Positions 1 to 64,000 of a stretch of 64,000 nt of DNA are shown piece after piece. Where the stretch lies: positions 67,969-131,968 of the forward strand of contig JAIYAU010000022.1 in the NCBI GenBank assembly GCA_027488865.1, in the 5' to 3' direction. The notes beneath the pieces are model-generated. The model worked only from the letters and a program-made list of their open reading frames with translations. It was not told the origin of the DNA and searched no databases. Position 1 is the first letter of the stretch. Every line of letters begins with the position of its first letter. The position numbers and the translations under genes are program-made. Origin of the DNA: Cytophagaceae bacterium (GTDB lineage: Bacteria > Bacteroidota > Bacteroidia > Cytophagales > UBA9547).

Positions 1-1
1 C

Positions 2-3000
2 GATGCTACAAAACAAGGACAATTAAGGGTATCTTTTTATGGTAGAGGAATGTGGGAAACACCTATGGTTGGTCTTAATAACAACATTACTATTTCGCTA
101 ACAACACCCACAAACGGTAGTAGTTATACGAGTCCGGCAAATATCAACCTAACAGCTAGTGCCTCAGCAACAATAGGCAGCATTTCAAAAGTAGAATTCT
201 ATCAAGGAACAACTTTATTATTTTCTGATAACAACGCTCCGTATGATTTTAATTGGACAAATGTCTCTTTTGGGAAATATGCTATTAATGCTGTTGCTTA
301 TGACAATACAGGAAATTCTAAAAGTAGCGCTACCGCCAACATCACTGTAAATCTTGTTTGTAACAAGCTTACAGGGACTGCTTTTGGTACTACTCCAGCT
401 TATGCTGCAGGAAGTGAATTTAATAAGGCCTTTGATGGCAACTTAAACACATTTGTGGATGTAGTACCGGCAAATGCTGGTTTTACAGGCTTAGATTTAG
501 GCACCCCTAAGATCATAAATGCAATTAGATTTTATCCAAGAGATGGCCAAGAAGGTCGTATGGATGGTGGAATTTTTCAAGCCTCTAATAGTTCAAATTT
601 TTCAACAGGAGTAGTTAACCTATATACTGTAAATGGTTCGCCAAGTTTGTCATGGAATGAAACCCCTGTCAATAACACCAATGCGTTTAGATATGTACGT
701 TATTTATCTCCTAATGGAGGCTATTGCAATGTAGCAGAAATAGAATTTTGTGGCTCCAGTACCAATCAAAGCCCAATTGTAACTATTACTTCCCCAACCA
801 ACAATTTAGTTGTAGATGAGGGAACTAACCAAACCATAACCGCTACTGCTACTGACAACGACGGAAGCATAACCAGTGTTACTTTTTTTAATGGCACAAC
901 AAGCTTAGGCCAAAACACAAGTAGTCCTTACAGTTACTCCTGGAATAACCTTATTGCAGGATCCTATACAATTACTGCAGTTGCAATTGACAACTTAGGA
1001 CAGCAAACTACCTCTTTGCCTATTACACTTAAGGTAAATAAACTACCGAATATAAATATTACAAATCTAACAAATAACTCAGTTGTAAATGAAGGTGTTA
1101 ACTTAGTCTTAACGGCTAATGCAAGCGATACGGATGGCTCTATTTCAAAAGTAGAATTTTTTAATGGTAATACTTTAATTGGTTCCAGCACGACTAGTCC
1201 ATTTAATTATATTTGGAACAGTGTGGCGGCTGGAAATTACATTATTACAGCTAAGGCTACAGATAATAACGGAGGAAGTAAGACTTCTACAGCTATCAAT
1301 ATAAAAGTAAATAAACTACCAACTATTGTAATTGCCTCTCCTATAAATAATTATATAATTAATGAAGGCAATGCTGTTACATTTACGGTTAATACCTCTG
1401 ACACTGATGGTTCAATTTCAAAAGTAGAATTTTTTAATGGTTCTACATTATTAACGCAATCATCTGTTTCGCCATTTACAGCTACCACAAGTTCTTTAAC
1501 TGCTGGTAACTACACAATTATCGCAAAAGCAACTGATAACAACAATGGGAGTACGAATTCTGCCATAATAAATTTAATAGTTAATAAACTTCCAACCATT
1601 GCAATAACTTCTCCTACAAATAATGGAGTATTCCAAGAAAAAACAACTGTTACGTTGTCAGTAACCTCAGCAGATGCTGATGGTACGATTTCAAAAGTGG
1701 AATATTTTAATAATACGACCAAACTAGGAGAATCTACCACATCCCCATTTGGTTACGTATTAAATAATATTGTCGCCGGCAGTTATTCACTTATAGCTAG
1801 AGCAACTGATAATAGAGGAGGTGTTGCTACTTCGAACACTATAAACTTATTTGTAAATAAGGCACCAACCATAAGTATTACAAGCCCTGCCAATAATAGT
1901 GTTGTAAATGTAGGTTCCAATCTAACTCTTGCTGTTGATGTAAAGGATCTGGATGGATTGGTATCAAAGGTTGAATATTTTAATGGCACCACATTAATTG
2001 GTCAATCAACGACTACCCCATTTACGTTGGTAATAAGTTCAATTATAGCAGGAAACTACACATTTTCGGCAAAAGTAACAGACAATAACGGTGGAACTGC
2101 TAGTTCAACAGCAATTAACGTAAAGGTGAATAATCCTCCAACTATAAGTATAACCGCCCCTTCAAACAATGCTGTTATTAATGAAGGTAATAACCTCCTT
2201 ATATCAACCAATGCAATTGACGTAGATGGAACTATAACTAAGGTTGAATTTTATAATGGTAATACCTTAATTGGGCAATCAACTATTGCACCCTTTAATT
2301 ACAGCATCACTAACCCTTCATCTGGAAATTATACGTTAACGGCAAAAGCGATTGATAATAATGGCGCTCAAAAAATATCAACGGCTGTGAATGTTGTTAT
2401 AAATAAATTACCTACCGTAAACATTAATTCTCCTTCAAATAACAGCGTATATCAAGAAGGTGTTAACTTGAACATTTCAGTAAATGCTTTAGACATTGAT
2501 GGAAACATTAGTAAGGTTGAATTTTATAATGGTGCCACTTTAATTGGCCAATCATTAATCTCGCCCTACAATTTTACAATTTCTTCTATACCTGCTGGCG
2601 CATACACGCTTACTGCAAAGGCCTTTGATAATAGAGGTGCCGCTGTCACATCACTTCCTGTAAATTTTATTGTTAACACCCCGGTTAACCAATCACCGTT
2701 GATTAGCATAACGAATCCTATAATAAATGCTTCATTTATGGAAGGAGATAAAATAACTATAAATGTTAATGCCTCGGATACTGATGGTACAATAAATAAA
2801 GTGGAGTTTTATAATGGTTCTACGTTAATTGGGCAAGCAACCAATGCACCCTACAGTTTTACCATTAATAATACTCCAAAAGGATTATACGCTCTTACTG
2901 CCAAAGCATTTGACAATAAAAATGCTACTGCTAATAGTAATTTAGTTTCAGTTGTAGTTAAAACAATTCCTACAATTTTAATTAATAACCCAACAAACAA

Positions 3001-4636
3001 TGCTATAGTTGGTACCAATTCCAATTTTAACATTTCTGTTGTAGCTAATGACATAGACAATGCAATTGCAAAAGTTGAGTATTACTTGGGAATATTAAAA
3101 ATAGGAGAATCGAATAACGCACCCTATAACATTAGTGCTGTAGGACTTTCAAGTGGTAATTACACAATCACCGCCAAGGCAATAAGTTCTGCTGGCACCG
3201 TCATTTCTCAAAGTTCAATTAATATCACAGCTAACAGCGCCCCAACTATTTCAATTTCTTCTCCTAGTAATAATTTAGTGATGTATGCAGGAGATTCCAT
3301 TCTGGTAACTACACAAGTTTCTGATAAGGACGGTTCTATAACAAAAGTTGAATTTTATAATGGTACAACATTACTAGGCACCGTTAATAACAGTCCATAT
3401 ACTTGGAATCTAGAAGGATTAAACACAGGCAACTACGTATTAACAGCAAAGGCTTGGGACAATAATGGAGTAGGTAGCAGTTCAAATCTGGTGAATGTAA
3501 TTGTAAAAAGTAAAGTAAGCCTGAGTTTTGTTTCTCCTATTAATAATACCATTTTAACGACAGGAACAGAGGCAAATATTAATTTATTAACAAATGATGC
3601 TGATGGCGCCATTGATAAAGTAATTTTCTATCGAGGGTTGTCAGAACTTGCACAAGTACGGACAACGCCATTTACCTTTAATTATTCCAATATACTTACT
3701 GGTAGTCAGGCAATTACAGCCAAATCATTTGATATTAATGGTAGATTGTTAGATAGTGAAAATCTAACACTTATTGGGAATAATGGACCAGCAGTAAATA
3801 TTACCAATCCTTTCAACAATACTGTATATAACGAAAATTCGGAGGTTCAAATAAACATTGATGCCAAAGATTTGGATGGAAATATTTCTAAGGTTGAATT
3901 ATATGTAAACGGAGTTAAAATCAAAGAAATGAGCAGCTTACCATATAGTATTAATCTAAATACTTTGAAATCTGGGAATTATCAACTCACGGCCAGGGCT
4001 TATGACAATTTAGGTTGGGATAACACCTCATCTGTGGTGCAGCTTCGTATAAACGCATTGCCTAAAGCAACTATTGATTCTCCTCAAGATAAAAAGAAAA
4101 TTTTAGCAAATGACACATTAGAGGTAACTGTTACTGCTATAGATAATGACGGAAGTATCTCAAAAGTAGTACTATATAATGGAGGTATGATTGTCGAGGA
4201 AAAGCTTTCCGCCCCATATAATTTTAACGTTAGTAATTTATCAATTGGTTCTCATTCCATTAAAGCTGTAGCATTTGATAATAATAATGCATCATCAACA
4301 AGCCAAGAGATTGAAGTTATTGTGGAAGATCAAAAAACTGGAATTGCGACCAACTCCTTATCACGGGGACTTGAGTTATTTCCCAATCCTAATAACGGAC
4401 AATTCACGTTTAGTTTAAACCAATATCAAGGCAAAAACATAACCTATCGAGTTATAGATATGGCTGGTTCTGAGGTAATACCACTAAAAACACTTGGTAA
4501 TAATAATGAAATTCAATTAATTGAAGAAATTGTATTACCGACAACTGCCTCTGGTAACTACCTTTTACAAATTACTGCTGATAACGAGGTGATTTCTAAA
4601 AAATTAGTCGTGGTTAGGTTGCCAAAAACAAAATAA
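2..4636 (+). CDS. T9SS type-A cargo protein with 14 Ig-like (Big_7-type) repeats and a discoidin-like domain, 5' truncated by window
   Basis: The frame is open from base 2, so the gene starts outside the window; the ATG at 50 is probably internal. 1544 residues are visible. Order: one Ig-like repeat (about nt 86-349), a discoidin/F5-8C-like domain (about nt 355-760, with AFDGN, LDLG and RYVRY motifs), then 13 tandem repeats of about 90 residues (nt 770-4330). Repeats share a TSPxNNS start, DxDGxISKVEFYNGxTLIG centre and GNYTLTAKATDNNG end, which fits the Big_7 type found in bacterial glycan-binding and glycosidase proteins. The last ~85 residues (from nt 4366; LFPNPNNGQF, then a hydrophobic tail) are a T9SS type-A sorting domain, so the protein should be secreted and surface-attached. 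Any enzymatic domain would be in the missing N-terminus. It converges with the large minus-strand operon. Function beyond adhesion or carbohydrate binding is not known. Confidence 0.88.
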   Translation, partial: DATKQGQLRVSFYGRGMWETPMVGLNNNITISLTTPTNGSSYTSPANINLTASASATIGSISKVEFYQGTTLLFSDNNAPYDFNWTNVSFGKYAINAVAYDNTGNSKSSATANITVNLVCNKLTGTAFGTTPAYAAGSEFNKAFDGNLNTFVDVVPANAGFTGLDLGTPKIINAIRFYPRDGQEGRMDGGIFQASNSSNFSTGVVNLYTVNGSPSLSWNETPVNNTNAFRYVRYLSPNGGYCNVAEIEFCGSSTNQSPIVTITSPTNNLVVDEGTNQTITATATDNDGSITSVTFFNGTTSLGQNTSSPYSYSWNNLIAGSYTITAVAIDNLGQQTTSLPITLKVNKLPNINITNLTNNSVVNEGVNLVLTANASDTDGSISKVEFFNGNTLIGSSTTSPFNYIWNSVAAGNYIITAKATDNNGGSKTSTAINIKVNKLPTIVIASPINNYIINEGNAVTFTVNTSDTDGSISKVEFFNGSTLLTQSSVSPFTATTSSLTAGNYTIIAKATDNNNGSTNSAIINLIVNKLPTIAITSPTNNGVFQEKTTVTLSVTSADADGTISKVEYFNNTTKLGESTTSPFGYVLNNIVAGSYSLIARATDNRGGVATSNTINLFVNKAPTISITSPANNSVVNVGSNLTLAVDVKDLDGLVSKVEYFNGTTLIGQSTTTPFTLVISSIIAGNYTFSAKVTDNNGGTASSTAINVKVNNPPTISITAPSNNAVINEGNNLLISTNAIDVDGTITKVEFYNGNTLIGQSTIAPFNYSITNPSSGNYTLTAKAIDNNGAQKISTAVNVVINKLPTVNINSPSNNSVYQEGVNLNISVNALDIDGNISKVEFYNGATLIGQSLISPYNFTISSIPAGAYTLTAKAFDNRGAAVTSLPVNFIVNTPVNQSPLISITNPIINASFMEGDKITINVNASDTDGTINKVEFYNGSTLIGQATNAPYSFTINNTPKGLYALTAKAFDNKNATANSNLVSVVVKTIPTILINNPTNNAIVGTNSNFNISVVANDIDNAIAKVEYYLGILKIGESNNAPYNISAVGLSSGNYTITAKAISSAGTVISQSSINITANSAPTISISSPSNNLVMYAGDSILVTTQVSDKDGSITKVEFYNGTTLLGTVNNSPYTWNLEGLNTGNYVLTAKAWDNNGVGSSSNLVNVIVKSKVSLSFVSPINNTILTTGTEANINLLTNDADGAIDKVIFYRGLSELAQVRTTPFTFNYSNILTGSQAITAKSFDINGRLLDSENLTLIGNNGPAVNITNPFNNTVYNENSEVQINIDAKDLDGNISKVELYVNGVKIKEMSSLPYSINLNTLKSGNYQLTARAYDNLGWDNTSSVVQLRINALPKATIDSPQDKKKILANDTLEVTVTAIDNDGSISKVVLYNGGMIVEEKLSAPYNFNVSNLSIGSHSIKAVAFDNNNASSTSQEIEVIVEDQKTGIATNSLSRGLELFPNPNNGQFTFSLNQYQGKNITYRVIDMAGSEVIPLKTLGNNNEIQLIEEIVLPTTASGNYLLQITADNEVISKKLVVVRLPKTK
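770..4330 (+). repeat. 13 tandem Big_7-type Ig repeats (about 270 bp each)
   Basis: Protein-level tandem array inside the type-A cargo gene. Most units end in VNKLPT- or VNxxPT-like linkers. Repeats at 1050-2680 are closest to each other, and those after 2950 diverge (for example, loss of DNNG and of KVEF variants), which suggests expansion by duplication in the middle of the array. Confidence 0.85.
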
Positions 4637-4659
4637 ATTAATTGATAAAATTATGTTGT

Positions 4660-4681
4660 GAGCTGTCCTTGATGGCAGCTC
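4660..4681. terminator. Hairpin between convergent genes (weak terminator candidate)
   Basis: GAGCTG (4660-4665) pairs with CAGCTC (4676-4681), and a further CC/GG pair is possible across a one-base bulge. It lies in the 83-bp gap between the plus-strand adhesin and the minus-strand FN3 gene. There is no clear U-tract, so this is only a candidate. Confidence 0.35.
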
Positions 4682-4719
4682 CACTACCTTCCTTATTCCA
4701 AGATTAAAATAAACAACCG

Positions 4720-6726
4720 CTATTTTGATGAAGGCACCTCTACTTCCACCACTTCACTTTTCACCACATTGCCCAACTTGTCATAAATACGAAGTTGGTA
4801 TTGGTATTTGCCTGGTTTTTTGGCGGTTTTGTCAATCAACTCTGCTTCTGTAATTAATTTTTTACTGAATTGTTGCATGTCCTCGTTTTCGAGGGCACGA
4901 AATACCACTACACCATAAAAATTCTTATCAGTTTCCAATAACCAATTTAGTTTTAATTCTGTTGCTTTTTTGTCAAACTTGGCAGTAAATTTTTTCACTT
5001 TCAAAATTGTATTTGTGTTTACATTTTTAAAACTATAGGGCGTAGAAGCAATGGAAATGTTACTACTACTGTCTGAAGCATATAGAAAATACATGTAATT
5101 CTCATTCGTTTCAGCTGTTTTATCAACAAAAACAGTATCATTTATGGAAATATCTGATTTTAACACTGTTTTTATAGTGTCTTTGCCATATTTCATTCGA
5201 ATCAGAGCATAATTCTTTAAATCGTTGTCTACATTGGCCATCCATATAATTTCAGGAAAATCATTTTTTATTTGAATAGATTTAATAAATGGTTGCGCAG
5301 GTGCTTGCACGTCAGGCAATTGCAAGGCCACCTCAGGGCTAAATTTACTTCTATTAAAATTGCTATCTATGGCACAAACTTTATAGACAAACTTGGTTTT
5401 GGAGGCTTTTGAATATGCAATTTCAAAGCGATTTTCTTTAAAAGGTTTTCCATTCAAAATCACATAGTCTGTTGCACCAGCAGGTGCTTTGTACACAAAA
5501 TAACCCTTCAAATCTTTGTCGGGCGATGCTGTCCAAGTAAGTACAATTTTACCTTTGTCTAAGGTTGCTTTAAAATCCTTGGGTGTTTCTGGTGCTACCA
5601 CATCGCGCACATCGGCCATGATGGCTTGTGAAAAACCTTCATTTCCAGAAGAATCGACTGAGGTGACAACATAATAATATTCATCCACTTTGGGCACTAC
5701 ATCAATGTAATTGGTAGTTTTCTTAGAAATGGGTTTACTGGTTACTTTTTCAAAACCTTTATCGTATTTCAAACTTCTGTACACATAGTATCCACTCAAA
5801 TCAGGCGAGTTTGGGGCTTTCCATTTGAGTTTGATGCGTAAGGTATCTACATCAAGCAACACACTATCAGGAGGAAACGGAGGTTCGAAATCTTTTTTGC
5901 CAACCGTGAGTTCTGGGCTAAAAAGTGAAGCTTGACCAAAATAATCTACTGCCGCAAATTTGTATTGATAAAGAGTGTCGTTTGATGCAGACACATCGGT
6001 ATAATAGTACTTTGGATATTTACCATTTTCGCCCATTTGTGGGTAAATAGCTACATCGTTTAGTTTTTTGAAATCTTTACCATTGGCAGCCTTACGAAAA
6101 ACATCAACCCCAAGGAAAGTTTGAGGCAAATGAAGCCAGCTAAATTTCACGCCTTCTTTTTTTCTTTCAAATTTGATTTCTTGTGGTTCGGAAATAGGTT
6201 TCCAATCTTCTACTTTAATAGAAATTGATGTTGCCATCAAAATATCTGTGCCCGTACTTATTCTCCTCAATATATACTGATAACTTTCACCTTTTACAGC
6301 GCTGCTATCAATAAAACCATTGCCAATGGCATACGCAAAATCAAAATTTTGGACAGCACGTAGCTTTACCATGGCTTTTCCCAAACCCTGTTTATTGATC
6401 GTTTCAGAAGAAAATTTGGACAGATTGGCATAAAATTCGGCATACTCGCCTTCCAATTTCAGAGATGATGGCAAGGATTTCAAAAACGCAATGGGCTGTT
6501 TATTGATCTTTACCAAATTGGTGGTGCCTTCTTTTTTTCTATAAATATTGTATCCCTGTTCGTATTTGAGTTGGTCTGAAAAAAACTTTAGCAATACTTT
6601 ACCAGAACCAATTTGGCGATAATCGTTGGAAACGAATATATAGTTTTTGTTCTTTTTTGGTTTTTGTGCTAGTGTTGCAAAAGCAACAAGTAGCATTAAA
6701 AACACTGATAATTTTATTTTCTGCAT
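4720..6726 (-). CDS. Secreted fibronectin type III repeat protein, last gene of the surface operon
   Basis: 668 aa with an N-terminal Sec signal peptide (MQKIKLSVFLMLLVAFATLA, cut before QKPKK). The body has several FN3-like domains of about 95 residues with the pattern PPxPxxxxL, KLKWKAPxxPDLxGYYVYR and YYVVTSVDSSGNEG; the clearest are at residues ~280-375, 375-470 and 470-565. No T9SS sorting domain, membrane anchor or lipobox Cys is visible, and the C-terminus ends in an FN3-type strand, so it may stay in the periplasm or bind another envelope protein. The ATG is only three bases after the stop of the 2922-aa gene, which implies translational coupling and a shared role. The exact function is not recognised. 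Confidence 0.8.
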   Translation of the reverse strand: MQKIKLSVFLMLLVAFATLAQKPKKNKNYIFVSNDYRQIGSGKVLLKFFSDQLKYEQGYNIYRKKEGTTNLVKINKQPIAFLKSLPSSLKLEGEYAEFYANLSKFSSETINKQGLGKAMVKLRAVQNFDFAYAIGNGFIDSSAVKGESYQYILRRISTGTDILMATSISIKVEDWKPISEPQEIKFERKKEGVKFSWLHLPQTFLGVDVFRKAANGKDFKKLNDVAIYPQMGENGKYPKYYYTDVSASNDTLYQYKFAAVDYFGQASLFSPELTVGKKDFEPPFPPDSVLLDVDTLRIKLKWKAPNSPDLSGYYVYRSLKYDKGFEKVTSKPISKKTTNYIDVVPKVDEYYYVVTSVDSSGNEGFSQAIMADVRDVVAPETPKDFKATLDKGKIVLTWTASPDKDLKGYFVYKAPAGATDYVILNGKPFKENRFEIAYSKASKTKFVYKVCAIDSNFNRSKFSPEVALQLPDVQAPAQPFIKSIQIKNDFPEIIWMANVDNDLKNYALIRMKYGKDTIKTVLKSDISINDTVFVDKTAETNENYMYFLYASDSSSNISIASTPYSFKNVNTNTILKVKKFTAKFDKKATELKLNWLLETDKNFYGVVVFRALENEDMQQFSKKLITEAELIDKTAKKPGKYQYQLRIYDKLGNVVKSEVVEVEVPSSK

Positions 6727-6729
6727 TTT

Positions 6730-9700
6730 CTATATTTCCAATTTAGCCTCAAAATCAATATCAAAATCTTCGCCTAAGAATTCAAAACCAGCATACATTT
6801 TTCCTTCGAATGATTTTTCATTTCTGGTAAGGATCAGTATCAATTCGCCACCCATGTAGACACCCATGCTCACTTTGCCACCAACACCAAATACCTTGCC
6901 CGATATATACGCACTTGCATCGCCTTCTACCTTTATTCGCAGTTTTTCCAATTCTACAAAATTTTCTTCACCACTTTTGGTAATAACCAAAATACCCTCA
7001 CCCTCAATAAGATAACCAAATTTAACTCCAGCACTAATAGATATAACTGTAACGCCTAAAGCCTCTTCAGAAAAACCACCTTCAAGCGCAAAACGATAAC
7101 TCTTGGAAATACCAGCCGCATACCTACGTGGACTTACATGAAAATACCCTTTGGTATCAAGTGACATACACAAAGGACGAAGCGAAGCCATTTTATCGGG
7201 TTCGGCTACCTTGATGTAAAAATCATCCTTGGAAAATTTGCAACTAAACGTGCCATTGTCAATACACATGAGTGGCTTGGTAGCCGTCACTTGTCCGTTG
7301 ATATACAATTCACCCGTCTTGGTGCTAAATGATGCGTAAGCAATGGCCTGCAAAATACTGGTGCTGTTGGTGGTGATCTTTCCAATTTTGCTAGGGCCAG
7401 ACATTTTTATGTTTTGCGTGGCTTGCGGGCCTTTATCGGCCGATTCATTGCCTAAAGCTAAGCCCCACGTATATTTATTTTTGTACAAAGTGCCATATTT
7501 GGTGCTTCCATTGCTCAATGTTGCCGACATCGTGCCTTCGCCTTCGCTTGCAATGGCAATGGTAGCCATTTTTTGTTTGGTTTCTATCAGCACGTTGTTG
7601 TCATCGGTGGCTTTTACATCAAAATCCATTCCTGCCACATTGAATTTAAATCCATCGCTCCCGCTGCCGTCTTTCATTTCCATGCCGTTGGCATCTTTGA
7701 ATTTGATAGGTTGATCGCCACCTGCCACTATTTCTTGCGTTCCATTTTTCAAGGTGATAATGCCATCTTCATCGATGGTAACGCCTTTGTCGCCATCTAT
7801 CATTTTGAGTGAACGGTCTTTCATGAAGGAAACTTCACTCTTTTTATAAAGCACTCCAAAATATTTATCGCCTCCATAGGTAATGCCATAGTCGGTTTTA
7901 AATGCACGAAGTGAGCTCAAGCCGCATTCGATATTTAGATCGTCCCAACCGATGCCGAAATACATTTTGCCTCCAATGCTAAACCACTTATTAGGCATGG
8001 TAAATTTGATTCCTGTAGGACCTGAATAAGACAAATTGTAGTCTTTGATTTTGAAATAAAAGCTTTTGGTAGGCAGTTTGAGGCCTTTTATTCCCAATTC
8101 TAAATCGGCCAATCCTGTTTTAATCAATAAATCGGTGTTGAATTCGAAGCGAGAGAATTTGTCGAAATATATGAGTCCATCAATTTTACCTAAAGACAAA
8201 TTAAAATCATCGTAAGTAAAATTCAATTTGTCTGTCCAGCCGCCTACATTCAGTTTGTATTTGGGCACATTGAATTGAATATTGGGTGATTTGAAGTTGT
8301 ACGACATGGCATAGCCATCTATGTCAAGCGAAAGCACATCTTTGAACTTGAAATTGTATTTGCCATCCATGTACCAAAGTCCATCGAGTTTGCCAAATCC
8401 CAAATCGTATTTGTCCATTTTCAAGCTGATTTTATCCATAGAAATAGAAAACAAATCGAGCTTGTATTTGAGTGAAAGGTCTTTATCAAAATTGTAGTTC
8501 AGATCAAGATCCACATCTTTGAGATTGAGCCCAACATCGCCAATGCTAAACGAACGAATGCCATCGGTAAGGCTGAAATTGCCCACTTTTGGGAAACTCA
8601 TGCCATATTTTCCCCATTTGCCATCAAAAGCCAAAGGCGATACTTGGAAAAATTTATCGATAGAATAATTGAATTTGAGATTTTTGTTGATGTCGAAAGA
8701 AAGCATTTTTCCATTCAAATCTACAGCAAACATTTTAGGGTCGATATTCAACTTGATGGGCAAATAGGCAAAACGAAGCGAATCCATGCTCAAGCCCAAA
8801 TCCAATTTATCCCACTTGGTAGAAATATTGATTGGGGTGATATTGAAATATTTATCTACATCAAAATTGAAACGCAAGTATTTATCCAACTCAAAAGCCA
8901 AAGCCATTTTATTGAATTTGAATTCAATTCCAGTATCGAATAATTTGAATATTTTGGTGTCGTAGGCAAACTGAATGAGTTTGTAAGGCTCAAAATCAAA
9001 TTTGAAAGCGTCAAAACTCATTTTGAACATCTCGGTATTCAAATTATAAGACGCCCAACGAGGAGCTTCGGGCATTTGAAATTTGATATTGAATAATTTG
9101 TCGATGCCGAAAGTATATTTGTTAAATCGCCATTTGAGTTCGTCAAGTGCAAAATCGAAAGCAAAGATGTCGTTAAAGGCCAATGAGAAATCGAATTTGC
9201 CTCGAAAATTGGTTTTGAAATCGCCAAAATTCAAATCAATATCGTAGCCAGAGAATTTGAGATCTAAGCCGCTTGGCATTTTAAAACTCAGGCCATCAAG
9301 TGTAGGAAATTCTAATTTGAAGCCACCCAAATTGAAATCAAAGCCAAAATCTACACCTTTAAACGACAAATCGTATGTAGGGAATTTGACACTCAAATAA
9401 GGAAATTTGCCCAATGAAAAACCGGCATTGAAATCGGGTAAGTTTGGAAATTTGATTTTAAGAAAAGATAAATCTCCATCAATATTATAAGAAAAACTAA
9501 AACCTTTGAATTCGTACAGTTTGCCAATTTCCAAAGTCACTTCTTTGCCATCGATAAATAGTCGTGGTTTTGGTTTGTCGTTTTTCAAAATCACTTCATG
9601 TTCACCATCATTTACCAGCAATGTTTCTTTATCCACACGAACTCGTTTTTGTCCGTTTACAAAATCGACAAACTGTTCAGTAGCATTGCGAGAGGCTTTG

Positions 9701-12700
9701 AAATCTTTGTCACCATCTTTCACCCTAACAAAAACATCGTTATTAGCCAATTTAGAAGCTTCGATGAATACATTGTCAATATAATATTTCACCAATTTGC
9801 TTTTGTCAGCACCCAAGGCAGCCGAAAGACTATCACCTTTGTATTCGTATCGAACCAGTTTTTTGCCATCAGCAAATGTTTGTCCGTACAAATTGACAGC
9901 CTTTATAGATGATTCAAAATAAAGCGTTTTGTCTTTAAATTGGCTGATGAACAACTTGTTATCCGCATCTTTGTATGCAAATACTTTGTCGCCTGTTTTG
10001 TTGATATTGAAATTTGTACTTATCTGACCTGCCTTTACCAAACCCACAAAACGTGTTTTTTCGATAACTTGCATACGCACACTGTCTGCACTTAATTTTA
10101 ATCCCAAGTCGATATTACCTTTGTTTTTATCGGCTAGAATCGAAAAACTATTGGCATTATCAACATAAGTGGCAAAACCGTTGCCTGTTTTATCGCCTTT
10201 CACCACCATTTTCCTTTCTTTTTCTTGGTAATATATATCGCCTTTGCCATCCTTGTTTTCTACATTGGCACCCAAAGAAAAATCAGCATAAGATGCCTTG
10301 AACTGAGCTATGCCTTTGTTTTTATCTAGCTTGGCGCTTATGCTGTCATTGTCCAATTTAAAATATAAAGTACCTTTGGCATCGGATTTAATTCCTGCCA
10401 TATCCACTTTCAAATTGGGTTGTGTGAAATTGAGGCTGCTATTGCCTTTGGAGTCCAAATTGGCATCAAGGCTTCGTTCACCCGTTTTTAGTGAGATGTT
10501 TGCTTTGCCCGCTTTGTCGAAAGCACCAGAAATGCTATTGCCATCTACAGCAGAATTGATGGAACCATTGCCTTCGTTCAAATCAAATTTGCCCGAAACA
10601 CTGTCGCTTGCCAACACAAAACTGGCTATCCCAATTTTGGTTTTTTTATCGCCTTGGATATTCAACATCACATTTTCTTTGGGAATATTGAGGAATATTT
10701 TTCCAAAACCTTTGCTATCGCCAGCCAAAGCCAGAGCAAATTCGGGCATCGACAAGCTAATGCTTCCTCGTCCAGATCGGTCGATGCTTCCGCCCACGAA
10801 GCGATTTCCATACAACCCAGCAAAGCGACCCTTTCCTTCTTTATCGTTCAAATACAAATTGAGTGAATCGTTGTTGGGCAAAGCCAAACTGAAACTGCCC
10901 ATCCCAATGGTTTTATCGCCTGCGGCTACAATTTTTAAATTATCATTTTGGAAAAACAAATTGCCTCTGCCCTCAGCATCTGCCCCTACTTTTACACCCA
11001 AATTGCCTGATTTGAATGAAAGCAGCCCTCTTTTTTCTTTGTATCCTGCCAATTTCAAATTCAAATCAGCATTGTTCATATTCACCACAGCACTATCAGG
11101 ATTTACGGCTAAAATATATTGGTCATTGTCTTTTTTAAAATCGAACAAACCAGATGCTTCATTCAAATTGGCTTTTGTATTGAGTTTGTAGCTGGCAGCA
11201 TCTAAAGTGAAAAATGCTGAACCCTCTTTTTTGTCTGCCCCCAGACTAAATTCTTTTCCGCTTGTGGCAATCAAAATTTTTCCCGATTGGTTTTTGGTAT
11301 CTAAATCGAAACTGTATTTGTCGTTTTCTTTTTGATAAGTCATCCAGCCTTTGCCGTTGTTGGTTTCTACACCAGCATCGAGCAATATTCCCGAAGTATT
11401 AAGTTTCATGCTTGATTTTTCGGTACTTCCTTCAATATCCACATCCACGCCATTGGTATTCACTTTTACTTTGCCTTGGCTATTTTCCTTGTCAAATTCA
11501 ACAGCAAGATTGTCGTCAATTTGCAATTTGCCATAGCCTGATTTTTTGCCTTCCAACCCAATCGAATGTCCATCGGCTTTGATTTTGATGGCTGCCGAAC
11601 CCAAAGATTTATCAATCGAAGTATACAAATTAAAATCGCTACTAGGCACAAAACTCAACGTGGCCGATTGTTTGATGAGGTCACTACTTACGAACATGCT
11701 TTTGCCATCGTAATTCATGCCAAAGCTGCCCCTCCGATTCTTTTCTAAATAGCTGCCTTTTAAGCCAAAACTAGTGCCAACATTAAAATTGAGACTTGCC
11801 GAATCGCCAGGGAAATAAGCCAAACCCATGCCATAGGTATTGCCCGATTTTTTTGCTATGTTGAAAGCCAAGGCTTTGGTAGAGCTACTTCCGGAAATAT
11901 CTAATTTCCAATCTTGGTCTTCAAAATTGAAATACCCAAATTTCTTTATCACATTAGCGCCAAAAGCAATGCTTGTGTTTCCATTTTTACCTTTCAGACC
12001 ACCTTCTGACAAATCGGGTTTGATGTTGGGGTTGAATGTCCAGTCGCCTACTTTTATCGATTGGTTATTAACTTGATTCACCACTTCACCTGCCGCCTTT
12101 TCTGCCAATGGTTGCAATGCGGCACTGGCAGCCTCACCAGGTACAACTGACCTTCCCGTTAAATTCACAAAAGTACCTTCGGCTTGCATCGCCAATTGGA
12201 AATCGCCTTCCAAATACTTCATTTCCAAGCCCACATCTGCTTTTACATTTACACCATTGGAAGAAGCATCTATCAATTGCATGTACAAAGCACCACCGAA
12301 ACGCACCTTTCTGTCTACTTTCATGGTGATAGCCTTGGTCTTTTTATCGACTTCAGACGACATATTGCCATAAATATTTCCTTCTATTCCCACAGCATTA
12401 ATTACCCCTGGCACAATGGGAAAACCGATGCCATCGTCTTTGGCAAATGCTTCGAAATACCAAAATTTAGTTCCTGAAGGATCTTTGCCCACAATCATGG
12501 TAGAACCTGCTTTGATTTTAGTAGGTGCATAAATAAACCCAGACAAAGTACCTGTAAATACATTTCCCCACTGCGGATCGTCCTTTTTGATTTCCAAAGT
12601 ACCTGACATAAATGCTACAGGTGTATTAAGCTCAACTTCTAATTTATCTACTGATTTTATACTCTCAGGCTTTGTATTTAACACTGCCGAAGAAATAGGC

Positions 12701-15498
12701 ACTTTAGGCTTGTTTTCATAATCGTTTGGAATATTGAGGCTGGTATTTAGTTCTATCGAGCCATAGAAATTGTTGGAAAGCGGTTCACCTCCAGGGCCAG
12801 AAAAGTCATCTGACAAATTCATCGCCCCTTTCATATAATACAAATATTTGCCATTCAAATATGCTGCTCCAATCCCAGCAATATTTACTTCAACTATGCC
12901 ATTGGCATAGCCCACCATTTCTTTCTCGAAAATACATTCGCCATTTGGCCTATCGAAACCAATTTGATGAGTGCCAAATATTTTGAAACCACTTTGGTTG
13001 TTTACCGCCATTTTCAATCCCTTCACTTCTACATCAACGGTTGCATCCAGACAGTTAGCTTCACTAAATTTGATGCGTTTTATGGTAAAATCTCCTCTCG
13101 ATTCTGGGGCTTTTTCACTGAAGGTTATTTTTTTGCCTTCGAGTTTTTCCTCCAATATGCCATCAATAAAACCATCATTGTTGATATTTGCCGACACCCT
13201 AAATTTTTTAGCTTCATCAATAATGGGTATATCGATAGATGCTTTGAAAATACCAGATTTGACAACTCCATTTTCAACCAGTACTTCAAACAAGCCAGGT
13301 TTTGCGGAAAATGCGTTGAATTTGATTTTGGTTGTTGGGTCAATTTCTTTGCTATAATTGAAAAATAAACCTGTGGCTTTGAAATAGTTTTTGATCGTTT
13401 TTGTTTTTGAAAGGTCGATAGCCTCCACTACTTCTTCATCGAAAGTAATGCGCTTCTTCTCGTCAAATTTTTGTTTGAATTGTAGATCGAATCGAGGGAT
13501 ATAAGCTCCTTTCCAATCGCTTGGAAAGTCAGCTGGTGATTTTTTGTCAGAAAAATCGATTACAAAATTCTTAGGTTGGACTAACAAATTTGCATTAGGA
13601 ATGGGGCGATATGGCGGTATGCGAATATCGTCTTTCTCGGCATCGAACTCAATATAGGTGAGGTCGCGCAAGTTTACAAATGGCAATGTAATGCGATTAC
13701 CTTCAGCACTTTGCGAACTTTCTGGCAACCCAATACTTCCGTAATACACCAGATCGTATCCATTTATTCCTATAAAAGCGGTGGTATTGGTATCGAGAAG
13801 GATTGTGAAATTCAGCGGCTCCATCAAATCGTATTTGCCAGAAATCTTTACCCCACCCGTAATTTTAAATTTATTGTAATCGACCCAAGTATTTTGTGAG
13901 GTAATTTTGGGCTGTTCACCATCGATTACAATATCCAAAGGCACTACCATTTTGCCTCGCAAGCGAAGTGCATTTTTATCTAATTTCACTGCGTTGGGCG
14001 TAAAAAATAGACTGGCTCTTTTGCCATCTTTTGATTTTATTTCTTCAGCTTCGCCATTGGTGATTTCTTTAAACAATTCGCCTTGTTCGAGAACATAAAC
14101 TTCATTGGCTATCTTTTTTATTTTAATGTCCTTGAAATCGACTTCGGCAAATTTTTTGCCTTCCCTGTCTAACTTCACTCTGCCTCTACCTGACAATTTG
14201 TTCAAATCATTGTTTTTGGTGCTCAAGACAGCCACTTCATGATCGCCAGCCAAAAATTTCTCTAATGTTGGTCGGCCCTTGAATTTGCTAATGACACTTT
14301 CCGCCACTTTTTGTTCGCCTGAATAGCCTTCTATTTTCCACAAAAACCAGACATCTCGTTCAAATTCTTCGTTAACAATTGTTTCCCAAGAAGTAGAACT
14401 GGTTGTAGGCCGGGTAGTTTCGTCATATACTGCTGGTTTATTTTTAAACGCATCTTCAATATTGTTTGTATCCGAGGCATCAATTTTCACAATTCTTAAT
14501 CTATAAGCAACGGGTTGAGATGGAGCCGCTTTATTGTCGGGCGAAAGCCATTTGAAAAGTTGCTGTTTACCAGGTTGGAACTGATGGTTTTTTATAGGAA
14601 ATTCTAATTCTATCTTACCCCCAGTAGGATAACCATACATAAACCAGTTTGGCTCGCTTAAACCATCGTTTCTAAATAGAGCTTGGTTATTTTTATCTGC
14701 TACTTTTACTTGATACACATATCGTTTGCCTATTTCCAATTGAGTGGCCGAAGCATCAAATACAAACTGCAAATTGTTGGTAAACTCACTTTCATATATT
14801 TTCAAAGCATTGTCACTTTTAATAGCTACTGCAGGATCCACACCTTCGGTAGTGATTTCGAACACACGCAACTGATACTCAGTATTGGCTGGATTGAGCG
14901 GCGGAGCCGTCATAATCCATTGGAAAATAATATTTTGTGGATTTGAAGGAAGAACATAATTAGTTCTAGGAGAAATGACCTGAGGAATACCGCCCAATTG
15001 AAAAAAGCCAGAAGCGCACCCTGAATTGGATAATAATTTGCCCGATCTAAAATCTAGAGCTTCAATACAAATGGTATAAAACCCTTCTGGAAGAACCCCT
15101 TTCTCTGTTAAAATTTTAGGATCTGTACCAGAAATCGCCACATTTTCAAAAGCCAAATACGGCACCCAATCATCTCCAGCAATTGATAACGGTACCCCTG
15201 GATAAATGGTAATGGGCGAGTAACCTGCTGAAGGACTAGATTCAATGGTAACGCCGTTGCTCGATGATATTTTAACTTTCAAGCGAATTTCCCATGAAGG
15301 CTCGGAGAAATCTTTGAAAAGCAAAGTAGCCATTAAGGCTTTACTATTCACTTTATAAAAATCAGAATAAAAAGGAGAATAGGGAGGATTGAGCAAGGTA
15401 TTAATTTGCACGGGTGTTTGTACTTGGCCTATGGTCGAAAAGCAACTGAGTAGGCCCAATAAAAATATCCCAATTCTTATTAATTTGTTCATTTTCAT
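6730..15498 (-). CDS. Giant (2922 aa) envelope protein with N-terminal TANFOR-like region and long amphipathic beta-repeat zones
   Basis: Begins with a Sec signal peptide (MKMNKLIRIGIFLLGLLSC, then FSTIGQVQ). Residues ~25-180 (NPPYSPFYSDFY, then LPEGFYTICIEA) resemble the TANFOR domain named from Tannerella forsythia; I recall this rather than searched it. Residues ~180-400 have two Ig/FN3-like units (FQWIMTAPP, FKWLSPDN). Residues ~400-1200 are mixed beta-rich sequence. Residues ~1200-1800 are a repeat zone of ~20-22 residue beta units marked by GxGxxxF and DKxxG turns. Residues ~2010-2515 are a Phe/Leu/Asp-rich zone of alternating hydrophobic and polar residues. The C-terminal ~400 residues are glycine-rich beta sequence ending FEAKLEI. 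No T9SS CTD, catalytic motif or membrane helix is visible. It sits directly upstream of the FN3 gene and downstream of the barrel gene. Function unknown; a structural or groove-forming envelope protein is my inference. Confidence 0.85.
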   Translation of the reverse strand: MKMNKLIRIGIFLLGLLSCFSTIGQVQTPVQINTLLNPPYSPFYSDFYKVNSKALMATLLFKDFSEPSWEIRLKVKISSSNGVTIESSPSAGYSPITIYPGVPLSIAGDDWVPYLAFENVAISGTDPKILTEKGVLPEGFYTICIEALDFRSGKLLSNSGCASGFFQLGGIPQVISPRTNYVLPSNPQNIIFQWIMTAPPLNPANTEYQLRVFEITTEGVDPAVAIKSDNALKIYESEFTNNLQFVFDASATQLEIGKRYVYQVKVADKNNQALFRNDGLSEPNWFMYGYPTGGKIELEFPIKNHQFQPGKQQLFKWLSPDNKAAPSQPVAYRLRIVKIDASDTNNIEDAFKNKPAVYDETTRPTTSSTSWETIVNEEFERDVWFLWKIEGYSGEQKVAESVISKFKGRPTLEKFLAGDHEVAVLSTKNNDLNKLSGRGRVKLDREGKKFAEVDFKDIKIKKIANEVYVLEQGELFKEITNGEAEEIKSKDGKRASLFFTPNAVKLDKNALRLRGKMVVPLDIVIDGEQPKITSQNTWVDYNKFKITGGVKISGKYDLMEPLNFTILLDTNTTAFIGINGYDLVYYGSIGLPESSQSAEGNRITLPFVNLRDLTYIEFDAEKDDIRIPPYRPIPNANLLVQPKNFVIDFSDKKSPADFPSDWKGAYIPRFDLQFKQKFDEKKRITFDEEVVEAIDLSKTKTIKNYFKATGLFFNYSKEIDPTTKIKFNAFSAKPGLFEVLVENGVVKSGIFKASIDIPIIDEAKKFRVSANINNDGFIDGILEEKLEGKKITFSEKAPESRGDFTIKRIKFSEANCLDATVDVEVKGLKMAVNNQSGFKIFGTHQIGFDRPNGECIFEKEMVGYANGIVEVNIAGIGAAYLNGKYLYYMKGAMNLSDDFSGPGGEPLSNNFYGSIELNTSLNIPNDYENKPKVPISSAVLNTKPESIKSVDKLEVELNTPVAFMSGTLEIKKDDPQWGNVFTGTLSGFIYAPTKIKAGSTMIVGKDPSGTKFWYFEAFAKDDGIGFPIVPGVINAVGIEGNIYGNMSSEVDKKTKAITMKVDRKVRFGGALYMQLIDASSNGVNVKADVGLEMKYLEGDFQLAMQAEGTFVNLTGRSVVPGEAASAALQPLAEKAAGEVVNQVNNQSIKVGDWTFNPNIKPDLSEGGLKGKNGNTSIAFGANVIKKFGYFNFEDQDWKLDISGSSSTKALAFNIAKKSGNTYGMGLAYFPGDSASLNFNVGTSFGLKGSYLEKNRRGSFGMNYDGKSMFVSSDLIKQSATLSFVPSSDFNLYTSIDKSLGSAAIKIKADGHSIGLEGKKSGYGKLQIDDNLAVEFDKENSQGKVKVNTNGVDVDIEGSTEKSSMKLNTSGILLDAGVETNNGKGWMTYQKENDKYSFDLDTKNQSGKILIATSGKEFSLGADKKEGSAFFTLDAASYKLNTKANLNEASGLFDFKKDNDQYILAVNPDSAVVNMNNADLNLKLAGYKEKRGLLSFKSGNLGVKVGADAEGRGNLFFQNDNLKIVAAGDKTIGMGSFSLALPNNDSLNLYLNDKEGKGRFAGLYGNRFVGGSIDRSGRGSISLSMPEFALALAGDSKGFGKIFLNIPKENVMLNIQGDKKTKIGIASFVLASDSVSGKFDLNEGNGSINSAVDGNSISGAFDKAGKANISLKTGERSLDANLDSKGNSSLNFTQPNLKVDMAGIKSDAKGTLYFKLDNDSISAKLDKNKGIAQFKASYADFSLGANVENKDGKGDIYYQEKERKMVVKGDKTGNGFATYVDNANSFSILADKNKGNIDLGLKLSADSVRMQVIEKTRFVGLVKAGQISTNFNINKTGDKVFAYKDADNKLFISQFKDKTLYFESSIKAVNLYGQTFADGKKLVRYEYKGDSLSAALGADKSKLVKYYIDNVFIEASKLANNDVFVRVKDGDKDFKASRNATEQFVDFVNGQKRVRVDKETLLVNDGEHEVILKNDKPKPRLFIDGKEVTLEIGKLYEFKGFSFSYNIDGDLSFLKIKFPNLPDFNAGFSLGKFPYLSVKFPTYDLSFKGVDFGFDFNLGGFKLEFPTLDGLSFKMPSGLDLKFSGYDIDLNFGDFKTNFRGKFDFSLAFNDIFAFDFALDELKWRFNKYTFGIDKLFNIKFQMPEAPRWASYNLNTEMFKMSFDAFKFDFEPYKLIQFAYDTKIFKLFDTGIEFKFNKMALAFELDKYLRFNFDVDKYFNITPINISTKWDKLDLGLSMDSLRFAYLPIKLNIDPKMFAVDLNGKMLSFDINKNLKFNYSIDKFFQVSPLAFDGKWGKYGMSFPKVGNFSLTDGIRSFSIGDVGLNLKDVDLDLNYNFDKDLSLKYKLDLFSISMDKISLKMDKYDLGFGKLDGLWYMDGKYNFKFKDVLSLDIDGYAMSYNFKSPNIQFNVPKYKLNVGGWTDKLNFTYDDFNLSLGKIDGLIYFDKFSRFEFNTDLLIKTGLADLELGIKGLKLPTKSFYFKIKDYNLSYSGPTGIKFTMPNKWFSIGGKMYFGIGWDDLNIECGLSSLRAFKTDYGITYGGDKYFGVLYKKSEVSFMKDRSLKMIDGDKGVTIDEDGIITLKNGTQEIVAGGDQPIKFKDANGMEMKDGSGSDGFKFNVAGMDFDVKATDDNNVLIETKQKMATIAIASEGEGTMSATLSNGSTKYGTLYKNKYTWGLALGNESADKGPQATQNIKMSGPSKIGKITTNSTSILQAIAYASFSTKTGELYINGQVTATKPLMCIDNGTFSCKFSKDDFYIKVAEPDKMASLRPLCMSLDTKGYFHVSPRRYAAGISKSYRFALEGGFSEEALGVTVISISAGVKFGYLIEGEGILVITKSGEENFVELEKLRIKVEGDASAYISGKVFGVGGKVSMGVYMGGELILILTRNEKSFEGKMYAGFEFLGEDFDIDFEAKLEI
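7900..9470 (-). repeat. Phe/Leu/Asp-rich alternating beta zone of the 2922-aa protein
   Basis: About 500 residues in which short strands of the form LxFxFxL alternate with DK, GK or DG turns (for example LSFKMPSGLDLKFSGYDIDL). A looser 50-60 residue period is visible through recurring DKYFNI, DKFFQVSP and DKYDLGFGKLDG segments. Strong alternation of hydrophobic and polar residues over the whole zone points to amphipathic strands. Confidence 0.7.
10100..11870 (-). repeat. GxG-turn beta-repeat zone of the 2922-aa protein
   Basis: About 590 residues built of roughly 20-22 residue units, often in pairs of about 40. Units carry a turn like NKGKGxIxF or KTGxGxxxF followed by a strand ending SLxxDK (for example DKEGKGRFAGLYGNRFVGGS and DRSGRGSISL). 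Weakly MORN-like in spacing, but without the MORN consensus (YxGxxxxGxxxGxG). Confidence 0.65.
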
Positions 15499-15567
15499 AC
15501 TTAATAGTATTCAATTACCACTTCTTATACCCTAATTATTGATAACTTTTTAGACATAAGCTATACT

Positions 15568-17310
15568 TTAAAAAACAAAATCATATCCAATTTTGCCTTG
15601 GTATTCGCTAAACGTTTGTCCTTGACCTTCTATGGTGTTTTTTTTGATCAATGACGTTTCCAATTTAATAGCATGGTGCTTGTTTACTTTGTAGGTGGCA
15701 GATATTTTATTGGTTAATGTGGTAGATTTAGCAGCAATGTCTGTGTTGTTTAAGTAAGCTGTGGTGTACACCAAATTCAACTTCTTTTCCAGCATTTTTT
15801 TATTTAAACTTATAGAAGGACCGATGGAAATTGTTTTAACATTAGGGGCTTCAATTTGATTGTATAGTATAGCGGCCGTGCCACTTGCTTGCCAAGGCTG
15901 ATTATTAACTGTATAGCTTCCACTTATATTAGAAACCTTATTGGTTTGTAAAACTTGATAATTGATGAATTCTTTGATATCGTTTGATTCTTGAAATGTG
16001 ACTGCCATCATGGCCGAATGCTTAAATTCTGATTTGCCCCAAGAATAATTTAATGTCCCTCCACGGCTTTGGTTAATCTGAACTAATTTTACCGAATCTT
16101 TCTTAGTGATTACAGAAGGCGAGGTTGAGTGATTAAAATTAGTATAATTTAAGTTCAACACTAAGTTATTTATAATAGTGTATGTTACGTTAAACGAGCC
16201 AATGTACCTTCTCATGGTCTGAGCGAGATTATTCTGAAGGTTATTTTTTTCTGTACCTACGTTGGCCGCTAATAAAACCTTATTTTGAAACAAACTGGTG
16301 TTCGTATTTAAAGTATATGCTTGTATATCGTTTTTGGCAGTAAGTACGCCCAACGAGGCATAAGTCGGATCTACACGTAAATAATTGATGCCTACAGTCC
16401 AATATTTTTCTTTGTAATTAGCTATCACATTATAAGCGTTGTTAAAAGTGGTTGAATTTAACGGAGTGAAAAAACCTTTCAAATTGTTAAAATAATTATA
16501 TCCTCCTGTTTGCTCAAAATTTAAATTTCTTTTATCCAATGTAAGTGCACTAGCCGTATATTCTACCATCAAATCTAATTTCTTAGTAATTTGGTTTTTG
16601 GTTTTTAAGCCCAATACCAAATTTTCTTTTGGGCTAATTCCAAATTTTGTATTTATTATATCCCCTGGATAATAATCATCCTCAGCATGAAAAAGGATTA
16701 AAGAAACATTGTGCTTCGATTTGCCCAATTCTACTTTAGTACCAAAACCCTTTCGTAAATATGCGGGGGCTATTGGCGTACCATTAATGGTATCCCCTAT
16801 TGTTCTCCTATTTAATCGACCATAAAACATAGCAAGTTTAACTAATCCATTGGTAGGTGCTAATTCTACTCCCCCACCAAACCAACGAACGCCAGAATAT
16901 GAATATTTAGAAAAATCTAGAGCTCGATCTCCCACATGTATGGTCACCCATTTGTATTTGGGACTAGCACCAGTTTTATTTAATATTGAATAAAGTACAG
17001 CTAACGGGTCACCAGATTTAGTAATACCACTATTAGTATAATTTATAGCAAATGGAACTGAAACCTTGCCAAACAAAGTAACTGTGGCATTTGCATTAAG
17101 CGCATAGGCAAATGGTGCTCTTCTTGACGCTATTCCATTTACCCCATAGCCAACCGCAGAAGCATTGAAGCCACCTGTTACCTTTATAGGTTTTACCTTT
17201 TTCAAATTCTTGATGTCTTCCAATGCTTTTTCAGCGTCTTGAGCAAAAAGAAATGCGGGGCACCAAAAAATAAACAAGAAAAGTATTTTACTGTTAAGCT
17301 TTGAATTCAC
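15568..17310 (-). CDS. Outer-membrane beta-barrel protein (putative), T9SS operon
   Basis: 580 aa, GTG start at 17310; a stop codon directly precedes it in frame and no ATG lies near, so the GTG is the likely start. Signal peptide MNSKLNSKILFLFIFWCPAF, cut near FAQ. After a short Lys-rich stretch (EDIKNLKKVKPIKV) the rest alternates hydrophobic and polar residues in ~10-residue strands with many aromatic residues, and the chain ends GKIGYDFVF: a C-terminal Phe is typical of BAM-inserted barrels. Position between porP/sprF and the 2922-aa gene suggests an outer-membrane partner of the adhesin system. No family recognised with certainty; a pore, receptor or assembly factor are all possible. Confidence 0.75.
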   Translation of the reverse strand: MNSKLNSKILFLFIFWCPAFLFAQDAEKALEDIKNLKKVKPIKVTGGFNASAVGYGVNGIASRRAPFAYALNANATVTLFGKVSVPFAINYTNSGITKSGDPLAVLYSILNKTGASPKYKWVTIHVGDRALDFSKYSYSGVRWFGGGVELAPTNGLVKLAMFYGRLNRRTIGDTINGTPIAPAYLRKGFGTKVELGKSKHNVSLILFHAEDDYYPGDIINTKFGISPKENLVLGLKTKNQITKKLDLMVEYTASALTLDKRNLNFEQTGGYNYFNNLKGFFTPLNSTTFNNAYNVIANYKEKYWTVGINYLRVDPTYASLGVLTAKNDIQAYTLNTNTSLFQNKVLLAANVGTEKNNLQNNLAQTMRRYIGSFNVTYTIINNLVLNLNYTNFNHSTSPSVITKKDSVKLVQINQSRGGTLNYSWGKSEFKHSAMMAVTFQESNDIKEFINYQVLQTNKVSNISGSYTVNNQPWQASGTAAILYNQIEAPNVKTISIGPSISLNKKMLEKKLNLVYTTAYLNNTDIAAKSTTLTNKISATYKVNKHHAIKLETSLIKKNTIEGQGQTFSEYQGKIGYDFVF

Positions 17311-17372
17311 TTAATCGCTACATTTAAATTTAATAAGTTTTTTCAAGCTATAAAAAGATACTAATTAATATA

Positions 17373-17393
17373 TAATTGGTATAGAACCAATTA
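17373..17393 (-). other. Intercistronic hairpin downstream of porP/sprF
   Basis: TAATTGGT (17373-17380) and ACCAATTA (17386-17393) form a perfect 8-bp stem with a 5-base loop, just after the porP/sprF stop codon. Without a U-tract it may be a weak attenuator or RNA-stability element rather than a terminator. Confidence 0.4.
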
Positions 17394-17401
17394 GAATATA
17401 A

Positions 17402-18823
17402 TTAGTACAGCCAAATGTTACCAAAAATCAAATCGTCTATTTTCTGCTTTTTAATCCTGTTAATTTCTGTTAACGCGTCCCTGTAATTTGTAACCTCTTT
17501 TGTAGATACCAAATAATAAGTTTCGTTTCTACTTCTTATAACTGATGTGGTAAGATTAGCTCTTTTTAACAGAATCTTTTGGTACTTTTTAACATCTTCA
17601 AATTTGTAGTAGGCCGCAATTATTACGCTAGCTTTACCTTTAGGAAAATCCTTAATAAATCTTTCATCCCCTGCTTTGTTATCAAGACTTGACAAATTTT
17701 CAACTGCTACCTCATCCACCATGCCTTGTGACTCTTCCGCATAAATATTTTGGATATCAGCATTGAATGCACTTTTCAGAAAATCTGGGTCTATTCCATC
17801 TTTCATGATAAATACATGGTACAAAGTATCTGATCTGCGGTTATTTACAGATTTAATATCTGATTTTGGCACTTCTCGAGTTTCTGATAAGGTGTAGCTA
17901 TCGGAGGAAACACTTTCATCAGTTATTGGTTTGGATTTAGATTTTGACCCCAAATTATATCCAATACATAATTCATGAATTCCTGACGAAACAGTAGCTA
18001 AAGCACTAGTTGGATAGCCATAATTATACCCAACAGTTAAGTTGTCATATATTAAACCCAATGTAGCACCCACAGCAGAGCGAGAATCATAGGTTAACCC
18101 ACCCCAAAACATTTTTTTGAAATTGAAAATTGCATTTGCCGATACCATGGTTTCAGTACCTTGTGAACTTCTTCCTATTAACAAAGGATTGAAAGTTATA
18201 TCATTAACAATTGGTAAATCATATTTTACAAACAATTGATAAACTGGATTTTGCAAGTAAGATAAACTACCTGTCTCGATTTTAGATTTGGCGAAATTTA
18301 TGTTGGTAATTGAAATACCAGTTTGTAATTGTTTTCGAGTATAAGTAAACCCAAAATCTGATGTAAATTTAGCACTAGGGCGTAATCTTGTGAAACTTTG
18401 AATCTCATCGGCGCTGGAAGCCACAACGCTGTTAAGGTCAACTCCTGTATTAACATAACCAGCTGACAACCCTAACCTAACGTTTTGGAGAGCACTAATA
18501 GGTACTAGATAGCTGTAGCTCAAATTAGCTCCAAAGCGTTTAATAATATTCATTTTATCATTATAAAGCTGAAGCCCCAAACCCATTCTCTCGTGAGGCA
18601 GACCTTTGTCCATAGAAATAAGCATACTTTCAGGTGCGCCTTTAAAGCCTACCAATTGATTGCGATAATGAGCGAAAGCCTTCAGATCTGCAGTATTTCC
18701 TGCATAAGCTGGACTTAGCAAATATGGATTAACAAAAGTTTGGGTGAAATTGCTAGTTTGTTGCGCCTGAAGCGATAAAACCATATTGACCCCTAAAACG
18801 ATAAGTAAAATACTTTTTTTCAT
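17402..18823 (-). CDS. PorP/SprF family T9SS outer-membrane protein with C-terminal SPOR-like extension
   Basis: PorP/SprF proteins are outer-membrane barrels needed for export or surface attachment of type-B CTD adhesins such as SprB. Family signs: the mature start QQTSNFTQTFVNPYLLSPAY, then AGNTADLKAFAHYRNQLVGF and ISMDKGLPHERMGLGLQLYN, followed by barrel strands to about residue 295. The family usually ends there (~300-330 aa). This one is ~473 aa and adds a Ser/Lys-rich linker and a final ~75 residues resembling a SPOR domain (a strand, helix, then YYLVSTKEVTNYRDALTEIN). I place the start at the ATG at 18823, which begins a signal peptide (MKKSILLIVLGVN); an upstream in-frame ATG at 18862 overlaps the previous stop by 4 nt. 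It directly follows a type-B adhesin, as sprF follows sprB. Confidence 0.9.
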   Translation of the reverse strand: MKKSILLIVLGVNMVLSLQAQQTSNFTQTFVNPYLLSPAYAGNTADLKAFAHYRNQLVGFKGAPESMLISMDKGLPHERMGLGLQLYNDKMNIIKRFGANLSYSYLVPISALQNVRLGLSAGYVNTGVDLNSVVASSADEIQSFTRLRPSAKFTSDFGFTYTRKQLQTGISITNINFAKSKIETGSLSYLQNPVYQLFVKYDLPIVNDITFNPLLIGRSSQGTETMVSANAIFNFKKMFWGGLTYDSRSAVGATLGLIYDNLTVGYNYGYPTSALATVSSGIHELCIGYNLGSKSKSKPITDESVSSDSYTLSETREVPKSDIKSVNNRRSDTLYHVFIMKDGIDPDFLKSAFNADIQNIYAEESQGMVDEVAVENLSSLDNKAGDERFIKDFPKGKASVIIAAYYKFEDVKKYQKILLKRANLTTSVIRSRNETYYLVSTKEVTNYRDALTEINRIKKQKIDDLIFGNIWLY

Positions 18824-18858
18824 TTTTGTAAATTGTATAGTGTTTTTGAATAGGATTA

Positions 18859-21800
18859 TCATTTCGTAAGACCAGATTTATCTGCATTTACCAAAATCGT
18901 GAGTGTGCCTTTATGCACCACACTTGAATTTTCAAAAGTAACAACAAAATAATAAGTACCATCGGGTAATTGATCACCAGCTTTACTTGTGCCTCCCCAA
19001 TTGTTTTGGTAATTGCGAGCCTTAAAAACTTCCTGTCCCCATCTATTAAAAATCATTACTGTATTGTCTGGGTAGGAGGTGATATTATCGATTACCCATG
19101 TATCATTTTTCCCATTACCATCTGGAGTAATAATATTTGAAAGAGTATTATCTATTCCTACTAAATTAAAATCATCATTTACAGTTACTTTAATGGTGTC
19201 AGAAGCCACGCAACCTCTTTTGTCGGTTACTGAAAAAACATAATCCTCCGATTTTTCAGGTTTGATAATCACTGAAGAGGATAATGGATTATTTATCCCA
19301 TCTAGAGGACTCCAAGTGTAGTTTCCTTCTGAAGCCGAGACATTTAAATAAATAGAAACGCCCTTAGAAACAGTGGTATCACCGATTAAGGATACCTTTG
19401 GCAAATCGTAAATGGTAATGGCTTTGGTAGTACTATCGCTACATTGACCACCACTTATCGTTGCCTTTAGAGTGACATAATAAGTACCTGATGACAAATA
19501 GACATAGGTTGGATCTTTAATATTATTCTTGTTGCCATCATCAAAGTTCCAGCTATAAGTCAGTACTCCTGCTGTACCCGATGAAATGGTGGTGCGGTTT
19601 ACAAATGCCGCAGGCGTACCAAGACAGGCATTATCAACTGTAAAATTAGCCACAGGCACATTATTAACTGCTACTGCCTTGGTTAAGCTTTGTTTGCAAC
19701 CTTTATCTGATTCAGCCAATAATGATACATTGTAATTGCCACCATTTAAGAACTGATGGATAGGATTTTCTTGTAATGAATTGGTAAGATCTCCAAAATC
19801 CCATTGATAATATACCAAACTACCTGTTGGAATAGTTGAAGTGTTTTTAAATGTGGTTGGGAATCCATCACAAACAGTGTCATTTGCAAAACCTACAACA
19901 GGCAAAGGATACACAGTAATTTGCTTTTCGGTAGTGTCTAAACAATTTCTATTTGATACCGTCAATAACCTCACGTTGTAAGTAGTAGGGTTGGTGTATG
20001 TAGTGGTTGGATTTACCAGATTGGAGATTTGGTTATTTCCCAATGTCCAAGTATAGGACATAGTACCTGATTCTATAGAAGAAATATTGCTGAAATTAAC
20101 CGACTGACCAGCGCACAATTCATTAAATGTAAAATCAGCATTTGGTTTTGGATATACCTCAATGTATTTACTAGTGGCACCTTTGCATCCCTTATCAGAG
20201 GTAGCAATTAATTGTACAAAATAAGTTCCAGGACCATTATATGTTTTTAATGGATTGGTACTTGCAGAAGAAGATTGATCACCAAAATTCCAATTGTAGG
20301 TAATAGCACCACTATTTATTTGAGAATTGTTAATAAAACTGGTTTGCAAACCATAACATACATCTTGTGCATTGAAAAGTACAATAGGATTAGGATATAC
20401 ATTCAAAGGAATGTTCTTGTTGCTTTGGCAACCTTTATCTGTAGTCACCGTCAATTGTACATTGTAAGTCCCATTGCTACTATATATTACAGCTGGTTCG
20501 GTATTACTTGAAACAGTACCATTCCCAAAATTCCACAAATAACTCATCGTACCCGCATTTAGCGTACTTAAGTTGGTAAAAGAAAACACATTGCCTTCAC
20601 AAGTGTCTTTCTTAGAAAAATTAGCAACTGCAGCATCAAACACGTTAACCAATTTGGAAGTTGAATCTGTACAACCGTTTAAATTTGAAACGGTTAGCAC
20701 AACTTTATAAGCTCCAGGATTGATATAAGTGTAATTAGGACTTTGGGCTGAAGATGTACCTATAAAATCACCAAAATTCCAAGTAAAGCTCGAATTGCCT
20801 GATATTCCTGAACTTTGGTTGGTAAATGACATTTGTGATCCTTTACAAATGTCGTTTTGGATAAAACGAGCTGTTGGCTTTTGGCTTACAGTGATCAATT
20901 TAGATGTAGTATCTGTGCATCCTCTATTTGAAGTGACAGTTAAAAACACCCTGTAAGTACCATCTTGGGTAAATGCCCTACTTGGATTCAAAAGATTTGA
21001 AGTAGTACCATCACCAAAATCCCAGATCCTACTAGCAATTGTGCCTGTACTTATCGATGAATTGTTAGTAAATGTGGTAGATTGGCCAAAACAAGTGGAA
21101 GCGCTATTGGTGAATGAAGCAACTGGATTTGCATAAACTGAAACTGTTTGCACCTTACTATCCGTACAGCCACTATTAGATACACCCACCAAACTTACCG
21201 CATAATTGCCAGCAGAAGTATAGGGTTTTAATGGAGATACTAATGATGATGTCGGAGAGCCATCGCCGAAGGTCCAAGTGTAATTGACGGTACCTCCAAA
21301 AAATGCAGAAGTATTGTTAAAATTGACTGTATCGTTGGTACAACTATTATTATAAGTAAAATTTACCGTCGGTTTTTGGTAAATAATAACTTCTTTCTCA
21401 ATGCTTTGTATACAATTACGATCGGAGGTGACAGTTAATTTAGCATAATAACTTCCTGAGGCAGCATAAGTTTTGGTTGGGCTAAGCGCATTTGAATTTG
21501 TACCATCTTTATAATCCCAGTTATAGAACATTGTTCCTGAGCTAATTGTGGAAGTATTATTGAAGGTAGTTGATTGCCCTATACAAACATTTGCTACATT
21601 GAAATTTGGCAGTGGATTAGGAAACACCTGCACTGACTTGCTTATTGCATTATTACAACCAAATGGTGAAGTTGCAGTAAGGGTAACATTAAATATGGCA
21701 GGAGCAGAAAATGTATATTCAGGATTTGTAAGTGTAGAAGTGTTGCTTCCGTCGCTAAAGTTCCAAAGGTAGGTAAGATTGCCAGTGGAAATGTTGGTTG

Positions 21801-24800
21801 TATTTACGAATTTCATTGCATTGCCATCACACACATTGGTAAAGCTAAAATTAGCTTGAGGTTTTTCGAAAATAGTAACAGTTTTGGTTAATGATTTAGC
21901 ACAAGTTCCATTGGCAAATACCGTCAAACTAACGTTATAATTTCCTTTGCTCGCATATGTGTGTGTTGGGTCACTTGTGTTAGCCGTAAAACTATCTCCG
22001 AATCCCCAAGCATAAGTAAGCGTATAACCAGGCAAACTAGACAAATTGGTAAATGCAACGGGATTTTGGTCACATACATTAATAAAATCAAAGTTGACAT
22101 CAGGCAAAGGACGCACAACCACTGCTTTGGTAATCGAATCTTTACATAATTTGGCAGAAGTCAATATCAATTTTATATTGTAGCTGCCTGCACTTGAATA
22201 GATGTGACTTGGCGCTGTAATAGAAGACCCAGTATTATCGCCAAAATTCCAAACATTAGATAAAATGCTTCCTTCTATAATACTAGAGGTATTGGTGAGT
22301 GTAGTAGCAGCATTTAAACAAGCGGTTGAAGCAGAAAAATCTGGTACCGGCAGTGGATTTACATTTACTTGCTGTTCGGCAGAATAAATATCTCCACCAT
22401 CTTCGGTAATCACTGCTCTGAACTTTGTAGTTTGAGTTAATGAATTAATTGCCAATGATGTAGCCCCGCTTGAAGCAGCAATATCGTTCCAAGAAACACC
22501 ACTATTAGTAGAACTTTGCCACCTAGATATTGTACCCGTTTGATTGAATAATGACAAGGTTCTAGTAGTTGCATCTCCTGAACAAACTTCAGCAACACCA
22601 GTGATGCTACCGCCGTTAGCAACACTAATCAAAATAGTGTTTGAACTTGTTGTTTCTGAACATTCACCATTTTTTACTATGGCTCTGAAATACGTAGTCG
22701 CAGCTAAATTTGTATAATTCAATGGACTTGTTGTTATATTGATGGTTTGCCAAGGAGCGGTATTAGTTATAGAAGACTCCCATCTTACAACAGCACCATT
22801 ATTCCCAACCAAATTAATAGAACCGGTGTTAGCATTTGGACGTACCGTTTTGGCACCTGACAAAGTACCTCCAACCGTTTGGTCATTTACCAAAATTTCT
22901 GCTACTGTTGAATACACAGGACTAGCACAAGCTGAATTTATCACTGCTCTATATCTTGTACTAGAAGTTAAATTAGAATAGGTAAAAAAAGTAGCTCCAG
23001 CATTTCCGACGTTGGTAAAAGCCCCCCAAGTAGATGTCAAGGTGTTGTAAACGCTTTGCTCCCAATTATTTACTGTTCCTATGTGATTGGTCAATGTCAC
23101 CGATCTTGAAGTACCATCAAATGCACAAACACTTCGACTTCCGCTCACCGTACCTCCTTGTGCCACAACAATTTGCAATGCTGCTGTACTTATTTGTGTA
23201 CAAGCCCCATTTTTTACCACCGCACGATAATAAGTAGATTCGCCCAAATTATTAAATGAAAGACTTGAGGTTATGTTAGCAATAGCTATCCACGGTTCAC
23301 CATTAGTGGTTGAAGATTCCCAACGAACTATTCCACCTGTATGTCCCGTCAAGTTTATGGTGCGAGAAGTGATATCATTCGGACAAACTGTTGAATTGGC
23401 TGTGGATAAAGTACCTTGCACTGTGGCAGAGGATACATTGATAAGTAACTCATTAGAAAAAGCCAAGCCGCTATTTACATTTACTCGGTATTTAGTGTTT
23501 TGCGTTAAAGCATTAAATGAAATTGTATTAAAATTGGCTGAACCACCTACTGGAGTCCAAGTTGTATATGGACTAACCGAACTTTCCCATAAAAAACTAG
23601 TAGACTCAATTCCAGCTACATCCATACTACCTGAAGTTGAAGGCGAACAAAAATCTGTAGCAGAAGCTGAAATCGTTCCTCCTTTGGCAACAGTTATTTT
23701 TACTGGAACTGTTGACGCTATTTCATTACAAGCACCATTTTTTGTCACTACCCTGTAATATGTAGATTGTGTCAAATTATTGAAATTATAGGTAGTGCCA
23801 TTGGCTGACAGTGGTGTCCATTGGCTATTGTCAGCAGAAAGTTCCCAACGCAAAATATTGCCATTGACTGGAGCCGCAGTTATTGACCTTACAGTTGGGT
23901 CAGCATTGGTTACTGTATTGTTTCCCGAGGGGTTAGTAATGCCCGTTGGTGTGGCTACTGTTAAGTTTAACTCTTCGGAATAAGCTAATTTGCTCACTGT
24001 AGCATTGGTAGCATCACGACAAGTTTGTGTAGCTTTGAGTCTGTAGATATAGTTATTAGCTGCCAAATTAGTAGGTGTAGAATAACTTGCTCCTGTCGAT
24101 ATATCAGTATATGAACCTCCGGTTGACTGTTGCCATGTTAGCAATGTTCCTGAAGTATTACTTGATGTTAAATTAGCGCTAGTCCCAAAACAAATTGAAG
24201 ATGCTGAAATAGTAACAGCTCCACCATTTGGTACTGGAGCTATATCTAGAAATACCGCATCGGTGGTCAACGTTTGAGGGCATACTCCATTTTTAATAAT
24301 TGCTTTGTAATAAGTAGGTGTAGCCACATTAGCATAAGCTAACGAATTAGTAGCATTTGATATATCTGTCCAAGGCGCAGCATTGTTGTTGGAGGATGCC
24401 CAACCAATTACGCTACCTACAAAACCTGAATTCAAGAAAATCGTACCGGCGTTATCTCCTGAGCAAAGTTGAGCTGCAGTTGAAGTAAAAGTAGCAGAAC
24501 CTTGACTTGAAGCTGCAAAAACCGTTACTCTAGATTCGTTAGAGTATTGGTAAATTCCTCCCCCGACATTAATTCTTGCACGGTAACGTCGTGTTCCTGT
24601 AAAATTGGTGGTTTCATCAAAATAAGTAAGGTTACTAGTTACATTATTCCAACTGGCCCCATCATTGGTAGAATATTCCCATCTATCTACAGCATAACTT
24701 GCTTCACCCGCCCAAGTAAGCCTAACGCTTGTTGAAGAATTGAAGCAAAATTCATTAGAAACAGGATATATCCCACCCTGTCCAAATACGTGAACAGCCT

Positions 24801-24840
24801 GAAAAAATCCTGCTGCTATCAAAAACCATAAACGTTTCAT
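18859..24840 (-). CDS. SprB-like giant adhesin: 9 Ig-like repeats, 12 PKD domains, T9SS type-B sorting domain
   Basis: 1993 aa from the ATG at 24840 (signal peptide MKRLWFLIAAGFFQAVHVFG); an earlier in-frame ATG at 24885 would add 15 unlikely residues. The N-terminal ~830 residues hold nine Ig-like units of about 85-95 residues (WESS, then TTYYRAVVKNGAC). Next come 12 PKD domains of about 82 residues (WNFGDG, YxxxGxYxVxLTVTS). Every PKD has one Cys near its start and one near its end. An Ig-like unit and the type-B gliding-motility CTD follow (IITPDGNGKNDTW, MIFNRWGQEVF, LPDGTYYFVV). The gene is followed at once by porP/sprF. By analogy with SprB this should be a long surface filament exported by T9SS and used for adhesion or gliding. 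Confidence 0.92.
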   Translation of the reverse strand: MKRLWFLIAAGFFQAVHVFGQGGIYPVSNEFCFNSSTSVRLTWAGEASYAVDRWEYSTNDGASWNNVTSNLTYFDETTNFTGTRRYRARINVGGGIYQYSNESRVTVFAASSQGSATFTSTAAQLCSGDNAGTIFLNSGFVGSVIGWASSNNNAAPWTDISNATNSLAYANVATPTYYKAIIKNGVCPQTLTTDAVFLDIAPVPNGGAVTISASSICFGTSANLTSSNTSGTLLTWQQSTGGSYTDISTGASYSTPTNLAANNYIYRLKATQTCRDATNATVSKLAYSEELNLTVATPTGITNPSGNNTVTNADPTVRSITAAPVNGNILRWELSADNSQWTPLSANGTTYNFNNLTQSTYYRVVTKNGACNEIASTVPVKITVAKGGTISASATDFCSPSTSGSMDVAGIESTSFLWESSVSPYTTWTPVGGSANFNTISFNALTQNTKYRVNVNSGLAFSNELLINVSSATVQGTLSTANSTVCPNDITSRTINLTGHTGGIVRWESSTTNGEPWIAIANITSSLSFNNLGESTYYRAVVKNGACTQISTAALQIVVAQGGTVSGSRSVCAFDGTSRSVTLTNHIGTVNNWEQSVYNTLTSTWGAFTNVGNAGATFFTYSNLTSSTRYRAVINSACASPVYSTVAEILVNDQTVGGTLSGAKTVRPNANTGSINLVGNNGAVVRWESSITNTAPWQTINITTSPLNYTNLAATTYFRAIVKNGECSETTSSNTILISVANGGSITGVAEVCSGDATTRTLSLFNQTGTISRWQSSTNSGVSWNDIAASSGATSLAINSLTQTTKFRAVITEDGGDIYSAEQQVNVNPLPVPDFSASTACLNAATTLTNTSSIIEGSILSNVWNFGDNTGSSITAPSHIYSSAGSYNIKLILTSAKLCKDSITKAVVVRPLPDVNFDFINVCDQNPVAFTNLSSLPGYTLTYAWGFGDSFTANTSDPTHTYASKGNYNVSLTVFANGTCAKSLTKTVTIFEKPQANFSFTNVCDGNAMKFVNTTNISTGNLTYLWNFSDGSNTSTLTNPEYTFSAPAIFNVTLTATSPFGCNNAISKSVQVFPNPLPNFNVANVCIGQSTTFNNTSTISSGTMFYNWDYKDGTNSNALSPTKTYAASGSYYAKLTVTSDRNCIQSIEKEVIIYQKPTVNFTYNNSCTNDTVNFNNTSAFFGGTVNYTWTFGDGSPTSSLVSPLKPYTSAGNYAVSLVGVSNSGCTDSKVQTVSVYANPVASFTNSASTCFGQSTTFTNNSSISTGTIASRIWDFGDGTTSNLLNPSRAFTQDGTYRVFLTVTSNRGCTDTTSKLITVSQKPTARFIQNDICKGSQMSFTNQSSGISGNSSFTWNFGDFIGTSSAQSPNYTYINPGAYKVVLTVSNLNGCTDSTSKLVNVFDAAVANFSKKDTCEGNVFSFTNLSTLNAGTMSYLWNFGNGTVSSNTEPAVIYSSNGTYNVQLTVTTDKGCQSNKNIPLNVYPNPIVLFNAQDVCYGLQTSFINNSQINSGAITYNWNFGDQSSSASTNPLKTYNGPGTYFVQLIATSDKGCKGATSKYIEVYPKPNADFTFNELCAGQSVNFSNISSIESGTMSYTWTLGNNQISNLVNPTTTYTNPTTYNVRLLTVSNRNCLDTTEKQITVYPLPVVGFANDTVCDGFPTTFKNTSTIPTGSLVYYQWDFGDLTNSLQENPIHQFLNGGNYNVSLLAESDKGCKQSLTKAVAVNNVPVANFTVDNACLGTPAAFVNRTTISSGTAGVLTYSWNFDDGNKNNIKDPTYVYLSSGTYYVTLKATISGGQCSDSTTKAITIYDLPKVSLIGDTTVSKGVSIYLNVSASEGNYTWSPLDGINNPLSSSVIIKPEKSEDYVFSVTDKRGCVASDTIKVTVNDDFNLVGIDNTLSNIITPDGNGKNDTWVIDNITSYPDNTVMIFNRWGQEVFKARNYQNNWGGTSKAGDQLPDGTYYFVVTFENSSVVHKGTLTILVNADKSGLTK
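19380..22350 (-). repeat. Array of 12 PKD domains
   Basis: Twelve tandem units of ~82 codons, each with FxNTS, WxFGDG and GxYxVxL blocks and a conserved pair of cysteines. Linkers are usually PxP (VYPNP, IYQKP). Confidence 0.85.
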
Positions 24841-24896
24841 CTTAAGTTTATTTTTAGGGATAATACTAATGCAATTAAAAATCATGAACTAAGTAC

Positions 24897-27800
24897 TTAT
24901 TTGGAAATTAACACTTTAAAAATTTTAAACTCATCTTTTAAACTTGCTCTTAAAAAATAAATTCCTGATGGTAAGGTTGGAAAATCAAAAATGGTGTGAA
25001 ACACGTCACTAGGCTCAAGGACCGAATTTTGCAACATATTTCCAGAAATATCATAAAATTCTAAGCTCATTTTTCTAATTTCCGAAAGGGTTACCTCCAA
25101 AATAAATCTACCATCTGATGGATTAGGATATACATTGGTTTGTAAAAATGCACTTGATTTATTTGCCGAATCTAATGCAAATCCATTTCTGGCTGTAAGG
25201 AAAATTGTTTTATTTTTAACATCAGTACAAATGCCATTAGAAACAGATAGCTTTACATCAATTTTTCCTGAAATGAAATACACATGTAAAGGATCTGTTT
25301 CTTGTGAAGCTAACCCATCTCCAAAATCCCATGTTGAAGTATACGGAGCAGGAAAGGAAAGATTGACCATTTTAATAGTATCTCCTGATTTTACTGAACT
25401 TACTGCCAAAAATTCAGCGGTTAAATTAAAGTCTGTTTTATTGATTTTTATCGTGTCTTTGGTTAGGCAGTTATTGCCATTCATTACTGTTAAAAAATAA
25501 CTACCCTCTTTAGTAATCGAAATTTTTTGTTGACTTGATATAAATCCGCCAGAGGAAGTCCATAAATAACTGCTTCCCGTATTTTGTGCATCTAGTTCAA
25601 CAGGATTGTCGCCACATAATGGGTACTCATCCTTCAAATCTAATATAGGTTTTGGGTTGAAACTTATTAAAATGGCATCTGAAGATTTGCAACCGTTGGC
25701 ATTGGTACCCTCTAATATATATTCTCCTGGACTATCTATACTCAAATTTGAAACTGTTTGACCGGTATTCCACTTAAACTGATCGGCATTAGTATTAGCA
25801 AATAGTACAACTTTTTCTCCTGAGCACGCACCGATATCGGGACCCAAATTCACGATTGGAGCTGTTTTGATAGTTACATCAATTGTATCAGCTGCTATAC
25901 AGCCATAAGGAGTTGTTACGACTACCCGATAACTACCTGATTGGTTAACATCATTTGTTTGGCGAAACACATTATTGGACCAAACATAATTTGAGCCATC
26001 ATTTTGCGCATCTAATTCAATTTTGCCACAAACTGTAGTATCATTTCCTAAATTTATAATTGGCAATGGCCGCACATTTACTTCAACTGTATCGCTAAAT
26101 TGGCAACCTGTATTAAAAGAAGCTTTTAAAGAATAAGTACCTGTAGATGAAACAGAAATAGAATTACTAGTGCTTCCCATTGACCATAAAAATTGTGTGT
26201 TAACAGGCAAATTGGTAGTCAAGTTTATTGAAGTTCCTTCACAAATATTTTTATCAGCACCTAAATTAAACTCGGGAACAGGATTTTGATTTATTTTAAT
26301 AGTATCGTTGGCTGCACATTGAAATTGATTGGTAACAGATACGGTGTAAATCCCGGGCTCTGAAACTGAAATGGTTCTTGAAACCAAATTGAGATTTGAC
26401 CAAAAATAAGTAGCACCTGCATTGTTGGCATCTAATGTAAGGCTTTGATACTTACATAATGTAGTATCCTTTCCCAGGTTAATTAAAGGCTTAGGATGGA
26501 TTGTCACCATAATAGAATCTCTAGTCAAGCAATTATTGCCATTGGTAATATTTACTATGTACAAGCCTGAATTTTTGGCACTTATAACTTGGGTATTTGC
26601 ACCAGTCGACCAAAGATAATTTGCACCTGGATTTCCTGCGTTTAAGGTTATCGAGTTACAAGAAACTACATCTTCGGGCAGACTCTTACCTGGAAGGTTA
26701 ATAACATCCACTAAAACATTATCAGAAGCCTTGCAATTATAAATATTTGTAACAGTTACACCATATAAACCATTATTTTTGGCAATTATGGTTTGGCTGG
26801 TTTCACCTGTCGTCCATAAATAAGTGCTGCCTACATTTAAAGCATCCAAATTAGATGTAGCTCCTAAGCACAAAGTACGATCTGTGCCCAAGTCTACTAT
26901 TGGCAGTGGATTTGCTTTTACAAAAACTTCATCTGAAGCTTTGCAACCTGCAGCGGTGGTTAGTTCTACCGAAAGTGTACCAGAATTCGTAAGGGTTTTA
27001 AATCGTCCCTTAGATCCATCAGACCACAAATAATCAACATTTGCCAAAGAACCAGCATCTAAAGTAACCGAACTCCCAAAACAAAAAGATGTATCAGCAC
27101 CTAAGTTTACCAATGGGACCTCGTCAATCTTTACTTCAATGGTATCTGTAGCCGCACAACCGTTTAAATCTGTTACTTTTACCGTATAAATACCAGCTAA
27201 CGAGGTAGTAAGTGACTGAGTTGATACCCCTGTATTCCATAAATATTGAGAATAGCCTCCTGGAGCAATTACGGTCAGCGGTAACTGATTTTTGCATTTG
27301 CTATATGTATTGGACAAAGACAATTGCGGCAAGTCACTTTTTGTGATATTTATAGACGCTGTACTGCTGCAACCAAATGCATTGACAACACTAACGTAAT
27401 ATTTACCTGATGTTGTAACTCCAATCTCCTGTGTAGTACTTCCATTTGACCAATTAAAAATTGACCCCGCATTTCCCGCATCTAGTGTCAAAGTATCGCC
27501 GTGGCAAAATGTATTTATTGTTCCAAGATTAATTGTGGGGTTCACGTTGTCAATGACAATTACTGTATCCTTTGAAACACAAGTATTTGAACCTGTCGCC
27601 GTTACAAAATATGTACCAGCCACATTTACAGAAATAGAATTTGTGCTAGCACCTGTTGACCAAAGATAAACATCGTTCAATGTATTTGTAGAAATAGAAA
27701 TTGGAAAGTCATTGGTGCATACCGTTTTATCTTCACCTAAATTAACTAGGGGTGCATCATTAATTTGTACTAAAATTTCATCGGATTTTGAGCAAAGATT

Positions 27801-30800
27801 GGCTGAAGTTACAGTTACGTGATATAAACCTGATTCTGTAATAGCAACCTTTTGCGTATTGGCACCTGATGACCATTGATAACCACCTCCCTCATTTTGT
27901 GCATCAAGAATGATATTTTCATTCGAACATTTAATTAAATCAACACCTAAATTTACAATTGGAGTAGGAATAACAGACAAACTAATGGTATCCGAATCGC
28001 TACATGTATTTTGATCTGTAAATTGAACCCAGTAATTGCCTGTAGTATTAATATTTATGGAGTTACTTGTTTCACCTGTGGACCAAAGAAATGAACCAGG
28101 TTGATTTGCTTTTAGGATGTAGTCACTACAAACAACGGTATCCTTACCTAAGTTAATTTTGACTGGTGAATTTAGTTTCACAAAAACTGATTTGTTTGCC
28201 ACACATCCATTATTATTTACGACTTGTACATTATAATTTCCTGAAGAAAAAATTGAAATGGATCTAGCGTTTTCATTAGTAGACCATAAATAGGTTGAAC
28301 CAGCATTTTCTGCGTCAAGTAAATAAACACTGCCACAAGTAAAAATAGAATCACTAAATGAAAAAGTAGGAATTGCACTTACTACTACGGATGCTGAATA
28401 TTCTGCTTGGCAACCTTGTGGAGATACTGATTTTAATACCACAGGGTACGAACCTACATTGTTATATGTTTTTGTGGGATTCTCAAAACTGGCTTCAGTA
28501 CCATCGCCATAATACCATGTAAATAAATGATTTAACTTATCTAGAGATGTATTGATTAAATTGGCATTTTGAGCTTGGCAGCTTATGTTACTAGAAAAAC
28601 TAACTCTTGGCAATGGATAAACTTGAATGGATTTGACTTTTGTAATAGCAATCCCTGATTGTGGTGTCACTGTAAGACTTACTACATAGTTTCCGTCATT
28701 TTTAAATATATGACTTGGATTTTTTAATGTTGAAGTAGCCCCATCACCAAAATTCCATAAATAAGTAATATTATTATCCGAAAAAATAGATTGATCTCTA
28801 AAATTAAATGCTGATGCTACGCATAAACCACCACTTATTTCAAATTCAACCAGGTTATCGTAAGGCACTTTTACGTTTTTAGAAATGGTTGATTTACAGT
28901 TGTTTGCGGAATTGGCTGTTAACGAAACCACGTAATTACCAGTGAAACTATAGTCATGTGATTCATTTTCAACTGTACTGCTTTGTCCGTCTCCAAAATT
29001 CCATTGGTAGGCAATGTTTGCTATGCCATTAGTTTTAGTTGAATTGGTAAAATTTAAACCCAAAGCACCTTTAGGGGAAACTTGAAAATCAGCAAATGGA
29101 GCATTGTTTACAGTTACAACAGATGCAAACTCTGATTGACAACCAAAATCTGAGGTCGCCGATAAAGATATATTGTAAATGCCTGCCTCACTATAATTTA
29201 CGGTTGGATTAATTAGTGATGAAGTTTGTCCGTTGCCGAATTGCCAATTTCTAGAAAAGCCCCCTGTACTGATATTTGATAAATCAGTAATTGAAAGTGG
29301 ACTGCCAACACAAATGCTAGGTTGAAAGAAAAAGTTTAAATTTGGTTTTGGGCGTATATTTAAAGAACGTGAACCAATTGCTTCACAGCCTTGATTTGAT
29401 ATTACTTTCAAATCAACCGTATGAATTTTAGCAATATTGAATGATTTATTTGGAATTGCCAAAGTAGAACTCGTACCATCGTTAAAATTCCAATCATAAC
29501 TTAAAGTACCCCCTGTTACACTTGAAGTATTGTTAATAGTTACTAGCTTTTCCATACAGGCATCTGATATGGTAAAGGCAACTGTTGGATTTGGATATAT
29601 CGTGACAGTCTTTGTAATTTTATCTTTACAACCAAATGAAGATGTGGCAATTAGCGAAGCAAGATAGTCATTTGGGGTTACAAAGGTGGCTGAAGGATTT
29701 TGAGATGTAGAAGAAATACCATTTCCCAAATTCCACTGATATGATAACCCAGATTCTGAAGGAATTGCTACTATACTTGAGGTATTAACAAATTGTAATG
29801 GAATACCTAAACATGCATTTGCCACTGAAAAATCAGCTCTTGGCAATGGTTTTACATCTATATTTTTTGAAATACTTTTACTACAGCCTTTATCCGAAAT
29901 TGCTGTGAGTATTACGTTATACGTGTTGGCGGTTGGAAAAACTATTACCGGGTTTGTTAGATTTGAATTAGTAACAGAAAAATTCCAATCAAAATTTAAG
30001 TTCCCTTCATTGATTGTTGACAAATTTGTAAAAATTGTGCTATCACCTTGGCAGGCAATGGAGGCAGAAAAATTAACTATTGGCACATCATGTACAGTAA
30101 TTTGTTTTGTTAAAATAGCCGAACAGCCCTTGTCAGAACTTATCGTAAGCACCACATTATAGTTACCTGCCGCAGCATATGTAAGTATGGGGCTAGCTTG
30201 AGTGGAAGTGGTGCCATTGCCTAAATTCCAAAAAGACCCAAAATTTCCCGTTGAGATAGTACTATTATTCACAAAACCTGTTGCTTCACCGAGACAAGCC
30301 GTATTAAAACTAAAATCAGCTACAGGATTTGCATTTACAAAAACGCTACTTTCAGTTGAATCTGCACAACCATAAATTGAGGTTGTTTTTAATTTAACCG
30401 AAAAAGAACCTGTCGTTGAAAATAAATGAGTGGGGGAAGTTTCGGCAGAAACAAAGCCATCGGCCATGGTCCATAGGGAATTAAATGAGCCCGATGATAT
30501 ACTAGTGGTGTTTATAAATGAATTTGCATTGCCAAAACATACGCTATTGGCGGTGTATTGAGCTTTAGGTACTGGTCTTATTATCACGGTTTTACTCGTG
30601 GTGGCTGTTAAATTGGAACCACTTGTTACTTGCAAAACTATGGTGTAAGTACCAGGATTTGTATAAATTTTTGATGGATTTAATTGTGTTGAAGTAGTAC
30701 CATCTCCAAAATCCCAGTTATAAGTCAATACCCCAGCATCTACAGTAGAAATGTTCAAAAATATTAAATTCGTGTTAGCACAAGCATCCAAACTAGATAC

Positions 30801-32771
30801 TGAAAAATTGGCAATGGGCAAACTTGTAATTGTTACAGTTTGTGTTTTAATATCTACACAACTTTTATTTGATTCTACTTGCAACGAAACTGAATAAGTA
30901 CCCGAAGCTGGATACGTATATGAAGTAGATACATTACTTGAGGTTCCTATTCCATCCCCAAAATTCCAAAGATAACTAAGGGAATAGCCTGATGAAATAG
31001 AAGAAGTGTTGGAAAAAGAAGTAGGTGAATTTGTAATAAAATTAGTTGCAGTAAAATTTGCTTTAGGTAGTGGATGAATAAGAACAGATCTTAATGTTGA
31101 ATCTACACAATTACCACTTGACCTTACTTTCAATTTAATAGAATAGTTGCCAGAGGCATTGTATGCCTTCAGTTCGCCATCTAAAGCATTTATGCCAGAA
31201 AGTGTTGACGAAAATCCATCCCCAAATGTCCATATACTTTGGCCAATAGCACCAGAAGATACGCTAGAACCATTATTTAGGCTAATTATTTGCCCAAGAC
31301 ATTGTTCACTTTGACTTACTGAAAAATCAGCCAAAGGTTTGGGTTGAACAATTATACTTTTAGTAATCGAATCTTTACAACCATAAACCGAGGTTGCCAC
31401 CAATTTAGTAGCGAATGTACCATCACTTACATATATTTTAGCTGCATTGACAGAGGTTGATGTAGTGTTATCAAAAAAAGTCCATAAATAACTCAAACCA
31501 TGTGGCAAGGAAATAGTGGATGTATTTGTAAATAAAGCTTGATTACCTTCACAAACTGAGGAAATTGTTGTAAAATTTGCAACAGGTTTAGGAAAAACAT
31601 TTACTTCAATTCCTTTATGACTTATACAACCAGCTGAATTATAAGCAACTACATCCAGCGTGTCTTTTACACCAGATATTTTAGCGGCGTTGATGGTAAT
31701 GGTTTGGGTTGTAGCTCCATTTGACCATAGGTATTTTTGAGCCCCTGCACCAGCATCAATAACTATAGAGTCACCATTGCAAAACCAAATTGGTTCTGTA
31801 GGGATAGCAAACCTAAAATTGGCATCACAGTCGCCATCTGCCACAGTTAGCCTAACTCCTGTATTGTTAAAGGCAAAATCTGTCATCGATACTTGGTTGG
31901 TATTGGTATTTACTGTACTCCCTTCTTGGATTGCCCAAGAGGATAATCGACCTTGGAGAACATTTACATCATTAGATTTAAAAAGTTTAAACTTATTCTC
32001 TTTAGGTTCATTTGGTAGTGATTGCCATTCCGCATCATAATAATTGAACAGAATTCCTGAATTTCCTACATTGGAAGGATACACATCGTACATACGCTGA
32101 ATACTTCCTTTCACCAAACTATCTTGTATTTTATTTCTTCTAAAAATTGTTGTGAGCCCTAAGTTATCCGAGGTAGGGTATAATTCCAATTTCAAAGAAC
32201 TTACATCGCCGTTAAAAGATGGGTTAACCAATCTATTTCGTGCTATAATCCAACCGTCGTTGCTAAATATATAGTTTTGAAACGTTTCTCCTATAATTCT
32301 TCCATTATCCAACAAATCTATGTTGGAGGACAATATATCCGCTTTGCCTTTTATTAATTCAAATCGGTTAGCCACTGAAATATTTCTTTGTAGGATAAGG
32401 TTATTAAGCGGCTTATTAATAACCAAGTTATGAAAATTGAGAGTGTCTCTGCTGAAATACTGAGGGAAATCATACCTCAGGCTTACAGTTCCTCCAAACA
32501 AGAACAAGGGATGTTTAGTAATACTGTTAAGAATATTGCCAGCTACAAAAATTGTATCATTATTGAGTATTTCCCCTTTTGTGGTAGCAGCAAAAGGCGA
32601 TGTAGTGGAAACGTTGTATAAATTACCGTCTAAATAAAGGCTGGTTCCAGAGTTGATGTAAACTCTGGAACCCTTTATGGTTACTCCCGTGGTGTCCACA
32701 ATTTGAGAATACAAATTTATAGACACCAAAAACATACAAATAATAAAAAACAAGTAGTTCTTTTGGTACAT
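24897..32771 (-). CDS. Giant T9SS adhesin (2624 aa): 14 PKD domains, 15 short Ig-like repeats, type-A sorting domain
   Basis: Signal peptide MYQKNYLFFIICMFLVSINL (cut near YSQ). Residues ~24-310 are a beta-rich head common at the start of Bacteroidota surface proteins (IKGSRVYINSGTSLYLDGNL). One short Ig-like unit (YLWSNGATTQTITI) precedes 13 PKD domains (~res 394-1465). Fourteen short units of ~70 residues follow (~1467-2443), each with VNLGxDxxxC, YLWSTGxxTxxI and GxYxVxVTN blocks. A last PKD and a type-A T9SS sorting domain (NVYPNPSDGRF, then GIYFLRASLKDEF) end it. The stop is 11 bp before an in-frame ATG of the next gene, and its start is 9 bp after the collar gene. It should be cell-surface exposed; its ligand cannot be read from the sequence. 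Confidence 0.92.
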   Translation of the reverse strand: MYQKNYLFFIICMFLVSINLYSQIVDTTGVTIKGSRVYINSGTSLYLDGNLYNVSTTSPFAATTKGEILNNDTIFVAGNILNSITKHPLFLFGGTVSLRYDFPQYFSRDTLNFHNLVINKPLNNLILQRNISVANRFELIKGKADILSSNIDLLDNGRIIGETFQNYIFSNDGWIIARNRLVNPSFNGDVSSLKLELYPTSDNLGLTTIFRRNKIQDSLVKGSIQRMYDVYPSNVGNSGILFNYYDAEWQSLPNEPKENKFKLFKSNDVNVLQGRLSSWAIQEGSTVNTNTNQVSMTDFAFNNTGVRLTVADGDCDANFRFAIPTEPIWFCNGDSIVIDAGAGAQKYLWSNGATTQTITINAAKISGVKDTLDVVAYNSAGCISHKGIEVNVFPKPVANFTTISSVCEGNQALFTNTSTISLPHGLSYLWTFFDNTTSTSVNAAKIYVSDGTFATKLVATSVYGCKDSITKSIIVQPKPLADFSVSQSEQCLGQIISLNNGSSVSSGAIGQSIWTFGDGFSSTLSGINALDGELKAYNASGNYSIKLKVRSSGNCVDSTLRSVLIHPLPKANFTATNFITNSPTSFSNTSSISSGYSLSYLWNFGDGIGTSSNVSTSYTYPASGTYSVSLQVESNKSCVDIKTQTVTITSLPIANFSVSSLDACANTNLIFLNISTVDAGVLTYNWDFGDGTTSTQLNPSKIYTNPGTYTIVLQVTSGSNLTATTSKTVIIRPVPKAQYTANSVCFGNANSFINTTSISSGSFNSLWTMADGFVSAETSPTHLFSTTGSFSVKLKTTSIYGCADSTESSVFVNANPVADFSFNTACLGEATGFVNNSTISTGNFGSFWNLGNGTTSTQASPILTYAAAGNYNVVLTISSDKGCSAILTKQITVHDVPIVNFSASIACQGDSTIFTNLSTINEGNLNFDWNFSVTNSNLTNPVIVFPTANTYNVILTAISDKGCSKSISKNIDVKPLPRADFSVANACLGIPLQFVNTSSIVAIPSESGLSYQWNLGNGISSTSQNPSATFVTPNDYLASLIATSSFGCKDKITKTVTIYPNPTVAFTISDACMEKLVTINNTSSVTGGTLSYDWNFNDGTSSTLAIPNKSFNIAKIHTVDLKVISNQGCEAIGSRSLNIRPKPNLNFFFQPSICVGSPLSITDLSNISTGGFSRNWQFGNGQTSSLINPTVNYSEAGIYNISLSATSDFGCQSEFASVVTVNNAPFADFQVSPKGALGLNFTNSTKTNGIANIAYQWNFGDGQSSTVENESHDYSFTGNYVVSLTANSANNCKSTISKNVKVPYDNLVEFEISGGLCVASAFNFRDQSIFSDNNITYLWNFGDGATSTLKNPSHIFKNDGNYVVSLTVTPQSGIAITKVKSIQVYPLPRVSFSSNISCQAQNANLINTSLDKLNHLFTWYYGDGTEASFENPTKTYNNVGSYPVVLKSVSPQGCQAEYSASVVVSAIPTFSFSDSIFTCGSVYLLDAENAGSTYLWSTNENARSISIFSSGNYNVQVVNNNGCVANKSVFVKLNSPVKINLGKDTVVCSDYILKANQPGSFLWSTGETSNSININTTGNYWVQFTDQNTCSDSDTISLSVIPTPIVNLGVDLIKCSNENIILDAQNEGGGYQWSSGANTQKVAITESGLYHVTVTSANLCSKSDEILVQINDAPLVNLGEDKTVCTNDFPISISTNTLNDVYLWSTGASTNSISVNVAGTYFVTATGSNTCVSKDTVIVIDNVNPTINLGTINTFCHGDTLTLDAGNAGSIFNWSNGSTTQEIGVTTSGKYYVSVVNAFGCSSTASINITKSDLPQLSLSNTYSKCKNQLPLTVIAPGGYSQYLWNTGVSTQSLTTSLAGIYTVKVTDLNGCAATDTIEVKIDEVPLVNLGADTSFCFGSSVTLDAGSLANVDYLWSDGSKGRFKTLTNSGTLSVELTTAAGCKASDEVFVKANPLPIVDLGTDRTLCLGATSNLDALNVGSTYLWTTGETSQTIIAKNNGLYGVTVTNIYNCKASDNVLVDVINLPGKSLPEDVVSCNSITLNAGNPGANYLWSTGANTQVISAKNSGLYIVNITNGNNCLTRDSIMVTIHPKPLINLGKDTTLCKYQSLTLDANNAGATYFWSNLNLVSRTISVSEPGIYTVSVTNQFQCAANDTIKINQNPVPEFNLGADKNICEGTSINLTTNLPVNTQFLWSMGSTSNSISVSSTGTYSLKASFNTGCQFSDTVEVNVRPLPIINLGNDTTVCGKIELDAQNDGSNYVWSNNVFRQTNDVNQSGSYRVVVTTPYGCIAADTIDVTIKTAPIVNLGPDIGACSGEKVVLFANTNADQFKWNTGQTVSNLSIDSPGEYILEGTNANGCKSSDAILISFNPKPILDLKDEYPLCGDNPVELDAQNTGSSYLWTSSGGFISSQQKISITKEGSYFLTVMNGNNCLTKDTIKINKTDFNLTAEFLAVSSVKSGDTIKMVNLSFPAPYTSTWDFGDGLASQETDPLHVYFISGKIDVKLSVSNGICTDVKNKTIFLTARNGFALDSANKSSAFLQTNVYPNPSDGRFILEVTLSEIRKMSLEFYDISGNMLQNSVLEPSDVFHTIFDFPTLPSGIYFLRASLKDEFKIFKVLISK
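25440..28380 (-). repeat. Array of 14 short (~70 aa) Ig-like WSTG repeats
   Basis: Each unit carries one Cys after the VNLGxD strand and one before ASDTI, the strand block LDAxNAGxxYLWSTG, and a GxYxVxVTN end strand. Repeat boundaries fall at PLP, PKP or similar. Confidence 0.85.
28380..31590 (-). repeat. Array of 13 PKD domains
   Basis: Units of ~82 codons with WNFGDG-type cores. Most have a Cys pair, but the 3rd, 4th, 11th and 12th units each have only one Cys (see findings). Confidence 0.85.
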
Positions 32772-32780
32772 ACAAATGTG

Positions 32781-33896
32781 TTAGAGTTTCATAATATATG
32801 CTAACACATAATATGGAGGCATGTTCATATGAGGTACATCTCCACCTGCACTGGATGTAGTAAAGCTATGTGAGTGAGTACCATCATTTGAGCCATTATT
32901 GGTTTCTGTACTTCCATCGGCTCCAACACCAGTATTTTCATGTCTCAACATATTGCCTACAGGGCTTCCTCCTGATGAAAGGTTTGAATAATAAATGGTA
33001 TGTTTATGACCACCATCAGCATTTGTAGTTCCGGAATGTGAATGGTTAGGAAGTTCTGTAGAACTTAATATAATTTTATCAGCCCCTCCAGTGGCATCTA
33101 CTGCAAATGTAACGGCAGTACCAAAGGTAATAGTGCCATTTGATTGCCTAGTAGCCTCAGCTCGTCCTCCAGTACCAATCACAAAACGTCCGCTTAAATT
33201 TGGCGTGCCGTTAGCGCCATTACAAAGTGCCCATCCAGCCGGTATAGTACCTACAGATCCACTCCACATAATTATGCCTCCCCTTGGCACTGGACCAGCA
33301 GAATTACTAGCACCATCACTCCTAAATTGACTAGCACCATAGCCATCTCCCAATAAAATCCCATTGGTTACGATACTTCCGTTAGCACTAATACTCCCTG
33401 TATTTACATTAATATCCCCGGTAGAAACCACCAAACTGCCGCTATTTATATTTACTTGATTTTGAACTGAAAGCTGATCCTCAATTCTTACCGTACCATT
33501 TACTTGCAACTTATTTCCAGCTGCTGGAGCCATACCTATGCCCACATTTTTTACTATAGTGTTGTCTGTAATTATATCCTCTGTTGAACCAGAACTAACA
33601 TCAGGCGTAGTGAATGGCTGCATTGCATACCATTGATTAGCGTTTAAAAAGAAAAATGCCTTTTTATTGGTATCAAATACTAATAAACCATCAGGACAAG
33701 TTGGGGAGCAGGAGGTTATCATTGCAAACCGCTGTACTGTCGTCATGCGAGGTATCAATAAACCTTTATCGCTGGCTTTTAAATCCAATATTGCATTATT
33801 ATCTGGAAGAGGATTATCAATTCCTATTTGGGAATATCCTTGTGAAATACTAATAAATACAATAAAGCAAAGTATCAGTGTAGTTTTTTTAAACAT
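32781..33896 (-). CDS. Secreted phage-tail-collar (microcystin-dependent protein-like) domain protein, first gene of the surface operon
   Basis: 371 aa with signal peptide (MFKKTTLILCFIVFISISQG). Residues ~25-95 match the N-terminal module found in many Bacteroidota surface proteins (IGIDNPLPDNNAILDL, then GLLIPRMTTVQR). Residues ~125-185 are a repetitive, parallel-beta-like stalk (LSVQNQVNINSGSLVVSTGD). Residues ~200-371 are a tail-collar domain (PRGGIIMWSG, PAGWALCNG, PNLSGRFVIG) with His-x-His turns NHSHSG, GHKHT and THSHS and the end MPPYYVLAYIMKL. In phage fibres such HxH motifs bind metal in trimeric tips. No T9SS CTD is visible. It lies just behind the operon promoter and 9 bp before the PKD adhesin, and probably forms a fibre tip or surface binding protein. 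There are no other phage genes near. Confidence 0.87.
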   Translation of the reverse strand: MFKKTTLILCFIVFISISQGYSQIGIDNPLPDNNAILDLKASDKGLLIPRMTTVQRFAMITSCSPTCPDGLLVFDTNKKAFFFLNANQWYAMQPFTTPDVSSGSTEDIITDNTIVKNVGIGMAPAAGNKLQVNGTVRIEDQLSVQNQVNINSGSLVVSTGDINVNTGSISANGSIVTNGILLGDGYGASQFRSDGASNSAGPVPRGGIIMWSGSVGTIPAGWALCNGANGTPNLSGRFVIGTGGRAEATRQSNGTITFGTAVTFAVDATGGADKIILSSTELPNHSHSGTTNADGGHKHTIYYSNLSSGGSPVGNMLRHENTGVGADGSTETNNGSNDGTHSHSFTTSSAGGDVPHMNMPPYYVLAYIMKL

Positions 33897-33997
33897 AATC
33901 TAAGGATAGTTTTGTAAAGGGTAAAGAATCGAATATCGTTAAATTTTAAAAAAATAATTGAAGTAGTTTTTAATACGAGCCCGATAAAGTATTGTTT

Positions 33998-34028
33998 CAA
34001 AAATATTAATTATGTCTGATATCCCAAA
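33998..34028 (-). promoter_or_regulatory. Bacteroidetes sigma-type promoter of the 29-kb surface operon
   Basis: On the minus strand a -33 TTTG (34025-34028) is followed by a 19-base spacer and a -7 TATTTTTG (33998-34005), an exact match to TTTG-N19-TAnnTTTG. The predicted start is near 33990, giving a leader of about 95 nt to the collar gene. Confidence 0.75.
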
Positions 34029-34250
34029 ATGATAAAAATGAATGAAAATATTTACTAATATGAAAAAATTGACCCAATTATGAATTTATAAGCTGATTAG
34101 TTGCTATTCCTTTTTGCACCTATAAGGTTATTTTTTAGTTAAAACATGTTCAATTACCGTTAGGAAAATAAGTTTTAATTGGTTGCCCTCACGTTTTAGT
34201 TTTAGAAAATTGAGTTAATTGAGGTAAAAAGAGATTAAACTTTACAAAAA

Positions 34251-34268
34251 AACAATATTGTTAACAAT
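34251..34268. promoter_or_regulatory. Overlapping palindromes AACAAT/ATTGTT (operator candidate)
   Basis: AACAATATTGTT (34251-34262) and ATTGTTAACAAT (34257-34268) are both perfect 12-bp palindromes sharing the middle half-site. This gives three alternating half-sites in 18 bp, between two divergent transcription units. A dimeric regulator could bind in two registers. No regulator is identified. Confidence 0.35.
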
Positions 34269-34464
34269 TTCTTAATACGCTTATTGTAGAATAAAGAATG
34301 TCCTCCTTCTACTTGCAACAAAAGATAGAATGGCAAACCCTAATTATACATTATGCGGTAAATAATAAAAGTACGCCTGCCCTCGATAAGGCCACAAAGA
34401 GTGTTGTTAAATGGAAGACTAAAGTAAGGTCTCATTGGCCTTTACAATACTTGCAAAGATGTTG

Positions 34465-34472
34465 TATATTTG
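34465..34472 (+). promoter_or_regulatory. -7 box of the DUF4395 gene
   Basis: TATATTTG matches TAnnTTTG and lies 49 bp before the ATG at 34522. A -33 TTG at good spacing is not present, so confidence is moderate. Confidence 0.45.
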
Positions 34473-34521
34473 TCTGTATATCGCCCCATCATTCACCTTT
34501 TAACATAATTAGTTAAACTTT

Positions 34522-34980
34522 ATGACAGAAGTAAGTAAAGAAAATATTGCAATCAAAAGTGAGCTGCAAGCCAATGAAACAAAGATAAGATTTATAGCCT
34601 CTTTTGTGTTGGTATTCGCTGTAGCTTACATATTTAACCCAAACGTCGCATTCCCTGTTATTTTGGTAATTGACTTTGGTTTGCGTGGATTCGACTATAG
34701 TAAAATTAGTTTGCTGGCACTATTAAGTGAAAGGGTTGTAAAAGGATTGAGTTTACCAGTTAAATTAATCTATTTCCCTCCCAAGAGGTTTGCTGCCAGA
34801 ATTGGTCTAGTTTTATCCACATTTATATTAGTTAGTCATTTTATATTTGAACCATTAGCTATTTCGCTTTCTATAATTTTAGCTGTCTTTGCAGCTTTAG
34901 AATCATTCGTTGGTTATTGTGCGGGTTGTCAAGTGTATAATGTTCTACAAATTATATTGAAAAAAAGTAGGGCTGATTAG
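34522..34980 (+). CDS. DUF4395 family integral membrane protein
   Basis: 152 aa. Four hydrophobic segments (~res 25-40, 41-58, 90-110, 112-130), the conserved FPP motif at the start of the loop before the third segment, and a C-terminal CAGCQVY, matching the GxCxGCxxY end of DUF4395 proteins. The two cysteines facing the end of the last helix suggest a redox or thiol-linked role; DUF4395 genes often sit with thioredoxin-like or rhodanese genes, but not here. It is a single-gene unit on the plus strand with its own -7 box. Molecular function not established. Confidence 0.85.
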   Translation: MTEVSKENIAIKSELQANETKIRFIASFVLVFAVAYIFNPNVAFPVILVIDFGLRGFDYSKISLLALLSERVVKGLSLPVKLIYFPPKRFAARIGLVLSTFILVSHFIFEPLAISLSIILAVFAALESFVGYCAGCQVYNVLQIILKKSRAD

Positions 34981-35292
34981 AACCATTTACAAACTTTTTC
35001 AAAAATGGTATATCAAACCATCCAGAAAATTGCCCATCAATTTATAAAATTAACTTTAAATACTCATGTAATGGTGTTTGCTGCTACACCTTCATGACAT
35101 GATTATACCTATTTGTCAATAGCTTTGGTCAATTTCTATTTACATTGGTCCTCAATTATCTGACAAAACTACTTTTGACAGTATTTTGAAAAAATATTAA
35201 AAAGATATAGAAACTATTTTGAGTGGATAAAATAAAAAAGTCTAAAAAGTAAAATTACTTTTTAGACTCATAATGTATAGTTCACGTCTTAT
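34981..35292. other. 312-bp convergent intergenic region
   Basis: It contains the strong sufB terminator (35239-35268) and a weaker inverted repeat, ACCATTT (34982-34988) with AAATGGT (35003-35009), just after the DUF4395 stop. No ORF or RNA gene was recognised. Confidence 0.5.
35239..35268 (-). terminator. Rho-independent terminator of sufB
   Basis: A perfect 14-bp inverted repeat (35239-35252 with 35255-35268, loop of 2) is followed on the minus strand by TTTTTATTTTATCC. It begins about 25 bp after the sufB stop. Confidence 0.85.
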
Positions 35293-36735
35293 CTACCCTA
35301 CCGAACCTTCAAGACTTACTGCCAAAAGCTTTTGTGCTTCTACAGCGAACTCCATAGGCAGCTGATTCATTACCTCTTTGCAAAAGCCATTTACAATCAT
35401 TGCGACCGCTTGCTCTGTATCTAAGCCACGTTGATTACAATAAAATATTTGATCCTCTCCTATTTTTGAAGTTGTAGCTTCATGTTCTACTTTTGCTGTG
35501 CTATTATCAATTTCCAGATAAGGAAATGTGTGTGCTCCACATTTGTCACCCATTAACAGCGAATCACATTGGGAATAGTTACGCGCATTTGCGGCTCTTT
35601 TTGCCACTTTTACTAGCCCACGATAAGAGTTTTGGCTTTTACCAGCTGAAATACCCTTTGACACTATTCTACTTTTAGTATTTTTACCTAAATGGATCAT
35701 TTTAGTGCCTGTGTCGGCCTGTTGCATGTTATTGGTAACTGCTACAGAATAAAATTCACCTGTAGAATTATCACCTTTCAAAATTACTGACGGATATTTC
35801 CAAGTAATTGCTGAACCAGTTTCTACTTGAGTCCATGAGATTTTCGAGTTGTCACCTGCGCAAATCCCTCTTTTCGTAACAAAATTAAAAATTCCACCTT
35901 TACCGTCTTTGTCTCCAGGATACCAATTTTGTACTGTAGAATATTTGATTTCGGCATTTTCATGTGCCACAAGCTCTACTACAGCTGCATGTAATTGATT
36001 TTCATCGCGCATTGGTGCCGTACACCCCTCTAAATAAGACACATAACTACCAGCATCTGCAATTATAAGTGTTCGTTCAAACTGCCCTGTTTCTGCTGCA
36101 TTTATTCTAAAATACGTCGATAACTCCATAGGACTTCTCACGCCTTTGGGGATATATACAAAACTACCATCTGTAAATACAGCGGAGTTTAGAGTGGCAA
36201 AATAATTATCTGAAATAGGAACAACACTTCCTAGATACTTTTGAACTAAATCCGGATGATTATGGATGGCCTCTGTAATTGAACAAAAGATAATTCCAAG
36301 TTCAGCTAGTTTATCTTTAAATGTAGTAGCTATGGATACCGAATCTATTACTGCATCTACAGCCACCCCTGAAATTCTCTTTTGCTCATCTAATGAAATC
36401 CCTAATTTTTCAAAAGTTTTAAGTAATTCCGGATCAATCTCGTCCAGACTATTTAAAGTCTTTTTTTGTTTAGGCGCTGAATAATATTTTATTGCTTGAT
36501 AGTCAGTAGATTTATACGATACATTAGGCCAATGTTTAGGCTCTTCAAGTGTTAGCCAATGCCTGTAGGCCTTTAGTCTCCACTCTAATAACCAAACTGG
36601 TTCATTTTTTTTTGCAGATATAAAACGAATTATACTTTCATCAAGGCCTTTTGGAGCCTCATCTGCCTCAATATCAGTTATGAAACCATATTTATATTCT
36701 GATGAGGTTATTTCCTCAAGTATCTCGTTGGCCAT
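35293..36735 (-). CDS. sufB: Fe-S cluster assembly scaffold protein SufB
   Basis: 480 aa, full length for SufB. The protein is the scaffold of the cytoplasmic SufBCD complex, on which Fe-S clusters are built from sulfur delivered by SufS/SufE or SufU. Diagnostic blocks: [53 protein letters not shown], and the C-terminal [20 protein letters not shown] with [13 protein letters not shown]. The Cys equivalent to E. coli Cys405 (in FYCNQRG) and the adjacent conserved VEHEATTS with the functional His/Glu pair are present. Unusually, sufC, sufD and sufS do not follow; a strong terminator lies 25 bp downstream and the gene has its own -7 box upstream, so it appears monocistronic. Confidence 0.97.
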
Positions 36736-36765
36736 TTGATTCTAATTTAGACTAATTCAATATAA

Positions 36766-36773
36766 CAAAGTTA
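36766..36773 (-). promoter_or_regulatory. -7 box of sufB
   Basis: TAACTTTG on the minus strand matches TAnnTTTG and lies 31 bp upstream of the sufB ATG. No good -33 TTG was found at the usual distance. Confidence 0.45.
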
Positions 36774-36845
36774 CTACTTTATAACATAAATTGAAAAAAA
36801 ATGTTCGATTAGAAGCAAATCTCATTTAATAATTACCTATACATT

Positions 36846-37787
36846 TTAATTCGTCTTTAGAAATGGGTGATAATCACCTACTAAACCAATTGGTTTCGCG
36901 TTGCGAATATTATGTACCGTCTGAATACTTGGAAGTGCCTCTAATAAACCAAAACCATTTCCATTAAGTATTTCTTGATACGAATGGGTGTGTAATTCAG
37001 TAAAACCATCACTAAACTCAATTTCCTCTCCATTCATAAGTAGTGAACGATAAGTACGTTTTCCTTGGCTCTTTACTTCTTTCGGGATATAATCGTAATT
37101 AATGCTTAAAAACCAACGAACCCGCGCTTGTTCCAACACCAAGTACCCTCCTGCCCTATCAGCCTCATGTACATTCACGATATTTTCTTTAACAGGACCA
37201 AATACCCAACTTAACATATCGTAAAAATGTACTCCAATATTAGTAGCTATACCTCCAGATTTACTTTCATCACCTTTCCAACTTATAAAATACCAATGCC
37301 CTCGAGAAGTCAAATATGTAAGATCAATATCATAAATTTTATCTTTAGGACCATTTTGAACTCTTTCCTTTAGGGCTACTATACTTGGGTGCAAACGAAG
37401 TTGAAAAATATTGTATACCTTATTTCCTGTTTCTTTTTCAATTTCAGCTAGCGCCTCCACGTTCCAAGGATTAAGTACTAGCGGTTTTTCACATATCACA
37501 TCTGCATGTTGTCTTAAGCCAAATCTGATATGAGAATCGTGTAAATAATTGGGGGTACAAACACTTACATAGTCAACCTTAGTTCCTTGTCTTCTCAATT
37601 TATCAATATGGCGGTCAAACCGCTCAAATTCAGTAAAAAAATCTGCACTGGGAAAATAACTATCTATAATGCCAACACTGTCAAATTTATCTAAAGCCGC
37701 CACTAGGTTATTTTTAGTGTCCTTAATAGCCTTGAGATGTCTAGGTGCAATAAAACCAGCGGCACCAATTAGAGCAAAGTTCTTCAT
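36846..37787 (-). CDS. wlbA: UDP-N-acetyl-2-amino-2-deoxyglucuronate dehydrogenase-like oxidoreductase (WlbA/WbpB family)
   Basis: 313 aa from the ATG at 37787 (an earlier in-frame ATG at 37814 is less likely, since homologues start MKNFALIGAAG). Gfo/Idh/MocA fold: Rossmann motif GAAGFI at the start, DYVSVCTPNYLHDSHI, the catalytic EKPLV, then DLTYLTSRGHWYFISWKG and ATNIGVHFYDML with the active His. These blocks match WlbA/WbpB, which oxidises C3 of UDP-GlcNAcA with NAD+ on the way to UDP-ManNAc(3NAc)A for O-antigen. No partner gene (wbpA, wbpE, wbpD, wbpI) is in the window, so the pathway must be encoded elsewhere or the substrate differs. It lies upstream of sufB on the same strand with a 110-bp gap. 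Confidence 0.85.
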   Translation of the reverse strand: MKNFALIGAAGFIAPRHLKAIKDTKNNLVAALDKFDSVGIIDSYFPSADFFTEFERFDRHIDKLRRQGTKVDYVSVCTPNYLHDSHIRFGLRQHADVICEKPLVLNPWNVEALAEIEKETGNKVYNIFQLRLHPSIVALKERVQNGPKDKIYDIDLTYLTSRGHWYFISWKGDESKSGGIATNIGVHFYDMLSWVFGPVKENIVNVHEADRAGGYLVLEQARVRWFLSINYDYIPKEVKSQGKRTYRSLLMNGEEIEFSDGFTELHTHSYQEILNGNGFGLLEALPSIQTVHNIRNAKPIGLVGDYHPFLKTN

Positions 37788-37924
37788 ATTTAAATATTGA
37801 GAAAAGGAAAACAAAGTAACTCATTGTAAGGGTATATACCAACTTTGCAGATTAGAAAAGTTAATTGGAGCCGTTTGTTTTCTAAAATTCACAAAATTTA
37901 TAACTTTTTAATGTTTCGTTTTGT

Positions 37925-37932
37925 TAATTTTG
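37925..37932 (+). promoter_or_regulatory. -7 box of phoX-like gene
   Basis: TAATTTTG matches TAnnTTTG and lies 17 bp before the ATG at 37950, which would give a very short leader. No convincing -33 element. Confidence 0.35.
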
Positions 37933-37949
37933 GGAAACATTAAAACTAT

Positions 37950-39272
37950 ATGAAATATATTTACATCCTCCTTTTATCTGGTTTAGTCAATTTGTTAATT
38001 GGTCAAAACATTGGCAGTTTTACTTCTATTGCTCCATCATCCACGCGGCAGGACACAATTACACTTCCATCTACACATCAATTTCAATACCTCATTAAAA
38101 CAGGTGATAGCTTGCTAGACGGCAGAAAACTGGGTAAAACGTTGGATTTCACTGGTTATGTGCCATTAAATGGAAGCAAAGAGGGTTATTTATCTATTAG
38201 TAGTGAAATAGATCAAGCAGAAGCCGCTATTTTAAAAATAAACTTAAATGAAGAATCTAAAACTTGGAATATTTCCCTAAGTGGAAAAGTTGATTTTTAC
38301 TCACCTGCCGTAAGGGAGGCTATTTATACTACTACTAATTTTTGCTCTGGTACAGTAACAAGTTGGGGAACCGTGGTAGTAGGTGAAGAACGTGACTTCA
38401 AGGGTGATAAAAATAATGATGGCTATGATGACATTGGTTGGTTAATAGAACTAGATCCAAAGACTTGGCAAATAGCTACTAAAAACAAAAAAGGCCAAGT
38501 TCAAAAACTATGGGCCATGGGTAGAGTACAACATGAAAATGTCTGTATTAATAAAGACCAAAAAACCTGTTACTATGGAGCTGATAGTCGCACATGGGGT
38601 TATGTTTATAAATTTATCGCTACTAAACCGGGAGACCTAAGTGCCGGTGAACTCTATGTTCTTAAAATGGATAGTAATAACGTAAAATCTAAACACGGTG
38701 TGTGGGTAAAAGTGGCCAACAAAACAAAAGATGAAAGAAACAATACCAACAAAATTGCCGAAAATTTGGGTGCAACTCATTTTAAAGGTGTTGAAGATGT
38801 TGAAATTGGACCTGATGGAAAAATCTATTTTACGGCTAAATATTCCGGAAGAGTTTACCGATTTAGTGATTTAGGTAAAGAAATAACAGATTCAGAAATT
38901 TATGTGGATGACCAAGAATATCCAATTAAAACTAAAGATGGTTTGAAGATGCTTGATTTCCACACGGGAGAAACAGGTGCTGACAATTTAGCTTTTGATG
39001 GTGAAGGTAATCTTTGGGTGATGAACGACGGGGGCAATGATGGAATATGGGTAGTAAGACCAAATCACAACAAAAGCAATCCTCAAGTTGAGCTTTTTGC
39101 CGAGACTCCTGTAGGCTGTGAACCAACTGGAATCACCTTTTCTCCAGATTACAAATACCTCTTTTTATCTTTACAACATCCTTCGGCAAAAAATAACATT
39201 GCTCAAAAAGACAAAAATGGCAAGTTGGTTGTTTTTAACACCAGTCATACAATTGTTATATCCAGAAAGTAG
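37950..39272 (+). CDS. PhoX family phosphatase-like beta-propeller protein (DUF839)
   Basis: 440 aa with a Sec-type signal peptide (MKYIYILLLSGLVNLLIGQ); no twin-arginine motif is visible, though PhoX enzymes often use Tat. Family blocks: NFCSGTVTSWGTVVVGEE (the CSGG-type and GEE-type region holding metal ligands), MGRVQHENVCI, YYGADSRTWGYVYKF, DVEIGPDGKIYF, GADNLAFDGEGNLW and GCEPTGITFSPD. PhoX proteins are Ca/Fe-dependent alkaline phosphatases of the periplasm. The Cys and Glu of the metal centre appear present. There is no T9SS CTD. Phosphatase activity is likely but not proven; some DUF839 members are of unknown function. No Pho-box was identified. Confidence 0.85.
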   Translation: MKYIYILLLSGLVNLLIGQNIGSFTSIAPSSTRQDTITLPSTHQFQYLIKTGDSLLDGRKLGKTLDFTGYVPLNGSKEGYLSISSEIDQAEAAILKINLNEESKTWNISLSGKVDFYSPAVREAIYTTTNFCSGTVTSWGTVVVGEERDFKGDKNNDGYDDIGWLIELDPKTWQIATKNKKGQVQKLWAMGRVQHENVCINKDQKTCYYGADSRTWGYVYKFIATKPGDLSAGELYVLKMDSNNVKSKHGVWVKVANKTKDERNNTNKIAENLGATHFKGVEDVEIGPDGKIYFTAKYSGRVYRFSDLGKEITDSEIYVDDQEYPIKTKDGLKMLDFHTGETGADNLAFDGEGNLWVMNDGGNDGIWVVRPNHNKSNPQVELFAETPVGCEPTGITFSPDYKYLFLSLQHPSAKNNIAQKDKNGKLVVFNTSHTIVISRK

Positions 39273-39287
39273 TAGAACTAATTGATA

Positions 39288-39314
39288 GTTTATTTATTTA
39301 CTAATTAAATAAAC
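39288..39314. terminator. Weak AT-rich hairpin between phoX-like and PAS genes
   Basis: GTTTATTT (39288-39295) pairs with AAATAAAC (39307-39314), loop of 11. It is AT-only but lies between convergent genes and could serve both. Confidence 0.3.
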
Positions 39315-39341
39315 GTGAATATTAAAAAATATTAATTTATT

Positions 39342-39818
39342 TTATCGCTCCCTTTCAAAAGCGATAAAATTCTTTAAATGATTATTTTGGTCAAATATCG
39401 GATTGATTTGAACATTACATTCATAAATTGAGCCATCCTTTTTATAGTTAAGTAGCGAACCATTAAATGGTTTTCTGCTCTTAATACTTTCTCTAACCTT
39501 TATATTCGTTTGTTTACAAGTTTTTTCACCTTGCAAAAATCGTGGAGTTTGACCTATTGCTTCGTTAATTTCATAGCCTGTCATACTTTCAAAATAATTA
39601 CTTACCCACACAATCTCCTGGTCGGTATTAGTTACAATTATAGTAATCCCAATTTCCTTTGCTTTCTGTCGCAAGTCATAAGGCGTATGCCAATTTTGAA
39701 CTCTCGCTAAGTTTTCTAGACAGTCAGCGTCCTTATAATATGGCAGCTTAAAATAATTAATAAACTCTAATGCAGAATTTATTGGACAATGTATAGTTTT
39801 TGATGGGAGAAATGTCAT
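39342..39818 (-). CDS. Single PAS-domain protein, LOV-like but lacking the photoactive Cys
   Basis: 158 aa, no signal peptide or membrane segment. The first ~55 residues are unassigned. From residue ~55 a PAS fold follows (ITIIVTNTDQEIVWVSNYF, TGYEINEAIGQTPRFLQG, FNGSLLNYKKDGSIYECNVQ, NFIAFERER). Its RFLQG motif is typical of LOV/PAS domains that bind flavin, but the preceding Asn-Cys of true LOV domains is Thr-Pro here, so no flavin-cysteinyl adduct can form. No output domain is fused; it may signal by binding a partner kinase or regulator. It lies 61 bp after tadA on the same strand. Confidence 0.8.
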   Translation of the reverse strand: MTFLPSKTIHCPINSALEFINYFKLPYYKDADCLENLARVQNWHTPYDLRQKAKEIGITIIVTNTDQEIVWVSNYFESMTGYEINEAIGQTPRFLQGEKTCKQTNIKVRESIKSRKPFNGSLLNYKKDGSIYECNVQINPIFDQNNHLKNFIAFERER

Positions 39819-39879
39819 TTCTTAACCTTTGAATTTACAACAACTTGTTGTTAGAAATGTTTACAAATAATTAAAAAAT

Positions 39880-40329
39880 TTAATTTTCTCGTAATGTTTT
39901 AAAAAAATCTACCAAAATTTGTCTACAAGCCTGTTCCATTACCCCACCTTTCAATTGGGTTTTGTTATGCAAAAGTGGAGCTGGTATCAGCAAAAAACCT
40001 CTTTTTTGATCAGAAGCACCATAAACTACCTTAGAAATTTGTGACCAACCTAATGCTCCAGCACACATAACACAAGGTTCCAAAGTGACATATAAAGTAC
40101 AGTCAGACAAATACTTACCAGCCAAATACCCTGAAGCGGCCGTTATGGCAATCATTTCTGCATGTGCAGTAACGTCTTTTAACAACTCCGTTTGGTTATG
40201 CCCTTTACCAATTATTCTTTGGTTACAAACTACCACTGCTCCTACTGGTACCTCTCCCGATTTTAATGCCTTTTGCGCTTCCTTGAGCGCTTCATTCATA
40301 AAATATTCATCTGAATAAAGTTCTACCAT
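39880..40329 (-). CDS. tadA: tRNA-specific adenosine(34) deaminase TadA
   Basis: 149 aa. Zn-dependent cytidine/deoxycytidylate deaminase fold: His-Ala-Glu motif HAEMIAI (Zn ligand and catalytic Glu) and PCVMCAG (two Cys ligands), followed by ISKVVYGASD typical of TadA. It converts A34 to inosine in tRNA-Arg(ACG). Upstream is the saccharopine-dehydrogenase-like gene with a 23-bp gap, so the two may be cotranscribed. Nucleoside deaminases of other specificity share the motifs, but this length and order fit TadA best. Confidence 0.93.
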   Translation of the reverse strand: MVELYSDEYFMNEALKEAQKALKSGEVPVGAVVVCNQRIIGKGHNQTELLKDVTAHAEMIAITAASGYLAGKYLSDCTLYVTLEPCVMCAGALGWSQISKVVYGASDQKRGFLLIPAPLLHNKTQLKGGVMEQACRQILVDFFKTLREN

Positions 40330-40352
40330 CTATCTATTAATAAATTATGATT

Positions 40353-41675
40353 TTATTCTTGAACTACTTCTATCTGTAAGCCATATTCTTGAAGTTGTGC
40401 CAAAACAGGTTCATAGATCGCAGGGATTACAGGAATATGTACACCTGGTAAATTCAGATTTCCAGTCATTAACAACTTTGTAGCAATAGCCAGTGGTAAA
40501 CCAACCGTTTTGGCCATTGCAGTATCAATATTATTTGTACCCTTTTCAACCAAAGTCGCCGTAATTTTTGTATTTTTGCCTTCTTTTTGATAGATAAATT
40601 CATGAAAAAGTACAATCATATCCTGATCGACATCTTCAAACTTCCACTTTTGTGATAAAATATGTTGCAGGACCTGTGCCGGTGTAGCCATGACCAAGCC
40701 AATTTTTTTATCGCTCAATAAACCCAACCATTCAATATTTTTATAAATTTCGTGTTGTGCATCAATTCCCAGAAATGTTGTAAGCCTCTCCTCTGTCGTG
40801 CCACTGGTGTTTACTAAAAATGACTGAAGAAACTCAACAAAAGTGGTTGTTGATAAATCCTCTATCTCAAAACTATCGTCCGTAAGGCCAAGCTGTACCA
40901 GCGCATCCCAACAAATACAAAAAGGAGGTCGCCTTAATGTTCCCCTAATAAATGTTTCAGTGTCCTCAAGTCCATACTTGGTCATATAAGATATAGAATC
41001 ACGATTTGGATACATTTCAAATTCCCCCTCTTCGCCAATATTAATTTTGAGGGTATTTCGAAATAATTGATGATAAGGCACATACTTCATTTTACCATTT
41101 TCCAGATATTTAGCCGTACCTCCTTGTCCTGCCAAAACCACGTTTCTAGGATTCCAAGTGAATTTATAATGCCAAGGATTGTTGTCGGAACCCGTATCTA
41201 CCAATCCTCCACAAAAAGATTTAAAAGAAATAATTTTACCACCATCCTTTTTTATTTTATCTATCATCTCAATGGCGGACATGTGATCAAGTCCTGGGTC
41301 AAGTCCAAGTTCTGTAATTATTGTTACGTTCTTTTTTCTGGCTACTGTATCTAGTTCCGCTATTTCTTTAGCACAATAAGAAGCTGTAAGTAGATGTTTG
41401 CCAAAGGCAAGGCAGGTTTTAGCTGCTAAAATGTGCATAGATGGAGGTAATAGAGAAATAACCACATCTGACCATTTAATTAAATCGTCCCTCTTTTGGT
41501 CATCATTAAGATCAGCCTTTACTACACTTAAGTGGCTACTATTGTACTTCAAAATATGCTCAACATGAGCATCGGCTACAAATACCTTCCATTTATTTTT
41601 TACGGATTCTTCTGATAAAAAATTGATTAAATAAGACGCCGAACGTCCAGCACCTAAAAGTAAAATGTTTTTCAT
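40353..41675 (-). CDS. Saccharopine dehydrogenase-like protein (Lys9/LYSN type)
   Basis: 440 aa. N-terminal Rossmann motif MKNILLLGAGRSASYLINFL, then DADxxHxxK-like DAHVEHILKYN, VVISLLPPSMHILAAKTCL, TASYCAKEIAELD, and ELGLDPGLDHMSAIEMID. The C-terminal saccharopine dehydrogenase domain follows (GGLVDTGSDNNPWHYKFTWN, then RGTLRRPPFCICWDALVQLG). These are the diagnostic blocks of the glutamate-forming enzyme that makes or uses saccharopine and alpha-aminoadipate semialdehyde; in Bacteroidota it is usually linked to lysine catabolism. No other lysine gene is adjacent. It sits between the sensor kinase (50-bp gap) and tadA. Confidence 0.9.
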   Translation of the reverse strand: MKNILLLGAGRSASYLINFLSEESVKNKWKVFVADAHVEHILKYNSSHLSVVKADLNDDQKRDDLIKWSDVVISLLPPSMHILAAKTCLAFGKHLLTASYCAKEIAELDTVARKKNVTIITELGLDPGLDHMSAIEMIDKIKKDGGKIISFKSFCGGLVDTGSDNNPWHYKFTWNPRNVVLAGQGGTAKYLENGKMKYVPYHQLFRNTLKINIGEEGEFEMYPNRDSISYMTKYGLEDTETFIRGTLRRPPFCICWDALVQLGLTDDSFEIEDLSTTTFVEFLQSFLVNTSGTTEERLTTFLGIDAQHEIYKNIEWLGLLSDKKIGLVMATPAQVLQHILSQKWKFEDVDQDMIVLFHEFIYQKEGKNTKITATLVEKGTNNIDTAMAKTVGLPLAIATKLLMTGNLNLPGVHIPVIPAIYEPVLAQLQEYGLQIEVVQE

Positions 41676-41725
41676 GGGTTTAATTTTTCTAATGATTTAT
41701 TGTGAAAAATTAAGAAAGTTTATTC

Positions 41726-43678
41726 TTAAAAAAAATACTCTTTGGGTAAGTCGACCAAAAATTTAGTAAATTCCCCTTCCTCAGAGGTAATTGTGATATT
41801 ACCTTTTAATCTTTCAACACTTTGTTTAACAATGAATAAGCCCAATCCTGCCCCATTTGTAGAATCAGAACTTGCGCGATAAAACATTTGAAATATTTTA
41901 TCAATATATCCCTTTTTAATGCCGATTCCATTATCGAGAAAAGAAATATAATTCCTATCCTTGGTCATTTCTAATCTAATAACGACTAAACTTTCAGCCT
42001 TAGATGTATCTCTATACTTTATGGCATTTTCTACCATGTTTTGAATAATGGAAAATAATGAATAGCGTTCTGTTAAGATTATTTCTTCATCGGACATGAT
42101 CAATTCAAATTTCATAGAAGCAAAACCAGGATATTCTTTAAAATGATTTATACCATCTTTAATTAAATCCTTTAAATTAACATTTTCCAAGTGTAGTTCT
42201 TGTCGGTTAAGCTTAGCAATTTCAACCAAATTATTAAGAATATTCACCAGTCGCTTAGATGAACTATTGATATGGTCAAAATATTCATTTTTATTTAAAA
42301 AGTCTTTATCCATTTTACCAACTTGCGCTAAGCCTTCAATGGATTTTAATGGCCCTCTTATATCATGGGATGCTCTATATAAAAAAGTGTCTAGCTCATC
42401 ACCCTTTTTCTTGATAAGTAGCTCTTGTTGCTTGATGGTTTCCATACCTTCATTTACCTTAACCTCAAGCACCTTTTTTATCTCCTCTGTTATAAACAAA
42501 TTAGTTTTTAACTGCCTCAACCTGTATGCATTAGCCACCGCCAACAAGAGCGATTCTATGCCTACAGCATAATAAAGTGAGTAAAATGCTTCTGCACTGG
42601 CAACAATGAGATTATTGTGCCACAATAGATTAACTAAATGTCCAAGTATTAGTATTCCGAAACTAAAACTAAATAGAATGGCTGTTACGTATTTTTGTGA
42701 AGTGGAAATAACTGCAAACACGAAGGAAATCACCATGGGCATTAGATCAAGCCACATAAAGGTATTATGATACTCTCTAAAAGCAATTAAAAATAAAAAT
42801 CTAATGCCAACATAAGCAATAACAATTCTGTCAAACCATTTATAACTTTTAAGCTCAAGAAAAAATCTGGCATATAACAACATCGTAATAGAAAGAAAAA
42901 ACATTACCAAATTGTAAGTAGGCCAAATGAGTTGGGGATGTTCCGGGAAAACTGAAAACGAAATTGACCCATCTCTATAACTCATGTATGCTCCTTGGGT
43001 AATGATATATAAAAAATAAAATAAGTAGGAAAAGTCACGTAAGCCTACAAAAAAACTAAGATGATAAAGTGCAATCATAATAATTCCACCATAAAATAAT
43101 CCGAACCAAAAATATTCTTGTGCACTTCCATTAAAGAATTGTTCGTGTTCTCGAATTGCAAAACCGAATTGATACGGATGGCTATTTCTTATCTTAAGGT
43201 AAAATGTAATTGGCTTGTTTTTAGGTATAGGAAAATCAAATACTGGACTTTTATGTTTAATTTCTTTTTCTGAAAATTTCGTATAACTGGATCTATATTG
43301 TTCAAATATCTGAATTTTATTGTCCCAAACACCATATATATCTAACGAATCAAGGTTAAAGTTATAAGATATAAAGTACCAGTCATGTAAGTGTGTAGAA
43401 CTATCCACTAATTCAAACTTAACCCAATAAGTAACATTCGATTTCTCTGAAGTAAATAATGGAGAGGATAATTCCTTAAACTGTTTACTTTTTAATTCAT
43501 TTAGTGTGACTTGATGAGTGGAATCTTCAAAAACTGTTAATACATCATTGCCAAGATTATAATACTTAAATTCAGTTTTTAATACTAGAACTTGACTATG
43601 GGCAAAAAGGTGTGAAAAAAATAAAAAAGGTAGAATTAAGGAAATAAAAATATTTAATTTGTCAAACCCATCAGTCAA
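41726..43678 (-). CDS. 7TMR-DISM sensor histidine kinase
   Basis: About 650 aa. No ATG lies in the N-terminal region, so the start is a TTG; I favour TTG at 43678, which gives a signal peptide (MTDGFDKLNIFISLILPF), over TTG at 43762. Order: extracellular 7TMR-DISMED2-type sensor domain (~res 30-175), seven transmembrane helices (~185-390, beginning WFGLFYGGIIMIALYHL), a coiled coil, HisKA (phospho-His in SHDIRGPLKSIEGL) and HATPase_c with N box QNMVENAIKYRD, DNGIGI and GAGLGLFIVKQS. It is a hybrid of a carbohydrate- or ligand-type periplasmic sensor and a canonical kinase. No response regulator is adjacent, so it is an orphan in this window. Confidence 0.9.
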   Translation of the reverse strand: MTDGFDKLNIFISLILPFLFFSHLFAHSQVLVLKTEFKYYNLGNDVLTVFEDSTHQVTLNELKSKQFKELSSPLFTSEKSNVTYWVKFELVDSSTHLHDWYFISYNFNLDSLDIYGVWDNKIQIFEQYRSSYTKFSEKEIKHKSPVFDFPIPKNKPITFYLKIRNSHPYQFGFAIREHEQFFNGSAQEYFWFGLFYGGIIMIALYHLSFFVGLRDFSYLFYFLYIITQGAYMSYRDGSISFSVFPEHPQLIWPTYNLVMFFLSITMLLYARFFLELKSYKWFDRIVIAYVGIRFLFLIAFREYHNTFMWLDLMPMVISFVFAVISTSQKYVTAILFSFSFGILILGHLVNLLWHNNLIVASAEAFYSLYYAVGIESLLLAVANAYRLRQLKTNLFITEEIKKVLEVKVNEGMETIKQQELLIKKKGDELDTFLYRASHDIRGPLKSIEGLAQVGKMDKDFLNKNEYFDHINSSSKRLVNILNNLVEIAKLNRQELHLENVNLKDLIKDGINHFKEYPGFASMKFELIMSDEEIILTERYSLFSIIQNMVENAIKYRDTSKAESLVVIRLEMTKDRNYISFLDNGIGIKKGYIDKIFQMFYRASSDSTNGAGLGLFIVKQSVERLKGNITITSEEGEFTKFLVDLPKEYFF

Positions 43679-43979
43679 TAAATTCGATAAAAATATATAA
43701 AATATTTTGCTTGACTCTAATTTTTCTTTAGTTAACAAGCTCTTAGGTTGAATAAAGGCCAATTTTAAAACTTTGTAATTAAATCTAAAGTGAATATAAT
43801 GTTTTTTTCATATTTATTTACATTTAATAGACTTGTCCTCAAATTATGGAGAAATCAATTTAGTTACAAAACGGAACATTTCAATACTCAAGGCACAAGT
43901 CCATAATTTATAATTGAGCAGGCATGATCGTTACTACTTTAAGTATTTCTAAAATTGTTAAAATTGCATAATTATTATA

Positions 43980-43987
43980 TATATTTG
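43980..43987 (+). promoter_or_regulatory. -7 box of TonB-dependent receptor gene
   Basis: TATATTTG matches TAnnTTTG, 49 bp before the TTG start at 44037. A TTG at 43955-43957 lies 22 bp upstream, slightly long for the -33 spacing. Confidence 0.4.
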
Positions 43988-44036
43988 CACAATTCCAACT
44001 ATATATAACAGTTAAACAATTCACACTTTATTCCCT

Positions 44037-46451
44037 TTGAAAAAAATTTATTTTGTGATATTAAGCGTTTTAAGCGCTAATTCGCTCCATTCCCAATCCG
44101 TAGTAGCCAAGGATCGTTATAGTTTACAAACTTTATCAGATGTCATAATAACTGATAGACTAGGCCAAGCAGTAATAACAGATAAAAACGGGAATGTGTC
44201 AATAACAAACTTAGCACTAGATTCAATCATAACCATTCGTAAAACAGGATATTCGGTGGAAATTACCACATTGGCAGAACTGGAAAAATCCAAATACAGT
44301 ATCTTTTTAACGGAAAAACCCGCGGATTTATCAGAAGTAGTAGTTTCAGCCTCAAAATTTGAAGAAAAAAGAAAAGATGTGCCTCAACAAATGCAAGTAA
44401 TCCAAGTCAAAGAATTAGAATTTATGAGCCAACAATCCACAGCCGACGTGATGCAGCAAAGTGGAAATATTATGGTTCAGAAAAGTCAAATGGGTGGAGG
44501 GAGTCCAATTTTAAGAGGTTTTGAAGCGAACAAAGTTTTGATAGTGGTTGATGGTGTACGTATGAACAATGCTATTTTTAGAGGGGGACATTTGCAAAAT
44601 ATCATTACATTAGACAACTCAATTTTAGATCGTGCAGAAATCACCTATGGACCAGGCTCTGTGGTATATGGTAGCGATGCATTGGGTGGTGTAATGCACT
44701 TTTATACCAAAAAACCTATTTTGGCTGATTCTGGCAGAAAATCTGTGAGTAAAGTAAGTGCATATTTTCGTCAAGCATCGGCCAACAGAGAATCAACAGC
44801 TCATGTAGATGCCAGTTTTGGAACTAAAAAGTTTGGTTTTCTTTCAAGTATTACCTATTCTGACTTTAATGACCTAAAAATGGGAAGCACAAGAAGCCCA
44901 TTATTAAATGATTGGGGCAAACTCTCTTTTTATACTGAACGAATTAATGGAAAGGACAGCATGCTTGCTAATAACAACAGTCTAATTCAAAAAAATACTG
45001 GATACAAACAACTTGACTTGCTTCAAAAATTAATTTATAAACCAAATAGAACTATAAGTCATGAGCTTAATTTACAATATTCCAAAAGTTCTGATATTCC
45101 ACGTTATGACCGACTAACCGAAGTCAAATCTAACTTACCTGTAAGTGCTGTTTGGTATTATGGCCCGCAAAAAAGATTTATGGCAAGTTATACATTATCA
45201 CTTCTTGCAAAAAAATTACTTTATAACGAAAGCCGCCTTGTTTTTGCTTATCAAAATGTGGAGGAAAGTCGTATAAACAGAAACTTTGGAAGTCAAAATC
45301 TTAATACGAGAAATGAGAAGGTGAAGCTTTTTACCATCAATTGGGATTTTAATAAAAATATAGGCAAACATGAAATTAGGTATGGTTTGGATTTGGCCTT
45401 AAATACGGTTGATTCCAAAGCATCTCGAGAGTTAATAAATAGTAAGGCCATTGTACCTTTGGATACACGATATCCCGACGGAGGATCTACACTAAATACC
45501 TATGCAGTCTACGTAACTCATGCTTGGGAATTATCAGAAAAACTGATCCTTACTGATGGTCTGCGCTTTAGTACCATTAGATTAAATGCTACTTTCAACG
45601 ATACTAGCTTTTTCAAATTTCCTTTTAAAAATGCCACTCAAGCAAGTAATGCATTTAATGGCAATCTTGGCTTAGTTTATATGCCCAGCGCAGATTGGCG
45701 ATTTGCCCTATTGGGTTCATCCGGTTTTAGAGCACCTAATATAGATGATTTGGCTAAAGTTTTTGAAACCAAAGCGGGTTCTTTAATAGTGCCAAACGAC
45801 AAACTAAAGCCAGAATACATCTATAATGTTGAAAGCACCATTTCAAAAATATTTGACAAAAAAGTAAGGCTAGAGAACACATTTTTTTATTCATGGTTTA
45901 TCGATGCGATTACTACCCAAAAATACAAATATCAAGGCGCTGATTCAATTATTTCTGACGGCAAAAATTCTGCGATATTTGCCAACCAAAATGCCAGAAA
46001 TGCCTTCATTTATGGTGCAAGTGTAGGATTATTTGCAGACGTAACCAAATCATTTAGCATAAGCTCCACCGTAAATTATACCTATGGGCGTATTAAAACC
46101 GATTCTGTAGACTACCCACTTGATCATATTGCTCCAGTATTTGGCAAAACAGCATTTTTATTGAAAATAAAAAAAATTAAAGGCGAATTTTGGATCAACT
46201 ATTCCGGAGCTAAAAATTCTAAAGATTATAATTTATTGGGAGAAGATAATCAGCAATACTCGTTTGACACGAAAAAAGGTTATTACCCCGCTTGGTATAC
46301 TTTTAATGTACGTTTAGCTTATTCAATAAACCAATACACACAATTTCAGATAGCGATTGAAAATATCCTTGACCAATATTACCGCACATTTGCTTCTGGC
46401 TTAAGTGCGCCTGGAAGAAATTTTATGTTCACCTTGCGTGTAAAAGTATAG
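44037..46451 (+). CDS. TonB-dependent outer-membrane receptor, heme/hemoglobin-receptor type
   Basis: 804 aa, TTG start at 44037 followed by a signal peptide (MKKIYFVILSVLSANS). Residues ~25-90 are a carboxypeptidase-regulatory-like domain; a TonB box region follows (LSEVVVSASKF), then the plug (STADVMQQSGNIMVQKSQ, GGGSPILRGFEANKVLIVVD, DGVRMNNAIFRGGHLQNII, GPGSVVYGSDALGGVMHF) and a 22-strand-type barrel ending FTLRVKV. The GVRMNNAxFRxGHxQN and GSDALGGV blocks resemble heme, hemoglobin and transferrin receptors; substrate identity is uncertain. No SusD partner is present. It is followed by a thioredoxin gene 70 bp downstream. Confidence 0.92.
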   Translation: MKKIYFVILSVLSANSLHSQSVVAKDRYSLQTLSDVIITDRLGQAVITDKNGNVSITNLALDSIITIRKTGYSVEITTLAELEKSKYSIFLTEKPADLSEVVVSASKFEEKRKDVPQQMQVIQVKELEFMSQQSTADVMQQSGNIMVQKSQMGGGSPILRGFEANKVLIVVDGVRMNNAIFRGGHLQNIITLDNSILDRAEITYGPGSVVYGSDALGGVMHFYTKKPILADSGRKSVSKVSAYFRQASANRESTAHVDASFGTKKFGFLSSITYSDFNDLKMGSTRSPLLNDWGKLSFYTERINGKDSMLANNNSLIQKNTGYKQLDLLQKLIYKPNRTISHELNLQYSKSSDIPRYDRLTEVKSNLPVSAVWYYGPQKRFMASYTLSLLAKKLLYNESRLVFAYQNVEESRINRNFGSQNLNTRNEKVKLFTINWDFNKNIGKHEIRYGLDLALNTVDSKASRELINSKAIVPLDTRYPDGGSTLNTYAVYVTHAWELSEKLILTDGLRFSTIRLNATFNDTSFFKFPFKNATQASNAFNGNLGLVYMPSADWRFALLGSSGFRAPNIDDLAKVFETKAGSLIVPNDKLKPEYIYNVESTISKIFDKKVRLENTFFYSWFIDAITTQKYKYQGADSIISDGKNSAIFANQNARNAFIYGASVGLFADVTKSFSISSTVNYTYGRIKTDSVDYPLDHIAPVFGKTAFLLKIKKIKGEFWINYSGAKNSKDYNLLGEDNQQYSFDTKKGYYPAWYTFNVRLAYSINQYTQFQIAIENILDQYYRTFASGLSAPGRNFMFTLRVKV

Positions 46452-46482
46452 TCTCGTTATAATTATGGATATTTGTGTATTA

Positions 46483-46490
46483 TAATTTTG
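46483..46490 (+). promoter_or_regulatory. -7 box of thioredoxin-family gene
   Basis: TAATTTTG matches TAnnTTTG and lies 31 bp before the ATG at 46522. No good -33 element. Confidence 0.35.
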
Positions 46491-46521
46491 GCTTAATTAT
46501 TGCAACTTAGATTAACAAAAT

Positions 46522-46938
46522 ATGAAAATGAAAATCATCGGTATTATACTATTTATAATCTGCTTGCATCAAGTTAAGGCGCAGAATCATGTTGCGTTTA
46601 TCAATAAAACCATGGAACAGGCCTTAAAAAAGGCAGCCGCCGAAAAAAAATTATTGTTTGTAGACAGTTATGCTACCTGGTGTGGCCCGTGTAAACAAAT
46701 GGATAAAAAAGTTTTTACAGATCCTGAAGTAATTAATTATTTTGACACAAATTTCATAAATATAAAAATTGATGTAGACACGGAGGAAGGGCAAGCTATA
46801 GCGAAAAAATATTATATTGATGAAGTGCCTACTTTATTATTCATGAATGCCGAAGGTAAAATAATTAGACGACTTAGTGGTTATTATAACGGTAATCAAC
46901 TTATTCAACAAGCACAAGAAACGCTTGACATGAAATGA
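46522..46938 (+). CDS. Exported thioredoxin-family protein (CGPC)
   Basis: 138 aa with signal peptide (MKMKIIGIILFIICLHQV, cut at KAQ), then a thioredoxin fold with ATWCGPCKQMDKKVFTD and the cis-Pro loop DEVPTLLF. The order KKVFxDPEVxxYFxxxFxxIKxDV is that of the Thioredoxin_7 or DsbD-gamma/SoxW-like group, which act as periplasmic disulfide reductants. It follows the TonB receptor on the same strand and ends exactly at the stop codon of the convergent small gene. A role in reducing periplasmic proteins is inferred. Confidence 0.9.
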   Translation: MKMKIIGIILFIICLHQVKAQNHVAFINKTMEQALKKAAAEKKLLFVDSYATWCGPCKQMDKKVFTDPEVINYFDTNFINIKIDVDTEEGQAIAKKYYIDEVPTLLFMNAEGKIIRRLSGYYNGNQLIQQAQETLDMK

Positions 46939-47190
46939 TTATTGTTGTATCAAAAGCCCTTTAATATCCCATTCTCTTATAAAAACCAACGGCTTCGCAA
47001 TTTGAAATTTAAAACGTTCATCACCATTGATTGTGACCAAGGTTGTGATGCATGGGCAATGTACATCGGCACATTTTAGTTCAGTAACGTCCAAATCTGC
47101 ATCAGAATTAATTAATTTTACTTTTATCATCCATTCTTTTATTTTGGATTTGATTAAGGTATGTTCTGGATCGTTTGGATTAACGTACAT
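46939..47190 (-). CDS. Small conserved hypothetical protein with CxxxxCxC motif
   Basis: 83 aa from the ATG at 47190; an upstream TTG at 47211 would add seven residues. No signal peptide, no hydrophobic helix. A central ELKCADVHCPCITTLVTING stretch has three clustered Cys and could bind metal or form an Fe-S or Zn site. The stop abuts the stop codon of the thioredoxin gene with no base between. I do not recognise the family. Confidence 0.65.
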   Translation of the reverse strand: MYVNPNDPEHTLIKSKIKEWMIKVKLINSDADLDVTELKCADVHCPCITTLVTINGDERFKFQIAKPLVFIREWDIKGLLIQQ

Positions 47191-47237
47191 ATAAATTTTT
47201 ATTAAGAACAAATCTAAAACTTGTTAAATTTAAAAAT

Positions 47238-48527
47238 CTATGACTTTTGGACAAGCCATTTAAATACTTCTGCCAAAGTTGCTTTTTTGCCATACATTAA
47301 TACTCCAGTTTGATATATTTTGCCAGCCATTATTAAAACCAAAACGGCGGACACTCCCAAAATTGTTATAGAATAAAATATTTCAGAACTATTAACTCCG
47401 AATGGTAATCTCAACATCATCGCAATGGGACTAGTAAGAGGAAACATGCTCAATGCCAAACTTAAGGCGCTATCAGGCTCTTGGGTGATTAGCTGCATTA
47501 ATAATATTGTACCTACCATTGGAGCGGTTATTGGTACGACAAACTGCTGTGAATCAGTCTCACTATCCACCATAGCACCTACACAAGAAAAAAGCCCAGC
47601 ATAAATTAAAAAGCCAAGCAGAAAGTATAATAAAAAACATATCCCAAAAATTGGTAATTGAATTGAAGCTAGGCCATTTAAAATATAATTGATTTCTAAA
47701 GCCTGCTCGGTATCTCCAACATACTTTAGTGTTTCTACAATTTGTTCATTTGTAAATCTTTCAATTTTAAAATATTTATAAATAGGAAAAATTATAAAAA
47801 ATGACAACGTGAGCCAAGCGAAAAATTGTAAGAGTCCTGTAAGTCCAACACCCAATATCTTACCTGCCATAAGTTGCACCGGTCTCACAGAGGTAATTAT
47901 AATCTCAACGATTCTACTGGTTTTGTCTTCTACAATACTTCTCATTACTTGAACACCATACACAAAAATAAAAATATAAATAGCCATAGCACCCGTAAGC
48001 GCAAATATGAAGGCAGTTTCGCTAAACGAATTATTAGGTGCTAGTGTTTGTGATTGAATTTGTACCCCCTTAAGCCAAATTGCCAATTTTGGATTAGCAT
48101 TTTTTATTTCATTGGAGACAAAATTGGCTATTTCAGCATTCAAATCGGACGTTATCGATTGAATAGTACTTTTTGACAAAGATATATGCTGGTATAATTT
48201 AATTTCCACATTGCCATTAACGCTGGGAGGAATTACTATTAATGCATCATTATTACTGAGTAGAAAATTAGCCAAGATACTTTCTTGACTACCATTCATA
48301 TTAATGTAATTTTTGTCCTTGTTAAATGGTAAATTATAAAAAATATGCTGTTCCGATAAATCAAGCACCTCTATAGTATAATTTTTACTGCTTTTCATGG
48401 CCATACCAATAGGCACAATCATTATAATTGCAATTATTAAGGGACCAATAAGAGTTAACCATAAAAAGGATTTCTTTGTTATCCTATTTAAAAATTCAAC
48501 GCGTCCTATTATCAAGACTTTATTCAA
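47238..48527 (-). CDS. ABC-2 type transporter permease (NatB-like)
   Basis: About 429 aa. The best start is a TTG at 48527 (MNKVLIIGRVEFLNRITKKS), matching homologues that begin MNKxxxIxxREFxxRVxKKSF; it overlaps the ATPase stop by 8 nt. An ATG at 48560 and a TTG at 48611 are also in frame but overlap the ATPase more. One N-terminal helix, a large ectodomain (~res 50-160), then about five C-terminal helices with YGVQVMRSIVEDKTSRIVEI and the GKILGVGLTGLLQF motif of the NatB / ABC-2 family. It is likely the permease of the ATPase encoded upstream. Substrate unknown; sodium or peptide efflux and drug export are options. Confidence 0.85.
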   Translation of the reverse strand: MNKVLIIGRVEFLNRITKKSFLWLTLIGPLIIAIIMIVPIGMAMKSSKNYTIEVLDLSEQHIFYNLPFNKDKNYINMNGSQESILANFLLSNNDALIVIPPSVNGNVEIKLYQHISLSKSTIQSITSDLNAEIANFVSNEIKNANPKLAIWLKGVQIQSQTLAPNNSFSETAFIFALTGAMAIYIFIFVYGVQVMRSIVEDKTSRIVEIIITSVRPVQLMAGKILGVGLTGLLQFFAWLTLSFFIIFPIYKYFKIERFTNEQIVETLKYVGDTEQALEINYILNGLASIQLPIFGICFLLYFLLGFLIYAGLFSCVGAMVDSETDSQQFVVPITAPMVGTILLMQLITQEPDSALSLALSMFPLTSPIAMMLRLPFGVNSSEIFYSITILGVSAVLVLIMAGKIYQTGVLMYGKKATLAEVFKWLVQKS

Positions 48528-49413
48528 AATTCTCAGTAGTTTTTTTAATAAAAATATCATTAATGGTTTGTTCGTTTTCAATAAATGAAACGACTTTTTG
48601 ATTTCGACCAATTAATTCCAAAAGAACATCATTATTGGTCTTTCCTTGCCAGAGTTCTATAAGATATGTAAAGCCTTCATTTTTTCTTATACTAAAAGAC
48701 TGCGGAATAAAATCAAGGGCCTCTTCAGTTGTTAGATTAATGTAATTGGTTTTGTAGGTTGCTAATATTTTATCCTTCTTTCCGTCCAAAACTATTTTAG
48801 AATTATTAATCATTAAAAGATATGTACAAAGTTCTTCTGCTTTGTCCATTCTGTGGGTGGATAGAATAATGGTTGTGCCCAACTGATGAAGACTTTTGAT
48901 CTCCTTCTTCAAAAGTTCGGCATTAAGTGGGTCAAATCCACTAAAAGGTTCATCAAGAATTAATAACGTCGGTTCATGAATAACGGCAGTTATAAACTGA
49001 ATTTTTTGTTGCATACCTTTAGATAAACTGCCTACTAGGTGATGACACCATTGGAGTAAATCAAATTTTTGTAACAACGTCCTAGCTTTAACCTTTGCCT
49101 CAGCTGATGAAAGACCTTTCAACCTACCAAGGTAAAGTAATAAATCATAAACAGACATTTTCTTATAAAGGCCTCGTTCTTCTGGCAAATACCCAATTAT
49201 TAATTGATTCTTATTGGTGGGACTGTATCCGTCAATCAAAACAGTACCTAAATCAGGCTTTAAAATGCCCGTAAGAAGCCTTAATATTGTGGTTTTGCCA
49301 GCACCATTTTGACCTAATAAACCAATAATTTCTCCTTTGGGGATAGACGCACTAATATTATTTAGCACTATATGATTACCAAATTGTTTGGTTACATTAA
49401 TTAACTCAAGCAA
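48520..49413 (-). CDS. ABC transporter ATP-binding protein (NatA-like)
   Basis: 297 aa, TTG start at 49413 (MLELINVTKQFGNHIVL); a stop codon lies two codons upstream in frame, so no other start fits. Walker A GQNGAGKTT, Q-loop GYLPEERGLYKKMSV, signature LSKGMQQKI, Walker B LLILDEPFSGFDP and H-loop STHRM are all intact, and the C-terminal ~75 residues are a NatA-type extension. It starts 8 bp after the beta-helical secreted protein and overlaps the permease, so the three form one operon. Confidence 0.93.
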   Translation of the reverse strand: MLELINVTKQFGNHIVLNNISASIPKGEIIGLLGQNGAGKTTILRLLTGILKPDLGTVLIDGYSPTNKNQLIIGYLPEERGLYKKMSVYDLLLYLGRLKGLSSAEAKVKARTLLQKFDLLQWCHHLVGSLSKGMQQKIQFITAVIHEPTLLILDEPFSGFDPLNAELLKKEIKSLHQLGTTIILSTHRMDKAEELCTYLLMINNSKIVLDGKKDKILATYKTNYINLTTEEALDFIPQSFSIRKNEGFTYLIELWQGKTNNDVLLELIGRNQKVVSFIENEQTINDIFIKKTTENFE

Positions 49414-49421
49414 AATCTAAA

Positions 49422-50309
49422 TTAATTGGTTAAAAATACCACCTTTCCTAATGACACATCTACATTAAAAATAACCGCATTAGGTGCGCTTTCATAAAAA
49501 TTTTCATTAATATAAATATTACCATCTTTTCTTTTAAATCCTTTTGGCACTTCCACACTTGCAAATGACGAAGAATTAATTTTAATTTTAACAGGTAAGT
49601 CATTGGCGGGCAGCTTGACTACTAGTTTACCTGTACCAATTTTTACATTTACATTAGACACGGTGGTATTTCCGCCGCCATAAATAAGTTTTAACTTACC
49701 AAATCCAATATCTGCGGTTAGATTTTTGACTCTAGCCATCTGAAGGTTATTGAAGGTAACATTGCCAATTTCAGTTTTAAGCTGTAAGCTGTCCATTTCG
49801 ATTTGATTCGCTTGACCACTAAAATAGTTAATCGTAGCATCTGCACTGGCAGTTGAAATATGTGCAGTTTTAACCTTCAATCCTGATAAATTAATGTCAG
49901 AACTTCCCAATCCAAGGTTTATCCTTAATTTAAACTCCTTATTTTTAGATAAGAAAATATCCCAATAGCTTTTCTTCTCGGCCTTCTCAACATTGTCAAA
50001 AATATTTACAGAATATCCTGTTTTATCCCCTTTTTCAATAGAATTTTTATCAGAAACCTTAAACCTAACACGTTTTATACTATTGATTAAGGCATAACGA
50101 TATTCTGATTTCAATTTATCATCTTCAATCAGCCCCCTTACCTTTATTAACCTTGGATTATCAATAGCAGTAATACGGCTTTTACCATAAGGCAGCACTA
50201 TGCTAAAGTCTACACACATTATCCTTGGATCTTCGTCTGTAGTATATTGTTTTACAGTTTGTGCCTGTAAAAAACTAAAAATCAGGTTAAGTAATATAAA
50301 AAACCTCAT
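49422..50309 (-). CDS. Secreted beta-strand protein, LiaF/DUF4097-like
   Basis: 295 aa with signal peptide (MRFFILLNLIFSFLQAQ). The C-terminal half (~res 125-290) repeats strand units such as LRINLGLGSSDINLSGL, KNLTADIGFGKLKLIYGG and NVKIGTGKLVVKLPAN, ending in a turn-rich sequence. This matches the single-stranded beta-helix seen in LiaF/DUF4097 and putative head-GIN adhesins. It leads the ABC transporter operon, suggesting a periplasmic accessory role. Family assignment is tentative. Confidence 0.6.
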   Translation of the reverse strand: MRFFILLNLIFSFLQAQTVKQYTTDEDPRIMCVDFSIVLPYGKSRITAIDNPRLIKVRGLIEDDKLKSEYRYALINSIKRVRFKVSDKNSIEKGDKTGYSVNIFDNVEKAEKKSYWDIFLSKNKEFKLRINLGLGSSDINLSGLKVKTAHISTASADATINYFSGQANQIEMDSLQLKTEIGNVTFNNLQMARVKNLTADIGFGKLKLIYGGGNTTVSNVNVKIGTGKLVVKLPANDLPVKIKINSSSFASVEVPKGFKRKDGNIYINENFYESAPNAVIFNVDVSLGKVVFLTN

Positions 50310-50330
50310 ACGTTTAATACGCCATATACT

Positions 50331-50338
50331 TATTTTTG
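50331..50338 (+). promoter_or_regulatory. -7 box of HhH protein gene (candidate)
   Basis: TATTTTTG matches TAnnTTTG, 82 bp before the ATG at 50421. No -33 TTG at standard spacing. Confidence 0.3.
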
Positions 50339-50420
50339 TTTTACATTTAAAAATATTCGTAAAATAAGCTAAATAATTCTAATCATAACACTATTTTTAA
50401 AACTTAATCCTCCAAACCTA

Positions 50421-51374
50421 ATGCATATGTTCATCACGCGTGCCTTTCGCAGAATGAAGCGTTCAATAAATATGTACTTTGGCTTTTCCGCCAAGGAAAT
50501 AAATGGTATTACAATACTTTTTGTAATTATCATTTTAACAATTTTTGCACCTATAGTCCTTCAACATTATCTTGTAAATAATGTCACCCATACCCAAGAT
50601 GAAGCTATACTTCAGAATTGGATAAAATCAATTGAAGAAGAAAAACCATCCAACTTGTCACTTGAAAGGGTAAGCGTAGATTTAAAAACGATTCAAGAAT
50701 TCGACCCAAATGACGCCACTTTAGAAACCTTTGTGGGAAATGGGATTCCCTTCAAGTTAGCCAACAGGATAATTAATTACAGATCAAAAGGTGGGAAATT
50801 CAGAAATAAGGAAGATCTAAAAAAAATTTATGGTTTTTCCGAAAAACTTTATAGTAAGCTTTCAGCTAAAATTTTCATTAAGGAATCATTCAAAGACAAC
50901 AAATCAGTTAACAATATCAAGCCAAATGAATCCATAAATCATTCTAACAACAAGCCTAATTATGTTAAAACATTTGTTTATGATATTAACCAATTAGATA
51001 CCTTACAGTTAGAGAAATTTAAAGGAATAGGGTATAAACTAGCCAGTAGAATAGTAAAATACCGAAAAGCGCTAGGTGGATTTGTTTCAATAAAACAAAT
51101 TCAAGAGGTATATGGCCTAAATGAGGAAACCCGCATTGACCTAGAATCAAAATTAACCATTGATAATAATTTTATACCAAAAAAAATTAATCTTAATACA
51201 AGTAGCTATGAGGAACTTAGAAATCACCCTTATATCAAAGGAAAGCTAGCCGCAGTTATTCTTAATTATAAAAAACAACATGGGCTTTACAAAAGTATAG
51301 AAGACCTAAAAAATATTAAAATATTAACTGAAGACGACTATCTAAAACTACTACCTTACTTAGCATTGGAGTAA
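50421..51374 (+). CDS. Membrane-anchored helix-hairpin-helix (ComEA-like) protein
   Basis: 317 aa. A single TM helix at ~res 30-50 (NGITILFVIIILTIFAPIVL) is followed by three HhH-type units: EFDPNDATLETFVGNGIPFK (~93-112), LDTLQLEKFKGIGYKLASRI (~195-215) and KKINLNTSSYEELRNHPYIK (~255-275). ComEA-like proteins bind double-stranded DNA in the periplasm during transformation; Bacteroidota carry multi-HhH versions whose role is less defined. No other competence gene is adjacent. A 22-bp-stem bidirectional terminator follows. Confidence 0.88.
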   Translation: MHMFITRAFRRMKRSINMYFGFSAKEINGITILFVIIILTIFAPIVLQHYLVNNVTHTQDEAILQNWIKSIEEEKPSNLSLERVSVDLKTIQEFDPNDATLETFVGNGIPFKLANRIINYRSKGGKFRNKEDLKKIYGFSEKLYSKLSAKIFIKESFKDNKSVNNIKPNESINHSNNKPNYVKTFVYDINQLDTLQLEKFKGIGYKLASRIVKYRKALGGFVSIKQIQEVYGLNEETRIDLESKLTIDNNFIPKKINLNTSSYEELRNHPYIKGKLAAVILNYKKQHGLYKSIEDLKNIKILTEDDYLKLLPYLALE

Positions 51375-51375
51375 A

Positions 51376-51426
51376 AAAAATGAGATGCTAGCAGAATAGT
51401 ATCAATTCTGCTAGCATCTCATTTTT
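51376..51426. terminator. Bidirectional rho-independent terminator
   Basis: A perfect 22-bp inverted repeat, made of the 17-bp core (51381-51397 with 51405-51421) and an A5/T5 extension, has a 7-base loop. The A-tract and T-tract at the outer ends give U-runs in both directions, serving the convergent HhH and DUF2723 genes. The DUF2723 stop codon lies at 51425-51427, inside the edge of the outer stem. Confidence 0.9.
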
Positions 51427-54424
51427 ATTGTGGTAATTTAACCCAAGACATATGTCCCTCAAATAGCTTGTTATATTTGTCAGCCTCTGATGTTTTACCT
51501 TCACTTCTCAGTGAATTGATAATTTGGTTAAAAATATACATATTGGATTGAATCTCGTAGGTATCAATCTTATTGTTTTTATAATAGTTAAGTTCATCAT
51601 CAGCTCTTTTTATCATTACCTCACACATGGCTAAGGCCTTTTTATCCTCTTTTAAACGTAAATAAAGGGCAATAAACTGAGGGGTGTAAACATCATAAGG
51701 AATTGTCTTATCTGGCATAACCTTAAAACAATAATCAATTACCTCTCTAGCCTTGTCTAAATTACCCTCGTTATAAAACTCAGCAGCTAATCTATAAAAA
51801 CTATTTCTTGCATTTAGAGGAAAACGTCTATAATTTTCATCATAATATACTGTTTCATCATCGAGGCTTCTCCAATAAAAATCTTTCATCATGCGTTGGT
51901 ACATAATTGATGTTTCCACACGTCCTTGACTCGCACCTGCGGTTTTTACAGGTAACAGCCTATACGCCAAACCCTCCATTTGCAAATATTCTTTTAAATT
52001 TAAGTAACTTGACCCTGAAAGTGTTGTTGAAAAATAAATTGGGCGTTGCCAATTGTTAGTTGCTATCATGTCAAGAATAATCAAATCCTTTTTCTCCATA
52101 GAGTTTTTACCCAAACTCCAGCGTAACTCTGGAACCATCTTGGTCCTTTGAGATACTGGTATTATACCCAATTTATATACTGCAGCTGTATCTATTGGCA
52201 AAATCATTACATCTGAAGGAAGTTTTGCAATAGTATTACCACTTTGTGTATTAACCATAACCGCTGGATTTTCACTTTTAACATAATCGATATACGTTTT
52301 TAAATAAATACCATTAGTTATGTTTTTATCTTCTACATAAGGTATGTAGTCATTTTTACCTTGAATAAAGTTCTCAAAATCTAATGCTATAGGAAGTGGC
52401 TGTGAATCATAAGCCTTGCTCTTCATTTGTTCGATGTACCAATCGGTATTTAGTAAACTTAGGTTACAAACTCTTACATCTGTTCTAAATCCTTCTACCT
52501 CTTGTACATACCAAAGAGGGAATGTATCATTATCACCACCTGTGAATAAAATTGCATTTTTTGCACAAGAATTCAATAAATTCTTTGCGGAATCGACAGA
52601 ATGCCATCTGTTAGATCTGTCGTGATCATCCCAACCTTGAGCTGCCATTATGGTAGGCACTGAAAAACCAACAATTGTCATCACGATGGGTCTTAAAGTT
52701 TCATTTTTAATAAATCCCTTAAAGAAATCACATAGTGCAATTACGCCAAGGCCTATCCAAATTGCAAAAACATAAAACGAACCAGCAAAAATATAATCCC
52801 TTTCTCGGGGTTCCACTGGAGGCTGATTAAGATAAAAGGAAAGAGCTAGACCAGTTAATAAAAAGAATAACATTACATATAAAAAACTTTTACCATCTCT
52901 ACCTCCAGCAAATTCAAACATATGAAAGACAAAACCCAATACGCCTAAAATTAAAGGTATTAAATAGAAATTGTTTCTTGCTTTGTTTTTGGCAAACATC
53001 TCAGGTACATCCTTACCCCAATCTTGTGGAGCCAGCCAACTTGAGCCTTGTATGTCATTTTCTCTACCTGCAAAATTCCATAAAAAGTATCTAAAATATT
53101 GAACACCAAATTGGTATTTGAACATAAACTGCAAATTCTGACCAAATGAAGGCTTAAATTGGGACTCACTTTGCCCACCGACCACACGAGATTTAGGTTT
53201 GCCTACGTATTTTTCATATTCCTCAATGTGCCCAGGTTGTTTGCTGTGCATTCTAGGGAAAATTGTTTCATGTTTTTTGTCAAACTTATTAATTGTTTTA
53301 TGATCATAAATTACATATTCATCACCCTTTTTTCTATATAAAGCCGCTCCCTGTTTTTGATCAATAAGGTCGGCGGTATATTGCGGCCCCGCTATCAAAG
53401 GACGATCACCATATTGTTCACGTTTAAGATAAGAAACAAAACTGATAACGTTCTCAGGATTATTTTCATCAATAGGTGGATTATAGTTAGAACGAATTAA
53501 AATAACTGCATAAGATGCGTAACCTATTAGAACAAAACTTATGCTTACTAATACAGTATTTAAAACCCTATTTTTCTGTTGAATGGAATAATAAATTCCA
53601 TAAACCAATGCTCCAATAAACAAAAGCATAAAAAATACGATTCCAACTCTGAACGGCAAGTGTAGTGTATTGACAAAAAAGATTTCAAAAGAACCAGCAA
53701 TAGAAGGTAAACCAGGAATGATACCTTCTAAGATACCAACCACCATAACACCACTAATAGCAAAGGTTAATAAAATACCTTTTGTAGTAGGTTTGTATTT
53801 TTTAAAATAAAAAATGTAAGCCAATGCAGGTATTGTCACCAAGTTGAGTAAGTGAGCGCCAATAGAAAGACCCATTACATAGGCAATCAAGATTAACCAT
53901 TTGTCAGAATCTTCGCGATCTGCAATAGTTTCCCACTTAAGCATGGCCCAAAATACAAATGCAGTAAAAAACGAAGAAATAGCGTAAACCTCAGCTTCTA
54001 CGGCAGAGAACCAAAAGGAATCAGAGAATGTATAAGCCAAAGAACCCACCAATCCACTTCCAATGATTTGAATGGTCTGTCCTAAGGTTGGCTCCTGTGC
54101 GTTTACCTTAATTACCTTTTTAGCCAAAAAAGTTATTGTCCAGAATAAGAAAAGTATTGAGAATGAGCTAGAAAATACGGACACCATATTAATCCAATAG
54201 GCTACTTTAGTTACATCACCAAAGGACAAGAATGAAAATAAACGCCCAATTAGAAGGAATAAAGGTGCACCAGGAGGGTGAGGCACTTGCAATTTATATG
54301 AGGCTGCAATAAATTCACCACAATCCCAAAAACTTGCAGTTTGTTCAACAGTTAATGCGTATACAGCAGTGGCTATAGCAAATACCAACCAACCCGTTAG
54401 GTTATTAATTCTTTTAAAATTCAT
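51425..54424 (-). CDS. DUF2723 multi-pass membrane protein (GT117 / PMT-like glycosyltransferase)
   Basis: 999 aa. N-terminal family motif TASFWDCGEFIAASYKL followed by PHPPGAPLF, with the acidic residues that resemble the catalytic Asp/Glu of PMT-type (GT-C) transferases. About 12 hydrophobic segments span res ~10-590 with soluble loops, then an Asp-rich section (FTGGDNDTFPLWYVQEV) and a C-terminal helical TPR-like tail (ARNSFYRLAAEFYNEGNLDK). The family is assigned to GT117 and is proposed to add O-linked sugar to secreted proteins in Bacteroidota. This would be relevant to the many T9SS adhesins here. It is preceded by a -7 box at 54440-54447. Confidence 0.87.
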   Translation of the reverse strand: MNFKRINNLTGWLVFAIATAVYALTVEQTASFWDCGEFIAASYKLQVPHPPGAPLFLLIGRLFSFLSFGDVTKVAYWINMVSVFSSSFSILFLFWTITFLAKKVIKVNAQEPTLGQTIQIIGSGLVGSLAYTFSDSFWFSAVEAEVYAISSFFTAFVFWAMLKWETIADREDSDKWLILIAYVMGLSIGAHLLNLVTIPALAYIFYFKKYKPTTKGILLTFAISGVMVVGILEGIIPGLPSIAGSFEIFFVNTLHLPFRVGIVFFMLLFIGALVYGIYYSIQQKNRVLNTVLVSISFVLIGYASYAVILIRSNYNPPIDENNPENVISFVSYLKREQYGDRPLIAGPQYTADLIDQKQGAALYRKKGDEYVIYDHKTINKFDKKHETIFPRMHSKQPGHIEEYEKYVGKPKSRVVGGQSESQFKPSFGQNLQFMFKYQFGVQYFRYFLWNFAGRENDIQGSSWLAPQDWGKDVPEMFAKNKARNNFYLIPLILGVLGFVFHMFEFAGGRDGKSFLYVMLFFLLTGLALSFYLNQPPVEPRERDYIFAGSFYVFAIWIGLGVIALCDFFKGFIKNETLRPIVMTIVGFSVPTIMAAQGWDDHDRSNRWHSVDSAKNLLNSCAKNAILFTGGDNDTFPLWYVQEVEGFRTDVRVCNLSLLNTDWYIEQMKSKAYDSQPLPIALDFENFIQGKNDYIPYVEDKNITNGIYLKTYIDYVKSENPAVMVNTQSGNTIAKLPSDVMILPIDTAAVYKLGIIPVSQRTKMVPELRWSLGKNSMEKKDLIILDMIATNNWQRPIYFSTTLSGSSYLNLKEYLQMEGLAYRLLPVKTAGASQGRVETSIMYQRMMKDFYWRSLDDETVYYDENYRRFPLNARNSFYRLAAEFYNEGNLDKAREVIDYCFKVMPDKTIPYDVYTPQFIALYLRLKEDKKALAMCEVMIKRADDELNYYKNNKIDTYEIQSNMYIFNQIINSLRSEGKTSEADKYNKLFEGHMSWVKLPQ

Positions 54425-54439
54425 GATTTCTTAATATTT

Positions 54440-54447
54440 CAAAAATA
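54440..54447 (-). promoter_or_regulatory. -7 box of DUF2723 gene
   Basis: TATTTTTG on the minus strand matches TAnnTTTG, 15 bp upstream of the ATG at 54424. No good -33 element. Confidence 0.4.
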
Positions 54448-54568
54448 ATCTTGGACTAAATAACGCCATTTATTAAAATTTATTGGCAGAAGGCGAAATT
54501 AATAAATAAAAACTCAATGTTTCGAAAATCAACAAATAATTTAACGTAATAAAAAAATCACTAATATG

Positions 54569-56803
54569 TTATAATTCATCTGATTCTACATAATTCACAA
54601 TACCCCCAATTACCTTAACACCTTGTGAGTTAAGAAATTTAAGCGAGATTTTATCAGCTGCCCCAAGTATATAATCGGCTTTAGTGACTAGTACAACCTT
54701 TTCTGTGAACTCCATTAACTCTTTAGAATCGGTATATTTGTTCAAAGAACTTCCCTCCATAAATATATAATCATATTTATCTGATAATACTTGGACCAAA
54801 TGTTTAAAATCCTTGTCATTAAAAATTTCAAAAGGTGACTTTTTCGTATTTGAACTACCAATTATATCAATATTGTCAAAACCAGTCTTTTTAATAAAGT
54901 CACTGCTTGAATACAAAACTTTAGATGGAAATGATTTAGAGTCTTCATTGGAAATATTTTCTGCATTAAGAAGATGTCCTTCGTCTAGCTGATCCATATA
55001 ATTTTGAAACAAAAAATTTTCAAATAAAATAGAGAGAGAGTTGTTTTTAAAATTAGTATCAATTATTAATATTTTACTGCCGTTTTTACTTAATGAGTAG
55101 GCTAATGAAAATATAACCAATGACTTGCCCTGACCTTCCGCTAAGCTGGTAAATAAAATAGACCTAGAGCGATCTTTAATTAATTCATACCTCAAACTCC
55201 TTAATTCTTGTTCTAAAATTACGTCCTTATTATCCTTTTGAAGTAAGTCTATTAACCTTTTCAGATCTAAATTTTTATGATTTATTTTATGGATAAACCC
55301 TATTGACTTAATACCTGTAAATAGTTCAAATCTATCAGGATTTCTAATTCTTTTATCCAGAAACGAATACGCAACACCTCCTCCTATTACCAAACCAGCA
55401 CTTAATATGGCTGAAATAATCGTAAACATTAGAATATGTGTAGGTTCTGGCTGGTCGTTAGGTTGCGCCTTTTCAATTTGTCGCAAGTTTCCACCTTTAT
55501 TTAAAGATATATTTCTAGCTTGATTATATTTGGTTTCTATATTTATATACTCTTCACGAGCCGCATTTATCTGTAGTTCTAGAGCGGCTATTTGACCTTC
55601 ATCCGCCACAATAGTAGACATAGTTGATTTTAGGTTTGATAAAAGACCTTGGATAATTGTATAATTGGATTGGGCCATTGCCAAATCAATTTCATAATTC
55701 AACTTTTTTGTAATGAGTTCTTGTTTTGCAGTAGCCTCAAGAGTACCTCCACCACTGTTTTTACTCAATAAATAAATTTTATTTTCTAATTCAGCCCTGT
55801 AGTTTTGAATGGAATCATTTAAACCCTTATTGCCGGTATTCCCATTATAAAAACGTTGGGTTAACTTCTGAATTTTATTTTGAAGTATTATAACGGCTTG
55901 ATTTTGAAATACCTCCTCTCCTGCTGCGGCTCCTGCAGAACCAATTTTTATTTTGATTTGATTGATTGCAGATTGATAACTCGAAATCTTCTTAAGTTCC
56001 TCATTGCGATTTTCCTCTAGCATAGCAATTTGGTTTAACTTTGCCTCAGATTGTAAATTAAAATTAACTACGTTGGAGTTCTCTTTAAATCTTCTGAGTG
56101 TATCAATTTTGCTTTCCAATTCCAACTTTTTTTGTTTTAATAAATCGCCAAAAAAGGACAACGAATTACCAAATCTTCTTGTTTCTGTAACAAAATTAAA
56201 ACGAATAATCTCTGTACAATATTCGTTAGCTAGATAGGAGGACAATTGAGGATTTTCTGACTTTGACTCTATTTTTACAAAATCAGATGACATTACTCTA
56301 TTAATAGAGACCATTTTAGAAATGGTTTTTTGATCATAATTGTAAAGCTTGATAAGTTGATTTAATCTTTTATCCTCTTCATTATTTAAATCCAACAAAA
56401 TGATAGAATCAAACTTGTTTTGAAGAATGGGAATACATTTTTCTAACTCTTCATCCGTAAAACCTTGCTTGTTCAATTTTTCTTTACTTAACTTACGAAA
56501 AGGCCGATTACTTTGCAGGTCATGAAGGACCAATTTATAAGAAATCATATTCACAATTTCTTTTGACTCTATAAATGCCAAAAAGTTGGCAAATCTATTG
56601 CTTATAACATTCCAGTTATTGTCATTATCATCAATTGTAACTCGTTCTTGATCAGTGATTCCTGTGGCAAGCTGAGCTTTAGAATTAAATTGTTTTGGTT
56701 TGCTTTGAATCAAAAAAAATGTAATAACGCCAGACAATATTGGCAAAATGACAATAAACCATTTTAGCTTCCAAAGTATTTTTTTAATATAAGAAAAATC
56801 CAT
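54569..56803 (-). CDS. Polysaccharide co-polymerase / BY-kinase-like protein (Wzc/GumC type) with degenerate ATP site
   Basis: 744 aa. TM1 at ~res 14-32 (LKWFIVILPILSGVITFF), a Wzz-like periplasmic part, a long coiled-coil region (~220-450), TM2 at ~460-480, and a cytoplasmic ATPase-like domain. Walker A is present (SLAEGQGKS, ~555-563). Walker A' is ILIIDTNFKN where ILLIDADLR is usual, Walker B is YDYIFMEGSS where YDYVIIDTPP is usual, and there is no tyrosine cluster at the end. The protein may therefore be a length regulator with reduced or lost tyrosine autokinase activity. It has its own -7 box upstream. No other exopolysaccharide gene is in the window. Confidence 0.87.
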   Translation of the reverse strand: MDFSYIKKILWKLKWFIVILPILSGVITFFLIQSKPKQFNSKAQLATGITDQERVTIDDNDNNWNVISNRFANFLAFIESKEIVNMISYKLVLHDLQSNRPFRKLSKEKLNKQGFTDEELEKCIPILQNKFDSIILLDLNNEEDKRLNQLIKLYNYDQKTISKMVSINRVMSSDFVKIESKSENPQLSSYLANEYCTEIIRFNFVTETRRFGNSLSFFGDLLKQKKLELESKIDTLRRFKENSNVVNFNLQSEAKLNQIAMLEENRNEELKKISSYQSAINQIKIKIGSAGAAAGEEVFQNQAVIILQNKIQKLTQRFYNGNTGNKGLNDSIQNYRAELENKIYLLSKNSGGGTLEATAKQELITKKLNYEIDLAMAQSNYTIIQGLLSNLKSTMSTIVADEGQIAALELQINAAREEYINIETKYNQARNISLNKGGNLRQIEKAQPNDQPEPTHILMFTIISAILSAGLVIGGGVAYSFLDKRIRNPDRFELFTGIKSIGFIHKINHKNLDLKRLIDLLQKDNKDVILEQELRSLRYELIKDRSRSILFTSLAEGQGKSLVIFSLAYSLSKNGSKILIIDTNFKNNSLSILFENFLFQNYMDQLDEGHLLNAENISNEDSKSFPSKVLYSSSDFIKKTGFDNIDIIGSSNTKKSPFEIFNDKDFKHLVQVLSDKYDYIFMEGSSLNKYTDSKELMEFTEKVVLVTKADYILGAADKISLKFLNSQGVKVIGGIVNYVESDEL

Positions 56804-56869
56804 AGGGAATTATATTTTAAAAATCCTAACCCAGTTTATATCTAATGAATAAAACACCACAACTATTTG

Positions 56870-56901
56870 CAAATATAAACCTATTTGATCTTTTAATGCA
56901 A
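56870..56901 (-). promoter_or_regulatory. Promoter of the Wzc/GumC-like gene
   Basis: TATATTTG (56870-56877, minus strand) with TTG (56899-56901) at 21-bp spacing resembles TTG-N19-TAnnTTTG. The leader would be about 63 nt. Confidence 0.45.
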
Positions 56902-57000
56902 GTACACAAAATTTTATACAAACAATCAACTCATTTCAAAAAATATCCTTTAAGCTAAACTAAAAAAGTAGTTTTTAATCATACCTGAAATCTAGACTAA

Positions 57001-57043
57001 AAATATGCTGTAATGTTATTAAATCACCCCTAACAGCATATTT
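57001..57043 (-). terminator. Terminator overlapping the stop codon of the right-edge adhesin
   Basis: AAATATGCTGT (57001-57011) pairs with ACAGCATATTT (57033-57043), loop of 21. On the minus strand the stem is followed by TTAGTC after a run of five T. It is likely a terminator for the adhesin gene that ends at 57043. Confidence 0.55.
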
Positions 57044-60000
57044 TACCTTACCACAGTTACTTTTCCATTTTGTTTATACTTAGTTAGATCTCTTGGGTCG
57101 GTAGACTCGTACGTAACTACATATGGATAAGATCCAATAGGCATTAACACATCCCTATACGTTCCATCCCATTCTTCATTCGGATTATTAGTTTGGAAAA
57201 TTACCTCACCCCAACGATTGAAGATGTACAATTCGAAATTCTTTATGTATTTATCGATTGCGAATATTTTAATTGTTTCATTTGTTTCATCCTTATTCGG
57301 AGTAAACGCGGTCGGAATAAACACTTTTGGTACACAAAAATCACTAACAACAATGCTATCTATTGTGGTGCAATTAAATTGATTCGTAAGTTGTACTGCA
57401 AACGTTTTTTTAGTTGCTCCAAATAACATTGATGAATCGACTGCAAAGGTACTTAATGTATCTTGCAATAGAGCATTGGTAAGCCACTTGTACCGAATAC
57501 CAACATTAGTTCCAGTAGGGTTTGCGTTAAGTAACAACGAATCTTGGGTTAAACTACAAAATTCTGCAGTAGATACTAATGTCGATACTGGTAATGGATT
57601 AAATACTACGTCTGCAGTATCTTTTGCTATACACTTATCTACTGAGTAGGTAACTATGTATCTTCCCGGACCATTACCATTTTCTTTTACCACTAAAACA
57701 GGTGTGGTATCAGCCAACAGTGTATTATTGAGTGACCAATTTCTTATCGCTGATGAATAAATTATACTAGGTGTTGCATTTAACACCACATCATTTCCTA
57801 CACAGGTAGGAGAATTCAAGGCAAGTCCCATCAAAGGCCTAGGAATGCCAAAAATAAATACACTATCACGGGTAAAACAATTTTCACTATCAGTAACGGT
57901 GGTTCTGAAAATGGTGGTGTCTGCTGTAACTACATTAGAAACAGTGTCATTATTAATTCCTAGATTTGCCCCACCTTTGATAGACCAATTATAACTAACC
58001 GCCCCTGGTAACAAACTTTTTACACTTGCAAATGCAATATCGTTTTTACAATAAGTATAATCTTGGGTAATTAAAATAGGAGGTTGCAATACCCTTGTTA
58101 CTGCGTTATATCTATTACAACGGCCTAGCGAATAATTAATTCGATAAGTACCTGGCTGAGTCACTTTCAAAATAGTATCATTGGCACTCTCAATTAGGAC
58201 CTCGTCTTTGTACCATTGAAATGACGCCTTTGGTACAGAAGCTGTAGCACTAGCCTTTATTTTTAGCGAAGGCTGTAAACAAAATTTACTATCCAAACTA
58301 AAGTTAGGATTATCTACGGCGCTTACGGCAACAGTATCAAATTCTATACAACCCTTATTATCAGTTACTTTTAATTGATATACATGTTGATTTTTGGTAA
58401 TCGGGCCTACCACAGCACTTAATGAGTTGGTAGCAGTAAAGACACCACCAATTTCTGTCCAATCAAATACCTGATTATCTACAGTTCGTGCTATTAAAGT
58501 ATCATTTACACCACGACAAACAAATCTGTCTGTCCCAGCGTCAGCTAACGGTAATGGCGCCACCAATAATGAAATAATAGCAGAATCTGGATTACAATTT
58601 CCAAAGTCAGTTGATACTAAAGTAACCTTAACTGAACCCACCGCTTTATCCAACGGTGAAGGAAAATATGTGGCTGTTAAACTAAATGGATTAGGTGCAA
58701 AAGACCCAGTTCCATTAGTCTTCCATCTACCAGAAATAGCTCCTCCAGTTACAACACCATTTATCGTAACACCATTGTCGTAAACACAAGGTGAAAATGA
58801 GCTAGCCACAACTTTTGGAGCAGGTGTAAAGTTAAGAATCACAGAATCTGTAACAGCGTTACAAGTTCCATTAGTATTACCACTACTTGTTAAAGCCAAT
58901 TTAATGAAAGATTTGGTCAAGTCATCTGTACTTGGTAGGTATTGAATGGCTACTGTAGATGGATCCGGTACAAATGATCCAGTACCAGTTGTTGTCCAAA
59001 CCCCAGTTGTAGCACCGGCAGTAATAGTAGAGTTCAGGGGTACAAATGCATTATTTACGCACAACGTACGATCTGAACCAGCAAATACCACTGGACTTGG
59101 AGTAATCGTAACCAAAAGTTGTTTACTTACGGGTCTACAAGTACCATTCTGGTCCGTAGTAAATGTTAATAATACAGCTCCTTTATCTATGTCTGATGCA
59201 TTTGCAGTAAACAATGGATTTTTAATAGTAGCATTAACTGCAAAAGTTCCTAATCCAGAAGATGTGGTCCATAAATCTTTTAACCCTGATGAATTCGCAA
59301 CGGTAGCATTTAACTGAAGCTTAGCATTGTTCGCACAAATAGAAGGATCTGACCCTAGCGAAACAGTTGGTGCTTTAGAAATCCTAACCACCATTTGATC
59401 ACTATATTCACCATTACAAGAACCATTATCAAGGGTGGTTACAGTGATACCAATTTGACCATTTGTAAGGTCTTCACTTGAAGGATAATAAACGGCGTTA
59501 TTAGTAAATTCATTTGGGGCAAAAACACCATTTCCTGTTGTAGTCCATTTAATACCTTTAGCCGTGGTTTCAACTACTCCAAGTTGTATTTTTGAAGAAT
59601 CTGAACAAATAGATACAATCGAGTCATTGGTTTTAGGATTGGGTCTATTTGTAAAGGTTAAAACGGTGCTATCCCTTGCTGGTCCACAAACCCCATTTTT
59701 AATGGTAGTTAAAATTAGACTTACCTTATTTCCTGCTTTTTTGGTAACCGAATTAGGAACGAATTGTGCATTTAAAGTACTGTCATTCTCTAAAAAGGTG
59801 CCACTACCACCAAAAGTTGACCATTTGCCTCCTCCGGCTACCTTCACTATACCTTCAAGCTGTATACTTCCAATATCTTCACATATAGATTGATCAAATC
59901 CAGCATTAACCACCGATACCGGCAAAGGTGCTAAAGTTACATTGACCACGTCTGAAACATTAGCACAAACGCTATTATCTTTACTCGAAAGCAAAAATGA

Positions 60001-63000
60001 CACAAAACCATTATTACGATCTGTATTAGATGGCACATATGTTGAATTAAGTATTGTTGAATCAGCAAATGCGCCCGTTCCCAAAGACCTCCATACTACG
60101 TTAGTCACGTTAGTTTTAGTTCCTGTTAAATTTACTGAAGCCACATTAGCACATAATTCTTGATCTTCACCTGACACGACATTAGGTAGAGATTGAAACG
60201 AAAGAATCATAGAATCTTTAACTGCTGCACAGTTACCATTTCCAGTTGTTTCCAAAAGCAATTTAACACTTCCTGCTGCAATATCTGCGGCTGTAGGTGA
60301 ATAGGAGGCTTTAAGAGTAACGCTATCTGGTGTAAATGTACCAGTACCAAAAGATTTCCAAAATCCGCCTTTCGAATTTGAAACGTTACCCAATAATCCT
60401 ACTGAAGATAAGTTAGAACATACCAAAGTATCATTTCCCGCAGAGGCTATGTTAAGTGGATTGAATGTTATTACTACTGTATCCGAAACAGATGAACAAC
60501 TGCCAGTACCTGTGGTGGTGGTTACTATTAATTTTACCGAACCATTATTTCCGTCTACAACTGTAGGTGAATAAGTGGGCGTTAAACTTGTTGAAGAATT
60601 AAAATTATTACCTGTACCAGATAGGTTACTCCAAGCAACACCTGTAGCAATAGTTTTAGTAGCATTTAAGTTAACAGAAGATATGCTCCTACAAAACTCT
60701 AAATCAGGACCAGCAGAAATAGTTGGAGCTTCATCAAATTTTATCAACATTGTATCCTTAATACTGCTACATAAACCACCGTCAGTATTAAGTGTAATTA
60801 CAACAAATCCTGCTTGTTTATCAATGGTTGATGGCTGATAGGTAGTATTTAAACTGTTTAAATTACCAAACGCACCTGTACCAGATGTAGTCCATTTTAC
60901 ATTACCAAAAGAAATAGAACCAACTAGATTTACACTAGATTGATTGGTACAAACCGTTTGATTAACAGGAGCTGTTGGTACGGGACCTTGAATTACGTTT
61001 ATAGTAACGTCACTTAATGAAGGTAAACAAGTTCCTTTTACAATTGAGCTAAGCCTGAACAAAATATTACCGGTAAAGTTTGCGGTAGTAGGTGTGAATG
61101 AAGCATTTAAAGTACTATCATTGGGAAAAAATGTGCCTGCAACACCGTTGGTGACTGTCCATCTACCTGTTGTTCCACTCCCCTCAAGTGTAATTGGTAA
61201 ATTTGTGTTACAAACCGTTTTTGGTAATCCAGCATTTACAGCTGGAGCAGCTTGAAATCTTACAGTAAGACTATCTTCAGCACTTGAACAAACACCATTT
61301 CCAGATGAAGATAATACCAAAGTAACTTCCCCATTAGTATTATCAACAGCACTAGGGCCATATCTTGAGGCCAAACTATTCCCTTTTGAAAATTCCCCTG
61401 AACCTAAAGTTGACCATGTTCCACCAGTGGCATTTATAACTTTACCACTCAAACTTATCGTGTCAATACCTATACATACATCCAAATCGGGTCCTGCATT
61501 AACAACAGGAGCAGGTGTAATTGTGAGGGTTCTACTTGCTGAAATTGGTTTACAGGTAGTTGTGCCAGGTGTGGTGGTTAAAGTAAGAATTACGCTCCCA
61601 TTCGATTTGTCAGAGGCGGAAGGTAGGTAAGTGGCGTTAATATTTCCATTATCTGAAAATGCCCCAGACCCTGAAGTTGACCAAATAGCACCTGGGGCCC
61701 CTGAAATATTACCCAAACCAATTCCCAAACCATCATTATCTGCGCACATACTAATATTTCCGTCCAATGAAATAGTAGGTTTTGGTAAAATCACAACAGT
61801 CATAACGTCTTCAACTGATTGACACAGGCCATTTCCCACACTAGTTAATTTGAGCGTTACAGTTGCGCCGGAAGTAAGTTCGTTAAGAGAAGGATTATAA
61901 GTAGTAATTATAGAATTAGCACTTGGAGAAAACGTACCTGATCCTCCCGATACAATAGACCATACACCATTTGTTGCCACGGTCACATTTCCATTTAATG
62001 TTGTGCCAGCAATATCTCCACAAATTGTTAAGTCTGTATTGGCGTTAACAGTTGGTTTTGGGGTAATATTCACTACTACTTGGTCGCTTACTGCATCACA
62101 AAGTCCATTCCCAGTTGTGGTAGCCGTAAGCGTTATAGCAATAGGAGCAGACGAGATCTCTGATGCAGAAGGAAAATATTTAGGAGTCAAACTTGTATTA
62201 TCATCAAATACTCCAGTTCCGCCACTCCATACAATTCCTGTGGAAAGGGTGGTTGAGGCCCCCAACTGTACCCCTACTTGATCCGCACAAATACTTTCAT
62301 CTGGCCCTGCATTAATGGTGGGACGTTTATTAATTTTTAATAAGGATTGGTCGCTTACTGCCTTACATAAACCATTTCCTTTTGTTTTCAATGTAAATAG
62401 AACATTACCTACTGTTTTATCAAGGTTAGACAATGTATATATAGGTGACAAACTAGTGGTATCATCAAAAGTACCTGTTCCTGAAGCCTTCCAGGCTGCT
62501 CCTGTAGCTACAGTTTTAGTTCCTACTAGTGAAACCGTATTTTTATCTGCACAAATTTCTAAATCAGTGCCTGCACTGGTGGTGGGTGCTGGAGTAATAG
62601 TTATTGTTCTTTTACTTACAACTGGTTGACACGATCCGTTTCCAGTAGTTGAAAATGTTAAAACAACATTTCCATTTGTGATATCCGTGTTGTTAATTAT
62701 GTAATTAGATTTTAAAGAGTCTGCCTTAGGCCCAAATAAACCTCCAGAGGAGGAAATCCAATTACCAGAGCCAGTAGAGGATACAGCTTCAACATGCACA
62801 GCGCTAAAATCAGCGCATATTGTTCTTGTTGAATCAGATCCCGTAGTGGGTTTGGGTGTAATATTTACTGATAATGTATCACTTACAGCTTTACATCTTC
62901 CATTACCCGTGCTAGTAAGAATAATATCAAACGCTGTTAACAATCGATCTGCATTGGACAAGTTATAACCTGAAGAAAGGGTATTATTATTAGTAAAGGT

Positions 63001-64000
63001 CCCTGTACCAGACCTAGTCCAAGTTCCACCTTTGGCGTTGGTAACCATTCCTACTAGAGCCAAACTGCTTGAATAATCTTGACATATGCTTCTGTCTGCT
63101 CCTGCAAAAACTACTGGCTTAGGTATTACCCTTAATACCATATTATCCGATTTTCTTTTACATGAACCTGGTCCTGTGGTGGTTAAAGTAAGGGTAACTA
63201 AACCGGCGGTGATATCACTAGCACTAGGAGTATAGGTAGAATTTAATGTTGCTGCAGACCCAAAAACACCTGTTCCTGAGCTCGTCCAAGTAGTAGAAGA
63301 TGCGTTGCTTTGTACTCCATTTAAAGTAATAGAAGATCCGTCCGCACAAAGGGTGTCATTAATTCCAGCATTTACAACTGGGGTAGGAGAAATAGTAACT
63401 TGTATGGAAGCTTTAGAAGCATTACAAACACCATTATTTGAGCTGACAAAATCAAAAGTTAGTATTCCACCAGAAGATTTTTCAGCACTACTAGGTATAT
63501 ATTTTGTAGTAATTGCGTTGGCAGTTGGTGTGAAAATTCCGGATCCGTTGGATGTCCAACTTCCAGAACTGGTGCTTGTGATTCCATTTAGTTGAATGGC
63601 AGAAGTATCCCCACAAACGGTAAAATTAGTTCCCGCATTTACAACAGGAGCTGGATCAATATAAACAGTGATCGTATCAGTAAAACTAGCACAATTAGCT
63701 ATCGGAGCAGATTGTATGGAAAGTGTTACCTTTTTATTGGTTATGTCTGTAACCGTAGGCGTATAGGTTGTTACAAGATTGTTTGAAGGGTTAAAAATAC
63801 CTCCTGTTGGGCTGTTCCAACCAGTTACAGTGCTGTTTTTAATATTGGCAACCAAGGCAACAGATGTATTGTTAGAACAAACCACCATATTAGGACCCGC
63901 ATCTACTACTACCGCTGGCGTTATTGTGAGCAAGACCGTATCCTTTCTAGCGAGACAAATTCCATTGCCTGTTGATGTCAAAACAAAATTAATTAATGCG
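57043..64000 (-). CDS. Giant T9SS type-B adhesin with at least 20 tandem Ig-like repeats, 5' truncated by window
   Basis: The frame is open to base 64000. The nearest start-like codon (TTG at 63981) lies inside a repeat and codons beyond it (ALINFVL) continue the repeat, so the gene runs off the window. At least 2318 residues are visible. About 20 complete repeats of ~78-92 residues (nt ~58560-63960) share PxPxVNAGPDxxxC, WxSxGTGxF, YxPSxxD and TTGNGxC blocks, one Cys near the start and one near the end. Then come several PKD/Ig-like units (nt ~57330-58560; DWTEIGG, YLKVTD) and a type-B CTD (IPTAFTPNKDETNETIKIF, then FNRWGEVIFQTNN). It is a second SprB-like filament. No PorP/SprF gene lies directly downstream; the next gene is the Wzc-like protein. 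Confidence 0.9.
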   Translation of the reverse strand, partial: ALINFVLTSTGNGICLARKDTVLLTITPAVVVDAGPNMVVCSNNTSVALVANIKNSTVTGWNSPTGGIFNPSNNLVTTYTPTVTDITNKKVTLSIQSAPIANCASFTDTITVYIDPAPVVNAGTNFTVCGDTSAIQLNGITSTSSGSWTSNGSGIFTPTANAITTKYIPSSAEKSSGGILTFDFVSSNNGVCNASKASIQVTISPTPVVNAGINDTLCADGSSITLNGVQSNASSTTWTSSGTGVFGSAATLNSTYTPSASDITAGLVTLTLTTTGPGSCKRKSDNMVLRVIPKPVVFAGADRSICQDYSSSLALVGMVTNAKGGTWTRSGTGTFTNNNTLSSGYNLSNADRLLTAFDIILTSTGNGRCKAVSDTLSVNITPKPTTGSDSTRTICADFSAVHVEAVSSTGSGNWISSSGGLFGPKADSLKSNYIINNTDITNGNVVLTFSTTGNGSCQPVVSKRTITITPAPTTSAGTDLEICADKNTVSLVGTKTVATGAAWKASGTGTFDDTTSLSPIYTLSNLDKTVGNVLFTLKTKGNGLCKAVSDQSLLKINKRPTINAGPDESICADQVGVQLGASTTLSTGIVWSGGTGVFDDNTSLTPKYFPSASEISSAPIAITLTATTTGNGLCDAVSDQVVVNITPKPTVNANTDLTICGDIAGTTLNGNVTVATNGVWSIVSGGSGTFSPSANSIITTYNPSLNELTSGATVTLKLTSVGNGLCQSVEDVMTVVILPKPTISLDGNISMCADNDGLGIGLGNISGAPGAIWSTSGSGAFSDNGNINATYLPSASDKSNGSVILTLTTTPGTTTCKPISASRTLTITPAPVVNAGPDLDVCIGIDTISLSGKVINATGGTWSTLGSGEFSKGNSLASRYGPSAVDNTNGEVTLVLSSSGNGVCSSAEDSLTVRFQAAPAVNAGLPKTVCNTNLPITLEGSGTTGRWTVTNGVAGTFFPNDSTLNASFTPTTANFTGNILFRLSSIVKGTCLPSLSDVTINVIQGPVPTAPVNQTVCTNQSSVNLVGSISFGNVKWTTSGTGAFGNLNSLNTTYQPSTIDKQAGFVVITLNTDGGLCSSIKDTMLIKFDEAPTISAGPDLEFCRSISSVNLNATKTIATGVAWSNLSGTGNNFNSSTSLTPTYSPTVVDGNNGSVKLIVTTTTGTGSCSSVSDTVVITFNPLNIASAGNDTLVCSNLSSVGLLGNVSNSKGGFWKSFGTGTFTPDSVTLKASYSPTAADIAAGSVKLLLETTGNGNCAAVKDSMILSFQSLPNVVSGEDQELCANVASVNLTGTKTNVTNVVWRSLGTGAFADSTILNSTYVPSNTDRNNGFVSFLLSSKDNSVCANVSDVVNVTLAPLPVSVVNAGFDQSICEDIGSIQLEGIVKVAGGGKWSTFGGSGTFLENDSTLNAQFVPNSVTKKAGNKVSLILTTIKNGVCGPARDSTVLTFTNRPNPKTNDSIVSICSDSSKIQLGVVETTAKGIKWTTTGNGVFAPNEFTNNAVYYPSSEDLTNGQIGITVTTLDNGSCNGEYSDQMVVRISKAPTVSLGSDPSICANNAKLQLNATVANSSGLKDLWTTSSGLGTFAVNATIKNPLFTANASDIDKGAVLLTFTTDQNGTCRPVSKQLLVTITPSPVVFAGSDRTLCVNNAFVPLNSTITAGATTGVWTTTGTGSFVPDPSTVAIQYLPSTDDLTKSFIKLALTSSGNTNGTCNAVTDSVILNFTPAPKVVASSFSPCVYDNGVTINGVVTGGAISGRWKTNGTGSFAPNPFSLTATYFPSPLDKAVGSVKVTLVSTDFGNCNPDSAIISLLVAPLPLADAGTDRFVCRGVNDTLIARTVDNQVFDWTEIGGVFTATNSLSAVVGPITKNQHVYQLKVTDNKGCIEFDTVAVSAVDNPNFSLDSKFCLQPSLKIKASATASVPKASFQWYKDEVLIESANDTILKVTQPGTYRINYSLGRCNRYNAVTRVLQPPILITQDYTYCKNDIAFASVKSLLPGAVSYNWSIKGGANLGINNDTVSNVVTADTTIFRTTVTDSENCFTRDSVFIFGIPRPLMGLALNSPTCVGNDVVLNATPSIIYSSAIRNWSLNNTLLADTTPVLVVKENGNGPGRYIVTYSVDKCIAKDTADVVFNPLPVSTLVSTAEFCSLTQDSLLLNANPTGTNVGIRYKWLTNALLQDTLSTFAVDSSMLFGATKKTFAVQLTNQFNCTTIDSIVVSDFCVPKVFIPTAFTPNKDETNETIKIFAIDKYIKNFELYIFNRWGEVIFQTNNPNEEWDGTYRDVLMPIGSYPYVVTYESTDPRDLTKYKQNGKVTVVR
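58560..64000 (-). repeat. Array of 20+ Cys-paired ~85-aa Ig-like repeats
   Basis: Each unit carries a Cys after the ADxSxxL start strand and another before the VSDxVxVTI strand. The repeats continue to the window edge, so the true number is higher. Unit length varies from about 78 to 92 residues and identity between units is moderate, which suggests old expansion. Confidence 0.85.

What the first reader, a model, noticed from the sequence alone, without database searches (positions are those of the whole stretch)
6730..15498. A 2922-aa protein of unknown fold with two kinds of long amphipathic beta repeats
It has a signal peptide but no T9SS CTD, no helix and no catalytic motif. About 1100 residues are two distinct beta-repeat zones. 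The N-terminus recalls the TANFOR region known from Tannerella. The rest does not match a family I can name. Its size and location behind the PorP/SprF and barrel genes suggest a scaffold or envelope-spanning component.
Basis: partly seen in the sequence, partly recalled or inferred. Interest (0 to 1): 0.85.

Follow-up and report, generated by a model that had tools for sequence, protein, structure and literature searches.

The report
Giant beta-ribbon protein with barrel partner
A 2,922-residue exported bacterial protein is the variable member of an undescribed three-gene set (outer-membrane barrel, giant beta protein, Fn3 protein) found across the Bacteroidota, and its two repeat zones look like long, one-sided-greasy beta ribbons spliced into a conserved core; what the set does is still unknown.

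Summary
The ORF is real (15498..6730, minus strand, 2922 aa, signal peptide, no T9SS CTD) and so are both repeat zones. Zone 1 (about 1180-1890) repeats every 22 residues. Zone 2 (about 1990-2540) is aromatic-rich, with a unit near 17. Hydrophobic residues alternate in the strands, and adjacent strands share one hydrophobic face. The zones recur, in the same order, in homologues from other Bacteroidota, but a 60%-identical sister protein of 1371 aa lacks both. They are therefore an optional insert in a conserved all-beta core. That core is the second gene of a cassette: outer-membrane barrel, giant, Fn3 protein. A giant-type gene adjoined the barrel gene in 18 of 20 loci sampled across the phylum, and the barrel was found only in genomes with T9SS SprA. 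The N-terminus is a divergent relative of TANFOR, but TIGR02542 does not match, no toxin or immunity gene is present, and the C-terminus is conserved, so it is not a TANFOR toxin. AlphaFold models the core confidently (Fn3 pair, then long beta sheets) and zone 1 weakly as a single-layer sheet resembling OspA, MORN1, CPAP and apoB. Most likely role (inferred): a very long envelope or surface scaffold/adhesin held or exported by its partner barrel.

The parts
6730..15498 (-). GIANT: the 2922-aa protein (P0001)
   Evidence: single copy in its genome
15424..15498 (-). signal peptide, residues 1-25
   Evidence: highest hydrophobic window of the protein; homologues start at the same place
14269..15420 (-). 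TANFOR-like region and Fn3/Ig-like domains, residues 27-410
   Evidence: homologues hit TIGR02542 weakly; the homologous model matches Fn3 tandem pairs, Z 8.5-9.6
12151..14271 (-). conserved all-beta core, residues 410-1116
   Evidence: 60% identical in L053, about 28-30% in other orders; model pLDDT 78.6, nearly all strands
12049..12150 (-). junction linker, probably helical, residues 1117-1150, just before the insert
   Evidence: equivalent segment in L054, L055, L058, L062
9829..11961 (-). Zone 1: 22-residue beta-hairpin repeats, about residues 1180-1890
9532..9828 (-). spacer between zones, residues 1891-1989
   Evidence: 41% identical to G003
7879..9531 (-). Zone 2: aromatic-rich short-strand hairpin repeats, unit about 17, residues 1990-2540
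7429..7878 (-). post-repeat region, residues 2541-2690, conserved only with the zones
   Evidence: 60% identical to G003; absent from L053
6733..7428 (-). conserved C-terminal beta module, residues 2691-2922
   Evidence: 68% identical in G004/L053, where it follows the core directly; long strands in the model
15568..17310 (-). BARREL: 580-aa outer-membrane barrel partner
   Evidence: 20-member alignment, invariant C-terminal Phe; no consistent Pfam match and no PDB match; next to GIANT across the phylum
4720..6726 (-). FN3: Fn3-repeat protein, third gene of the cassette, 3 bp downstream
   Evidence: profile matches Fn3 structures; gene order
17402..18862 (-). PorP/SprF-like shuttle with a C-terminal extension
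   Evidence: (E 5e-53)
18859..24885 (-). PKD-repeat T9SS type B substrate, 2008 aa
24897..32771 (-). PKD-repeat T9SS type A substrate, 2624 aa
32781..33896 (-). tail-collar-domain protein, first gene of the putative operon
   Evidence: below cut-off; homologues near other cassettes

Best explanation
P0001 is the giant, length-variable subunit of a conserved Bacteroidota cell-envelope cassette, BARREL - GIANT - FN3. Shown: signal peptide; conserved core with Fn3-like domains and long beta sheets; a lineage-specific insert of two hairpin-repeat zones; a gene for a barrel-like outer-membrane protein beside it across the phylum; an Fn3 gene after it; neighbouring T9SS substrates and a PorP shuttle. 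Inferred: Sec exports GIANT to the periplasm. BARREL then holds it at, or passes it through, the outer membrane, as PorP/SprF barrels do for type B adhesins but without a CTD. The repeat zones act as a long, amphipathic, mostly single-layer beta ribbon that lengthens the protein into a stalk, fibre or scaffold; its hydrophobic face packs on itself, on a partner or on lipid. FN3 and the PKD, collar and type B proteins would be the outer, adhesive parts of the same surface assembly.
For: BARREL directly upstream of GIANT in 15 of the loci fetched by core homology, some with overlapping frames. Across the phylum, a GIANT-type gene next to BARREL in 18 of 20 loci, usually with FN3 after it (with for L133). 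BARREL in 142/395 genomes, all among the 303 with SprA. Core model: Fn3 pair plus nearly all-strand remainder, pLDDT 78.6. Repeat zones amphipathic with a consistent face and shared by five lineages, yet absent from the 60%-identical sister. In L058 zone 1 is built of 194-residue and zone 2 of 153-residue duplicated blocks, as expected of a length-tuned spacer. Type B substrates and their PorP/SprF shuttles form linked pairs (PMC12618676; PMC9143113).
Against: No experiment shows where any of the three proteins sits. GIANT has no CTD. The repeat-zone model is poor overall (pLDDT 47, pTM 0.26). BARREL's barrel nature rests on sequence features only (strand-rich, C-terminal Phe, no Pfam or PDB match). 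SprA is in 165 of 171 sampled genera, so the co-occurrence has little power after kinship. Most cassettes lack the repeat zones, so these cannot be essential to the system.
Confidence: 0.5

Rival explanations
1. P0001 is a TANFOR-class polymorphic toxin (Jana et al. 2020): the N-terminus is the delivery domain, the repeat zones are the stick, and a toxic tip lies at the C-terminus.
For: Divergent TANFOR-like N-terminus; signal peptide; Fn3, PKD and T9SS-CTD neighbours as reported for TANFOR genes; variable inserts.
Against: No TIGR02542 hit for P0001; no toxin domain; the C-terminus is conserved (68% in G004, 41% in G003) instead of variable; the next gene is FN3, not an immunity gene; the last 650 residues of ten other GIANTs across the phylum hold no toxin domain.
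Confidence: 0.1
2. The zones and the core sheets form a lipid- or hydrophobic-cargo-binding belt or groove (apoB/MTP- or TamB-like), so the cassette moves or stores lipids at the outer membrane.
For: apoB100 is among the best structural matches of both models (Z 12.0 core, 12.7 zone 1); strongly one-sided amphipathic strands, zone 2 rich in Phe/Tyr.
Against: Other, non-lipid sheets match as well (OspA, CPAP, MORN1, MOMP); rmsd 6-13 A; TamB/AsmA and other lipid-transfer families gave no Pfam match; MORN1 did not bind membranes or lipid vesicles despite amphipathic hairpins (PMC7725318).
Confidence: 0.15
3. The C-terminal module of GIANT (about 940-1116 plus 2691-2922) is itself a membrane beta barrel and the repeat zones are one enormous surface loop, with BARREL an assembly partner.
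For: About 24 consecutive strands, several 14-24 residues long; porin MOMP Z 12.0 and usher PapC Z 11.0; the insert sits in a low-confidence loop of this sheet.
Against: No conserved aromatic C-terminal residue as in BARREL; rmsd 10-13 A; pTM 0.44; the same region also matches apoB.
Confidence: 0.15

Closest known systems
TANFOR-domain proteins (TIGR02542), a class of Bacteroidetes polymorphic toxins (PMC7073777)
   Same: Homologous N-terminal region by way of intermediates; signal peptide; large size; neighbours with Fn3, PKD and T9SS CTDs.
   Different: P0001 gives no TIGR02542 match; it has no toxin tip, no immunity gene and a conserved C-terminus; the barrel partner was not reported there (sections read: main results and neighbourhoods).
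Type B CTD adhesin / PorP-SprF shuttle pairs, such as SprB-SprF (PMC9143113, PMC12618676)
   Same: Giant exported beta protein encoded next to an outer-membrane barrel in a T9SS-positive genome; the same operon also holds a real type B/PorP pair.
   Different: GIANT has no CTD; BARREL is unrelated to the window's PorP by profile comparison (probability 1%).
Free-standing single-layer beta sheets: Borrelia OspA, MORN1, CPAP/SAS-4 TCP10 domain
   Same: Regular antiparallel hairpin meander with about 20-23 residues per hairpin; best structural matches of zone 1 (Z 10-12).
   Different: No sequence kinship; zone 1 has about 32 hairpin units and a clearly one-sided hydrophobic face; the model is weak.
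Apolipoprotein B100 amphipathic beta belt
   Same: Long amphipathic antiparallel sheet; top structural match of core and zone 1.
   Different: No sequence match; no evidence of lipid binding.

Membership tests
TANFOR polymorphic toxin | N-terminal TANFOR domain (TIGR02542 above cut-off) | tested here: not met
   No hit at E<=10; homologues L035, L037, L040, L046 hit at E 1e-6 to 6e-8 but under the 67-bit cut-off
TANFOR polymorphic toxin | C-terminal toxin domain, variable between relatives | tested here: not met
   No Pfam or NCBIfam toxin; C-terminus conserved
TANFOR polymorphic toxin | downstream immunity gene | tested here: not met
   The downstream gene is the conserved FN3 protein
TANFOR polymorphic toxin | signal peptide and T9SS-substrate neighbourhood | tested here: met
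T9SS substrate | type A or type B C-terminal sorting domain | tested here: not met
   No TIGR04183, TIGR04131, Por_Secre_tail or CHU_C match in P0001, while P0003, P0004 and P0008 do match
T9SS substrate | secretion abolished in a T9SS mutant | not testable with these tools
   needs an experiment
MORN repeat proteins | MORN sequence signature | tested here: not met
   No Pfam MORN match at E<=1; fold resemblance only
OspA-type single-layer sheet (fold, not family) | free-standing antiparallel sheet fold | tested here: inconclusive
   OspA entries at Z 10-12 to zone 1, rmsd 6-12 A, on a model with pLDDT mostly 50-78 there
TamB/AsmA-type bridge-like lipid transfer proteins | Pfam TamB/AsmA domain | tested here: not met
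TamB/AsmA-type bridge-like lipid transfer proteins | groove (beta-taco) fold | tested here: inconclusive
   not among the rows listed; model weak
PorP/SprF family (for the BARREL gene) | PF11751 / TIGR03519 profile | tested here: not met
   No hit; profile comparison with P0006 gives 1%
Two-partner secretion TpsB (for the BARREL gene) | POTRA domains before the barrel | tested here: not met
   No POTRA match in Pfam; strands begin directly after the signal peptide (read by eye)

The most novel reading that the evidence does not exclude
BARREL - GIANT - FN3 is an undescribed, CTD-independent export or anchoring system of the Bacteroidota, with BARREL as dedicated outer-membrane partner of a giant beta protein. 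In this lineage the system builds a very long (tens of nanometres) amphipathic single-sheet beta ribbon that acts as a structural rail or hydrophobic conduit.
Probability: 0.2. Interest if true: 0.85.

Novelty: new variant of a known kind. Interest (0 to 1): 0.6.

Why it matters
The three-gene cassette is widespread (BARREL profile hits in about a third of 395 sampled Bacteroidota genomes) and has no named barrel family, no solved structure and no known function. It gives the large group of TANFOR-related proteins without toxins a concrete partner to test. The optional insert is a natural experiment: sister proteins with and without 1,570 residues of beta ribbon at one site of a conserved core.

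Tried and rejected
Pfam, NCBIfam and PDB sequence searches with P0001 found nothing usable; the core profile against PDB sequences found nothing significant. Phage records hold no relative. A nine-member alignment was too divergent for the contig scan; a five-member core alignment worked. DNA tandem-repeat search shows no repeat array in the zones, so the repeats are old or diverged, unlike L058, which has recent duplications. BARREL as a PorP homologue: rejected. Toxin tips in ten other GIANTs: none. A tree of 17 cores did not resolve whether the zones arose once. Bacteroidetes-type promoter pattern: one match about 100 bp before the first gene of the putative operon (33998-34028, minus), but matches in the window are no more than chance. 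TamB/AsmA-like proteins did not appear in the structural lists, which does not exclude them.

Full report
Observation. The ORF is at the stated coordinates, on the minus strand, 2922 aa, one copy in its genome. It starts with a signal peptide. P0001 has no Pfam family above cut-off, no NCBIfam match (so no T9SS sorting domain) and no PDB match. The two repeat zones are real. Zone 1 autocorrelates at 22, 44 and 66 residues, zone 2 at 7, 34 and 66. Alternation of hydrophobic residues within strands is 5.4 and 6.0 standard deviations above shuffles. Neighbouring strands put their hydrophobic residues on one face in 22/28 and 19/28 cases against 14 expected. Strand limits came from a weak model, so the face test is supportive rather than independent.

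Core and insert. The decisive comparison is G004/L053 (Cytophagales MAG). Its 1371-aa homologue is 60-61% identical over residues 1-1116 and continues directly into residues 2691-2922 (68%), with nothing in place of the 1,570 residues between. P0001 and L053 are sisters with full support. Comparable zones, in the same order and with the same periods, occur in G003 (same family; its contig starts inside zone 1), L055/G041 (another family of the order) and the Flavobacteriales L058 (3225 aa) and L062 (2453 aa); L054 keeps zone 1 only before its reading frame ends. In a survey with the zone alignment, 3 of 390 genomes of the order had them, so they are rare. The segment leading into zone 1 is similar in all, which suggests common origin at one site, but the tree does not settle it. 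In L058 zone 1 grew by 194-residue and zone 2 by 153-residue duplicated blocks. Other relatives have helical inserts at a different place, about residue 930 (L056, L060), or between strands of the C-terminal module (L057, L059). Against G003 zone 1 is 37% identical, zone 2 49%, the post-repeat stretch 60% and the C-terminal module 41%, so the zones are under constraint.

Cassette. In loci fetched by core homology, a 550-650-aa barrel-like gene directly precedes GIANT in 15 loci, sometimes overlapping it, and an Fn3 gene usually follows, often with tail-collar and PKD genes. A profile of 20 barrels (A6; invariant C-terminal Phe) hits 142 of 395 genomes of the phylum. In 20 loci taken across those families, 18 have a GIANT-type gene next to BARREL: usually downstream, upstream in two; in L122 and L126 the neighbour matches only the core profile and the TANFOR-like N-terminal protein comes after FN3; L133's barrel was hidden by a longer ORF and is placed. 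L123 and L131 have none. The own genome has a second cassette at G000:C40 (L117). All 142 barrel-positive genomes are among the 303 SprA-positive ones (hypergeometric P about 1e-21). Negatives are concentrated in a few families and SprA is in 165 of 171 genera, so this is consistent with, not proof of, a T9SS link. Weak barrel hits of 800-950 aa may be other barrels. In the window the genes run, all on the minus strand and closely spaced: collar, PKD type A, PKD type B, PorP/SprF, BARREL, GIANT, FN3 (33896 to 4720), so one operon is likely (inference).

Structure. The L053 core (residues 172-1371, 20-row alignment) gave mean pLDDT 78.6, pTM 0.44. Its first 235 residues match tandem Fn3 domains (Z 8.5-9.6). 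The C-terminal 430 residues are about 24 strands, with best matches apoB100, porin MOMP and usher PapC (Z 11-12, rmsd 10-13 A). P0001 1400-2599 gave pLDDT 47, pTM 0.26. Only zone 1 parts (about 1410-1540 and 1620-1780) reach 60-78, as a regular meander of 7-8-residue strands. Their best matches are apoB100, CPAP/SAS-4 TCP10, OspA and MORN1 (Z 10-12.7, rmsd 6-12 A): sheets that stand free or nearly so. Zone 2 has no usable model.

Interpretation. The TANFOR paper (PMC7073777) reported toxins, Fn3, PKD and T9SS-CTD neighbours; the sections I read do not mention a barrel. P0001 fails the toxin criteria (conserved C-terminus, no immunity gene), and ten other GIANT C-termini lack known toxin domains. 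The closest working analogy is the type B adhesin with its PorP/SprF barrel (PMC9143113, PMC12618676): linked genes, giant beta protein, dedicated barrel. GIANT has no CTD and BARREL is not PorP, so this is an analogy, not membership. I rate a barrel-partnered surface or envelope scaffold most likely (0.5), with lipid-binding belt, self-inserting barrel and toxin as rivals.

Limits. SprC and SprD of the F. johnsoniae sprCDBF operon could not be compared because no sequence was at hand.

Noticed in passing
window 17402-18862 (-): The PorP/SprF-like protein is long (486 aa): its PorP domain ends near residue 302 and the C-terminal extension looks like a SPOR domain (E 0.13), which could bind peptidoglycan and replace a separate PorE-like anchor; the G004 orthologue has a similar length.
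   Followed up: partly
G000:C40:1575-8791 (L117): A second BARREL-GIANT cassette (569-aa barrel, 1815-aa giant) in the same genome.
   Followed up: partly
window 57043-63981 (-): Another giant ORF (2312 aa, TTG start near the window edge) of repeated Ig-like units whose C-terminal end resembles the gliding-motility/type B sorting domain by eye.
   Followed up: no
window 50-4636 (+): 1528-aa protein with 14 bacterial Ig (Big_7) repeats and a type A T9SS sorting domain, convergent with the cassette.
   Followed up: partly
L063:3088-8226 and L064:2132-7252: In these giants the core segment around residues 453-684 occurs twice, an internal duplication, and the beta-repeat insert is absent.
   Followed up: no
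L137, L138: Weak BARREL-profile hits in proteins of about 918 aa encoded next to genes that look like CHASE2-domain proteins by eye; perhaps a wider barrel superfamily.
   Followed up: partly
L071:9911-15536: In this Chitinophagaceae locus the giant appears split into two genes: a 478-aa TANFOR-like protein followed by a 1385-aa ORF without a match at the threshold used.
   Followed up: no
several phylum loci, e.g. G402, G423, G516: GIANT-type N-termini in reading frames of up to about 6,400 residues.
   Followed up: no

Follow-up and report, generated by a model that had tools for sequence, protein, structure and literature searches.

Several described systems bear a likeness to the locus analysed here. 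The TCP/G-box domain of CPAP/SAS-4 in the eukaryotic centriole has been described as a freestanding single-layer meander of about 20 antiparallel strands, with tight turns and no hydrophobic core (PMC3776556). TamB is reported to possess a hydrophobic groove (PMC11014939), and the belt of apolipoprotein B has been described as an amphipathic beta-sheet (PMC12419007). The designed peptides KFE8 and (FKFE)2, in which Phe alternates with charged residues, are short, synthetic and self-assembling, and alternating Phe/Lys/Glu peptides are reported to join their hydrophobic faces into bilayers (PMC13063417). A further likeness is to the TANFOR proteins (TIGR02542), through the N-terminal part that the present protein (P0001) has in common, by homology, with its relatives; three of the four relatives scanned match this family with E-values of 1.3e-10 to 8.8e-6 (25.7-41.4 bits, all below the 67-bit cut-off), and P0001 itself gives no match at E <= 1. 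Unlike P0001, most of the related giants have no one-faced stretch of the kind discussed below.

The window, i.e. the whole stretch of 64,000 nucleotides that was analysed, comes from Cytophagaceae bacterium (GCA_027488865.1, contig JAIYAU010000022.1, positions 67,969-131,968 of the forward strand). The feature under study, at 7900-9470, is read on the minus strand (9470..7900) and corresponds to residues 2010-2533 of P0001, which is encoded by a single unbroken minus-strand ORF (15498..6730, 2922 residues) and is whole in the source genome with 0 internal stops. The parts of P0001 and the neighbouring genes are as follows.

6730..15498, minus strand: P0001, giant protein of 2922 aa, Sec-type N-terminus as read from the sequence
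14239..15498, minus strand: residues 1-420, TANFOR-like and Ig/Fn3-like N-terminal part (by homology), common to many Cytophagales giants
12151..14241, minus strand: residues 420-1116, family module (alignment A2), strong in relatives
7429..12156, minus strand: residues 1115-2690, accessory insert, missing in the 1380-aa relative of genome G004
9529..11901, minus strand: residues 1200-1990, region A, beta repeat with a strand period of 10.8 residues
7909..9531, minus strand: residues 1990-2530, region B, putative one-faced Phe/Leu beta-meander
9007..9186, minus strand: residues 2105-2164, the only stretch with block pLDDT of 61-79, in the second AlphaFold model
8509..8910, minus strand: residues 2197-2330, tandem 66-residue pair within region B
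6730..7428, minus strand: residues 2691-2922, conserved C-terminal domain, 68% identical in G004
15568..17310, minus strand: 580-aa protein ending in YDFVF, conserved cassette partner, probable outer-membrane barrel
17402..18862, minus strand: PorP/SprF-family carrier (E 5e-53) with a weak SPOR-like tail
4720..6726, minus strand: 668-aa protein, Fn3-like by sequence reading, conserved cassette partner
18859..24885, minus strand: 2008-aa PKD-repeat protein with a CHU_C sorting domain

The hydrophobic alternation in region B is real and far beyond chance. For residues 2010-2534, the mean hydrophobic moment at the beta angle, a check proposed in the preliminary description, has a z of 10.4 against 200 shuffles, the lag-1 autocorrelation of hydrophobicity is -0.51, and a two-phase parse yields 56 segments with z = 11.6 (58 segments for residues 2010-2560). 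Segments of 7 or 9 residues are the commonest and the turns comprise about 2 residues, the parse giving a strand count of about 55; the preliminary description had proposed about 40 alternating short strands, of which the alternation is upheld and the count is not. The alternation sets in at about residue 1990 and weakens around 2530. The feature is composed of 13.3% F, 12.2% L, 11.6% K and 10.5% D, which the parse divides between one face with 86% large hydrophobics (F 28, L 25, I 11, Y 9 and M 6%) and an opposite face with only 5% (K 19, D 18, S 12, G 12 and N 12%). Region B differs from the KFE8 and (FKFE)2 peptides in being one covalent chain with built-in turns, which also uses Leu and Ile.

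In 200-residue windows the autocorrelation of the P0001 region reaches -0.60, and among 20 other proteins the nearest values belong to its homologues in the genomes G003 (-0.57) and G041 (-0.41), followed by the TamB of the source genome (-0.31). Parse z-values, 11.6 in P0001, are 9.8 in the G003 and 9.7 in the G041 homologue, as against 1.7 and 2.0 in two pieces of TamB, 3.5 in a PKD protein, 4.1 in the 580-aa barrel-like protein and 2.9 in the PorP carrier; region A gives 2.8 in P0001 and 3.7 in G041. Of the sites that are large hydrophobic in P0001 and substituted in G003, 94 of 114 stay large hydrophobic (expected 44%, p 2.8e-17). Regions A and C of P0001 show such conservation too, at a weaker but still significant level, so that conserved hydrophobic sites alone are not special to region B. 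The hydrophobic-faced beta surface suggested in the preliminary description is borne out by the phase parse, the composition of the two faces and their conservation in G003, and neither disorder nor a globular fold without a continuous hydrophobic face was encountered.

Alternation with a polar opposite face would also be expected of a giant transmembrane beta-barrel, and (FKFE)2 strands are reported to be able to span the membrane in simulation (PMC12292791). The turns of region B are, however, mostly short on both edges and most of its segments have 7 or 9 residues, whereas in outer-membrane barrels one side of the sheet has the longer loops. The barrel-like proteins of the window score far lower in the parse than region B, no barrel family was found at E <= 1 in Pfam or NCBIfam, and the stretch is internal and removable. 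The barrel, one of the folds offered in the preliminary description, is thus disfavoured and appears very improbable.

A self-comparison of region B brings out two pairs in tandem, one at 66 and the other at 68 residues, and the 66-residue pair has a z of 6.1 against shuffles that preserve the hydrophobic pattern. The two halves of the region show no likeness beyond the pattern (z 1.4, pattern-keeping shuffles), and a scan for periods of 6 to 40 residues found none significant (best power 3.8, shuffle 95% level 6.9). The weak repetition of 50-60 residues reported in the preliminary description therefore survives as the two pairs, of greater length than proposed, and does not extend to a regular period or to likeness between the halves. 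Region A (residues 1231-1960) carries a beta repeat unlike region B, with a period of 10.8 residues (power 24.4, shuffle 95% level 7.7) and a hairpin length of about 21.5 residues. A beta-solenoid, or parallel helix, was a further fold offered in the preliminary description and is consistent with the richness in beta-strands and the two pairs of 66-68 residues; it is contradicted by the lack of a significant coil period in region B, by the phase of the alternation, which switches at each turn, as it does in antiparallel hairpins, and by the better-predicted piece, which best matches antiparallel meanders. The chances of a solenoid are accordingly slight in the extreme.

Structure prediction, the other check proposed at the outset, gave no confident model of the region as a whole. 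AlphaFold modelling of residues 1985-2560 with two sequences gave a mean pLDDT of 40.4 and a pTM of 0.29, and that of a 261-residue piece a mean pLDDT of 38.6. In the latter model residues 2105-2164, at block pLDDT of 61-79, are predicted as a single-layer antiparallel meander, with short, mostly 6-residue strands and tight turns. With VIA-align, model residues 16-103 (residues 2100-2187 of the protein) match the CPAP G-box/TCP sheet over 87 residues with a Z of 11.5 at 2.8 A, followed by a phage spike (Z 9.0), OspA (8.3) and MORN proteins (about 7.5); Z-values near 8 are common in this method, and the CPAP rows alone stand well above them. CPAP is thus the best structural match for this piece, which resembles it in having consecutive antiparallel strands in one layer, but the match spans 87 of the approximately 540 residues of region B, and the coreless CPAP domain of about 20 strands differs from a region with about 55 strands. 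Given that 86% of one face is large hydrophobic, the resemblance would be one of local fold and not of membership, and the PDB sequence search found no sequence kinship with CPAP.

Foldseek found nothing at E <= 0.001 with the second, 261-residue model. The first model gave four matches (teneurin, IFT-A) at rmsd of 31-34 A, which were rejected as noise. Sequence searches named as little: P0001 found no similar PDB chain at E <= 0.1, alignment A3 found none at E <= 1, and Pfam and NCBIfam gave no convincing name for any part of P0001. Five weak PDB rows obtained with alignment A2 (E 0.098-0.93) were set aside. At the level of sequence, we found no relative of region B in Pfam, NCBIfam or PDB. 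If folded as read, region B would be an unusually long, one-sided natural beta-meander.

One face that is almost wholly hydrophobic across about 520 residues could also meet lipid, either in an open groove like those of TamB and VPS13, the repeating beta-groove offered as the third form in the preliminary description, or as a belt lying flat on the outer membrane or on a lipid body in the manner of apolipoprotein B. TamB resembles P0001 as an envelope protein with a long beta region and a hydrophobic face. Repeats of the TamB type of beta-groove consist of five strands plus a loop. A search of the source genome with the TamB profile (PF04357) returned one match, on contig C18, and none in P0001, and alignment of region B to that TamB stays at shuffle level (z 0.0), leaving no kinship beyond the pattern. 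The apolipoprotein B belt is likewise a long sheet with a single hydrophobic face (PMC12419007), but region B is bacterial and the link consists of weak apoB-100 rows in fold searches with the low-confidence model, which at rmsd of 25-35 A are no evidence of a common fold. In simulation, (FKFE)2 peptides are reported to adsorb to and enter membranes (PMC12292791). Contact with lipid is, on balance, a possible but rather unlikely role for the face. A specific form of it, in which bacteria would have their own equivalent of the apolipoprotein B belt and a covalent ribbon of more than 50 strands would lay its Phe/Leu face on lipid within a type IX-linked envelope platform, is distinctly unlikely; the lipid in question might be the inner leaflet of the outer membrane, a vesicle or another lipid.

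Region B belongs to a rare beta insert that is accessory within its family of giant envelope proteins from Bacteroidota. The counterpart of P0001 in G004 is a frame of 1380 residues, which is 60% identical to residues 4-1114 and 68% identical to residues 2691-2922 of P0001 and has nothing between; the absence of this modular insert, with the remainder 60-68% identical, suggests that the protein can do without it in its core role. In G003 the insert is retained from residue 1570 onward (45% identical), the N-terminal part running off the contig. A tree of the Fn3-like proteins places G003 outside the group formed by the P0001 genome and G004 with support of 100/99, which favours the presence of the insert before the split and its loss in G004. 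A comparable long beta insert occurs in G041, which belongs to another family. There region A aligns with a z of 7.2, and region B scores 186, where 60 shuffles that preserve the pattern reach 166 at most (z 4.6). The G041 insert is therefore likely, from these alignments, to be kin to that of P0001, although region B does not rise far above the pattern; a tree of the N-terminal part of the giants places G041 without strong support.

The region itself is seldom encountered. As a query it was found in 3 of 390 genomes of the order, and as a profile in 2 of 395 genomes of the phylum, the source genome being included in both counts; the second match in the phylum (G659) is weak (E 8.3e-4 over 70 positions of a 309-aa frame). 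The module of residues 420-1116 was found in 40 of the 390 genomes and is strong in 15. Among 27 stretches chosen from the hits (9 + 18, not every hit being taken in), a 200-residue window with a value of -0.41 or lower occurs only in the giants of G003 and G041, and the remaining giants of those stretches lie at about -0.19 to -0.34. A scan of genome contigs found one relative, a Cytophagales MAG identical to the G003 contig, and no match was found in phage records or viral contigs. In a related giant of G007 (L036 10228-15279, 1684 aa) the match to P0001 breaks at residues ~920-1290, and a long stretch at about these residues looks helical by eye; this part of the family thus seems to accept unlike inserts.

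The giant is encoded in a conserved PorP-barrel-giant-Fn3 cassette; in the local gene order the PKD protein with CHU_C is followed by the PorP/SprF carrier, the 580-aa barrel-like protein, the giant and the 668-aa Fn3-like protein. A homologue of the 580-aa protein accompanies the giant on 17 of the 27 stretches and one of the Fn3-like protein on 13, several stretches being cut by contig ends. Its company of PorP carrier, barrel-like and Fn3-like proteins points to a probable seat of the giant at the outer membrane. PorP-like carriers are believed to keep type B substrates at the surface, immobile where the partners are linked to the wall, and a static wall-linked anchoring has been proposed for PorE-linked carriers (PMC9143113; PMC12618676); the link to the moving track is reported to rely on twin cysteines in the SprF tail (PMC12635249). 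As far as can be read, the tail of the window's PorP carrier has no twin cysteines. SPOR is matched in this carrier at E 0.13, and of three PorP homologues from related cassettes one has a weak SPOR match (E 0.0022, below the cut-off), another has a clear OmpA domain (E 3.7e-16) and the third lacks both. At L095 8154-9662, in a related cassette, a PorP/SprF-family protein is fused to an OmpA peptidoglycan-binding domain. We infer that the cassette may form a static, wall-anchored platform, with the 2008-aa PKD protein as the probable surface cargo of the PorP carrier. The cassette is not named in the titles or the opening of the abstracts of the literature found, which is no proof that it is unpublished, and with its conserved PorP carrier, barrel-like, giant and Fn3-like proteins it offers a concrete target for study.

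Such surroundings, with PKD adhesin-like neighbours, and the aromatic content of region B (25% FWY in the most extreme window of 200 residues) are compatible with a flat aromatic surface that would attach, extracellularly, to an insoluble polymer or some other hydrophobic surface, within an adhesin platform. The face, however, is built of Phe and Leu, whereas sugar-binding surfaces are usually of Trp and Tyr, and P0001 has no type IX C-terminal sorting domain (Por_Secre_tail or CHU_C) by Pfam and NCBIfam, though its neighbours carry them. Binding of a polymer is accordingly improbable.

The reading that we favour, with a probability of about 0.42, is that the greasy face of region B packs on the face of another sheet, in the same protein or in a second copy, and forms a stiff beta ribbon; this value and the ranking of the alternatives are judgements and were not computed. 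Region B would be a long antiparallel meander of ~55 short strands with tight turns, carrying nearly all of its large hydrophobic side chains on one side and Lys, Asp, Ser, Asn and Gly on the other. Its carrier would be a Sec-exported giant envelope protein, probably located at the outer membrane in a wall-anchored adhesin platform. As a Phe/Leu-faced sheet is unlikely to stand free in water, a cover would be needed, the likeliest being a second beta face supplied by region A, by the far half of region B or by a second copy. The outcome would be a two-layer ribbon, which may serve as a stiff spacer. Packing of this kind is favoured by the strength of the alternation and the contrast between the two faces, the pairing of hydrophobic faces reported for alternating Phe/Lys/Glu peptides, the absence of TamB kinship in region B, the removable insert, the conservation of the hydrophobic sites in G003 and the CPAP-like antiparallel model piece, and the OmpA or weak SPOR matches of related PorP carriers speak for the wall-anchored setting; counted against it are the low mean pLDDT of both models, the short reach of the structural match, the lipid insertion of (FKFE)2, which supports the lipid-facing alternative equally, and the apparent dispensability of the insert in G004. 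How such a face stays soluble within the envelope, and which of lipid and a second sheet acts as its cover, bears on the way in which Bacteroidota assemble large envelope platforms around type IX secretion.

Other genes of the window were also recorded. A 371-aa protein at 32781-33896 has a weak phage tail-collar match, and its homologues lie beside the cassette in L035, L039, L087 and L089. At 50-4636 a reading of 1528 aa, whose ORF begins before the window, contains 14 Big_7 Ig domains and a Por_Secre_tail, and a reading of 2312 aa at 57043-63981 carries a type IX sorting domain, CHU_C, at its end.
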